Source: Opitutaceae bacterium (GTDB taxonomy: Bacteria > Verrucomicrobiota > Verrucomicrobiia > Opitutales > Opitutaceae). Taken from it: a DNA stretch of 42,206 bases. Of the stretch, positions 1 through 42,206 are shown in pieces. The translations under genes and the position numbers were made by a program. Position 1 is the stretch's first letter. Each line of letters opens with the position of its first letter. Location: positions 1-42,206 of the forward strand of contig JAUSID010000196.1 of NCBI GenBank assembly GCA_030648295.1, given 5' to 3'. The notes under the pieces were generated by a model. The model searched no databases, had not been told where the DNA came from, and was given only the letters and a program-made list of their open reading frames with translations.

Positions 1-43
1 CCGAATCGTTCATGTTTGCGACGATTTCAAAACCCTGAATTTT

Positions 44-111
44 ACAGGAGAAAGCAGAGGGAGCAGAGGTCCACTTCATGCATTTTCTCTGCTTCCTCCG
101 CTGCCTCCTGT
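44..111. repeat. Inverted repeat, ACAGGAG...CAGAG family, copy 1
   Basis: The arm at 44-68 is the reverse complement of 87-111 with 4 mismatches in 25 bases. Both arms are purine/pyrimidine-biased (ACAGGAG then AGCAGAG blocks). The same type of element recurs at 34599-34697, so it is a dispersed family and not a gene-specific terminator. Confidence 0.7.
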
Positions 112-177
112 TAAATGGGTTGGGTTTGGTTGCGGCCCTGAGCCGCGGTGCGAAACATCCGGGTTCAAGGGGCATTG

Positions 178-194
178 AAAGGGACAGGTCAATT
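178..194 (+). repeat. REP-like half site AAAGGGACAGGTCAATT
   Basis: This 17-base motif recurs as AAGGGACAGGTCAAATT at 1922-1938, in the same orientation, so direct copies bracket the sulfatase gene. A closely related inverted pair lies at 20810-20906. From general knowledge, motifs of this type occur as REP sequences mobilised by RAYT (IS200-like) transposases, but none is in this window. Confidence 0.5.
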
Positions 195-361
195 CAAGCT
201 CCCTTCGTTAGCACTCCGGTTTTGACCGCGTCGCCCCAGGTATTCCGCGGGCAATCACTTTGCTTCCCATCCACCCCCGCAACTCATAGCTTGCGCCGTC
301 CGGTCCACGATCGAGCATGACGTGCGCGGCGGACCTGAATCGAACGAACCAACCTTGACCC

Positions 362-1900
362 ATGCATCTACCGAAAGGATCCAAGTTTCTCCCCTGCCTG
401 GGCGTGCTCCTGGGCCTGATCATGTCGGCTTCGTTGCCCGCGGCCGCGCCGTCCCGCGCGGCTTCAGCGCCGCGGCCGAATTTCATCTTCATCCTCACCG
501 ACGACCACGGGTGGTCGGAATCCAGCGTCCAGATGCATCCGGACATTCCCGACTCGCGCTGCTCTTATCTGGTCACGCCGAATCTCGAGCGGCTCGCGGC
601 CGCCGGGATGCGGTTCTCCAGCGGATACTCCCCGGGCCCCCTCTGCACGCCGACGCGGCGCGCGCTGCTCGTCGGCATGACCGCGGCCCGCGATCGCGGC
701 TCGGAGTTCAAGAGCAATTTCTTCAATCCCAGCCAGCACCTGACGATCCCGAAGGCGCTCAAGTCGGTCGATTCGACGTACCGATGCGCGCACTTCGGCA
801 AATGGGGCGAGAACATGGAGGCCACCCCCGAGCAGTGCGGCTACGACGAAAGCGATGGCGACACGGGCAACCTCACGGGCAACGGGCCTTCCAACTGGCG
901 GCAGGGCGGCGAGCAGACTTCGCCGCAGCCCGACCCCAAGCTGATCTTCGGCCTGACGGACCGGGCGATCAACTTCATCACCCGCCAGGCACGCGAGGGG
1001 CGTCCCTTCTACATGCAGGTGAGTCATTATGCGGCGCACCTGCAGATTCAGGCGCGACCCGAGACGCTCCGGAAATACGCCGCCAAGGGCGCGCCGCCCC
1101 GCACGTTTCCACCCGAGTGGGCCGCGATGGTCGAGGACATGGACGTCGGCATCGGCAAGCTGCTCGACAAGCTCGACGCGCTGGGCCTCGCGAAAAACAC
1201 CTATGTGATCATGAGCGCGGACAACGGCGGCAGTCCGTATGGCCGGAACAATCCGCGTTACCTGAAGATGCTCAACGTGGGCGGGCCCGAGGGGCGGGCG
1301 AGCAACGCTCCGGCGACCAACGTGAATGCCGCGGCCGATGCGCTGCCGGACAACTTTCCGTTGCGCGGCGCGAAGCAATGGCTGTACGAGGGCGGCATCC
1401 GCGTGCCGTTCATCGTGCGCGGTCCCGGGATCAAGGCGGGCAGCTGGAGTCACGAGCCCGTGGCACACTACGACCTGCTGCCCACGATGGTCGATCTCGC
1501 CGGAGGCACGAAGCCGCTGTCGAGCGAGCTGGACGGCGGCAGTCTCCGAACCCTGTTCGAGAACGATGGCCGCGGTACTGTCCGACGGGCCGTGCCCGGC
1601 CTGGTGTTTCACCGGCCGGCGCGCGGCTACTCCGCGTACCGTTCCGGCGATTGGAAACTCGTGATCACGTGGGGACCGGACGGCAACCCCGCCCGAAAGG
1701 AGCTCTTCGATTTGAGCAAGGATATTGGCGAGCAAAACAACCTCGCAACGGCGCGACCGGAGAAGACGAACGAGATGTGGGGCGTGTTGAGCAAATACCT
1801 GAAGGACGTCAACGCCGAGACCGCCGCTGACTTCGCGGCCGCCAATGCCAAGAAGAAGGGGACGAGTCCAGCCGGTGGGAAGAACCGCAAGAAGGTGTGA
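362..1900 (+). CDS. Secreted sulfatase (formylglycine-dependent, arylsulfatase family)
   Basis: Predicted sulfatase of the alkaline-phosphatase superfamily, hydrolysing sulfate esters, probably of a polysaccharide, outside the cytoplasm. The 512-residue product starts with a hydrophobic signal segment (about residues 9-28). The mature part begins PNFIFILTDDHG, with Asp47/Asp48 as expected metal ligands. The sulfatase signature C-T-P-T-R has Cys95 as the residue converted to formylglycine. HFGKWG (144-149) and SADNGG supply further active-site residues, and EGGIRVPFIV is a typical late motif. Length is normal for the family. The ATG at 362 precedes the signal peptide and has no Shine-Dalgarno sequence. 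The gene stands alone between two direct copies of a REP-like motif, with a TonB-dependent receptor gene convergent to it. Substrate cannot be read from sequence. A maturase (anSME/FGE) is not in the window. Confidence 0.93.
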   Translation: MHLPKGSKFLPCLGVLLGLIMSASLPAAAPSRAASAPRPNFIFILTDDHGWSESSVQMHPDIPDSRCSYLVTPNLERLAAAGMRFSSGYSPGPLCTPTRRALLVGMTAARDRGSEFKSNFFNPSQHLTIPKALKSVDSTYRCAHFGKWGENMEATPEQCGYDESDGDTGNLTGNGPSNWRQGGEQTSPQPDPKLIFGLTDRAINFITRQAREGRPFYMQVSHYAAHLQIQARPETLRKYAAKGAPPRTFPPEWAAMVEDMDVGIGKLLDKLDALGLAKNTYVIMSADNGGSPYGRNNPRYLKMLNVGGPEGRASNAPATNVNAAADALPDNFPLRGAKQWLYEGGIRVPFIVRGPGIKAGSWSHEPVAHYDLLPTMVDLAGGTKPLSSELDGGSLRTLFENDGRGTVRRAVPGLVFHRPARGYSAYRSGDWKLVITWGPDGNPARKELFDLSKDIGEQNNLATARPEKTNEMWGVLSKYLKDVNAETAADFAAANAKKKGTSPAGGKNRKKV

Positions 1901-1921
1901 CGTGCACCTGAAGTCCATTGC

Positions 1922-1938
1922 AAGGGACAGGTCAAATT
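1922..1938 (+). repeat. REP-like half site, second direct copy
   Basis: AAGGGACAGGTCAAATT, 22 bases after the sulfatase stop and in the same orientation as the copy at 178-194. Confidence 0.5.
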
Positions 1939-1944
1939 CGAGCA

Positions 1945-2087
1945 CCCTGGCTTTGCTACAGCGCGCGGGAGAGCATTGGACGGTCACGATCGCGCTGCCA
2001 GCCGGTGTCACCGGCTGGTTCGTGAACGTGCACACCGGCCCGTTGATCGGCAGCTCGGATGATCAGGAACACGCCTCGGCCCGGTGA
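1945..2087 (+). pseudogene. Possible C-terminal remnant of a secreted hydrolase
   Basis: An open frame ending in TGA at 2085-2087 reads WTVTIALPAGVTGWFVNV followed by a short Ser/Asp-containing tail. This pattern (PAG-T-x-WFVN-hydrophobic, then SS) resembles the last strands of secreted sulfatases or esterases. It has no start of its own, and is separated from the intact sulfatase by that gene's stop and a REP motif. I read it as a possible leftover of a second hydrolase gene. It could also be chance coding in GC-rich DNA. Confidence 0.25.
1998..2018. terminator. GC-rich hairpin in the convergent gap
   Basis: CCAGCCGGTG at 1998-2007 and CACCGGCTGG at 2009-2018 form a perfect 10-bp stem. No U-run follows on either strand, so intrinsic termination is doubtful. 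It also lies within the possible coding remnant. Confidence 0.3.
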
Positions 2088-2280
2088 TGCTCGTCCCCAA
2101 TATTACGGTGAGTCAGGGCGAGGCCCAGCGCGCAATATAGGAGCGCGCGGCCGGTGCGTGAAACCAAGCCGACCGTTTTCTTCGTGCCCGTCGCAAAAAA
2201 ATTTGCTCCTGCCATGACGGGAGGGACGTGTTCAGGTGGGCCGCATCGCGACGATGAGCGATTTCTCCGCCGCTGTGCGG

Positions 2281-5200
2281 TCAGAAGCTCCCCTTGACTC
2301 CGACGGTCCAGAGCGCGCCGATGTCGGTGCGCTGGCGCAGGCGGGCGTGCGCGGGCGTGCCCGAACCGTATACTTCGGTGTCGTCGTACTCGCCGGTCAC
2401 GTTTCGCAGGCTGGCGAACAACGCGAGTCTTCGCCGGAGATTGTATTCCGCCGACAAGTCCAGATACAGCCGCTCCACCTCCCAGTTGAAGGTGTCGGGC
2501 GCGATGCTCGCTCCCGCGGCCACGCGGTTCGCGCGCTGGCGACCGCGGTAATTCCAGTTCATGCGGACGTTGAATTTCGGCCGCGTGAGGCTCACGCCCC
2601 AGCTCGCGCTGCGCGGCACGTAGCCGGCGAAATCGCCCGTATCGTCGCCGAGCGCGCGCTGCGAATTCGCATTGGCGAACACCTGCACGCCGCGCGCCCA
2701 CGACGGCAGAAACGTGAGCACCTGCTTGTAGTCGATATTGAAACCCTCCATCCGCACCGTGCTCGTGATGTTGTGCTGCGTGGAGACGTCGTAGCCGCCA
2801 TAAACCGCGGGGTCCAGGCTGTACAGCGCGAGGAAGTCCGGCGTCGCCGGAAAGACGACGTTGCCAAAGAAGTTTTCGAAATTCCGTCGAAACGCGCCGA
2901 TGGAGATCTGGCCGACCCCTTCGAAATAATATTCGAGCCGCACCTTCACCGTGCGCGCATCCCACGCCTTGATGCCGATGTTGTTAACCGTAATCCGATT
3001 GTTGTTGGCGGGCGGATTCTCCGTATCCGGGAGAGTGATGCCGCCGGCATATTGGTTGAAGTCGGGCCGGCCGACCGACTGATAATAGGCGGCGCGCGCA
3101 ATCAGGTTGTCGCGCACGTTGAAGCTGGCATTGAGGCTGGGGAAGAGCCGCAGGTACTCCTTTTCGGCGTGCTGGCCGCGGTCGACGAAGGTGAGCTCGG
3201 ACACGCCCAGCGCGTTGGAGGCGGGCACAATCGGGAGTGGCCGGCCGTTGGACCCGAGGATGACGCGGCCGGCGGAGTCGCGCTGGTGATTGCGCGTGGG
3301 GTCGGTGAGCGGCCCCTCCGCCTCGATGTTGGTCTGCTCGGCGCGGATCCCGCCGACGAGCTTCAGCCGGCGCTGGAACAGCTGCACGTCGCCGCGCACA
3401 TATGCGGCGGAGATGAGCTCCTCGACGTACTTCGAAAGACTGACGGCCGAGCGATACCATGCGTCCGGGTTGATGCTGTAGAAGTCCGGCCGCGCCTGAT
3501 AAAGCGCCCAGAGCTTCTCATTGCTCGTCCACTGGGCGGCCGGGTGGCCGAAGGGGAGCACGCGCTGCGAGAAGCTCGGATCGAGATACGGCGCGGCGGC
3601 GTCGTCTCCCGCGGCGGGAGCGGTGCTCGCGCGGCCGTCGGCGCCGACGAACGAGAACAACCGGGTGCTGCCGCGCAGATCGCGCTCCCACTGGCGGACG
3701 TCCACGCCCGCCTTCAACGTGAACGGCACCAGGGCGTAAAAATCGCGCCGTGTGCTGGCGTAGGCGCTGCGTTTGGTGTCGGTGGTGTCGTTCTGGACGC
3801 TGTTGGACGACACAAGCGCGTAGCTGTCGATGCGGTAGGGATCGACGCGCCCGCCGATCGAATCCGTTACGCTGATACGTCCGGGCCGCAGGAAGGCGAT
3901 GTCGTCGAAGGACACCGTCACGCCCGAACGCCGGGCCTGCGTATTGTTGAAGAATCCCTTGTCGATGTCGCGCACGCGATTGGTGCCCTGGGAGTGGCCG
4001 GCGCCGGCCTCGGCTTTCCAGAAGCGTCCGTCGTGACGCCAGACGAGCGAGGGCATCCAGGTGCGGTTGATCCGATCCCGGCCGCCCTGCGCGAGCTGCA
4101 GATCGCCGGCGCCCGGGGCGCCATGCGTGAAGCGGGGGGAGAAGTCGCCGGGCAGCACGCGGTTCGCGTTGAACGTGAGCGTGCGGCTAGTGGTGTCGGC
4201 GTTGAACGAGAAAAACTGGAACGAGAACGAAATCCGGTCGTCGCGCGTGAGCTTGTAATCGGTCGTGAACCCGAACGAGCGGCGGATGGTATCCTTCGGC
4301 GCGTCGCGCACCACATAACTGGAGAGGTAGGGTTGGTCGGGCGTCGTATGCGGAAAGGCATTACCGTTGGTGGCCGCGTTGCCGCCGCGCCAGGCGTTCT
4401 GGTTGAAATCCTCCGCGGTGTATTGCCGCGCCGTGCCACCGGTGAGTGTGAAGCCGAACCGTTTGTTCACCGGGCGCACGTAGGAAAAGTCGAAGCTCGG
4501 GTGCACCTTGCGGGTCGGGTGCTCGCGCGGACCGGGCGTCTTGTCGAAGTGACGGGCGTTGTCGCGCATGACCATCGCGACGGTGTAGTTGAACACCGGC
4601 CGCGCGCGCTCGAAGGAGCTTCGCGGCACCATGTTGACGGAGCCGGCGAGCGCGGCGCCCTGCGCCTCCGGCGTGGGTGAGAACGACACCTCGAGGCGCG
4701 CAATGTTGTTGATGGATGCCATGTCGACCTGGACGGAGCGTCCGGTGTTGTTGGGTCCGCCGGTGCTGGCGAGATTGAACCCGTCGATCGTGATGGGCAC
4801 GTTGGCGGACGGGACGCCATCGAGCGAAATGCCGCGGGCGTAGCCGCCGCCGTATTCGACCGTGACGCCGGGGAGGAACTTCAGGAACTCGCCGACGTTG
4901 CCCTCGGCAACGTGGCCGAACTCGTCGGTGGAGACGACGTTCTTGATGTTGGCTGCGAACCGCTGCTCGTTGATCGCGATGGCGGCGGCCTCCATCTCGC
5001 GCGAGGCGCCGACGACGAACTCCGCCAGCCGGATCGCCTCCTGCCCGCCCGGGTCGGCGCGCGGCGCGAGAGCGGCGAGTGTGATGTCGTGCTGGATAGT
5101 TTCCGCGGCGCCGACACGCACCTCGGAGAGCTGCGGCGGCAGCCCGGTGAAAAACGCCCTCACGCGCGCGGTGCCGGTGGCGACTTGGGAGAGCCGGTAA

Positions 5201-5442
5201 TAGCCGTCGGCATCGGTGAACGTCTCGAGCGACGTGCCCTCGACGGTGATGCGGGCGTTTTCTGCGTAGTCGCCGCTGCGCGCGTTGAGGACGCGTCCCT
5301 CGATCGTGCCGGTGGCGGGGCTGTTGGCGGCGGCGGCGAAAGAAGCCGCGAGAGCGATCAGGAGCGAAACGGCGGAAAACGCAGGGAAAAAGGGGCGCGC
5401 GGAGGCCGGCGCCTGATGCAGGCGGTTGCGAGGGGTGGTCAT
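2281..5442 (-). CDS. TonB-dependent receptor with N-terminal carboxypeptidase-regulatory-like domain
   Basis: Outer-membrane transporter for a large ligand, probably a carbohydrate by analogy with other verrucomicrobial receptors. From the ATG at 5442 the protein has 1053 residues. A signal peptide (hydrophobic run ending ASFAAA) is followed by a CarboxypepD_reg-like beta-sandwich (TGTIEGRVLNARSGDYAENA onward). The plug contains AINEQRFAANIKNV and GNVGEFLKFLPGVTVEYGGG, and a long beta-barrel ends in the aromatic C-terminus GVKGSF. An upstream TTG at 5484 would add 14 residues before the signal peptide and is less likely. The ATG follows a C-rich leader (CCCCTTCCCATCC). The plug closely matches that of the receptor at 21260-24403, so the two are paralogues. 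The gene is divergent from another receptor and convergent with the sulfatase. Confidence 0.93.
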   Translation of the reverse strand: MTTPRNRLHQAPASARPFFPAFSAVSLLIALAASFAAAANSPATGTIEGRVLNARSGDYAENARITVEGTSLETFTDADGYYRLSQVATGTARVRAFFTGLPPQLSEVRVGAAETIQHDITLAALAPRADPGGQEAIRLAEFVVGASREMEAAAIAINEQRFAANIKNVVSTDEFGHVAEGNVGEFLKFLPGVTVEYGGGYARGISLDGVPSANVPITIDGFNLASTGGPNNTGRSVQVDMASINNIARLEVSFSPTPEAQGAALAGSVNMVPRSSFERARPVFNYTVAMVMRDNARHFDKTPGPREHPTRKVHPSFDFSYVRPVNKRFGFTLTGGTARQYTAEDFNQNAWRGGNAATNGNAFPHTTPDQPYLSSYVVRDAPKDTIRRSFGFTTDYKLTRDDRISFSFQFFSFNADTTSRTLTFNANRVLPGDFSPRFTHGAPGAGDLQLAQGGRDRINRTWMPSLVWRHDGRFWKAEAGAGHSQGTNRVRDIDKGFFNNTQARRSGVTVSFDDIAFLRPGRISVTDSIGGRVDPYRIDSYALVSSNSVQNDTTDTKRSAYASTRRDFYALVPFTLKAGVDVRQWERDLRGSTRLFSFVGADGRASTAPAAGDDAAAPYLDPSFSQRVLPFGHPAAQWTSNEKLWALYQARPDFYSINPDAWYRSAVSLSKYVEELISAAYVRGDVQLFQRRLKLVGGIRAEQTNIEAEGPLTDPTRNHQRDSAGRVILGSNGRPLPIVPASNALGVSELTFVDRGQHAEKEYLRLFPSLNASFNVRDNLIARAAYYQSVGRPDFNQYAGGITLPDTENPPANNNRITVNNIGIKAWDARTVKVRLEYYFEGVGQISIGAFRRNFENFFGNVVFPATPDFLALYSLDPAVYGGYDVSTQHNITSTVRMEGFNIDYKQVLTFLPSWARGVQVFANANSQRALGDDTGDFAGYVPRSASWGVSLTRPKFNVRMNWNYRGRQRANRVAAGASIAPDTFNWEVERLYLDLSAEYNLRRRLALFASLRNVTGEYDDTEVYGSGTPAHARLRQRTDIGALWTVGVKGSF

Positions 5443-5934
5443 GGATGGGAAGGGGAGAATCCGGTGGCGATCGGGGGTCGTCAACGCTCGCGCGAGGACT
5501 TTGAATTGCTATGCGCCGAGCGCCCCACCTGCAATGCCGCCAAAATACCAGAACGGTTGGCCGTGCGCGGCGATTACACCGCGATGACTGTGCCGCGCGG
5601 CCGCTGCACTTCCGCCAGAGGGCTTTGCTCTTGGTGGGCGTGAAGCTTCGAAGGAGGAAGTTGCGCTATGTGCAATGCGCCGGCTCGATGCATCCACTCC
5701 GCACTCTCCACCAATTCGAGCGGGTACCACAGAGAACCGCGCGAGTCGCCGGTTTTTCCGACCTCGTTGGCCATTGACGGCCGCGAGTTTCTGCCCAGCG
5801 TGTGCGACAGTAGCTGAGTTTCACCGAACTCACTCTCGCCGGCTTCCCCTGTCAGGCGGGCCGCGTGTAGGAGTGCCACCCGCGCACCGGGCCTGCCGGG
5901 ATATACTGGCGATCAACTCCAACCCACGCCCCCC
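5443..5934. other. Divergent promoter region between two receptor genes
   Basis: About 490 bases between oppositely oriented TonB-dependent receptor genes must hold promoters for both. I see one TATACT hexamer (5902-5907) just upstream of the plus-strand gene. No operator palindrome or convincing small gene is visible; short frames here resemble nothing known. Confidence 0.4.
5902..5907 (+). promoter_or_regulatory. Possible -10 box (TATACT)
   Basis: TATACT lies 27 bases upstream of the receptor ATG at 5935, which would give a short leader. No clear -35 box is seen at the right spacing, so this is tentative. Confidence 0.25.
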
Positions 5935-8259
5935 ATGACGCCGAAAGCAGTCTTGATCCGATCGATCGCGGCCGGATGTTTCCTCACGTGCTCCGCCTCC
6001 GTTGGTCTCGCCCAGCCGGCAGGACCCAACCCCGGCAGCAGCAGTGCCGCTCCGGGCGGCGGCACCGCCGCGGCCTCGAGTGGCGACACCGTCGAGCTCA
6101 GCCCGTTCGTCGTGTCCAGCTCCGTCGAGGGCTACATGGCATCGAACACCATCTCCGGCACGGCAATGAACGCGCCGCTCCGCGAGGTGCCGATGACAAT
6201 CAACGTCATCACCTCGGAGTTTCTGGACGATGCGCTCGTCGGAGATCTCGCGAACGCATTCGACTACAACTCCTCGATCACCCAGACCAACCGGCAGCCG
6301 GTCGGCAACCGGCAGGCATCCTGGTCGATTCGCGGCTTCCGCAACCGGAACATCCTGATCGACGGCGTCTCGGGCGGCGACTTCATCCCGACGCAGCTCA
6401 TCGATCGCATCGAGGTGGTGAAGGGCCCCAACACGCTGTATGGCCAGTCGGATCCCGGCGGTCTCGTCAACGTGGTGACTAAACGCCCGACCGGCACCGG
6501 CCGCGCGCGGATTCGCCAGCGATTCGGTCAGCAGCACCTCGCCGAGGCCACGCTCGACTATGACGCGCCGGCGCTGGGCAACCTGCGGCTGCGGCTGCTG
6601 GGATCGCATCTCGATACCAACGGCTGGCGGCCGATCGACGGGCGCAGGTCGAGCTTTCTCGGTCTGATGAGCGATCTCCGGCTCGGCCGCTCCACCATGC
6701 TGGTGCTCAACGTCAGCGGCAGCGAGACCGAGGGCATTCCGGCGCAGCGTGCCACCTTCGCGTTCGAGCAGATGCCGCGGGATCTCAATGGCGATGGCGA
6801 CACGCTCGACGTCGTCAGCGGGGAGAACGAGCGGAGCATCCGCCACAACAATACCTTCCTGCCGCGGATCTACACCTCCGCCACGAGCGATCCCTATTTT
6901 CAGGACAACTACTATCTCCAGGCCGGGCTGCGCCACCGCTTCTCGCCGCAAATTCAGGCGCAGTACATGTTCGTCAAGTCGACGCAGTCCATCGACATCA
7001 ATTTCCGCGAGTTCAATACGTTCAACCCCGCGGGCGTCGCCGACGGCAACCACACGCTCAGCGCATCGCGGAACATCACGGACGCGCACATGCTGAGCGC
7101 GTTCGTGAACCTCGAGACCGGCCCGCTCAAGCACCAGGCGCTGGCGGGAATTCGTTTCACGGCGGACGAGGATCTCGGCGGCGCCAATTTTCGGCTGCGC
7201 TCCAGCAACGCCCGCGAGCGGGGCATCCTCCAGGGCCTGATCAACCAGGGGCGCCGTATCCGGCTGCAGCTGACGAAGGAGGAGGTCCTGTCCGGCGTGC
7301 CGATTTGGAACGAGGAACTGCCCACGCGGGAGGAGATGACGAGGCTGGCGCCGCGCATCAACAACAACGGCGGCGGCTTCGAAGACGTGACGACCTTTTT
7401 TGTTACCGACAGCATCGCGATGCTGGAGGGCCGGGCCCGGCTGCTGGCCGGCGTCCGCCACATCCGGATCGAAAACCACTCGGTCTCTCTCGACGGCGTC
7501 CTCAACGAGGCGTCGGTCAGCGATCAGAAGGACACCAGCTTCCAGGTGGGCGGCGTGTACAATCTCACCAGCAGCATCATCGCCTTCGCCAACTACGCCA
7601 CCGCGTTCAATCCCAACGGCCGCAACCCCGACACCGGGCTCTTCGATCCGGCGGAGGAGTCGCGCGCCTACGAGGCGGGGCTGAAATTCGACGGTTTCTG
7701 GAACGGACGGATCGGCGGCTCCGTGGCGTACTTTCACATCGAGAAGGACAATGTCGTCCGCACCGACTTCAATCCGTTCACCTTCATCGCGGATCGCGAC
7801 ATCACCAGCGATTTGAGCGAGGGCGCGGAGCTCGAGCTCTTCGTCAACCTGACGGACAACTGGAATAGCGTGCTCAGCTATTCTTACATCCACGGCGAGG
7901 TGCTCGAGGCGCAGACGCTGGCGCGCGGGCTGCGGCTCGAGGGCGCGGCGCCGCAGCGGCTCACATTCTGGACCAGCTACGGAATTCCTCGTGGTCCGCT
8001 GAAGGGGCTGCGTTTTGGCGGTGGCGTCGTATGGGCCGATGGACCAATCCAGCAGTTCGGCACGTACAACAATCGCTTCGTGATCGAGGACGGCTACACC
8101 GAGGTGGATCTGTTCGCGCGCTATCCCTTCACCGCCTGGCGGAAGAAGATCGAACTCGGCGTGAATGTGGACAACGTGACCGACACGTTCTTCATCCGCT
8201 CCCGCGCGGCGACCAACAGCCCGCGGCAGGTCGTGTTCTCGCTTTCGGTCGAGCTGTGA
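5935..8259 (+). CDS. TonB-dependent receptor, siderophore-type, with LSPFVV box
   Basis: Outer-membrane active transporter of 774 residues, shorter than its neighbours and close in length to siderophore receptors. A signal peptide (to about VGLAQP) is followed by a Gly/Ser/Ala-rich linker and the TonB-box-like VELSPFVVSS. The plug holds VPMTINVITSEFLDD, WSIRGFRNRNILIDG, IDRIEVVKGPNTLYGQSDPG and GLVNVVTKRP, which are the hallmark plug motifs of the FhuA/FecA-like group. The barrel ends in VVFSLSVEL. It has no carboxypeptidase-regulatory-like domain. The ATG follows a C-rich leader (CCCACGCCCCCC). Ligand is unknown; an iron chelate is the family default, but no siderophore genes are nearby. Confidence 0.93.
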   Translation: MTPKAVLIRSIAAGCFLTCSASVGLAQPAGPNPGSSSAAPGGGTAAASSGDTVELSPFVVSSSVEGYMASNTISGTAMNAPLREVPMTINVITSEFLDDALVGDLANAFDYNSSITQTNRQPVGNRQASWSIRGFRNRNILIDGVSGGDFIPTQLIDRIEVVKGPNTLYGQSDPGGLVNVVTKRPTGTGRARIRQRFGQQHLAEATLDYDAPALGNLRLRLLGSHLDTNGWRPIDGRRSSFLGLMSDLRLGRSTMLVLNVSGSETEGIPAQRATFAFEQMPRDLNGDGDTLDVVSGENERSIRHNNTFLPRIYTSATSDPYFQDNYYLQAGLRHRFSPQIQAQYMFVKSTQSIDINFREFNTFNPAGVADGNHTLSASRNITDAHMLSAFVNLETGPLKHQALAGIRFTADEDLGGANFRLRSSNARERGILQGLINQGRRIRLQLTKEEVLSGVPIWNEELPTREEMTRLAPRINNNGGGFEDVTTFFVTDSIAMLEGRARLLAGVRHIRIENHSVSLDGVLNEASVSDQKDTSFQVGGVYNLTSSIIAFANYATAFNPNGRNPDTGLFDPAEESRAYEAGLKFDGFWNGRIGGSVAYFHIEKDNVVRTDFNPFTFIADRDITSDLSEGAELELFVNLTDNWNSVLSYSYIHGEVLEAQTLARGLRLEGAAPQRLTFWTSYGIPRGPLKGLRFGGGVVWADGPIQQFGTYNNRFVIEDGYTEVDLFARYPFTAWRKKIELGVNVDNVTDTFFIRSRAATNSPRQVVFSLSVEL

Positions 8260-8414
8260 GCCGGAACGATGCAATTGAATGTAGGGCTGCCGCTTGCCGG
8301 CAGGCCGGGAATACGAATGATCGCGGCCCGGCGGCAAGCGCCGGCCCTGCACTAACCGGACGATCGAACGTTTCATTCGGAACCGCATTTCTAATGAATC
8401 GATCCGCCTGAGGC
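8260..8414. repeat. Modular palindromic element with GCCGGAACGAT-type ends
   Basis: The element begins GCCGGAACGATGCAATT just after the receptor stop and ends at about 8414 with the inverted counterpart AATGAATCGATCCGCCTGAG. Inside, GGGCTGCCGCTTGCCGGC faces an inverted partner GCCGGCGCTTGCCGC-type sequence. Its ends match the family at 20618-20770, 31603-31785 and 34261-34448, while the core differs. It lies between convergent genes and may also act as a terminator. Confidence 0.55.
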
Positions 8415-8511
8415 ATCGGCGGCGCGACCCGACGTCGGAAACTTTGTCTGCTTTTTCCGCTTCGGGCTGTTGTCCGCCGGATCGGCGCGATCTTGTCACG
8501 GCCGATCCCAT

Positions 8512-8609
8512 GGGGTCAGGCCGAAACCTGCAACACGTGCCGGAAGCGGTTTTCACTCCGGGTTTCGAGGGTTTGGCCTCCTGACGGTTGCCGGTTTCGG
8601 CCTGACCCC
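8512..8609. repeat. Perfect 17-bp inverted repeat (REP pair)
   Basis: GGGGTCAGGCCGAAACC at 8512-8528 is the exact reverse complement of 8593-8609, with a 64-base spacer. The layout matches REP pairs (BIME-like) associated with RAYT transposases. It sits in the gap between convergent genes. The remaining DNA of this gap, 8415-8511 and 8610-8650, shows only a weak REP-like motif near 8640. Confidence 0.6.
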
Positions 8610-8650
8610 GTCCGCGTCTGTGTTTTCGACGACGGAACGGATAGGTCAAT

Positions 8651-10357
8651 TCAGTTGACCCGCGCCTGCAAAACCTCGAAGCGCGCGCGCGCGGCGGCAT
8701 CGGGCGCCAGCGTCAGGCCCAGGATAATCAGCCAGCGAGCTGTATCGGTGAACCCATGACGAACGTTGAGTTCGGCGGTGCGGTAAACGAGTTCGGTGTG
8801 GCGCGGAAAAATACGGACGCCCTGTTCGAGCACGGCGAGTTGCTCGCGGATCGGCGGCTCGGCGCAGGCCGCCCAGACTTCGGCGATCAACATGTAGACT
8901 TCGGGCAACGGCGGCTCCTGCTCGCGCGCCGCGGCCAGGGGCGTGAGCACCGCGCTGGCCTGCTCGGGCGTGAGACGGAGCCCTGCGCTGGCGCCTTGGC
9001 CGCCCTCGGCGGCGAAGCGCAGTCGCGCGAGCTCGAAGCACGCGCGCGGCCGGAGCGTCTTGGTGCGGGCGGCGGCGTCTTCGAGGAATCCGCGCGCGGC
9101 GACGTCGTTGCCGGCGTCGACTTCGCACAGGCCGATCGCCGCGAGCAACCGTGGGTCGCGGCTGCCGTGATCATAGGCACGCCTCAAGGTGCGCCGCGCC
9201 TGCTCGAGGTATTTTTGCGTGAGCGCCGGGAACTGCGCCTTCACGAAACCGATTTCGAGCCGTTCCCAGTCGCCCTTGATCCGCGCGATTTCGACGTCGC
9301 TGGCCGGGCGCAACGCGTAGTCCGGCAGGCGCGGCCGTTGCGCCGGGCGGAGCGCGAGTTTTTCCCGCATCGCTTCGGGGAGATACGCCGTGAGCTGCTG
9401 CCGCGCGGTCGCGAAATCGAGGCCGAAGCATTCCTGGAAAAGGGCCTCCGAGACCGGCTCAACCGCCGCTCGCTCCGCGAACTTCCAAAGCGCCGCCCGC
9501 CGGGGCGCGCCGCGGCCCGCGAGCCCCCAGCGGATGAACAAGGCGGCCTGCGCCTGCCAGAGTGAAAGCCCCTCGCCCAGCGCCGGGTCGTCCGGCGGGA
9601 GTTCGCCCGCGAAAAAGTCCGCGAGCGGGAGCAGGGCGCGGTTCCCCTCCGGACCGGCGCGCAGCGCCGCGCTGCCGGTTTCCGAAATCCAGTCCAGACG
9701 CTCGAGCGTGAGCGTGTCCTCGGCGAACGTGGCCCGCGCAAACAGCGTGAGGACGCCGCTGATGAACCACGGGGGCAGCGCGGGCAGCCGGTTCCGCAGG
9801 ATATGAGCAACGTATTCCGGCGTGAGCGCGACACGGTTGGCATTGAATTCGCTTTCCTGCACGACGGCGAACAGCGCCTGCGCGTCGCGATCCCAGAGCC
9901 GGAGATTCGGCAGGAAGGTATAGCGCGGCGGCAGCGGGCGGCGGCGCAGCTTACCGTCGTCGAGCGGCACCGTGGCATTATCGAGCGCCTGCTGGTCGAC
10001 CGCGGACAGGGCCATGTGCGCCACGACTTCCTGCGACGTGGGGGGTTGTCGGGCACTGTCGACGAAAAGCAGCGTTCGCGGCCCTGACATTTTCAACTGG
10101 AGCGCGGGCGACAGCAGTTCGCCCAGCAGCGCGTGCAGACGGTGGTGGTTCGCGATGAGTGCGCGCGTGAGCCGGTCCGGGCAGCACGACAACACCTCCA
10201 AACCCGCCACCTCCGCGTAACGCCACGGCAAAGGTTGCGCCGTCTCCTCGACGAGGAAAGGCGGCAGCGTGACCGTCGTGGGCTCCCCTGCCCCGGCGGC
10301 GCATGCGCCGAGCACGAGGCCGGCGGCGAGCGAAAGGAGTTGGCGGCAACGGTTCAT
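8651..10357 (-). CDS. Probable lipoprotein with degenerate gluzincin-like domain and helical repeats
   Basis: Function unknown. From the ATG at 10357 the protein has 568 residues. It starts with a hydrophobic signal and lipobox LGAC (Cys19), suggesting a lipoprotein. The first half resembles peptidase-MA-like gluzincins: where those have HExxH followed by a PPW-x-x-EG motif, this protein has YVAHILRN (182-189) and PPWFISG (195-201). The catalytic Glu and zinc His pattern are therefore missing, so it is unlikely to be a protease. The second half is Ala/Leu/Arg-rich with TPR-like helical character. TVTLPPFLVEE just after the signal peptide echoes the LSPF-V box of the receptors. An in-frame start at 10423 would add 22 residues before the signal. 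The gene is convergent with the upstream receptor. Confidence 0.75.
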   Translation of the reverse strand: MNRCRQLLSLAAGLVLGACAAGAGEPTTVTLPPFLVEETAQPLPWRYAEVAGLEVLSCCPDRLTRALIANHHRLHALLGELLSPALQLKMSGPRTLLFVDSARQPPTSQEVVAHMALSAVDQQALDNATVPLDDGKLRRRPLPPRYTFLPNLRLWDRDAQALFAVVQESEFNANRVALTPEYVAHILRNRLPALPPWFISGVLTLFARATFAEDTLTLERLDWISETGSAALRAGPEGNRALLPLADFFAGELPPDDPALGEGLSLWQAQAALFIRWGLAGRGAPRRAALWKFAERAAVEPVSEALFQECFGLDFATARQQLTAYLPEAMREKLALRPAQRPRLPDYALRPASDVEIARIKGDWERLEIGFVKAQFPALTQKYLEQARRTLRRAYDHGSRDPRLLAAIGLCEVDAGNDVAARGFLEDAAARTKTLRPRACFELARLRFAAEGGQGASAGLRLTPEQASAVLTPLAAAREQEPPLPEVYMLIAEVWAACAEPPIREQLAVLEQGVRIFPRHTELVYRTAELNVRHGFTDTARWLIILGLTLAPDAAARARFEVLQARVN

Positions 10358-10380
10358 TGGACGAAGGGCGAGCCGCGACG

Positions 10381-10420
10381 TTAGCCCGGAAATTTCGCCC
10401 GCGTGAACACTTCTTTGAAC
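10381..10420. repeat. TAGCCCGGAAATTTC-type repeat fragment
   Basis: The sequence beginning TTAGCCCGGAAATTTC resembles the arms of the inverted repeats at 38481-38572 and 38602-38696 (TAGCCGGGAAATTTCACAC). It lies directly upstream of the lipoprotein gene. Confidence 0.3.
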
Positions 10421-10595
10421 CAAATTTCCGTCCGCCCATTAGGCTTGTGCGACCTAATCGCGGCTTCGCGCGACCGAGCCGGCCCGACCGGGCGAACGAT
10501 TCACACTTCCGGGTGTAAATGTTCCGGCTGGCCGCGGCTCGAGTTGCCACCACTCCGGGGACGGGGTCATGCCGTCTGCTGCGCGGAACCGCCGC

Positions 10596-11522
10596 TTAGT
10601 AACTCGCCGCCCCAGCGGTGTCACCGATGTCCCGGAGAATGCCGGCCAGCCCTTCCAGGTTTTCCCGCAGGTTGGCTTTGGCGTCATTCGCGCGGTTGTG
10701 CGACAGGATCCCGACCGGGCCGAACCAGCCGGATCGATATATCGTTTCGATCAAGTCTTTTTCGCGGCTGCCCTCCCCCACCGGCGTTCCGGCCTTCGCG
10801 TTCGGCCCCAGCGCATTCAGGTTCACCGCCGCAAGCCACGGCTTCAGCCGCGGAAACACAGTCCCGAACCGATCCATCTGCGCGAACGACTGGTGGAAAC
10901 TATAAACAATGCCAACGTCGGCCGACGGCATCTCCTGCCGTAATCGCTCGAGGATCGCGATTTCGTTTTCCGCCTGGCTGAACCACGGCGCGCGCCCATG
11001 CCCATATAGCACCACCTTCAGACCGCGCCGGTTGCCCTCTGCAACGAGCGGCCGCAGCCGCGCCACCGCCGTTGGTACGCGCTCCGCCACGGGAAGGGTG
11101 TCGAATTTGCCCTCGAGCGTCAGCCACCATTGGGCCCTGAGTTGATGGCGCGCGGCGACGTCGAGGAAGGCCCGAATCTGAACCTCGTCGAACGGTTTTT
11201 CCGTGTGGACGGGTGTCCATACCGCTACCAGTTCGATCCCTTCCCGGCGATAGGCCTTTATATAGTCTTCGAACACTGCCACTCGCTCCGCATTCCGGCA
11301 GATATAGCCGGCTTTCGTGAGCCCGATTTCCTTGAGGACGCGCGCATGCTCCTGCGGTGAACGGGCGATCGCATCATATTCCTCAAAAGCCCACGCGTGC
11401 AGATTGCCCCGGGCCAAGGTGCTCGCGGGCCGCGCCGCCCCGCTGCTGCCGGTGGCGGCGAGCGCAACCGCGTAGACGAAACCGAATATCACCGTGGACA
11501 AACACCTGCCTGCGGGAGTCAT
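10596..11522 (-). CDS. Secreted TIM-barrel protein, sugar isomerase/epimerase-like
   Basis: The protein has 308 residues from the ATG at 11522. A signal peptide (hydrophobic run to about AATGSSGA) precedes a domain with repeated beta-alpha character: the segments IELVAVWTPVHTEKP, QLRAQWWLTLEGKF, GLKVVLYGHGRAPWF and VGIVYSFHQSFAQMDRF resemble the strands of a xylose-isomerase-like (AP endonuclease 2) TIM barrel. No complete metal-ligand set could be assigned by eye. It lies directly downstream of the PVC-type haem-binding protein on the same strand, a pairing that suggests exported sugar metabolism. A GTG at 11570 would give a longer N-terminus without a better signal. A sugar phosphate isomerase/epimerase-family annotation is plausible; the substrate is unknown. 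Confidence 0.7.
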   Translation of the reverse strand: MTPAGRCLSTVIFGFVYAVALAATGSSGAARPASTLARGNLHAWAFEEYDAIARSPQEHARVLKEIGLTKAGYICRNAERVAVFEDYIKAYRREGIELVAVWTPVHTEKPFDEVQIRAFLDVAARHQLRAQWWLTLEGKFDTLPVAERVPTAVARLRPLVAEGNRRGLKVVLYGHGRAPWFSQAENEIAILERLRQEMPSADVGIVYSFHQSFAQMDRFGTVFPRLKPWLAAVNLNALGPNAKAGTPVGEGSREKDLIETIYRSGWFGPVGILSHNRANDAKANLRENLEGLAGILRDIGDTAGAASY

Positions 11523-11667
11523 CGGCTGGTGAGGGTGGCGGCACGCGGGCGCCTCGCGAGCACCAAACACGCAGGCCTGCCTGGCGCGTTCCGCTGCGAG
11601 TCCGGTAGTCCCGCCGCCCGTCTGCTCATCCGATCAATGGCCCTCCGCGCCGCCGGCCATCTGGCGC

Positions 11668-14391
11668 TCACCGCAGCGATTCCAGATACGCCACCAGATC
11701 GCGGAACTCCTCGATCGCCAGGGCCAGTGGGAGCTCGGGCGGCATCAAGGAGTCCTCCAGTGCGCCCCAGCTGGCGATTTCTGCGCGCGGAAAATCGTGT
11801 TCATGGCCATCGAGAATGATGAGCTGAATCGAGCGCGCCGCCTGATCGATTTCACGGCCGGTATGCATTTCGCCGTTCTTCATCTTCACAAACCAGCCCT
11901 GATACTCCGGCGCTATATAGTCGGACGGCTTCACGACGGAATGAATCAGGGCGTCGCGATTGGCCGTCCGGCCGATGACCGACAGCTCCGGGCCGAGCGC
12001 CATGGCGATGAATCCGGCCGTCTGGCCGGCGCCGAGCCTGACGCCGCGCCCCTCCGACACGTGGCATGCAACGCAGCCAACATTGGCCGAAAAGAAAACC
12101 CGCCGCCCCGCCTCCGGATTCCCGCCCCTCGCGAGGAGTTGCTGCCAGCCTTCCACCGTGCCGGGCCGCGAAATTTTTTCGGGTGCAATGAGAAATTGGA
12201 GTTGGCTGCGGAACCTCACCTCGCGCGGATCGCCCTCAATGGTGGCGAGCTTGCGCGCCGCCGCCGCCAGTACCGCCGGATCCGTGCGCAGCGCGCGGAG
12301 CGTGCGCGCCGCCTCGAGCCGTACCGCGGGTTCGCGGTCATCGAGGAGCGACACCAGCCCGAGGTCTGGTTTGCCGGCCAGCGCGGCGAGCGCCTCCGCG
12401 CGCAACGAGGCGGGCTGGTTTGCATTCAGCGCGATCTCGCGAAGAACCGCCGCGGCTTCCGCCCGACTGCTCCCGCCCAGCCGGCGCACGGCCTCGATCT
12501 GAAGCATCGGATCGGATTGGCGTGCCATCGTGGCAATGAGTTCGTGGTTCGCCCGCCTCTCGATGGACGGAAGCCAGCGCAGCGCCATGGCCCGCAGCAG
12601 CACCGGCCGTTGCTCGTCGTGCACCAGCTTTTCGAAAAACTCCGGACTGAGCTGCCGGTTCAGATAGTAGCCGCCGTCGCTGCCCTTCTTCGCCCCGCCG
12701 CCTGGACCTTTCGCGGTGCCCGCGGCGCTTTTTTCCCCCGCCGCAGCCGCCGACGCGTTTTGCATGATCTGCATCGTCGCGAGCCACGTTTGGAAGAGAG
12801 CCTTGTTGAAATTCGCCCGCCCGCCGACGGCATCGATTCGGTCCGCGAGCGAAATCAGCTCCTTTTCTCCCGCCCAGATCATCGCAAGCTGCACCACATC
12901 GAGATCGGGATCACCGAGCCGCAGTGCAATCAGCGGCGCCGGCTCCGACACGTCCGCGCGCCGAAGCGCGAGCAGTGCGCCGAGCCTCACCTTCGCGTCG
13001 GCATGCTCCAGATCGCTCAGCACGGCGCGACGAAACACGGGCCGGCTCAGCGCGGTCACCGCCGCATTCCGGATGAACGGGTCCGGCTCGCTCAGTGCCT
13101 GCCGCAGGCTCGCGTACTCCTCGATCCTCGCAGCCTCGGTCAGTCGCTGCATCCGCGCGAATTCCGCCGTCGGCTCCTCCGGTGAGAATGGCTTGCGCGG
13201 CGCGAGCGTTGGCACGCCGTCCCTCGCCGTCACTTTCCAGATCCGCCCGCGCTGGTGCGTGGTATAGTCAATCAGCATCCAGTCGCTGATGTAGATCGCA
13301 CCATCGACCGGACTCGCAGACATTCCCGATGGACGAAACGGCGACGTCTGGTTGTCGTGGCCCTCTCCGCGCAGGAAGATTTCGCGTGTCGCCGTGATCG
13401 AGGCGCCGGCCGGTTTCGGCCGAAAGAGCGTCACGTCGTGCTCGCCCCACGTGGCGCCGAGGATCGTGTCGCGATAATCGGCGGGCAGCGCCGCCGTGCT
13501 GGCATCGATGACCGCCGTGGGCGCCTCGCCGATCCCGTGAATCATCGGCAGCGTGCCGGGAAGCTCGCCCTCCCACGCCTGGTACGGATGCAGTCCGTAC
13601 CGGCCATAGATTCGCTTGTAGCCGTAATCTCCGCCGTGAACGATGTGCAGGAGCCGGTTCGGCCCACGATGATCGGGATCGTTGTCGACGCACAGGAGCC
13701 GCCCCTGCCGATCGAACCCGATGCTGAACGGATTCCAGAATCCCCACGCGACCCGTTCGAGTTGGGTGCCGTCGGGCCGGCAACGCGCAATAATCCCGCC
13801 CCAGTACGGGCCGACCGGCAGCCGCGTGCCGTCGGACGCAATCCAATCGTCGCTCGTCGTGCCGGTACCGACGTACATCCAGCCATCGTTCGAGAAAGCA
13901 ATCCCCATCATCTGCCCGTGCGGGTTGGCCCTTTTTTCGTACGGATCCAGGTGAAGCAGCCGCCTGCGCGCCTCCGAACGGCCGTCGCGATCGCGATCGT
14001 GCAGGACCAGCACCTCGCGGGTGCCCACGACGTACAGCGTGCCGTCCCGATCCAGGGCCAGGCTCTGGGCCTGATGGATATCTTCCGCAAAGATGCTCAT
14101 TCGCGCATAACGACCATCGGGCCGGGTACCCTCGAACACCTTGATCCGATCGCCCTTCGGTCCGGGATAATTCGGCGGCGGCGAATGTGTGTGGCACTCG
14201 ATCACGTACAGCCGCCCCTCCGCGTCGACGACGGAGGCGATCGGCGTGACGATATCCGGGTCCGAGGCGTACAGCGAAATCTGCAGCCGCTCGTCACGGA
14301 GCCGTGGATACTCGATTGGGCGCTCGGCGGCGAGGAGGCTGCCAACCGCAGCGGCAAGGGCGCACGAACGGAGAAGGGAAAAGATAGTCAC
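11668..14391 (-). CDS. PVC-type haem-binding CxxCH protein (membrane-bound dehydrogenase domain)
   Basis: Large exported redox protein, 907 residues from the GTG at 14391. That start gives an N-terminus (TIFSLLRSCALAAAVGSL) reading as a signal peptide; a further upstream start at 14463 adds 24 residues in front. The N-terminal part is a sorbosone/glucose-dehydrogenase-like beta-propeller (LYVIECHTHSPPP, GIAFSNDGWMYVGTG, GFWNPFSIGFD). The middle has HEAT-like helical repeats. The C-terminal module carries the haem motif C773-V-A-C-H777 and the conserved tail of the family (GPELSVIGRT, EYQGWFVKMKNG, MPPELP). This is the Verrucomicrobia/Planctomycetes architecture of TIGR02604 plus TIGR02603. 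It probably oxidises a sugar in the periplasm and passes electrons to c-type haem. It precedes the isomerase-like gene, with a 145-base gap. Confidence 0.9.
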   Translation of the reverse strand: MTIFSLLRSCALAAAVGSLLAAERPIEYPRLRDERLQISLYASDPDIVTPIASVVDAEGRLYVIECHTHSPPPNYPGPKGDRIKVFEGTRPDGRYARMSIFAEDIHQAQSLALDRDGTLYVVGTREVLVLHDRDRDGRSEARRRLLHLDPYEKRANPHGQMMGIAFSNDGWMYVGTGTTSDDWIASDGTRLPVGPYWGGIIARCRPDGTQLERVAWGFWNPFSIGFDRQGRLLCVDNDPDHRGPNRLLHIVHGGDYGYKRIYGRYGLHPYQAWEGELPGTLPMIHGIGEAPTAVIDASTAALPADYRDTILGATWGEHDVTLFRPKPAGASITATREIFLRGEGHDNQTSPFRPSGMSASPVDGAIYISDWMLIDYTTHQRGRIWKVTARDGVPTLAPRKPFSPEEPTAEFARMQRLTEAARIEEYASLRQALSEPDPFIRNAAVTALSRPVFRRAVLSDLEHADAKVRLGALLALRRADVSEPAPLIALRLGDPDLDVVQLAMIWAGEKELISLADRIDAVGGRANFNKALFQTWLATMQIMQNASAAAAGEKSAAGTAKGPGGGAKKGSDGGYYLNRQLSPEFFEKLVHDEQRPVLLRAMALRWLPSIERRANHELIATMARQSDPMLQIEAVRRLGGSSRAEAAAVLREIALNANQPASLRAEALAALAGKPDLGLVSLLDDREPAVRLEAARTLRALRTDPAVLAAAARKLATIEGDPREVRFRSQLQFLIAPEKISRPGTVEGWQQLLARGGNPEAGRRVFFSANVGCVACHVSEGRGVRLGAGQTAGFIAMALGPELSVIGRTANRDALIHSVVKPSDYIAPEYQGWFVKMKNGEMHTGREIDQAARSIQLIILDGHEHDFPRAEIASWGALEDSLMPPELPLALAIEEFRDLVAYLESLR

Positions 14392-14543
14392 GGAAACCCT
14401 GGGGAAGCGACGCGGCGTTCGTGTGAATCCCGGGCAAACGGAAAGCCCGGAATGCCGACGCAAAGAACATGGAAAACCGCGCGCGACACAAGGTTGGTTC
14501 GCATAACCCGGCCCCGTCGCTCGCCGGGCGCGAAACGCTGATC

Positions 14544-14561
14544 GGTCGAAGGGGTCATGCC
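14544..14561 (+). repeat. 18-bp dispersed repeat GGTCGAAGGGGTCATGCC
   Basis: An exact second copy is at 21047-21064, and a shorter form, GGGGTCATGCCGT, is at 10563-10575. All three are intergenic. It shares the GGGGTCA core with the inverted pair at 8512-8609, so it may be a half-site of a related REP family. Confidence 0.45.
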
Positions 14562-14666
14562 AAGAATCCGGACAAATGTGCCCCTACCATGAATTGAGGT
14601 GACGCGACGGTTGGGTCGGCCACCGGCCACGCGGGAATGGAGGCACCCTGGCGTCGCTTCCGAAAG

Positions 14667-15473
14667 CTACTTCGATGGTGGGGCTGGCGCGCCTTTTAGC
14701 AGCTGCGCGTATTTTTCCACCGCCGCGACGGGCACGGCGATCTTCCAGATATCGCCGATTTGCCGGACCGAGAGTCCGACCGCACGGGTTTTGCCGGAAG
14801 CATCCATGACTTGTGCCACGAGCCTCGCACCTGATGCGTCGCTCCGTTTGAAGTCGATGATTCGTGCGCCACCCATCGGCACATCTTTTGCGGTAAATAA
14901 GGCGACGAGCCGTTCCGGTGTGCCGTATTCGGCTCGTGCTTCCTCAGAAAGCGACGCGAGGAGGTCCTGCGCTTTCGAACGCGCTCTCGGGTCGAGGAAG
15001 AGCGTTTCGGCGAGTTGTTCAACGTCGCCGCCGGCTGCCGCCCAGAGCGCGGTTTGAACCGCCGCCGCCGCCGTGTCGCGCCCCGCATTGATGAGCGTGC
15101 CGACGGGAACGATCTCATTCATTACGTCGAGTGTCGCTGTGGTAGATGCTGCGTCCGCGGCACGCGGCGCCAGGATGCGATTTGGTTTCGCCGCCGTCGC
15201 GGCGCTTTGCCGCGAAGCGACAATGTCGGCGCGCAACCGCTCCAGCTCCGTACTTTCGGCTCGCAGTTGTTCCAGCTCCGAGCCCGAGACTTGATCCCGC
15301 AGCAGCCGCTCGCGTTGTTCCTTCAGCTGTCGGAGTTCGATCAACTCTTGGCCGGCCGCGCGCACTTCGAGCCGGAGGATTGCGGTCTCATTTCGCTGCA
15401 ACACCAACAACGTGAGCACGCTCGCAATCAACGCGGTGAATCCAGCGAGCCACCATGCAGACGCAGCTTTCAT
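14667..15473 (-). CDS. Membrane-anchored coiled-coil protein, partner of the sigma-TonB fusion
   Basis: Function unknown. The 268-residue product starts at the ATG at 15473. It has one N-terminal transmembrane helix (WWLAGFTALIASVLTLLVL), then a coiled coil of about 60 residues rich in Leu, Glu and Arg (ELIELRQLKEQRERLLRD, ELEQLRAESTELERLRAD). A C-terminal domain has a beta-rich end (LVAQVMDASGKTRAVGLSVR). The start lies 2 bases after the stop of the sigma-TonB fusion gene, so the two are almost certainly one transcript. Its transmembrane/coiled-coil layout mirrors the middle of that fusion. This suggests that the proteins pair in the membrane or arose by partial duplication. An overlapping GTG start at 15485 is less likely. 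Confidence 0.75.
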   Translation of the reverse strand: MKAASAWWLAGFTALIASVLTLLVLQRNETAILRLEVRAAGQELIELRQLKEQRERLLRDQVSGSELEQLRAESTELERLRADIVASRQSAATAAKPNRILAPRAADAASTTATLDVMNEIVPVGTLINAGRDTAAAAVQTALWAAAGGDVEQLAETLFLDPRARSKAQDLLASLSEEARAEYGTPERLVALFTAKDVPMGGARIIDFKRSDASGARLVAQVMDASGKTRAVGLSVRQIGDIWKIAVPVAAVEKYAQLLKGAPAPPSK

Positions 15474-15475
15474 GC

Positions 15476-16798
15476 TTAGAACCACGTCGGCGCGACGACG
15501 GGAGTGGGATTGAAAATGAATTTAATCGGCATCTCCATCCGTGCGTTCACCGGGGTGCCGGCCTTCTTCCCTGCTTCGAATTTCCACTTCCTCACCGCCG
15601 CCACCGCAGATTCCGCGAACGCTGGGTTTGTGGCGCTCATAGCCTGCACATCCTGTGCGTCGCCGTTGGCGTCAATCACGAAGCTCAAGCGAACCTCGCC
15701 GGAAACCGCGAGTTGCCGCATTTCTGCCGGATATTCGGGTCGCGGTTGGAGTTTCGGTTTTGGCTGCTGCTCCAGCTGCGAAATCTCGTACACGGGCTGA
15801 TCCGCGCGCCAAGCCGGCTGACTCGTGCTGGCGAGTGATGTCGACCGGTTGCTCGGCTGCGTCCTTGTCGTACGCGCGGCGGCTTCGTCACGCAGTCTCG
15901 CAAGCTCCGCACGGTTCTCTCGCCATGAGCGGATTTCGGCCGCGGTCGTAGCGAGTCGGCTGACCTCCTGCCGAAGGAGTCCCGCCTCCTCACGGCTGAT
16001 ACGGGCGTGCACCAATTCGTCGCGCAGTTTCGCGTTTGTGTCCGCTTGGATGACGTAGCCGACGCCGCCGGCAGCAACAATCACCGCGGCAATTCCGAAC
16101 TGGAGTTTGGTGGCGCTCATGAAAGTCATCCACGCCGTCGTGGCGCAGCTGCTCGCGCCAGCCAGTGCAGCGCCGCTGACACTCGCGGCCAGACCCGCCG
16201 GTGCGGCGACGCTCACCGACTGGGCGAGCACGAGTCCCAGGGCCGCGGATGTCGAGGTGACGCCATCGCGGGCGAGCGTGGCATGGAGCTTGGCCAAGGC
16301 CCGTTCCACCCGCATCCGCGCGGCATTCTCGTTTAGCCGCAACTGGGCGCCCACTTCGGCAAATGAACGTCCGTTGAAAAACCGCAGTACGATCGCGTCG
16401 CGATCGTCGTCATCCAGCCCGCCGATGGCGCGGTCGAGCAACGGCCGCAGGCTCTCCCAATTGCCTTCGTCAGTGCCGGCCGCGGTTTCATTCATGGTAT
16501 GGGCCTCCCGTTCGCGTTTTCGCCGCCGCGATTCGGTGCGGACGGCGTCGATGGCCGCGTATTGCGTCGTGCGATAAAGCCAGCCCGCCAGCACCGGCCG
16601 TCGGGCCAGCGCCGTGGCTTTCCGGGCGAGCGACGTGAAAACGATCTGGACCACGTCCTTGGCGAGGTGCGTATCGCCGCCAACGTGACGTAACGCCACA
16701 GAGTACACCAAATCGATATGCCGCCGGACCAGCCCTGCGAATGCATCATCGGCTCGTTCGTCAATGTAGCGGCGGAGCAACTCGCTGTCTTCAGACAT
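15476..16798 (-). CDS. ECF sigma factor fused to transmembrane helix and TonB C-terminal domain
   Basis: A 440-residue protein with two functions that are normally separate. Residues about 17-95 are sigma-70 region 2 (FAGLVRRHIDLVYSVALRHV, AKDVVQIVF, PVLAGWLYRTTQYAAIDAVR). Residues about 118-175 are region 4 (DDDRDAIVLRFFNGRSFAEV, NENAARMRVERALAKL). A hydrophobic stretch follows, with a clear membrane helix at 232-250 (LQFGIAAVIVAAGGVGYVI) and a coiled coil at about 253-310. The C-terminus (353-428) is a TonB-like energy-transducer domain (YPAEMRQLAVSGEVRLSFVI, AVAAVRKWKFEAG). The ATG at 16798 begins the typical ECF N-terminus; in-frame sequence further upstream is unrelated. It is followed at 2 bases by a coiled-coil membrane protein and lies near several receptors. 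It may regulate from the membrane, coupling receptor occupancy to transcription, but this is inference. Confidence 0.88.
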   Translation of the reverse strand: MSEDSELLRRYIDERADDAFAGLVRRHIDLVYSVALRHVGGDTHLAKDVVQIVFTSLARKATALARRPVLAGWLYRTTQYAAIDAVRTESRRRKREREAHTMNETAAGTDEGNWESLRPLLDRAIGGLDDDDRDAIVLRFFNGRSFAEVGAQLRLNENAARMRVERALAKLHATLARDGVTSTSAALGLVLAQSVSVAAPAGLAASVSGAALAGASSCATTAWMTFMSATKLQFGIAAVIVAAGGVGYVIQADTNAKLRDELVHARISREEAGLLRQEVSRLATTAAEIRSWRENRAELARLRDEAAARTTRTQPSNRSTSLASTSQPAWRADQPVYEISQLEQQPKPKLQPRPEYPAEMRQLAVSGEVRLSFVIDANGDAQDVQAMSATNPAFAESAVAAVRKWKFEAGKKAGTPVNARMEMPIKFIFNPTPVVAPTWF

Positions 16799-17380
16799 GA
16801 TCAACCTATAGCCGGCAATGGATTGAAAACCGCACAAAAAAACCGCGGTCCGTCCGCCGGCTCCGTGGTGGCAGACCGCAAACCACGACTCGAATTCAGT
16901 GGAGCGTGCGATCACGTCCTCAACCGGGGCAATTATCGGCGACCCATTTTTCAGGCACCGGGTGTGGCGCAATCGTCAAGAAATCGGGGATCGAAAAACT
17001 CACTCTGGCCACGCCGATGAAACACACGACATCGGTTTCGATGGCGTGGCTCGCCCATCGGCTGCAAACGGGCGCAACCGACAGCGTCGATTCATTGGCT
17101 TCATCGATTCCGCGCAACCGGCGCCACTGAACACCCGGAATTCAAGGCGAAATTGTCCGGATTCCTAGCATGACCCTGCATGTGTCCCACCTTTTGGCAC
17201 GCGGGCGTCTGCGCCCTGCCGCTCGACATTCTCCCGCACGAGTTCCTTGCCATTGAGATAACCAATCGCTCCGTCGTCGACGCGCACAAGCATGATATCG
17301 CCTGCATTTCACCCAATCGATCCGGTGCGGCCTTTGCATCCCGCTTGAGGGTTGATGGGGAAATCTCCATCTCAAAAGAT
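16799..17380. other. Divergent region upstream of the sigma fusion and a receptor
   Basis: No repeat, hairpin or promoter stands out. The second half, 17180-17380, is in frame with the downstream receptor and could be translated if its ATG at 17180 is used, but the encoded segment resembles nothing and precedes the signal peptide. Confidence 0.35.
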
Positions 17381-20300
17381 GTGAATACCTCCAAAGCTGC
17401 TCGTTCCAGCCATTGCGAGCGGCGCTTCCGCGCCGTTTTTTTTGCTCTCTGCGCCAGTGCGGTATGCGCCGGGCAAGGGACGGCGACGGCGACGGACCGC
17501 GACCGCCCCCTGCCAAGCCCTCGCGAAGTTGAAGCCGCGGCGAAATCCGCTCCGGGTTTACCGTCCGAAACTATCGAACTCTCGCCCTTCGTCGTGCAAG
17601 GCGAGCAGGGCTGGCAAGCCACCGAAACCCTGGCCGGCACCCGGTTAAAGACCGAACTTCGCGACGTCCCCGACCAACTCGAGGTCTTCACGAAGGAGTT
17701 CATGGACAACCTCGCGATCAACACGAGCGACGAGGCGACCCTCTACTCGATGAACGCAGACGCCCGGGCTGATGTGTTGACCGATACCGACTCCCCGGAG
17801 CTGGCGGTGGCCAACTTGAGCACGACGACGAACATTCGCGGAATGGCGCAGACCCAGCACTCCCGCCGTTTCTTCTCCACCCCGTTCCCAATCGACGCCT
17901 ACAATACGGACAGCTTTACCATCGCGAGCGGGGCCAACCCGGTCCTGGTCGGCGCGGGGCTCGGAGCCGGCTTCATCGATGCGGCGGCCAGCAATGCCAC
18001 CATGCGAACCCAGACGATGCTGAAGCTCCAATACAGCTCGAAGGATTCGAAACGGGTCCAGCTCAATCTCAACCGGGTGATTATTCCGAAACGACTCGCC
18101 TTTCGCGTGGATGGCCTTTGGAGGGACACGCACACGTTCAAGAAACCCAACTACGACCGAAACAAGCGCTATACACTCAGCGCCACGTTCAAGCCCGTCG
18201 AGAGCACCACGATCCGGGCGAGCTACGAGAACATCGATCGGGTCGCGAACATCGCGCCGCGCAATCTCCCCTACGATCGCGTCTCGCTGTGGCATCTGGC
18301 CAATACCATTCCGGGCAGCCCCTACACCAGCCCGAAGCCTGGCTACGACAACAGCGCGACCGTCCCCGGGGGGGCCGCGGTGGCCACGGCGACGAAGATA
18401 TTCGAAAAGAACACCGCCACCGCGCCCGTCATGATTTTTGGCGGGGCGGGCACCTATGTGCCACCCATGAACTGGGGCAACAGCGTGGTGGTCCGCAGCC
18501 CTTCCGCCGACACCGCTTTTGGCGTTCCGGACACCCTCCTCGATGGCACCGCGATCGCCCAGCGGACATTCCTGGACGGCACTTATTTTCCGACGGACGT
18601 GAACGTCTTCGGAAATTCCAGGAAGACCACTCAGTTTGGCCACATCAAGGATCTGTCGATTGAGCAGAGAGTGTTTCGCAATCTGTTTTTGGAAGTCGCG
18701 TTCCAGGAGCGGAAGTATGTCTCCGAACGATACACGCCGAACCAGCAGACCAAGGTGTTTCTCGATGCCAACCTATATCTTCCCGCGGTGTTTCCTGGCG
18801 AAACCGCGCGCCGGCGGAACCCAAACTTCGGGCTACCCTATATAGAGCTGAACCCGGAATACCGCTATGAGAAGTGGCTGGGCGACAACGCGCGGGCCAG
18901 CATCGCTTACGAGCTGAATCCGGCGCGGGATTTCAATTGGGGAAAATGGTCACGGTGGCTCGGTCGCCATCGCTTCAATGGCACGTTCGAATGGCTCCAG
19001 GAACACCAGACCAACGTGGCGGGCGGTATTCGAGCGAGCATGCTCGATGCTCCCGTGATCCCGGGCATGACACTCACGCCCAAGACGGCCCAAAATTGGG
19101 CGAACAACGCCAGTCGCCGGCCTTTGATTCGCTACTACTTGACGTCCCCTGGTGGGGCCGCCGGACCGATTGAAGCGGGTGACGCCACGTGGAGCTATCT
19201 GGATGCGGCGGGCAATCCGGCTCGGATCACGACCGGGATCGATTCCGGCTTCGTGTCGCCCATCAACGGCAAGAAACTCGAGACCTCGACCAACGCGGTC
19301 GCGACTCCCGCCAATTCGCAGAATCCCTCGATCTTCGGCTGGCAGGGCTCGTTTCTTCCCGACCGGGAGGGCAACAACCGTGTCGTGCTCACCTTTGGCG
19401 AGCGGCACGATCGGAGTCGCACCGCCTCGGCCACCCCGGCTTCCATCGCCAGGGACAACGGGACAGGTTCCGGAGGAACCGGCCTCTTTCCGGCGCCGGA
19501 TCAGATTGAATGGGGGCCGTGGGGCACGGCGACCAAGAAGCGCAATCGCAGCAAGGGTGTGGTGGTGCGTCCGTGGCAATGGATCGGCTTGTCCTATCAC
19601 ATTGCGACAACGTATGCGGTCTCGACGAACTCCGTGGATCCCTATGGCAATATATACCCAGGAGCCGGCGGCGAAACCACGGGATACGGGCTGCAGCTCG
19701 AACCCTGGAAAAGAAAGATCAGCCTGCGCGTGGAGAAGTTTGAGACGCTGGTCGGCCCGACGGAAGTTTCAGAGGGTCGGATGCGAACCATCGTTGCCAA
19801 CACCCGGACCATCGAGAATCGTGTCGTCGATCTCGATCCAAGTCTGCCGCAGATCAATGTGGATGCCAATGGCACCGGCCCCGGTCTCACGGGCGCTGGC
19901 GCGGGCACGGCCAGAGTGATGAACTTTCGCAAAGCGGAGGGTTATGAGCTGTCGCTCAACATCACGCCCCTTCCAAACTGGAACATTCGCATCAACGGCA
20001 GTGATTCCAAAACGGTGAATTCCGACATTGGCGCTCCGTGGCTCGCGTTTATCGCGGAGCGTCTGCCCGTTTGGAAGGGCGTGACGGGGGCCGAAAACGG
20101 CCAGCCGGTCACCTGGTCGACCGCCCACACGAACGAGGACGGCTCCGGCCAGACGTTGGAGACCTACTACAATACAACCCTGACCAACGACATTAAATAT
20201 CTTCAAGCGCTCGACGGCAGGGCCAACCCGGGTGTTCGCGGCAAACGCGCCAACGTCATCACCAGCTACCGGATCAACGAAGGCAGGCTCAAGGGAGTGA

Positions 20301-20617
20301 GCCTGACCGGCGCCGTCCGCTGGCGCCCGCCGGTGATTATCGGCTACCCTGCCACAACCCTTTCCGACGGCACGACCACCTATGATATTAACAGTCCCTT
20401 TCGCGGCGAACGCGAAATAGCGACTGACCTCGGGTTCTCCTATCGCGGGAGACTCAGCGCTTTCGGCGGAGTGCGCTATACGGCGCAGCTCAATGTCCGC
20501 AACGTCCTGGACGACGGACCGCTGGTCCCATATCGAGCCGACACCGCAGGAAACATCGTGAGCATGGCCACCATCGACCCGCGGCTGTTCACCTTCACCT
20601 GGGGACTGGAGTTCTGA
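17381..20617 (+). CDS. Large TonB-dependent receptor with LSPFVV box
   Basis: Outer-membrane transporter. From the GTG at 17381 it has 1078 residues and opens with a short basic segment and hydrophobic signal (RRFRAVFFALCASAVCAGQG). An ATG at 17180 would put 67 unrelated residues before that signal, so I prefer 17381. After a linker comes the box IELSPFVVQGEQGW, then the plug (LAGTRLKTELRDVPDQLEVF, TTTNIRGMAQTQHSRRFFST, DSFTIASGANPVLVGAGLGA). The usual R/K-GPNA-x-LFG plug motif is altered to SGANPVLVGAG. The barrel ends in RLFTFTWGLEF. The same LAGTRLxxEL-x-x-xP stretch occurs in the partial receptor at the window's right edge. By eye, its base composition is less GC-rich than the other receptors. 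The ligand is unknown. Confidence 0.88.
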   Translation: MNTSKAARSSHCERRFRAVFFALCASAVCAGQGTATATDRDRPLPSPREVEAAAKSAPGLPSETIELSPFVVQGEQGWQATETLAGTRLKTELRDVPDQLEVFTKEFMDNLAINTSDEATLYSMNADARADVLTDTDSPELAVANLSTTTNIRGMAQTQHSRRFFSTPFPIDAYNTDSFTIASGANPVLVGAGLGAGFIDAAASNATMRTQTMLKLQYSSKDSKRVQLNLNRVIIPKRLAFRVDGLWRDTHTFKKPNYDRNKRYTLSATFKPVESTTIRASYENIDRVANIAPRNLPYDRVSLWHLANTIPGSPYTSPKPGYDNSATVPGGAAVATATKIFEKNTATAPVMIFGGAGTYVPPMNWGNSVVVRSPSADTAFGVPDTLLDGTAIAQRTFLDGTYFPTDVNVFGNSRKTTQFGHIKDLSIEQRVFRNLFLEVAFQERKYVSERYTPNQQTKVFLDANLYLPAVFPGETARRRNPNFGLPYIELNPEYRYEKWLGDNARASIAYELNPARDFNWGKWSRWLGRHRFNGTFEWLQEHQTNVAGGIRASMLDAPVIPGMTLTPKTAQNWANNASRRPLIRYYLTSPGGAAGPIEAGDATWSYLDAAGNPARITTGIDSGFVSPINGKKLETSTNAVATPANSQNPSIFGWQGSFLPDREGNNRVVLTFGERHDRSRTASATPASIARDNGTGSGGTGLFPAPDQIEWGPWGTATKKRNRSKGVVVRPWQWIGLSYHIATTYAVSTNSVDPYGNIYPGAGGETTGYGLQLEPWKRKISLRVEKFETLVGPTEVSEGRMRTIVANTRTIENRVVDLDPSLPQINVDANGTGPGLTGAGAGTARVMNFRKAEGYELSLNITPLPNWNIRINGSDSKTVNSDIGAPWLAFIAERLPVWKGVTGAENGQPVTWSTAHTNEDGSGQTLETYYNTTLTNDIKYLQALDGRANPGVRGKRANVITSYRINEGRLKGVSLTGAVRWRPPVIIGYPATTLSDGTTTYDINSPFRGEREIATDLGFSYRGRLSAFGGVRYTAQLNVRNVLDDGPLVPYRADTAGNIVSMATIDPRLFTFTWGLEF

Positions 20618-20770
20618 GGCGGTACGATTCAGTCGAACGATATTTCATTCGTGAGAAGCAGCACGAAAGGTGGAGCGCGTTGACCGCAACGCGCTTCGCC
20701 ATGAGTCACGTTACGTCAGCGTCTTGAGGTCAAGCCGCTCCACCTTCAACTGAATCGTTCCGGCTGAGGC
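20618..20770. repeat. Modular palindromic element, AGGTGGAGC core
   Basis: The outer ends GGTACGATTCAGT (from 20621) and AACTGAATCGTTCCGGCTGA (from 20748) are inverted. Inside, AAGGTGGAGC (20667-20676) pairs with GCTCCACCTT (20737-20746), and GCGTTG/CAACGC forms an inner stem. It starts at the receptor stop codon and shares its ends, not its core, with the elements at 8260, 31603 and 34261. Confidence 0.65.
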
Positions 20771-20809
20771 GTGGGCTGCACCTCACCCAGTCCGGTCCAA
20801 AGGCGCTGG

Positions 20810-20906
20810 AAAGGGACAGGTTAATTCTACCGTTGGAATCCAGATCCAACCGACGCGCGTTCGGCCGCAGTTCCACTTCCCCGCGTCAAAATTGACCTGT
20901 CCCTTT
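20810..20906. repeat. Inverted REP-like pair (GGGACAGG)
   Basis: AAAGGGACAGGTTAATT at 20810-20826 faces AATTGACCTGTCCCTTT at 20890-20906, with one mismatch in 17. It is the paired form of the single motifs at 178 and 1922. Confidence 0.6.
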
Positions 20907-21046
20907 CGCACGCCCGAAACCAAATCGACCCCCGCGCGGTTCGGTTCCGCCGGGCGGCAAAGGATTTCACGACGCGGCTGGTCGTCATGGTCGTTGCGCA
21001 CGGAGCTGCTGGAGCCGCCGCACGTAGGCCGTCACATCGAGCGATA

Positions 21047-21064
21047 GGTCGAAGGGGTCATGCC
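21047..21064 (+). repeat. 18-bp dispersed repeat, second copy
   Basis: GGTCGAAGGGGTCATGCC, identical to 14544-14561. Confidence 0.45.
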
Positions 21065-21102
21065 GTTACATGTTAGCACCCTCCCGGTAACGACCGATCC
21101 AA

Positions 21103-21232
21103 CCTTGCGGGCGAGACGCCCGCGCTCCCAGGGCTGCGTCTCACTCCGAGTGGCTGCGGCATCCTGCCGCAGATTCCCGTCGGACAGACAGTCGATTCAG
21201 CCTTGCGGGCAGGCCGCCCGCGCTCCCAGGGC
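21103..21232. repeat. Duplicated 32-bp hairpin unit GCGGGC...GCCCGC
   Basis: Units at 21103-21134 and 21201-21232 differ at 3 of 32 positions, and each holds a GCGGGC/GCCCGC stem with a 5-base loop. A third hairpin between them pairs CTGCGGCA (21154-21161) with TGCCGCAG (21165-21172). The array lies just downstream of the minus-strand receptor stop and could block read-through from both sides. Confidence 0.6.
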
Positions 21233-21259
21233 GGTATCTCTTCAATGCCGTCACAAAGT

Positions 21260-24200
21260 TCAAAACGTTCCTTTGACCCCAACGGCAATCGCGACGCCAA
21301 ATTCGGAGGTGCGGTTCTGCCGCGCGTAATCCGGCGTCACGGCGCCGTACCGCCACAGCGTCTGCGGCTCGTTCAGCAGGTTCATCGCGCTCGCGATGAG
21401 CGAGAGCCGGCTGCTGAGCTGATATGAGCCGTTCACGTCGAGCGTCGTGCGCGCGCCGATGTATTGAAACGCATCGGGACCCACCGCCGGCTGGGCGGTG
21501 CGTTTGTCCAGTCCGCGGTAGTTCCAGCGCGCCACGAGCGTGAACCGCTTGGCGTTGAACGACGCCCCCCAGTTGCCGGTCTTCGGGATGAAACTGGTGA
21601 AATTCGCCTGCCGGTTGCCCTCGAGTTCGAGCTTCGTCGCGTTGGCGAAGACGGTGAAGTGGCTCCCCCACCGGCCCAGCCGCCGCAGCGAGTGCCGGAA
21701 ATTGAATTCGCCGCCGCGAATCCGCGCGTCGCCCGAGTTGAACTTCGTGTTCAGGTTCCAATTCACGTACTGCGGATCGAGCCCGAGTTCCTGGAGATCG
21801 CCGACCGTCGCGAGCCGCACCTCCGTGCCGAAGAAATTCTCGATGTTCTTGAAAAAAAACCCGGCGGAGAACACTCCCCCCTGATCGGTGTAGTACTCGA
21901 GCGACACATCGTAATTGTCGGCCGTCCACGGCCGCAGCGCCGTGTTGCGGATCGTGATCGTGCCGCGGACGATCGACGGATTGTTGCGGTCATCCTCGTT
22001 GAGATCGTTTTCCGAAAACGTCGCGTTGGGGATGATGTCGGTGAAATCCGGCCGGCCGTACGTTTTCGCGTAAGCCGCCCGCACGAGGAGGTTCTCCTTC
22101 GGTTCGAAATTCAAATGTACGCTCGGGTAATAGCCGTCGTAGGTGCGACTCGCGCGGTAGCCGCGCTCCTCTCGCGTGAGACGCAGTTCTTCCATCGAAC
22201 TGGCCGCGCCGGCCTCGGGCCTGCGGATCCGCGCTCCCGCCGCATTGTGCGCAAAACTGCCGTCGGGATTGCGGACGAACACTGCGGTGGGATCGAAGCG
22301 CTGCCCCTGCCCTTCATCCTCCGTCTTCTCGTATCGGACACCAGCCACCACATTCACGCGGTTCCGGAACAGTCTCGCCTCCGCCTGCACATACAACGCC
22401 GAAACGGTTTCCTCGATGAACTCGGACAAGTTGATCCGCGACTGCTCGGCACTGACCTGCTGCGCCGGCGTCATCGAGAAAAAGTCGCGCGCATCGTAGG
22501 CGCGATTGACGGACGTCCACGGCACGTTTCTGAACCCGTAGGACGAATCCTGGTTCCGGTACGACTGCATCAGATACGGGGCCGGCGAATCCGCGGTCGC
22601 GGAATTTCCATCCGGGCCGTTGTACGTCCACGAAAGGCTCTGCTGCCGCGAATCGACCTCGAGGATGTTCTGCTGGCCTCCGATCTGGAGCGCGGTGGGA
22701 AACGGCAGGACGTTGAACCGGCGGCGCAGGTTGAGGCTGGCCGATTTTGCCGTGGAGTGGTTGTCGTAGGGCGCCTGGGCCGCGGTCGTCAGCTGGTAAT
22801 TGGCGATGTCGTAGATGTCCACGGGCTGGTTCGCATTGTCGAAAACGTCGACGCGCCACGGCCGATTGAGCGTGATGTCGAGCAGCGAGACGCGCACCGG
22901 GCGGTTGATCGTCGACGTGAGTCCGCTGAAGTGGCCGGGGTTCGGCCGCGAACGATCCGACAGCGACACGCTGGCGCCGGCCTCGATTTTCCACTGCCCG
23001 TCGTCGAAACGGTACCGGAGGTTGTACGCATCGGTGCCGCCTTCGAAGGTCTGCGCGCTGCCCGATAGCGTGACTCCGCCGCGCCCGGTGGCGCCGATCG
23101 TGAACAGCTCGGAAAAACTCATCGGCACACCCGTCGCCGGCGTCGGCGTGCCGTTCGTACCCGCATTCATCGCCCAGCTCAGCGTCCCGATGTAGGTCTT
23201 GTAGCGATTGCGTTGGGCACCGAACGACAGCACGCCATTTGGCGTCACGCGCCAGTCGGCCTTCAGCCCAAAGTTCGTGCGCGACTGGCTGCGCGGTCCG
23301 TCCTGGAGCGTGTATTGCTGGAGATACGGCCGGCTGAATGAGGCGCCGGTTGCGGTACCGCCGGCGTTGAAGAGCGTGGTCGAGAGGTGCTGCTCGTTGT
23401 ACTTGTTGCTTTGCATCCCCGTCACCACGACGCCGAAGTCGCGGTTCACCGGCAGCGTGTAGTCGAATTCGAATCCCGGCAGGATTTTGCGCGTGGGGTG
23501 ATCGCCGTTGGAATGCGGTGTCTTCCTGAAAGTGAGGTTCTCGCTGTTGGCGATCAGGTTGAAGCCGTAGTTCAGCCGCGCCTTGCTTCGTTCGAACGCG
23601 CTTTTCGTGACCATGTTGACCGAGCCGGCGAGCGAATCCGCCGGCGTCGACGGGGTCGGCACCTTCGTGACCTCGATGCGAGAAATATTGTTCAGCGCCA
23701 TCGTGTTCATGTTGAACGTCCGGCCGGGGCTCGCGTTGGCGCTCACCACCGAGGCGCCGTCCGCGGTGAACGCCGTCATGCTGCCGCCGATACCGCGGAC
23801 CGAGATGCCGACGATCTCGACCTCGCTGTACTCGGCCGTCAGCCCCGGCATGAATTTCAGGAACTCGCCGACGTTGCTGCCGAGTACGTCGCCGAGCTCA
23901 TCGGTCGCCATCACGTTCTTGATGTTGGAGGCGAACCGCTGCTCGTTGATCGCGATCGATTTCGCGTCCGTCTCCTTGTCCGACGAGACCAGGAAACGAT
24001 CGAGCTTCACCACGTCGGCGCCCGGGCCGTAGCGCACCTTGCTCGTAAGCTCGACGTCGCGCTGCACCGTGCCGCCGGGTGGCGCCTCGAGGGTTATCTC
24101 CTGCACGTCGAGATCGGTGTAGAACGCCTCCAGCACGACCGGGCCCGCGGGAACATCGACCAGCCGGTAGGTGCCAAACTCGTCGGTGAATGCGACGAGA

Positions 24201-24403
24201 TCGGTCCCTTTCACCGCCAGCCGCGCATTGCTGAGATATTTTCCGGTCACCACATTCTGGACCCGGCCGGTAATCGTTGCGGTCGCCAGGTTGGGCGCGG
24301 CGGGTTGGTTTTGATTCACGGCGCCGGAGGCCGCGAAAGTCGGGCCACTCGGGGCACCGAGGCTCAGGGCAATCATCAACGCCAGGTTCGCTTTCGTCGT
24401 CAT
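21260..24403 (-). CDS. TonB-dependent receptor with carboxypeptidase-regulatory-like domain
   Basis: Outer-membrane transporter of 1047 residues. A signal peptide (MTTKANLALMIALSLGAPSG) leads into a CarboxypepD_reg-like domain (ATITGRVQNVVTGKYLSNAR, AFTDEFGTYRLVDVPAGPVV). The plug has AINEQRFASNIKNVMATDEL and SNVGEFLKFMPGLTAEYSEV, closely matching the receptor at 2281-5442; the barrel ends in AVGVKGTF. The ATG at 24403 follows a C-rich leader (CCCCTCCCCACC). The ceramidase-family gene lies 89 bases upstream on the same strand, but a terminator-like hairpin separates them, so co-transcription is uncertain. The ligand is unknown. Nearby hydrolase and redox genes suggest glycan or lipid-linked substrates, but that is inference. 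Confidence 0.93.
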   Translation of the reverse strand: MTTKANLALMIALSLGAPSGPTFAASGAVNQNQPAAPNLATATITGRVQNVVTGKYLSNARLAVKGTDLVAFTDEFGTYRLVDVPAGPVVLEAFYTDLDVQEITLEAPPGGTVQRDVELTSKVRYGPGADVVKLDRFLVSSDKETDAKSIAINEQRFASNIKNVMATDELGDVLGSNVGEFLKFMPGLTAEYSEVEIVGISVRGIGGSMTAFTADGASVVSANASPGRTFNMNTMALNNISRIEVTKVPTPSTPADSLAGSVNMVTKSAFERSKARLNYGFNLIANSENLTFRKTPHSNGDHPTRKILPGFEFDYTLPVNRDFGVVVTGMQSNKYNEQHLSTTLFNAGGTATGASFSRPYLQQYTLQDGPRSQSRTNFGLKADWRVTPNGVLSFGAQRNRYKTYIGTLSWAMNAGTNGTPTPATGVPMSFSELFTIGATGRGGVTLSGSAQTFEGGTDAYNLRYRFDDGQWKIEAGASVSLSDRSRPNPGHFSGLTSTINRPVRVSLLDITLNRPWRVDVFDNANQPVDIYDIANYQLTTAAQAPYDNHSTAKSASLNLRRRFNVLPFPTALQIGGQQNILEVDSRQQSLSWTYNGPDGNSATADSPAPYLMQSYRNQDSSYGFRNVPWTSVNRAYDARDFFSMTPAQQVSAEQSRINLSEFIEETVSALYVQAEARLFRNRVNVVAGVRYEKTEDEGQGQRFDPTAVFVRNPDGSFAHNAAGARIRRPEAGAASSMEELRLTREERGYRASRTYDGYYPSVHLNFEPKENLLVRAAYAKTYGRPDFTDIIPNATFSENDLNEDDRNNPSIVRGTITIRNTALRPWTADNYDVSLEYYTDQGGVFSAGFFFKNIENFFGTEVRLATVGDLQELGLDPQYVNWNLNTKFNSGDARIRGGEFNFRHSLRRLGRWGSHFTVFANATKLELEGNRQANFTSFIPKTGNWGASFNAKRFTLVARWNYRGLDKRTAQPAVGPDAFQYIGARTTLDVNGSYQLSSRLSLIASAMNLLNEPQTLWRYGAVTPDYARQNRTSEFGVAIAVGVKGTF

Positions 24404-24452
24404 GGTGGGGAGGGGTAAATCGCCGACGGACTAGACGGCGCGTCGAAGCACG

Positions 24453-24483
24453 AAAAGGTCCCGCTGCGCGCCAGGGCGGGACC
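24453..24483 (-). terminator. Intrinsic terminator after the ceramidase-family gene
   Basis: Read on the minus strand, GGTCCCGC and GCGGGACC form a perfect 8-bp stem with an 11-base loop, followed at once by TTTT. It starts 9 bases after the ceramidase-family stop. This is the best intrinsic terminator in the window. Confidence 0.65.
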
Positions 24484-24492
24484 AAAGGGGTT

Positions 24493-25956
24493 TCAGTCGT
24501 GATGCATATCTTTCACGAGCCGCAGCAAGGTCGAGGTGATTTTTGTGGCCGCCGCGATCTCGAGCCGGTTGGTGCCCACCCACGTCTCATACCCTCCGAG
24601 CGGATGCTGCGCTTCGCTCGGCAGATAGCCCCAGTAGCCGTTGGCCAGCCCGATGGTCAACGCGCGCGGAAACGGCGAGCGGGCCTTCAGGTCCAGCCCG
24701 ATTTCGGCAAACGGCTCCGCCGGTATGCTCATGATCGCCACATCGCCGATCCGGAAGGCCTGGAGCGGCAGCGCGACCGATTCAGGCGCCTTCGCCCGAA
24801 ACAGCACGCGGGCCGCGTAAACCTTTTCGTTTGGGTGCCAGCCGGGCCAGGGCTTCCTGCCCTCAAGCAGGTCACGCGCCCGCTGGATCATTTCCGGCGT
24901 GGGCCGCCGCGACCCGACGCTCAGCTCCTCATACCGCGCGTCGAGCGGAACCCAATCCTGGTACGTGACTACCTGATACGCACGATACACTTCGGCCGCG
25001 ATGATGGCCGCAACCTTTTCCATCTGCCCGAACGGCGGAAGCGATCCGCGCTTTTCCCGGAAGTTGATGTTGTTGATGTCGCCGCTGGTCCCGTTCGCCA
25101 TCATGCCGACAAACGGCGGCGATGGCCCGCGGTCTACGCCGACCAGCTGCGCGAGCCGCTCGGCGAACAGGCCGTAATAATCCGCCGAGACCACGCCGTG
25201 CGGTATTCCACCGACGTAGTGCAGTGAATACACCGCCAGCAGCGCGATCGGCCGGCCGGATTTGTCCTGCACGGCGATGAATGGAATCTCCGGATCGGTC
25301 GGACCCGCCGGTTTGAGCAAACTCGCCGATCCCGCGGGCGGATTCATTCGCACGGTGTCCACGCCGCCAAACGGGTTCCTGCGCTGGGCCTCGTCACCGA
25401 CAAACCAGCGCCGGTTGAAAACCTGGCCCGGCTCGCGGCCCGAACCCCAACCGATCCGCGCCGGCTCGAGCTGGTTGATCGCGCGCTGAACCGAGTCGGC
25501 GATCCGCTTCACCAGGAACCGCTGATACGGCGCGAGCGGAACGGTCGGCGGCCCCTCCCCCGGCGGAAATCCGAGCGACGTCTCGGCGCCCGCAAACGCT
25601 CCGGAATGGGTGTGCGTCGCCGAAATCAGGACGTGCGCTGGATCGAGCCCGGTGAGCTGCTGCGTCATCCGCTTCGCCTCGTCGCACACCTCGCGCGGCA
25701 GCCCGAGCGAATCGCACACGACGAACGCGATCCGCTGCCGGCCGTCGTCGAGCACCAGCGTGCGAACCGAAAGTTCGTCGTGGATCTGCTTCGCCGGTGT
25801 CGGGCTGAATCCGCCCACGATCATCATCCCGAGTTCCGGCGTGATGTCGGCCCGCACCGCCCCTGCACGGAAGACACGCGATTCATCCGCCGGCGCCGCG
25901 GCATGAGTCGTGGCGGCCGAGAGAAAAATCAGCCCGGCGCCAATCCAGAACACCAT
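24493..25956 (-). CDS. Neutral/alkaline ceramidase-family hydrolase, secreted
   Basis: Zinc-hydrolase-like protein of the neutral/alkaline non-lysosomal ceramidase N-terminal family. The 487-residue product from the ATG at 25956 has a signal peptide (MVFWIGAGLIFLSAATTHA) and the family opening RAGAVRADITPELGMMIVGG. Later come SATHTHSGAF (His-rich metal site), FNRRWF, YSLHYVGGIPHGVVSADY and NGTSGDINNINF, all in family order. A long in-frame extension upstream reads through a dispersed repeat and is not coding. Members in Verrucomicrobia are common and most are untested, so ceramide need not be the substrate. The gene lies downstream of the terpenoid operon on the same strand and upstream of a receptor, with repeats and a terminator on its two sides. 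Confidence 0.85.
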   Translation of the reverse strand: MVFWIGAGLIFLSAATTHAAAPADESRVFRAGAVRADITPELGMMIVGGFSPTPAKQIHDELSVRTLVLDDGRQRIAFVVCDSLGLPREVCDEAKRMTQQLTGLDPAHVLISATHTHSGAFAGAETSLGFPPGEGPPTVPLAPYQRFLVKRIADSVQRAINQLEPARIGWGSGREPGQVFNRRWFVGDEAQRRNPFGGVDTVRMNPPAGSASLLKPAGPTDPEIPFIAVQDKSGRPIALLAVYSLHYVGGIPHGVVSADYYGLFAERLAQLVGVDRGPSPPFVGMMANGTSGDINNINFREKRGSLPPFGQMEKVAAIIAAEVYRAYQVVTYQDWVPLDARYEELSVGSRRPTPEMIQRARDLLEGRKPWPGWHPNEKVYAARVLFRAKAPESVALPLQAFRIGDVAIMSIPAEPFAEIGLDLKARSPFPRALTIGLANGYWGYLPSEAQHPLGGYETWVGTNRLEIAAATKITSTLLRLVKDMHHD

Positions 25957-26201
25957 CCAAGCCTTGGACACAGAGTGCCCAGGGCGGCGCAGCCGCAACC
26001 GAAGTAGCACGTGTTTCCGACTGATGCGCCGCGGAGCAGGGAGCAAGGAGCAGGAACAAATCGCCTGCCCATTCGCATCAGGCGCGTCCAAACACCTTGT
26101 GGCCTCCTGCTGCCTCTGTGTCCGAGCTCTGTGTCCTCTGTGACCCATGCCTTGGTTCGTCTGGCCATGAAATAACGGGCTAGTCGAGCGGCGAAGCGCG
26201 A
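25957..26201. other. Repeat-rich spacer downstream of the terpenoid operon
   Basis: It holds a repeat copy at 25967-26060 and a stretch rich in CTCTGTG/CACAGAG at about 26098-26150. No gene is supported. Confidence 0.5.
25967..26060 (-). repeat. Inverted copy of the repeat at 34841-34948
   Basis: Reverse-complemented, this matches 34841-34948 almost throughout, including GCGGCGCATCAGTCGGAAAC and CACGTGCTACTTCGGTTGCG. The copies differ mainly in the number of GCTCCCT-type units (two tandem units fewer here). The pair brackets the minus-strand operon. Confidence 0.75.
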
Positions 26202-27089
26202 TCACAGCGCCAGGTGCCCCAGCGCCAGCAGCCCGTAAAACGTGTATTCAGAATCCAGGTATTCGTCCGCCCAGTGGCCGTGGAATCCGCCCTCGGCGGT
26301 CCAGAGCGAGTCGACGAAATCGAGGCAGCGCTCGTGCACTTCGCTCGAAAGGCGACGATCGAGTGCGGCGAGCGCATGCAACGCCGTCGCGGTCGACAAC
26401 AGGTCGGGCAGCGGCGCGCGCGGCACGGCGAGAAAACCGCCCTGCGGGTGCGCCTGGCCGAGCAACCAGTCACCCACCGCATGGTTCACCGGGAAACCGA
26501 GATGGCGGATCAGGATCACCGCGCCCGCGGTGGCGTTCAGTGCGCCGACTGGCGTCCCGGGAATATTGCTCCACGCGCCGTCGGCTGACTCGAGTCGCTT
26601 GAAGGCCTGCACGAGCTGCAGCAGTTTCGGCGGCGTTCGCCCGAGATCTTCGTACGCTCCGAGCGCAACGAACGCACCGTACGCGGTGCCGTGCGCCGCG
26701 TTGCGATCGCCCTCGTAGCCGCCATCCGGTTTTCGATACTGCTCAATCCGCTCCAGCAACGCAGCGTCGAGCCCCGCGGGCATCCGCTCTATCCCGATGC
26801 TCGCCCAGCAGCGCGCCAGCGCCGAAAGGTGCACGAAATCCAGATCCTTTCCCTCACCAAAGGTGCGGAGGTACGCCTCCACCTGCTCCACCGGTGCGGG
26901 CACATCGACCGCCTGCATGCCGGCCAGCGTGAAAATCGTGTAGTATAAATCAGCGCGACCCTGACGATCGCGGCCGCCGCCTTCGGGTGTGAGCTGCCGG
27001 CGAAAAAACTCCCGCACCAGATCGGTCGAGTCGCCGAGTAACCGCGGCGACAGCCGCGCGACCTGGAGGAGTTGGAGCCGGAGACTCAA
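26202..27089 (-). CDS. Small prenyltransferase/squalene-oxidase-repeat protein
   Basis: A 295-residue alpha/alpha-toroid protein related to protein prenyltransferase beta subunits. DLYYTIFTLAGM (47-58) and DSEYTFYGLLALG (279-291) match the family. Four Gly-rich repeat turns are visible (PDGGYEG, ADGAWSN, PQGGFLA, AEGGFHG). The expected zinc-ligand pattern (D-x-C plus a late His) is not seen: the D229 region reads DLLST, and the last motif has Tyr where His is usual. Transferase activity is therefore doubtful, and binding of a polyprenyl chain or partner is as likely. It is last in the terpenoid operon, 24 bases after the polyprenyl synthase stop. The apparent start is TTG at 27089, directly after a perfect 8-bp hairpin; an internal GTG would shorten it by about 24 residues. 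Confidence 0.78.
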   Translation of the reverse strand: MSLRLQLLQVARLSPRLLGDSTDLVREFFRRQLTPEGGGRDRQGRADLYYTIFTLAGMQAVDVPAPVEQVEAYLRTFGEGKDLDFVHLSALARCWASIGIERMPAGLDAALLERIEQYRKPDGGYEGDRNAAHGTAYGAFVALGAYEDLGRTPPKLLQLVQAFKRLESADGAWSNIPGTPVGALNATAGAVILIRHLGFPVNHAVGDWLLGQAHPQGGFLAVPRAPLPDLLSTATALHALAALDRRLSSEVHERCLDFVDSLWTAEGGFHGHWADEYLDSEYTFYGLLALGHLAL

Positions 27090-27113
27090 GATTCGCCTCT
27101 GACGCGGCGAATC
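27090..27113 (-). promoter_or_regulatory. Hairpin filling the gap between the last two operon genes
   Basis: GATTCGCC and GGCGAATC form a perfect 8-bp stem with an 8-base loop. It occupies exactly the gap from the upstream stop codon to the TTG start of the prenyltransferase-repeat gene. It may limit translation or stabilise the processed mRNA. No U-run follows, so it is not a typical terminator. Confidence 0.4.
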
Positions 27114-28871
27114 TTAGGCCGACACGGCTTCGGCCGCCGGCGCCTTGAGCCGGTTGAACTGCTCCTGCTCCTTGCACCAGCCCTTGATTTCCACGTCATT
27201 GAAAATCTTCCCAATCGTCCGGCGCAGCAGCCCCTTGAGGTTGTGGTTCTGGAGGTCGTGCAGCGAACGAATCGCCTCCTCCTTGAAGGTGCCGAGCAGC
27301 ACCTCCGCCCGCGCCGTCGCGCCGAGTTCGGCATACAGCGCCTCGACCTGCGCGGGCGTCGCGCCCTCGGGCCAGACCCGCCGCCACAGCGAGGCCAGCA
27401 GTTCCTTCTGTTCGGCCTTCGCTTTTTCGTGGGCGACCGCCAGCAGCAGGCTCGGCCGGAGTCCCGCGATGTCGTTCGTCTCGCCGCCGAAACCCAAATC
27501 GCTGACGTCATCGCGAATCTGATACGCGACGCCGAGCGCCTCGCTGTACGTGCCGAGCACCTCGGATACCTCGTCATGCTGGTCGATCCCGGCGTACACC
27601 GCGCCGATCCGCAGCGCGACTTCGAACGCCGGCGCGGTCTTGCGCCGGAAAATGTCGAGCACCTCGGTCGGCTTGAGCGGCTCGGGCCGCCGCGCCCAGC
27701 AGAGTTCCGCGCCCTGGCCGCGACAAAGCTGCCGCTGGCCTTCGGCCGCAACCTGGAGCATGCGCACGCGCTGCTCGGCTGACACGCCGCAGGTGGCGAG
27801 CAGACGGTAGCCTTCGCCAATCAGCAGGTCGCCGACGTTCAGCGCCACCGCCACGCCGTGCTGTTCGTGCAGCGTTTTCTCGCCGTAGCGCAGCGCGTCG
27901 TTGTCCTCGATGTCGTCGTGGATCAATGAGGCCTTGTGAAAACATTCCACCGCCACGGCCACCTTGCGCAGGTCCGCCGGCAGCGGCGCGCTCGTATCGC
28001 CGTACAGGGCCTGATACACGGCGACGGTGAGGAATGGCCGCCAGCGTTTTCCGGCGCGGCCGAGCCATTCGCGGCCGATCCGCTCGGTCTCGCCCTCGGA
28101 CCGGCCCATGATCAGCTCGAGCGATCCGGGCGTGAACCAAAAGTCGACGTCATCGCGCAGCGCGCCGAGATCGAGCCGCCGCGTGCGATCCTCGCTGGTG
28201 AGGTGGATGTATTCCCACACCCAGTCGAGATCGACCGTGGTGTCGATGCAGTCGTCCTGTAACAGCGGAATGGCGACGCCGGGAATCGCCGCGGCCTCCA
28301 TGTACGGGAAGGCCTGCTCGAGCACGCTGAGGCAGCTCACGCCGACGATGGCGTCGATCTTTCCCGTCTGGATGATCGACATCACGACGGCGCTGCCTTC
28401 CGCCACGAGCACGGCATAACCGAGCCGTTCCGCCTCGGCCGTCAGATCCTGGATGGTGCAGAGCCCGCACTGCTTGCAGAGCAGGCCGAATTCGTCGAAC
28501 GGTGCCGGGCATTTGCTCTCGACGCGCATGCACTTCGGCAGCAGCAGCAGCCGGCGTTCGTACGGCACGGCCGCGAGCGACTCGCGCCACATTTCGTTGT
28601 TCAAGAGCACGCCGATGTAGTCCCGGTAAATCGGATCGACGCGCAACATCTCCACCAGCCGATCGGCATGAACCTTCAGTTCCGCCATTGGCACCGGCGG
28701 CACCGGATTGAAATCGACCACGTACTGGCGCACCGCCTCGAGCACGCGGGTCCGCTCGAATGCCGTCTGCGGGATGTTCTTCTTCGGCATGCGAAACCGC
28801 TGCTGCACCGCATGGCGCGGGACAACCAGCGGATCGAAGTGTGGGGCGGTCTTCAACGCGAGGGGTGGCAT
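27114..28871 (-). CDS. DUF116-polyprenyl synthase fusion
   Basis: A 585-residue two-domain protein. Residues about 40-225 form a DUF116 domain with a Cys cluster (Cys114, 121, 132, 135, 138, plus 180; see KCMRVESKCP and LCKQCGLC), which suggests an Fe-S cluster. Residues about 255-560 are an all-trans isoprenyl diphosphate synthase with GKRWRP (274-279), a first Asp-rich motif DDIED (319-323) and a second, DDVSD (454-458), both intact. The residue five before the first motif is Ala and the next is Ser (KASLIHDD), as in long-chain synthases such as IspB, instead of an aromatic residue as in farnesyl synthases. I infer a product longer than C20. The ATG at 28871 follows a C-rich leader; 63 bases separate it from the radical SAM stop. 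Another start at 28928 is possible. Confidence 0.9.
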   Translation of the reverse strand: MPPLALKTAPHFDPLVVPRHAVQQRFRMPKKNIPQTAFERTRVLEAVRQYVVDFNPVPPVPMAELKVHADRLVEMLRVDPIYRDYIGVLLNNEMWRESLAAVPYERRLLLLPKCMRVESKCPAPFDEFGLLCKQCGLCTIQDLTAEAERLGYAVLVAEGSAVVMSIIQTGKIDAIVGVSCLSVLEQAFPYMEAAAIPGVAIPLLQDDCIDTTVDLDWVWEYIHLTSEDRTRRLDLGALRDDVDFWFTPGSLELIMGRSEGETERIGREWLGRAGKRWRPFLTVAVYQALYGDTSAPLPADLRKVAVAVECFHKASLIHDDIEDNDALRYGEKTLHEQHGVAVALNVGDLLIGEGYRLLATCGVSAEQRVRMLQVAAEGQRQLCRGQGAELCWARRPEPLKPTEVLDIFRRKTAPAFEVALRIGAVYAGIDQHDEVSEVLGTYSEALGVAYQIRDDVSDLGFGGETNDIAGLRPSLLLAVAHEKAKAEQKELLASLWRRVWPEGATPAQVEALYAELGATARAEVLLGTFKEEAIRSLHDLQNHNLKGLLRRTIGKIFNDVEIKGWCKEQEQFNRLKAPAAEAVSA

Positions 28872-28934
28872 GTGGGGGAAAGTTGAGGAGCGAACGGGCG
28901 TTCTTTCAAGGACGACGCGGCGTGGCAAGGGCCT

Positions 28935-30260
28935 TCAGCCGCTGCAGCGCGGCTGCGAGTCGCCCACCAGTTCCGGGGCCGGCACGGGCGGCGTCGCGCC
29001 ATTCAGCACCGGTTGCGCGAGCTCGTCGCGGAGTTGACGCGCCCTGGCCTCGGCATCGAAGGCCACGTTGCGATAGGCGTTGAAATCGTGAAACCAGTAT
29101 TTTTTCGCCAGCCGATACATCCAGTGCTTTTCCGGCACCTCCTCGCCCGGCAGCCACTGGCTGAAGCGCGGCGTAATCGCATCCAGCTCCGCCATCGCCG
29201 TGCCGCGCGTCGTCGTATCGCGGGCGCCGTGCTTGAGGACGATTTCCCTGATCAGATCCGGACGCTCCATCACGACGCAACCACGCGTGTGCCGCGCGCT
29301 GAGCTCGCGAAAATCCTTCAGGAATGCGCTGCTCCGCATGGTCTCAAAAAGTCCGCGCCGGTCATGGATGTCCTCCACTGCAAACTGAATGATCGGGCAC
29401 GGCTCGATGTCGCCCTTCGGCCCGATGTGGTGGCTGATCCCGGTCGACATCGGGCACAGCGCCTGGCCGTCGTGATCGTAGTAGGCGTCGATGATCGCGA
29501 TCGGGACCGTGGCGCGCATCTCGACGACGAAGCGCCGGATCCGGACGAGCTGCTCCGGCGAGAGCGCCAGATCGAAGTTCGGCTTCGGGCCCACCGGTCG
29601 GTACCCGTGATACCACGCGTAGTGGACGCCGCGCCGGATCAATTCGCGCAGCCAGTCCTCGGTGAGCAGCTCCTCGATGTTGCTGCGGCAGACGCTGGTG
29701 GCGACGCCCGTGAGCAGCCCGGCCTTCACCGAGTTCTCCAGCCCGCGTAAGGTGCGCGCGAATACGTCCTTTTTCCCGCGCCGCTCGTCGCTGACCATCT
29801 CGCGGCCCTCGATCGAGATCAGCGGGGTGGAGTTGCCGAGTTCGCGCAGCCGGTTCGCCGTTTTCTCGGTGATCAGCTGACCGTTGGTGAAGATCTGGAA
29901 ATAGCAGTCGGGGTGCGCCGCGAGCAGGTCGAGCAGCTGCGGGTGCATGAACGGCTCGCCGCCGAGAATGCCGAAGAACGAGTTTCCGTGCCGCTTGGCG
30001 TCGAGGATCGTGCGGTTCAGCGCGTCGAGATCGATCGCGTCCTTCGACTCGACGTCGACCCAGCAGCCCTGGCAGCGCAGGTTGCAGGTGTTGAGGATCG
30101 AGAGGTAGAGGAACGGCGGGAAGTATTCGCCGCGTTTGATGCGGCGCTTGAACCGTTCGACCGAGAGCATGCCCTTCCAGCCGAAGTTCCAGGCGAACTT
30201 CCAAAGGCAGCGCGGATCCGCGGAGCGCAGGGTGCGGAATAGCATCTGTGGAACGATCAT
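28935..30260 (-). CDS. Radical SAM enzyme with C-terminal Cys-rich extension
   Basis: A 441-residue radical S-adenosylmethionine enzyme. CNLRCQGC (Cys59, 63, 66) binds the SAM-coordinating [4Fe-4S] cluster, and GGEP (100-103) is the SAM-binding motif. Later Cys269, Cys288 and Cys328 (ALCPMSTG, GDIEPCPI, TRGCVVME) could hold an auxiliary SPASM-like cluster. It has some general likeness to hopanoid radical SAM enzymes such as HpnH, but I cannot assign it there. Its place between a two-cluster ferredoxin and a polyprenyl synthase points to a lipid or terpenoid substrate and local electron supply. The ATG at 30260 overlaps the stop of the four-helix-bundle gene (ATGA), so translation is coupled to that inserted cassette. 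Confidence 0.9.
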   Translation of the reverse strand: MIVPQMLFRTLRSADPRCLWKFAWNFGWKGMLSVERFKRRIKRGEYFPPFLYLSILNTCNLRCQGCWVDVESKDAIDLDALNRTILDAKRHGNSFFGILGGEPFMHPQLLDLLAAHPDCYFQIFTNGQLITEKTANRLRELGNSTPLISIEGREMVSDERRGKKDVFARTLRGLENSVKAGLLTGVATSVCRSNIEELLTEDWLRELIRRGVHYAWYHGYRPVGPKPNFDLALSPEQLVRIRRFVVEMRATVPIAIIDAYYDHDGQALCPMSTGISHHIGPKGDIEPCPIIQFAVEDIHDRRGLFETMRSSAFLKDFRELSARHTRGCVVMERPDLIREIVLKHGARDTTTRGTAMAELDAITPRFSQWLPGEEVPEKHWMYRLAKKYWFHDFNAYRNVAFDAEARARQLRDELAQPVLNGATPPVPAPELVGDSQPRCSG

Positions 30261-30694
30261 GGCGCCGAGGACGTCGCCAAACGCTCAACGCTTAACGCTG
30301 AACGCTTAACGCTTAAGTTTTGGCGGGCCGGTGCGTGGTTGGCCTGGGCGGTGCGGATGCTTGCGGCGAAAATGCGAATGAGTTCGTCGGCTTCCTTGAG
30401 TATGTCCGCCAAAAGCGCTGGCTTCTCAACCAAGGGCGTGCGTTCGACGAGGCGAAGCCAGCGACGAGCTTCGCGAAGCTCTTTGTAGCAGACTTTCAAC
30501 TTGTGCACGAAATCCTGCCGCGACTCGGCTCCTTCCGCTTCCCCGTGATTTCCGTCAGGCGATGTGCCGGCACGAAGAAGTTGATCGGCGACGTGCGTCC
30601 CTGCTCGCGAACGGTGCATGGATTCCGTGACGCGAACAACGCGCACGGCGAATTCCAGCAACCGATCCTCCAAATCATACTTCGTCACGTGCAC
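30257..30694 (-). CDS. Four-helix-bundle protein carried by an inserted cassette
   Basis: A 145-residue protein of the four-helix-bundle family (PF05635/TIGR02436, related to proteins encoded in 23S rRNA intervening sequences). Typical parts are LEFAVRVVRVTESM, GTHVADQLLRAGTSPDGNHG, FVHKLKVCYKELREARRWLR and an IRIFAASI C-terminal helix. It starts at a GTG at 30694. The last ~20 residues are encoded by the left inverted repeat and by host sequence up to the radical SAM start, so that tail is probably not part of the fold. The biochemical function of the family is unknown. It is the only gene between the two 38-bp inverted ends. It has no evident role in the terpenoid pathway and is best viewed as cargo. 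Confidence 0.8.
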   Translation of the reverse strand: MHVTKYDLEDRLLEFAVRVVRVTESMHRSRAGTHVADQLLRAGTSPDGNHGEAEGAESRQDFVHKLKVCYKELREARRWLRLVERTPLVEKPALLADILKEADELIRIFAASIRTAQANHAPARQNLSVKRSALSVERLATSSAP

Positions 30695-30732
30695 TTGAGC
30701 GTTAAGCGTTAAACGTTATGCGTTGAGCGTTG
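30279..30732. mobile_element. 454-bp cassette with 38-bp inverted ends and a four-helix-bundle gene
   Basis: The left end (30279-30316) and right end (30694-30732) are imperfect inverted repeats, 34 of 38 bases identical, built from GCGTTAA-like heptamers (AACGCTCAACGC, AACGCTTAACGCT). The cassette separates the ferredoxin and radical SAM genes. The right end supplies the ferredoxin stop codon, and the left end is read through by the four-helix-bundle gene. No transposase and no obvious target duplication were found, so movement must be in trans or ancient. Confidence 0.7.
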
Positions 30733-31585
30733 CCCGGGATTGGTTGGCCAAGGCGGCCTGGGCCTTCGCCTTCGCTTCCTCGGCGCGGCGTAGGATTTCC
30801 TCGGGACTCGGCAGACTCATCAGCACCTCGGGAGGAATGTCGCCCATCTGCACGAGCTTCGTCAGGCACTTCTGCCGCTCGTTGAGCGCCTTGCCCGAAT
30901 CGCGCTCCTTCGAGAACCGCGACTGCGCGCGTTCGCTGCGCATCCGCAGCATCGAGTAAATGTCGCCGCCAAGCAGCGCCGAGATGTCGACCTTCATTTT
31001 CTCCCGCTGGAGGTCCTCGTCCTTGACCACGTCGCCGTTGATCGGGCCGGCCTTGTATTTCGGAAACATGATCGCCGCCTCGGGGCAGACGCGGGAGCAC
31101 GCCGGGCAGTTGGTTTTGCAGTTGTCCTGGTTCTGCACCTGGATGTGCCCTTCGCGATCGGCGCCGTAGACGCCGAACAGGCAGAAGCTCAGGCATTGCA
31201 TGCAATTCGTGCACCGGTCGTAATCGATCACCGGGAACCACGGTTTCCAGCCGCCGTGCTGCACCGCCTGTTTTTCGGCGCGCACCGCCTCGACCGCGCC
31301 GACGATTTGGTCGTCGGTGAATCCCTTCACGTTGGTGAATCGAACCCGGGTCGGATCCGTCGCCGCCGCGGCCGCCGCATCCACTCCGTTCTCAAAACGG
31401 CCCAGCACGAGTGCCGGGATGTCGTCCGCCGGCGCGGTGCGGCCGCCTTCGCCCACGCGCGTGAGCGCGAAGCCCTGGTTCAGCAGCCGCGACACCGCCT
31501 GGAAACGCTGCTCGCCCTCGAAGCGGTCCGCATCGTTGCCCTCGTAGAAGACGACTCGCAGGTAGGTTTGATCGCGGAGGGGCAT
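30716..31585 (-). CDS. Two-cluster ferredoxin-type protein
   Basis: A 289-residue electron-transfer protein. The central region has CTNCMQCLSFC (Cys125, 128, 131, 135) and CKTNCPACSRVCP (Cys156, 160, 163, 167), enough for two [4Fe-4S] clusters. The N-terminal 110 residues form an extra domain with no clear match (YLRVVFYEGNDADRFEGEQR). The C-terminal part is charged and helical. The last codons (ATLNA and stop) lie in the inverted repeat of the inserted cassette, so the original C-terminus may have been slightly longer. It probably donates electrons to the radical SAM enzyme downstream. The ATG at 31585 follows a C-rich leader, and the 185-bp dispersed repeat lies only 17 bases upstream. Confidence 0.87.
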   Translation of the reverse strand: MPLRDQTYLRVVFYEGNDADRFEGEQRFQAVSRLLNQGFALTRVGEGGRTAPADDIPALVLGRFENGVDAAAAAATDPTRVRFTNVKGFTDDQIVGAVEAVRAEKQAVQHGGWKPWFPVIDYDRCTNCMQCLSFCLFGVYGADREGHIQVQNQDNCKTNCPACSRVCPEAAIMFPKYKAGPINGDVVKDEDLQREKMKVDISALLGGDIYSMLRMRSERAQSRFSKERDSGKALNERQKCLTKLVQMGDIPPEVLMSLPSPEEILRRAEEAKAKAQAALANQSRATLNA

Positions 31586-31602
31586 GGGGGTTAGAGATCG
31601 AA

Positions 31603-31785
31603 GCCGGAACAATTCAGTTCAACCGCGAATAGACGCCAATTCACGCGAATGGAGAGGGCGTCTGGGGGAGCATGGAAACGATCAACCAAACGGTGACCAT
31701 GGTTCACTTGGGCAATCTTCCCCTCCTTCTCTGGAATTTGCGTCCATTCGCGTTCATTCGCGGTTGTCCACTGAATCGATACGGC
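31603..31785 (-). repeat. Inverted copy 1 of the ~185-bp element
   Basis: The sequence is the near-exact reverse complement of 34261-34448, with a few scattered differences. Each copy is also self-complementary at its ends (CAATTCAGTTCAACCGCGAAT against ATTCGCGGTTGTCC-type sequence). The outermost bases GCCGGAACAATTCAGTT match the family at 8260 and 20618. It lies in the operon between the hdrA-like and ferredoxin genes. The adjoining 31786-31898 holds no convincing gene. Confidence 0.85.
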
Positions 31786-31898
31786 TAAGCCAGGCGTGGC
31801 AGCCGGGGTGACGAGGCTGAAGAAACTGCACTTTGCAAGTCCCAGCCTCCTTGCGTCGGCGGCTACGACGGTCGGGGAAATTGTCTGCATGTCGGAGC

Positions 31899-32381
31899 TC
31901 AAGACGCCGTCCGTTCGGCCGAGGCCGGGTTGGTCGGAGCGGAGGCCGGAGCGGATTCAGCTTCCAACGGCAGATCTTTCACCTGCGCCAGACCCGGCGT
32001 GGACCCGCTGGCCGTCGCCTTTCCCGCCGGCAGATTCGGCTGCAAGTCCGTCGCCAGCAGCCGCTCCACGACTTGCGGCGCGGCGAGTTCACGCATGTTG
32101 AGCACTTCGGTCTGCGATGCGGTGAGCGGCGCGCCAGAGGACGCGAAGAGCCATTTCACGGCGCGCGGATAACAGGCCGCGATTTTCACGTTGGCTCCGC
32201 AGGCCAGCCGTTTAAGCGCGGGATCTTTTCGCGCCGACATTTCGCACAGATCCGCGACGGCCTCGAATGAGCGGCCCGAGTCCAGCAGCTGGCGCAACAC
32301 GGCCGCCTTCACCGCCGGATCGATGATCTGCGCGTACGTGCAGTTGCAATACAGGATGCCCGGGCTCTCGGATTTCGTCAT
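31899..32381 (-). CDS. Cys-rich protein resembling the N-terminus of HdrA
   Basis: A 160-residue protein. Cys12 and Cys14 (LYCNCTYA), Cys46 (ADLCEMSA) and Cys70 (IAACYPRAVKWLF) follow the layout of the N-terminal Fe-S module of heterodisulfide reductase HdrA/QmoA, where a C-x-C start, a middle Cys and the ACSPR-x-x-E-x-x-F motif occur in the same order. No FAD domain follows; instead there is a Pro/Ala/Ser-rich tail. This is a tentative, by-eye likeness. Fused or adjacent HdrB/HdrC genes are absent. The ATG at 32381 follows a C-rich leader (CCCACCCC). The CobW-type gene lies 93 bases upstream on the same strand. Confidence 0.6.
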   Translation of the reverse strand: MTKSESPGILYCNCTYAQIIDPAVKAAVLRQLLDSGRSFEAVADLCEMSARKDPALKRLACGANVKIAACYPRAVKWLFASSGAPLTASQTEVLNMRELAAPQVVERLLATDLQPNLPAGKATASGSTPGLAQVKDLPLEAESAPASAPTNPASAERTAS

Positions 32382-32474
32382 GGGGTGGGATTGCCGGCGC
32401 GCCGGCGTGATCGCGGCACGGCGGGGCGGAGACAAAGCCGCACTCTGGTTTCGGGTCAAGCGTGCATCGTGGCT

Positions 32475-33629
32475 TCAGGCCGGCGTGAGCAGCCGGTGGG
32501 TGGGCTGCGGCTTGCCGGGTCGGAAAAACTCCAGGTGATCGAGCCTCGACTGCATGCCCGCAAACGGCGTCGGCAGAGCGGCGACGGACGCCTCGACCGC
32601 CGCCTTCAGCGCTTCCGGCGCCGCCTCGGCCCGCAGGTTGAGGATTAACTGGCCCGCGGCGCAGCCCTGCTCGAGCCGCAGGGAAAGCTCCGGCACGAAA
32701 TCGCTGCGCACGAGATTCACGGCCGCGATGTCGTTGAGCCCGCCATCGGGACTGAAGGTCATTTTGAGGTGCGCCACCTCCGCTCCCGCCTGCGTGAGCC
32801 GGCCCTGAATATCGCAGGCGAGCCACTCGATCACCGCGTTGGCGTCGAATTCCCTGGTGCCCGTGAGCTGCACGGTCGCATTGAGCCAGCCGAGCCGGGC
32901 CTCGCCTTCGGCATACACGACATAATCAACCTGCATCACTTCGCGCGCGATTTGCTGCCGCGACATGATCCGGCTGAACCACGCATCGAGCCCATCGCCA
33001 GTCCGCGCCGAAACGCTCAGCACCTCCGCGCGCGGGAACTCGCGCTGCAACGTTTCCTGCAGCCGCGCCAGCTCTGCGGCGGAAATCAGATCGCGTTTGT
33101 TGATCATGATCAGATCGGCCTCCTCGAGCTGCTTCCGGTAAATGTACACCACCTTGTCCGAGAACGCCCGTCCGGCGCCGCCGTCACCGAGTCCGAAAAT
33201 CCGCAGCGCGCGCTGGGGATCGACCAGCACGCTAAGCGGCGCGATGGTGAAGCGGTCGCTGTAGATTCGCCGCAGCGGATAAGTCACCGTCGCCACGAGA
33301 TCGGTGCAGCTGCCAACCGGCTCGGCGATGAACACGTCGGGCGAACCCGCTGCCGTCAGCCGGCCGGCCGCCTCGGTCAGCGAATTGAACCGGCAGCAGA
33401 AACAACCGCCGGGAATTTCCTCCGTCGCAAATCCGCGCGCCCGCAGCACGGAGGTGTCGACGAGCCCGCTGCCCTGGTCGTTGGTGATCAGTCCGACCCG
33501 CAGCCCGCGTTCGTGCAGCGTCGCCGCCAGGCGCGCGACGGCGGTCGTTTTGCCGGCGCCAAGAAATCCGCCGATCATGATGTATCGGGCGGGCGTCGGG
33601 GCGACGGAAGCGGCGGCAGTCGGGGGCAT
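32475..33629 (-). CDS. CobW/COG0523-type GTPase
   Basis: A 384-residue G3E-family P-loop GTPase, probably a metallochaperone or metal-centre assembly factor. It has Walker A GGFLGAGKTT (20-29), the COG0523 metal motif C-F-C-C (76-79), the EPVGSC segment (from 103) and the guanine-specificity motif NKRD (177-180). The C-terminal half is less typical, with only a weak CobW_C-like region. It lies between the lipoyl-carrier gene (28 bases upstream) and the hdrA-like gene. Delivery of a metal (Zn, Fe or Co) to an operon enzyme is therefore the likely role. The ATG at 33629 is preceded by TGTCCCACCG; in-frame sequence further upstream overlaps the gcvH-like gene and is unlikely. Confidence 0.88.
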   Translation of the reverse strand: MPPTAAASVAPTPARYIMIGGFLGAGKTTAVARLAATLHERGLRVGLITNDQGSGLVDTSVLRARGFATEEIPGGCFCCRFNSLTEAAGRLTAAGSPDVFIAEPVGSCTDLVATVTYPLRRIYSDRFTIAPLSVLVDPQRALRIFGLGDGGAGRAFSDKVVYIYRKQLEEADLIMINKRDLISAAELARLQETLQREFPRAEVLSVSARTGDGLDAWFSRIMSRQQIAREVMQVDYVVYAEGEARLGWLNATVQLTGTREFDANAVIEWLACDIQGRLTQAGAEVAHLKMTFSPDGGLNDIAAVNLVRSDFVPELSLRLEQGCAAGQLILNLRAEAAPEALKAAVEASVAALPTPFAGMQSRLDHLEFFRPGKPQPTHRLLTPA

Positions 33630-33657
33630 CGGTGGGACAGGGCGAAGCAGGCGGGGA

Positions 33658-34131
33658 TTAGTGGGGAGTCGGATCTTTTTGCTGGGCGAGCATCCGGTCA
33701 ATGGTGGCGTTGAGCAGGTTCACGTAATCACGGACAGGCACGCAGGTTTCGTCGGGTTTACCAGCGGCCCGATAGAGCCAGCCGGCGGTGTAGGGCGCCT
33801 CATGGATTTGTTCCAGGTGGCCTTGGAGTGACGGATTGCCGCCCTGAAAGATGCCGTCGACCACGCAATAAATGTCGCTGATCGCCTTGAACCCCTCGAT
33901 CCAGCCCAGAATCGTGCCCGGTTTGACGGCGGTGCCGGCGGGAATTTCGAACGATTGATCGACCAATTCGCCGAGCATCCGCACCGCGAATTTCGAAAAT
34001 CCCACCCGCCACACCCCGTCGGATTCGGGCGCGAGCCAGTAGTGCGAGGGCGAGTAAAGCGCGTCGGCCGGCAGGTGGGTGACGAAGTTCGAGCGCTTGA
34101 AGAAAATGGTCTTGGCGGGCGCCTCTTCCAT
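33658..34131 (-). CDS. GcvH-like lipoyl carrier protein
   Basis: A 157-residue protein of the glycine-cleavage H family, longer than the usual 125-130. The lipoylation site is conserved: Lys82 in GWIEGFKAISDIYCVVDG. The N-terminal part (YSPSHYWLAPESDGVWRVGF, SKFAVRMLGE) also matches the fold. No gcvT, gcvP or lipoate ligase genes are near, so glycine cleavage is unlikely to be its job. H-like carriers also serve sulfur metabolism (LbpA of the sHdr system), and an HdrA-like gene is in this operon. I infer a dedicated lipoyl shuttle of electrons, sulfur or a carbon unit. It is the first gene of the minus-strand operon; the ATG at 34131 follows a C-rich leader. Confidence 0.88.
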   Translation of the reverse strand: MEEAPAKTIFFKRSNFVTHLPADALYSPSHYWLAPESDGVWRVGFSKFAVRMLGELVDQSFEIPAGTAVKPGTILGWIEGFKAISDIYCVVDGIFQGGNPSLQGHLEQIHEAPYTAGWLYRAAGKPDETCVPVRDYVNLLNATIDRMLAQQKDPTPH

Positions 34132-34260
34132 GAGGGTGGGCGAACTCAGCCGTATTGCGGCCGGTTGGCAAGCAGCGTGTCGGACTTACCTTCGGCGCTT
34201 TTTGGCATCGGTAATTGCTGCGGTTTCGGCCGAGCCATTCCGATAGGCTGCAGAGCCTGA

Positions 34261-34448
34261 GCCGTATCGATTCAGAGGACAACCGCGAATGAACGCGAAT
34301 GGACGCAAATTCCAGAGGAGGAGGGGGAGGATTGCCCAAGTGAAATCATGGTCACCGTTTGGTTAATCGTTTCCATGCTTCCCTAGGACGCCCTCTCCAT
34401 TCGCGTGAATTGGCGTCTATTCGCGGTTGAACTGAATTGTTCCGGCTG
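34261..34448 (+). repeat. Inverted copy 2 of the ~185-bp element
   Basis: Partner of 31603-31785 in opposite orientation. It begins GCCGTATCGATTCAGAGGAC and ends with ACTGAATTGTTCCGGCTGAG. Confidence 0.85.
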
Positions 34449-34598
34449 AGACATAGAGGACTACAGAGGTCGAGCCGGAGGACACGGAGTAAGGCACTTC
34501 TCTGCGACCTCTCCCGCCGCGCTCTGTCTGACTATTCGAGTGTAGCGACCAACATGTTTGTCTTAACCGGAGATGAAAGCGAACATCCAACCCTTTGC

Positions 34599-34697
34599 AC
34601 AGGAGGTCGCAGAGGCAGCAGAGAGAAAACCAACGAGCCCAGATCCAGATCCAGATCCAGATCCCTTCCGATCTCTGCTACCTCTGCTTCCTCCTGT
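34599..34697. repeat. Inverted repeat, ACAGGAG...CAGAGA family, copy 2
   Basis: Arms 34599-34624 and 34672-34697 are reverse complements with 3 mismatches in 26. It is the same family as 44-111, with a different loop. Confidence 0.7.
34641..34664. repeat. Tandem hexamer (AGATCC)x4
   Basis: Four perfect AGATCC units lie in the loop of the inverted repeat at 34599-34697. Copy number could vary by slippage. Confidence 0.8.
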
Positions 34698-34840
34698 AAA
34701 ATCCTTCCGTTTGGTTTGGAGCTGTTCGCCGCAGGCGAACCTCTTGTTCCGAGCGCAGTCTCGGGAAAAGGCCGTACTACTATCCCTGAGAATGCTGTCG
34801 GTCTGCGTGCAAATCTCATCTCGTACAACAAGCCGGCGGT

Positions 34841-34948
34841 TTGTTCCTGCTCCCTGCTCCCTGCTCCTTGCTCCCTGCTCCGCGGCGCATCAGTCGGAAA
34901 CACGTGCTACTTCGGTTGCGGCTGCGCCGCCCCGGAATCTCTGTGTCG
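34841..34948 (+). repeat. Inverted copy of the repeat at 25967-26060
   Basis: It starts with TTGTTCCTGC and several CTCCCTG/CTCCTTG units, then shares a long block with the other copy. About 175 bases separate it from the cysteine desulfurase start. Confidence 0.75.
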
Positions 34949-35088
34949 ATACAAACCGCTTCAGGGCAAGAATCACTACTATCACTGCCCGGCCGAGGCG
35001 GACGCCCTTTGGTTGCGGCTGCGGTGCGGCGTTGGGAAACATCCGGCTTCCGCCTGAAACCTGACGGACCCACGCTCGTGCTCTCGAC

Positions 35089-35115
35089 TTGACTCACCGT
35101 TCCGGCACATACCAT
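35089..35115 (+). promoter_or_regulatory. Possible promoter of the cysteine desulfurase gene
   Basis: TTGACT (35089-35094) and TACCAT (35110-35115) are separated by 15 bases, short for sigma-70. The implied transcription start would be almost at the ATG (35124), giving a leaderless or near-leaderless mRNA. Confidence 0.25.
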
Positions 35116-35123
35116 CCGCCGCC

Positions 35124-36278
35124 ATGGTTTACCTCGACCACAATGCCAGTTCACCGCTGCTTCCGGCGGCGCGCGCGGCGTGGCTCGAGGCCGAGGAACA
35201 GTTTCCCGGCAATCCGTCCAGCCCGCACCGGCTGGGCGCACGCGCCGACACTGCGCTGGATCAGGCGCGTCAGCGGCTGGGTGCGCTGCTCGGCTGCTCG
35301 CCGCTCGACCTCGTGTGGATGAGCGGCGCCACGGAGGCATGCAACGCGGTGTTGCACCACGCGGCTTCGGTTGCTGCAGCGGACTCGCCCGTTTGGATCA
35401 GTGCGATCGAGCATCCCGCGGTGCTGGAGTCGGCGCGGCATTATTTCCGCGAGCGCGTCGAACTGATCCCGGTGAATCGCGAGGGCGTCGTGTCGCTTGA
35501 CTGGGTGCGGCAGCGATTCGATCGGCAGCGGCCTGCACTCATCGCGGTCATGGCGGCAAACAACGAGACGGGAGTCCTCCAGAGCTGGCGGCAGCTGCAC
35601 GAGTCGTGCGCGGAGCGCGGTGTTCCTTTTTTTTGCGACGCCACGCAATGGTGCGGCCGGTTGCCGGCGGCAGGGCTTGGCGGCTGCGAGTTCGTGGCCG
35701 GCAGCGCCCACAAATTCGGCGGACCGCGCGGCGTGGGATTCCTGAAAGTGGCCGGGGGTTCGGCGCTGCATCCGTTTTTTCGCGGCGGCAAACAGCAGGA
35801 TGGCCGCCGCGCCGGCACCGAGAATGTGGCGGGCGTGATGGCGATGCTCGCCGCGCTCGAGTGGTGCGAACAGCAGATCGCCGCGGGCGCGCCTGCATCT
35901 CGTGGTGCGGCGCGTGACCGTTTCGAGCGGGAACTTCAATCCGCACTTCCCGGCGTGACGCTCAATGGGCATGGACAGGATCGGCTTTGGAATACGATGA
36001 GTGTGACGATGCCGGAGGTGGATTGCCGGCACCGCTGGGTCGTGAAACTCGACAAGGCCGGGTTCGCGGTCTCGACGGGGTCGGCATGCTCGAGCGGGTC
36101 GGAGCACCCGTCGCACGTGTTGACGGCGATGGGACTGACGACAGCGGAAGCGGCGCGCGCGCTGCGTTTCAGCGCTGGCTGGCTGACGAAGGATGCGGAG
36201 TGGGACGAATTGCTGAAGGCGATTATCCGGATTCACCGCGAGCTTGAGCCGGAACAGGCGAAGGCGAGCCGCGCGTGA
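35124..36278 (+). CDS. Cysteine desulfurase (NifS/IscS family)
   Basis: A 384-residue PLP enzyme that takes sulfur from cysteine as a protein-bound persulfide. Key residues are present: VYLDHNASSPL at the start, SGATEACN, His97 (IEHPAV), NNETG (146-150), D172-A-T-Q, the PLP lysine Lys197 in SAHKFGGPRG and the catalytic Cys322 in STGSACSSGSEHPSHVL. The flexible SACSSG loop is of the NifS/IscS type. It overlaps the downstream cyclase gene by 4 bases (GTGA), so the two are translated together. Its place in a locus with several Fe-S proteins suggests dedicated cluster assembly; sulfur delivery to a lipoyl or terpenoid product is an alternative. No iscU-like scaffold is in the window. Confidence 0.93.
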   Translation: MVYLDHNASSPLLPAARAAWLEAEEQFPGNPSSPHRLGARADTALDQARQRLGALLGCSPLDLVWMSGATEACNAVLHHAASVAAADSPVWISAIEHPAVLESARHYFRERVELIPVNREGVVSLDWVRQRFDRQRPALIAVMAANNETGVLQSWRQLHESCAERGVPFFCDATQWCGRLPAAGLGGCEFVAGSAHKFGGPRGVGFLKVAGGSALHPFFRGGKQQDGRRAGTENVAGVMAMLAALEWCEQQIAAGAPASRGAARDRFERELQSALPGVTLNGHGQDRLWNTMSVTMPEVDCRHRWVVKLDKAGFAVSTGSACSSGSEHPSHVLTAMGLTTAEAARALRFSAGWLTKDAEWDELLKAIIRIHRELEPEQAKASRA

Positions 36279-38248
36279 ACGGATCGGCACCGATGCATGA
36301 AACACTCGCAACGGGAGCGGCGGTACCCGCAACCTGCGGGTTGTTCGACGATGAGCTGCGGTCGCGGCTGGCCGACGCGCACAGCGCGGCGATGGCCGCG
36401 TTGATCCGCGAGCGGAATTCCGCCGGTTGGTGGACGGGCGAACTTTCCTCGAGCGCGCTGTCGACTGCCACCGCGGTGACGGCGCTCACGCTTTACTCGC
36501 GCGGCGTCGCTGCCGAAGCGGCGCGACTGCGTGAGCTGATTCAGCGGGGATACGAGTGGCTCGGAAAAAACCAGAACGCGGATGGCGGGTGGGGGGACAC
36601 GAAGCGGAGTATTTCGAACATCAGCACCACGACGCTGGTGTGGGCGGCCTTCGGTCTGCACCCGACGTCCGACGCCGCGACGATGTCGGCCATCACTGCC
36701 GCCGAAGAATGGCTCTCGCGCGCGGCGGGATCGCTCGAGCCGCGAGACCTCGTCCGCGCCATCGAGGGCCGCTACGGCCAGGATCGGACGTTCTCGATTC
36801 CGATTCTGACGCTGGCCGCATTGTGCGGCCGTCTCGGTAAAGGCCGCGACGGATGGCGGCATGTGCGGCAGCTTCCGTTCGAGCTGGCGGCGCTGCCGCA
36901 GCGATGGTTCGCGGCGCTCCAGTTGCCCGTCGTGAGCTACGCGCTGCCGGCGCTGATCGCGATCGGCCAGGTGCGGCACGGCTTGAGGCCCACGCGCAAT
37001 CCATTGTTTCGCGTCATCCGCGATCGCTGTCGTGCGCGCACGCTCGAGAAACTCGGCCGGCTCCAACCGGAAAACGGCGGATTTCTGGAGGCGGCGCCGC
37101 TGACGAGTTTCGTGACCATGAGCCTCGCCGCGCTGGGATTGTACGAGCACAGCGTCGTGCAACGCGGCGTCGCTTTTCTGGAGGCGTCGGCGCGGCCTGA
37201 CGGCAGCTGGCCGATCGATACGAACCTCGCGACGTGGGTGACGACGTTGTCGGTAAACGCGCTGGAGCCCGTAGCGGCGAGCGCCAGCGAGCCGACGGCC
37301 GGCCACTCGCTCACGCTCGTAGCCACGGCTCACGAGTCGTCCGCGCTGTCGAGCGCGGACCGCGCCGCGATTCGCGACTGGCTGCTGCGACAGCAGGGTC
37401 GGACGGAGCATCCATATACGCTCGCGGCGCCGGGCGGCTGGGCTTGGACGGATTTGCCTGGTGGTGTGCCTGACGCGGACGATACCGCGGGCGCACTCCT
37501 CGCGCTGCACCGGCTCGGCGCTAACGATCCGCAGGTGCGTTCGGCCGCCGACGCGGGAGTTGGCTGGTTGCTTGGGCTGCAAAATCGCGACGGCGGCATA
37601 CCGACGTTTTGCCGCGGGTGGGGGAAGTTGCCGTTCGATCGCAGCAGCCCCGATCTCACGGCACATGCCATTCGCGCGTGGCTGGTGTGGTGCGAGTTTC
37701 TGCCGGAGCCGCGACAGCGCGCACTCGCGTCCGCGCTCGCAAGGGCCGCTCGTTTCCTGTGCGCGAATCGGCGGGCTGATGGCGCGTGGGTGCCGTTGTG
37801 GTTTGGACACGAAGAGGATTCCGCCGACGAAAATCCGCTTTATGGCACCGCGCGCGTCCTGCCCGCCTTGGGCGAACTCGAGCTGGCCGGGCACCGGAAA
37901 GTCACCGCTGCGCTCGATCGCGCGCAGCAGTGGCTGGTGGCGCGCCAGAATTCCGACGGCGGCTGGAGCGGTGCGCGGGGCGCAAAGTCGTCCGTGGAGG
38001 AATCCGGCGTTGCGCTCGAAGCGCTCGCGTCGGCGTGGCGGCGCACGTCGATGACGGGCGAGCATCGCGCCGCGCTGCGCGTCGCAATCGAACGCGGCGC
38101 GCGATGGTTGGTCACGGCAATGGAGAGCGGGCAGTGGCGCAATTCGTCGCCGATCGGATTGTACTTCGCCAAGCTCTGGTACCACGAGCGGCTGTACCCG
38201 CTGATCTTCGCGACCGCCGCGTTGCAGCGATTGAACAAGATTCGTTGA
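36275..38248 (+). CDS. Class II triterpene cyclase-like protein (squalene-hopene cyclase family)
   Basis: A 657-residue protein of the squalene-hopene cyclase family, close to the usual 630-650. The protonating motif D400-A-D-D-T-A is intact. QW-type repeats are visible (QNADGGWGD, QNRDGGIPTF, QNSDGGWSG, ARPDGSWPID, HPYTLAAPGGWAW). It should protonate and cyclise a linear polyprenyl chain at the membrane. No squalene synthase (hpnC/D/E or sqs) genes are present. The polyprenyl synthase in the divergent operon has long-chain features, so the substrate may be a regular polyprenyl diphosphate or alcohol. The GTG at 36275 overlaps the desulfurase stop; an ATG at 36293 would remove 6 residues. The gene ends 562 bases before the next gene. 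Confidence 0.9.
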   Translation: MNGSAPMHETLATGAAVPATCGLFDDELRSRLADAHSAAMAALIRERNSAGWWTGELSSSALSTATAVTALTLYSRGVAAEAARLRELIQRGYEWLGKNQNADGGWGDTKRSISNISTTTLVWAAFGLHPTSDAATMSAITAAEEWLSRAAGSLEPRDLVRAIEGRYGQDRTFSIPILTLAALCGRLGKGRDGWRHVRQLPFELAALPQRWFAALQLPVVSYALPALIAIGQVRHGLRPTRNPLFRVIRDRCRARTLEKLGRLQPENGGFLEAAPLTSFVTMSLAALGLYEHSVVQRGVAFLEASARPDGSWPIDTNLATWVTTLSVNALEPVAASASEPTAGHSLTLVATAHESSALSSADRAAIRDWLLRQQGRTEHPYTLAAPGGWAWTDLPGGVPDADDTAGALLALHRLGANDPQVRSAADAGVGWLLGLQNRDGGIPTFCRGWGKLPFDRSSPDLTAHAIRAWLVWCEFLPEPRQRALASALARAARFLCANRRADGAWVPLWFGHEEDSADENPLYGTARVLPALGELELAGHRKVTAALDRAQQWLVARQNSDGGWSGARGAKSSVEESGVALEALASAWRRTSMTGEHRAALRVAIERGARWLVTAMESGQWRNSSPIGLYFAKLWYHERLYPLIFATAALQRLNKIR

Positions 38249-38810
38249 AGGTGGGCACCAGGGACGTCGCACCTGCGTTCCGCACGCCCGGATCCGAGCG
38301 AGCCGCCGGGTCGCAGCCCATCTTAACGTATTAGGTTAAAACGGAATTTCCGGCCGTGTCGTGAATCGCAGGCGGGTCCATTCCCCGTGACTTGCCACGT
38401 TCCTTCCTGCGATTAAACGGAGCCCGATCCGCGTAGCGGTCGCTTGGCCGTGATGCCCCGAGGCGTGCCTCTGGGTGGCCTAGCCGGGAAATTTCACACT
38501 CTGCTCCGCTGCGAACGCACAGGGTGTTCCCTTGTGCCGTGCGCCGGCGCGCGCTCCACGATTTCCCGGCTAAGGGCATTCTGCTGGCCAGCAGAATGTA
38601 TTTAGCCCGCATGAACGCGGGGCACTCGCCGGCACATTGGGATGTTGGCGGTGAGACATGGGTGAAGAACATTTCAAGTGTGAAAAATGCGGGCTAGCGA
38701 AGGGCGGAGTTTTCACTTCTCGACATGAACCCGTCACCGCCTATTTCTCAGCGCTCTTGTCGGCCGCGCATGCTGCCGGGCGACAACCTCGCACCCTTCG
38801 CGCGCTGCCC
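38249..38810. other. Gap with nested palindromes upstream of the PQQ-like gene
   Basis: No gene is supported. An in-frame extension of the PQQ-like gene from 38658 reads MGEEHFKCEKCGLAKG, but it runs through repeat arms and precedes the signal peptide, so I reject it. The palindromes are listed separately. Confidence 0.5.
38481..38696. repeat. Two adjacent inverted repeats around a perfect palindrome
   Basis: TAGCCGGGAAAT (38481-38492) pairs perfectly with 38561-38572. TAGCCCGCAT (38602-38611) pairs perfectly with 38687-38696. Between them, 38577-38598 is a perfect 22-base palindrome with half site CATTCTGCTGG. The arms resemble the fragment at 10381. Confidence 0.65.
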
Positions 38811-40226
38811 ATGAAGCATCCTTACCCCGGACCGAGTTTCGTTTCCTTCCTCGCCGTCCCATCCGTCGCCTTCGTCGTGTTGCTGGCGGCCACGGCGACA
38901 CCGGCTGCCCTGGCGGCGAACTGGCCCAGCTGGCGCGGACCGAACGGCGATGGGACGACGACCACGGCGAAGGATCTGCCGGTGACGTGGAGCACCACAC
39001 AAAACATCAAATGGAAACAGGAGCTGCCGGCGTGGAGTGGCTCATCGCCGATGGTTTGGGGCGAGCGAATCTTTCTCAACTCGCCGTCGAAGGAGCAGGT
39101 TCAGGCCGCTGCTCCGGCGCCGGCGCCCGCGCCCGGCGCTCGCAAACGACCCGGGCCGCGCGGCCCCGCCGTCAGCGGGCCCGGTGGCCAGGAAATCCTG
39201 CTGCTCTGCCTCTCGCGCGAAACGGGGAAGGAATTGTGGCGGCGGCAGTATGACCAGGGGAACCAGATCCAGATGAAGCACAACACGTCGTCGCCCACGC
39301 CGGTGAGCGACGGCACGAACGTGTGGGTCGTGTCGGGCAACGGAGTGATCGCCTGCTTCGATTTCGCGGGAAACGAAAAGTGGAAATTCGATCTGGTTAA
39401 GAAATTCGGGAAGATCGGCACGAACTTCGGCTACGGTTCCTCGCCGCTACTGCTCGATGGCAAGCTGATCGTGCAGGTGCTGCACGGGATGAAGACGGAC
39501 GAGCCCTCGTATATTTTCGCGCTCGACGCCGCGAAGGGTGGGCTGCGGTGGCGGGTCGAACGGCCGACCGACGCCGAACGCGAGACGCCCGATGCGTACA
39601 CCACGCCGTCGGTTCTTCTCACCGGCGGGCAGAAGCAAGTCGTGATCTCGGGCGGCGGGTACGTCACCGGCCACGACCCGCAAACCGGCGCCGAGTTGTG
39701 GCGCGGCGGCGGGTTGAATCCGCGCAACGAGGGAAACTACCGGGTGATTTCGTCCGCGGTGGTTCACGACGGCATGGTCTATGTGCCGAGCCGGCAGGCG
39801 CCGCTGCTCGCGTTCAAAGCCGGCGGCAAGGGCGACGTGACCCAGAGCCATCTGGCCTGGAGCTGGACCGCGCGCGGCGGACCCGACGTGCCGACGCCGA
39901 TGAGCGATGGAAAATATTTCTACATGGTCGAGGACAGCGGTTCGATCACCTGCCTCGACGCGAAGACGGGAAAGCTGATCTACGGGCCGCAGGACACGGG
40001 CATCGGCCGGACCAGTTCCTCGCCGATTCTCGCCGACGGAAAAATTCATGTCACGAGCGAGACCGCCGAAACCGCGGTCATTCAGGCCGGGCCGGAGTTC
40101 AAGCTGCTGGCGAAGAACTCACTCGACGGAACGTATACGCTTTGCACGCCCGCGTTCGCGGACCGCGAGATTTTCCTGCGTACCGGCACGCATCTGTATT
40201 GTATCAGCAATTCGGGTGCGAAGTGA
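38811..40226 (+). CDS. Secreted PQQ-like beta-propeller protein
   Basis: A 471-residue exported protein with PQQ-binding-like (outer membrane assembly BamB/quinoprotein type) blades. A long signal peptide (to about TPAALAANWPSW) is followed by blade motifs such as NWPSWRGPNGDG, LLLCLSRETGKELWRR, IACFDFAGNEKWKFD, VTGHDPQTGAELWRG, ITCLDAKTGKLIYG and the end RTGTHLYCISNSG. A low-complexity Pro/Ala/Gly insert (PAPAPAPGARKRPGPRG) interrupts the first blades. Catalytic quinoprotein residues could not be identified, so it may be a scaffold or binding protein. The ATG at 38811 is preceded by GCGCTGCCC. It is not obviously linked to the cyclase upstream, being 562 bases away. Confidence 0.87.
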   Translation: MKHPYPGPSFVSFLAVPSVAFVVLLAATATPAALAANWPSWRGPNGDGTTTTAKDLPVTWSTTQNIKWKQELPAWSGSSPMVWGERIFLNSPSKEQVQAAAPAPAPAPGARKRPGPRGPAVSGPGGQEILLLCLSRETGKELWRRQYDQGNQIQMKHNTSSPTPVSDGTNVWVVSGNGVIACFDFAGNEKWKFDLVKKFGKIGTNFGYGSSPLLLDGKLIVQVLHGMKTDEPSYIFALDAAKGGLRWRVERPTDAERETPDAYTTPSVLLTGGQKQVVISGGGYVTGHDPQTGAELWRGGGLNPRNEGNYRVISSAVVHDGMVYVPSRQAPLLAFKAGGKGDVTQSHLAWSWTARGGPDVPTPMSDGKYFYMVEDSGSITCLDAKTGKLIYGPQDTGIGRTSSSPILADGKIHVTSETAETAVIQAGPEFKLLAKNSLDGTYTLCTPAFADREIFLRTGTHLYCISNSGAK

Positions 40227-40240
40227 GTGACTGAAGCTCC

Positions 40241-40358
40241 AAGCTCCAAGATCCAAGCTCCAGAGAAACACCAACGACCAAAAATAAATAAGGCCGCAGT
40301 AGCTGGAAGGTTGGTCATTGAACCTTGAAGCTTCTCTGGATCTTGGATCTTGGAGCTT
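40241..40358. repeat. Inverted repeat of CTCCAAG/ATCCAAG units
   Basis: The arm at 40241-40267 is the reverse complement of 40332-40358 with one mismatch in 27. It is made of AAGCTCC and AAGATCC heptamers; an extra unit precedes the left arm. It fills the gap between convergent genes and could terminate both transcripts. Confidence 0.75.
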
Positions 40359-40381
40359 TATTCGGCGACCCGTGCCCGCGC

Positions 40382-41650
40382 TCAGTTGATGGCGAGCGGC
40401 TCCTCCTCCGGCTCGGCGAGGACGCCGTGGCGGCCGACCAGCCATTCGAACAAGGGTGACGCCATCAACGTTGTGACCACGGCCATGATGGCGAGGGTGG
40501 CGAAGAGCGCCGGCGAGATGATGCCGCGCTGCAGTCCGATGTTGATGATGATCAGTTCCATCAACCCGCGCGCATTCATCAACGTGCCGATGCCGAGCGC
40601 TTCGCGATTCGAGATGCCGGTCGCACGGGCGGCGAGCCAGCACGCGACGCCTTTGCCGCCGACGGCGACCACGAGCACGAGCAAGGCCATGAACCAAAGG
40701 TACGTCGAGTCGAGCAGCCCGATCTGGGTGTTCAGTCCGGAATAGGTGAAGAACAGCGGCAACAGCAGCGCGACGGTAAGCGGCTGGATTCGATCCATCA
40801 GCGCCGACGTGACCACACCGCGCGGCATCGCTGCACCCATGACAAACGCGCCGAAAACGGCGTGCAGCCCGATCGCATCGGTGAACCACGCGCCCAACAT
40901 GACCAGGATCAGGCAAAACACGAAATCGCGATCGTTCAGGTAACCGCGCAATTCGATCGGCGTGGACCAGCGCGAGAGCAGCGGCCGTACGATCAGCAGC
41001 GTCACCCCAACGTAGAGAATGCCGCCGCCGATGTTGATTACCGCGTGGCTGAATTCGCCGGTGAAGCTGGCGAGGACAACCGCGAGCAGGCACCACGCCG
41101 CGGCATCATCGATCGCACCGGCGCCCAGCGCGACCGTGCCCATCGTCGTGCCGGCGAGTTTTTTAAAATGGATGATCCGCGCGAGCATCGGAAACGCCGT
41201 GATGCACATCGACGCGCCGAGGAAAATCATTGCCTCCGCCAGCGACGTTTTCGCCGGAAACATCGACGTGTGGTGGAAAAAGAACCAGCCCAGCGCCGCG
41301 CCCAGGATGAACGGTGTCGCCATGCCGGTGATTGACACCGCGACCGCGCTGCGCAGCCGGCGCTGGACGATGTCCACGCGAAACTCCATCCCGACCACAA
41401 ACATGTAGGCCGCGATCCCGAGCTGCGAAATGGGATAAAGAACGCTCAGGGTTTCGACCGGAAACAATCTGGCGAACGCCCCCGGCCAGAAGAGGCCGAG
41501 CAGCGACGGACCCAGCAACACACCGGCGATCATCTCCGCCACGACCTGAGGCTGACCCAGCGGCCGCGCCGCGCGGCCGACGAGCTGGCAGACGATGAGG
41601 ATCATCGCGAGTTGAAAGAAGAAATGAACGGCCAGCTGCAGGTTGCTCAT
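40382..41650 (-). CDS. Cation/proton antiporter (CPA2 family, Na+/H+ exchanger domain)
   Basis: An inner-membrane antiporter of 422 residues with about 12 hydrophobic segments. The family entry motif PQVVAEMIAGVLLGPSLLG, a discontinuous-helix region and the ion-binding double Asp in GAGAIDDAAAWCLL are present. Later motifs include FGAFVMGAAMPRG and ALGIGTLMNARGLMELIIIN, which is the usual NARG-(L/x)-E signature. It lacks the C-terminal TrkA-N domain of KefB/C-type members and ends shortly after the last helix. I chose the ATG at 41650 (MSNLQLAVHFFFQLAMILIV); another ATG at 41692 adds 14 residues. It probably exchanges Na+ or K+ for H+. Confidence 0.9.
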   Translation of the reverse strand: MSNLQLAVHFFFQLAMILIVCQLVGRAARPLGQPQVVAEMIAGVLLGPSLLGLFWPGAFARLFPVETLSVLYPISQLGIAAYMFVVGMEFRVDIVQRRLRSAVAVSITGMATPFILGAALGWFFFHHTSMFPAKTSLAEAMIFLGASMCITAFPMLARIIHFKKLAGTTMGTVALGAGAIDDAAAWCLLAVVLASFTGEFSHAVINIGGGILYVGVTLLIVRPLLSRWSTPIELRGYLNDRDFVFCLILVMLGAWFTDAIGLHAVFGAFVMGAAMPRGVVTSALMDRIQPLTVALLLPLFFTYSGLNTQIGLLDSTYLWFMALLVLVVAVGGKGVACWLAARATGISNREALGIGTLMNARGLMELIIINIGLQRGIISPALFATLAIMAVVTTLMASPLFEWLVGRHGVLAEPEEEPLAIN

Positions 41651-41993
41651 GATGGGACCGACCGGGGTGGGGCGGCAGAGGAGTTCGGCCATGACTGAAC
41701 GGCGGATGCCGCGCATGTCGAGACCATCGCGCGGAATCATTTCGGGCCTCGGCGCGCGGTAGGTTGCGCGCTCGCCTGCCCTGAGCGAAGTCGAATGGGT
41801 CGCGCAACGACGTTTCGATTCCACGTCGAAGTTGCGACGCGAGGTCGCAACCTACAACCGACGCCCTTCAATTTGACTCGAAGCGGAGCGGCGCCGTCGC
41901 CAGCGTGATTTGCACCACTACTCCGCCGGCACGCGTGTGCCGGCAACCCCACCCCGAGCCCATCGCCTGGTTCAACGCCACTATCGACCATCG
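41651..41993. other. Divergent gap with palindromic repeats
   Basis: GTAGGTTGCG (41759-41768) is inverted at 41846-41855. Inside, GTTGCGAC (41831-41838) and GTCGCAAC (41844-41851) form an 8-bp stem with a 5-base loop. The phrase GCCCTGAGCGAAGTCGAA near 41779 is a widely dispersed bacterial repeat. No gene or clear promoter is visible. Confidence 0.55.
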
Positions 41994-42206
41994 ATGAATT
42001 CATCCTGCGCGTTCGCCGTTTTCACCGCCGCGTGTGCATCGCTCGCCGTCGCCCAGACCGCGACTACGCCGCGCGCCGGCGCCGAGTCCGAGTCGAATCC
42101 AACCCTGCTCTCGCCGTTCGAAGTCACCACGTCGAAGGACGTCGGTTACGCCGCTTCCAACACGCTCGCCGGCACGCGGCTCAATTCCGAGCTCTGGGAA
42201 ACGCCG
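41994..42206 (+). CDS. TonB-dependent receptor, N-terminal fragment (runs off the window)
   Basis: Only 71 codons are present. They encode a signal peptide (MNSSCAFAVFTAACASLAVA), a linker, the box LLSPFEVTTSKDVGY and the start of the plug (ASNTLAGTRLNSELWETP). The LSPF box and LAGTRL-x-x-E stretch match the receptor at 17381-20617, so it belongs to the same large verrucomicrobial group. The barrel lies outside the window, so length and ligand are unknown. Confidence 0.85.
   Translation, partial: MNSSCAFAVFTAACASLAVAQTATTPRAGAESESNPTLLSPFEVTTSKDVGYAASNTLAGTRLNSELWETP

Follow-up and report, generated by a model that had tools for sequence, protein, structure and literature searches.

What does a bacterium make with a terpene cyclase and a polyprenyl diphosphate synthase that are encoded among genes for iron-sulfur, radical SAM and lipoyl chemistry? 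The question is raised by a locus of an Opitutaceae bacterium, located at positions 26202..38248 of a 42,206-nucleotide stretch of DNA (positions 1 to 42,206 of contig JAUSID010000196.1, assembly GCA_030648295.1), the whole of which is called the window here. The answer that we favor, with moderate confidence, is a dedicated pathway, shared by Verrucomicrobiota and Planctomycetota, in which a polyprenyl diphosphate and not squalene is the starting point for a cyclised isoprenoid, with the steps and helper functions outlined below. The product would probably be a membrane lipid or a lipid precursor.

The ORF list placed all nine genes named in the first-pass annotation at the positions given there, and curated domain matches (Pfam, NCBIfam) were obtained for eight of them, the HdrA-N-like gene being the exception. 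A tenth frame had been overlooked: positions 30257..30694 of the minus strand encode a four-helix-bundle protein of the 23S_rRNA_IVP family (TIGR02436, 77 bits against a cut-off of 24). Among the 80 named loci examined, an IVP gene adjoins the genes around the DUF116-polyprenyl synthase fusion only in L062 and L065, and we judge it to be an insertion and not a pathway member. A weaker IVP match in L137 lies apart from the fusion set. The IVP cassette carries 39-nt inverted repeats, and repeats flank the segment with the HdrA-N-like, CobW and GcvH genes in the window.

The fusion itself lies at 27114..28928 of the minus strand, where, as first proposed, a single frame contains both DUF116 (residues 91-240; Pfam, 126 bits) and a trans-polyprenyl diphosphate synthase (residues 286-516; polyprenyl_synt, 151 bits). 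Its true start is likely downstream of the TTG, and the database copy is 585 aa long. The synthase domain has the two Asp-rich motifs of its class (DDIED and DDVSD in the window) as well as the fold, with an AlphaFold prediction (mean pLDDT 80.8) that resembles 1wy0 (Foldseek E 4e-12) and also other prenyl synthases. The fusion signature is HKASLIHDDIED-xxxx-RY. Small residues at -5 and -4 before the first Asp motif are the pattern of long-chain prenyl synthases, and Ala and Ser stand at -5/-4 in 119 of the 120 parsed fusion sequences (121 were collected, and L047, which could not be parsed, was left out). Trans-polyprenyl synthases are also expected to have Arg-Arg after the first Asp motif, the second Arg binding the diphosphate of IPP, and this pair is replaced by Arg-Tyr in 117 of the 120. 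Arg-Arg is present in four aligned solved enzymes, and two further synthases of the window's genome have it as well (in a third, the motif was not caught). Several second-phylum fusions have N-D-x-x-D in place of the second Asp motif or give no match to it, and L169 is one of the relatives with Asn there. The remaining synthase motifs are similar to those of an ordinary elongase, and motifs and predicted fold together suggest that the fusion would act in prenyl chain elongation.

Across 16 aligned sequences, seven cysteines of the DUF116 portion are invariant. Modeled alone, it is predicted to form an alpha/beta fold (pLDDT 82.7), for which structure comparison found no clear solved relative. 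Excerpts of one paper on archaeal COG1852/DUF116 proteins describe them as cysteine-rich, with a CxxCxxC motif and predicted metal binding, and as combining a globular domain with two membrane segments at the N terminus (PMC5898192). The domain described here is likewise cysteine-rich, but differs from what those excerpts describe in being fused to a prenyl synthase.

Perhaps the fusion is not a normal elongase at all, but joins prenyl chains in pairs, or links one such chain to some other acceptor, providing the cyclase with a squalene-like or mixed substrate. The Tyr that so consistently replaces the second Arg, the invariant cysteines of DUF116, and the presence of a DxDD cyclase without PF00494 (see below) are all in keeping with coupling; on the other side are the otherwise ordinary elongase motifs, the putative nature of a DUF116 Fe-S cluster, and a predicted fold with no clear relative. 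We consider such coupling unlikely. A more specific form of the idea is that the fusion represents a new prenyl-coupling class, in which a cysteine-rich domain and a changed IPP site would allow it to join prenyl chains reductively. Using electrons from the HdrA-N-like, ferredoxin and lipoyl proteins, it would replace squalene synthase and feed the cyclase and the radical SAM enzyme, leading to a polycyclic lipid in two phyla. This version seems to us rather unlikely.

The preferred reading, in which the fusion supplies a polyprenyl diphosphate, calls for an enzyme that closes rings. The candidate is a class II squalene-hopene-like cyclase at 36275..38248 of the plus strand (PF13243 SQHop_cyclase_C, 121 bits; N domain, 52 bits), whose ORF shares 4 nt with that of the preceding desulfurase, the overlap that the first-pass annotation had reported. 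It has a DxDD motif within the two-domain toroid (SQHop N and C domains) of class II terpene cyclases. Its PDADDT aligns with DVDDTA of squalene-hopene cyclase (SHC), and a His aligns with that of the SHC motif TAH; among the 41 cyclase homologues in the neighborhoods described below, DxDD is found in all 41 and TAH in 38. Judging by these residues, the enzyme would close rings via protonation at DxDD. Scores were well short of the cut-offs of both the hopene cyclase model (86.8 vs 431.1 bits) and the squalene cyclase model (120 vs 322.7 bits). A second, smaller toroid is encoded at 26202..27089 of the minus strand (PF00432 prenyltransferase repeat; Pfam, 41.7 bits). This single-domain alpha-alpha toroid protein does not have the DxDD motif, and a sequence search at E 0.01 found no solved relative; it is possibly a partner of the cyclase.

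The radical SAM enzyme, at 28935..30260 of the minus strand, has the Radical_SAM domain (Pfam PF04055, 55 bits) and the CxxxCxxC motif of the superfamily, the latter present in 60 of 60 neighborhood homologues. In 49 sequences C269, C288 and C328 are invariant and C191 nearly so, and these extra cysteines are possible ligands of auxiliary clusters. The HpnH model matches the protein at 39.3 bits, below its cut-off of 225. The models for NirJ and AhbC, which are heme-modifying enzymes, are among the best scorers, all far below cut-off. Co-inheritance with the other genes suggests that the enzyme tailors the product.

Is the substrate of the cyclase squalene, as in hopanoid synthesis? The first-pass annotation had reported that squalene-forming genes were absent, and this held for the window's genome and for most fusion genomes. 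PF00494 (squalene/phytoene synthases), which we take to include the known squalene-forming enzymes, was not found in the window's genome (G000; 96.6% complete), which is one of 54 of 64 fusion genomes that lack it; the other ten have it. DxDD cyclases are present in genomes without PF00494, and the family is absent from 47 of the 57 genomes with fusion, cyclase and radical SAM enzyme. The absence is not specific to the pathway and in part characterizes the phylum as a whole, considering that PF00494 is rare in control genomes as well (15 of 64 without the fusion). Even so, its lack in 54 of 64 fusion genomes indicates that squalene is probably not the substrate.

These results bear directly on a hopanoid-type reading, in which an unrecognised synthase supplies the cyclase with squalene, and the radical SAM enzyme is a divergent HpnH. 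The locus does resemble the hopanoid pathway (HpnCDE/SQS, SHC, HpnH) in combining an SHC-like cyclase, with DxDD and the aligned His, and a radical SAM enzyme with a weak HpnH match, and ten fusion genomes do have PF00494. It differs in that 54 of 64 carriers lack the family and that cyclase and radical SAM enzyme both score far below the curated cut-offs. We regard a hopanoid-type pathway as quite unlikely.

Synthesis from a polyprenyl diphosphate, the reading that we prefer, has a precedent in Bacillus. DUF2600, which we take to be the YtpB family, was not found in any of the 64 fusion genomes, while it was found in B. subtilis as a positive control. According to excerpts of two papers, the C35 sesquarterpene route (HepST-YtpB-SqhC) starts from a polyprenyl diphosphate and SqhC closes the rings (PMC7839719, PMC11708026). 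To the extent covered by those excerpts, the likeness consists of the polyprenyl diphosphate start, rather than squalene, and ring closure by a cyclase. The Bacillus route differs in having a DUF2600 tetraprenyl-curcumene synthase, which produces the substrate that SqhC cyclises, and the present locus in having a synthase fused to DUF116 along with the radical SAM, ferredoxin, HdrA-N-like, lipoyl, CobW and desulfurase genes.

Are these genes truly inherited together? A search at E 1e-60 across 387 genomes of the window's phylum recovered the fusion from 64, although not from G010, the one other genome of the same genus listed among them. We compared 120 neighborhoods of up to 20 kb around the fusion, drawn from 20 of these 64 genomes, 80 named loci (the best 80 of at least 556 in the genome collection) and 20 second-phylum regions; some end at contig edges, a few are, judging by length, the same contig twice (L034/L123, L126/L177), and L070 and L071 look alike. 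Homologues scoring above 60 bits were present for the ferredoxin in 66, the radical SAM enzyme in 62, the toroid protein in 59, the cyclase and GcvH in 41 each, CobW in 37 and NifS in 18 of the 120. Fusion, ferredoxin, radical SAM enzyme, toroid protein and cyclase occur together in 28, of which 18 also have GcvH and CobW. The complete set of nine genes is found in ten neighborhoods from two phyla, all ten with the HdrA-N-like motif, and in many others (e.g. L034, L037, L132) the fusion stands alone.

Unlinked genes are not necessarily absent, since searches of whole genomes found the cyclase in 61 and the radical SAM enzyme, often unlinked, in 60 of the 64 fusion genomes. Among 64 random non-fusion genomes from the same sample, searched for the radical SAM enzyme with a query that matched in fusion genomes, the numbers were one and zero, respectively. 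Counted by genus, the cyclase is present in 40/43 vs 1/49 and the radical SAM enzyme in 40/43 vs 0/49, with Fisher p values, which ignore phylogeny, of <1e-30 for genomes and <1e-20 for genera. The radical SAM enzyme was also found, in many cases unlinked, in all 16 searched genomes of named loci, picked mostly where the fusion seemed alone or distant; in Chthoniobacter flavus Ellin428 the match is partial (residues 59-412 of 441) and lies apart from the locus where fusion, toroid protein and cyclase are grouped. Distances between fusion sequences correlate with those of the radical SAM, ferredoxin and toroid proteins (r 0.92-0.93) and CobW (0.87), and less strongly with those of the cyclase (r 0.63), again ignoring phylogeny.

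The nine genes are a co-inherited set in many Verrucomicrobiota and Planctomycetota, above chance. The single co-inherited pathway of the first-pass annotation is borne out for fusion, cyclase and radical SAM enzyme, and the finding that it had named as counting against it, a fusion mostly without cyclase or radical SAM enzyme, was not what genome-wide searches returned. Co-occurrence of the other eight families, which it had proposed to score, was less constant for GcvH, CobW and NifS, which, as counted within neighborhoods, are accessory or encoded elsewhere in the genome. Taken as a whole, the earlier interpretation is partly supported, its lipid product and oxygen-independent modification being putative. 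Could an Fe-S maturation set simply have landed beside an unrelated terpene set? The inconstancy of desulfurase and CobW, and the repeats around the HdrA-N-like/CobW/GcvH segment, might be read that way, but order and content recur in two phyla, and the genome-wide co-occurrence of unlinked genes contradicts chance for fusion, cyclase and radical SAM enzyme. We consider chance proximity highly improbable.

The second phylum deserves separate comment. The fusion was found in 62 of its 294 genomes, including G401, the genome of locus L131 (a Phycisphaerales record), whose phylum is Planctomycetota by the tree labels. Gene order and content recur there as well as in other families, and all nine genes are present in L131, L178, L180 and L183. 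In a midpoint-rooted tree built from a choice of 55 rows, a branch with full support sets apart 11 of the 21 second-phylum rows, while the other ten lie among or beside Verrucomicrobiota rows, which likely reflects, in part, transfer or metagenome misbinning.

What would the Fe-S and lipoyl proteins contribute? The HdrA-N-like small protein (31899..32459, minus strand) was named by resemblance, and searches of Pfam and NCBIfam at E 0.1 found neither an HdrA domain nor any other curated family in it. Four cysteines are invariant in the family (38, 40, 72 and 96; CxC..C..C); among 120 listed relatives, one bears the source name 'heterodisulfide reductase subunit A-like polyferredoxin', and the remaining displayed names read 'hypothetical protein'. 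The database copy is 160 aa, and the true start is probably inside the called ORF. The neighboring 2x[4Fe-4S] ferredoxin-like protein (30716..31612, minus strand) has two 4Fe-4S motifs, the second of them unusual, with eight cysteines invariant in 49 sequences and extensions at both termini. By motif, the HdrA-N-like protein is present in 46 of the 120 neighborhoods, and the fact that it is separate in 36 and fused to the ferredoxin in ten, never both, suggests that the two act together. A genome-wide profile search matched 46 of the 64 fusion genomes, in many within the ferredoxin frame, and gave no match in the other 18.

The GcvH-like lipoyl carrier (33658..34131, minus strand; Pfam PF01597 GCV_H, 60 bits) has the lipoyl Lys in EGFKA and scores below the GcvH equivalog cut-off (59.5 vs 115.9 bits); of the 41 neighborhood homologues, 33 have EG[FY]KA and 39 have E[GS].K. 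Gene fusion and conserved cysteines are consistent with an electron chain that would run via lipoyl, HdrA-N-like and ferredoxin proteins. In sHdr-LbpA sulfur oxidation, a lipoyl carrier protein works with HdrA-type Fe-S proteins; in the present case a scan of the ten proteins found no HdrB/C-type or full HdrA domain, and the partners are terpene enzymes. The CobW-type GTPase (32475..33701, minus strand; Pfam PF02492, 90 bits) has the metal motif GGCFCC, which is found in 37 of 37 homologues, with GAGKT in 32 of 37. The NifS-like cysteine desulfurase (35124..36278, plus strand; PF00266 Aminotran_5, 163 bits) scores 274 bits with TIGR03402, below the cut-off of 531. Its catalytic Cys322 is invariant in 16 sequences, and G[ST]AC occurs in 15 of 18 neighborhood homologues. 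Sulfur delivery is the weakest part of the scheme, because NifS is present in just 18 of the 120 neighborhoods.

These accessory genes invite another reading, that the locus makes the cyclised prenyl tail of a quinone, cofactor or mixed molecule, with the lipoyl, sulfur and metal genes serving the head group. Lipoyl carrier, desulfurase and CobW do look like head-group chemistry, as do the NirJ and AhbC scores of the radical SAM enzyme, but no recurring aromatic or other head-group gene was seen in 44 neighborhoods; the larger extra families there resembled, by eye, the nine genes read in antisense or in a shifted frame, and the others occurred in 4 loci. A prenyl tail of this kind appears improbable.

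The dedicated cyclised-isoprenoid pathway that we favor would then proceed as follows. The fusion would first make a medium or long prenyl diphosphate, which the DxDD cyclase would protonate and close into rings, perhaps with help from the small toroid protein, and the radical SAM enzyme would then tailor the chain by adding or rearranging a group. The HdrA-N-like protein and ferredoxin would form a single electron-transfer unit, probably reduced via the lipoyl carrier, and CobW and the desulfurase could serve in maturation of a metal or Fe-S site, or in sulfur supply. We infer the order of steps, the chain length, the product, the radical SAM step and the roles of the lipoyl, CobW, desulfurase and DUF116 components.

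No description of the nine-gene set was found in the literature searched, and source annotations are piecemeal: squalene-hopene cyclase, GGPP synthase, hypothetical protein. Excerpts of a soil survey report that most Verrucomicrobiota clusters are terpenes, and that an Opitutales cluster containing a squalene-hopene cyclase was assigned to hopanoids (PMC8692599); as far as those excerpts describe it, this cluster may be the present gene set. If the proposed pathway is correct, a cyclase gene in either phylum could no longer be taken at face value as a hopanoid gene, and DUF116 would gain a biochemical setting that is testable in a cultured strain. It would also mean a new class of cyclic lipids in bacteria of lakes, groundwater and soil.

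Two copies of an 88-nt inverted repeat (25967-26054 and 34860-34947; 95% identity) lie close to either end of the minus-strand unit in the window. Within that unit, at 30257-30735, a gene for a four-helix protein of the 23S rRNA IVP type separates the ferredoxin gene from the radical SAM gene, and inverted repeats of 39 nt lie close to both of its ends. An insertion resembling this one is found at two other loci, L062 and L065, and in L065 the 39-nt repeat pair occurs a further time, near 10687-10789.

Elsewhere in the window, in a single minus-strand frame of 498 aa (15476-16972), a TonB C-terminal domain comes after regions 2 and 4 of an ECF sigma factor, an unusual combination. Among the 64 random control genomes of the phylum, which lack a detected DUF116-polyprenyl synthase fusion, only G247 (f30; loci L150/L151) carries the cyclase.

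The HdrA-N-like/CobW/GcvH segment of the window is bracketed by two inverted copies of a 188-nt hairpin element (31602-31789 and 34257-34447; 94% identity), with a single-strand folding z-score of -5. This element looks like a small dispersed repeat.
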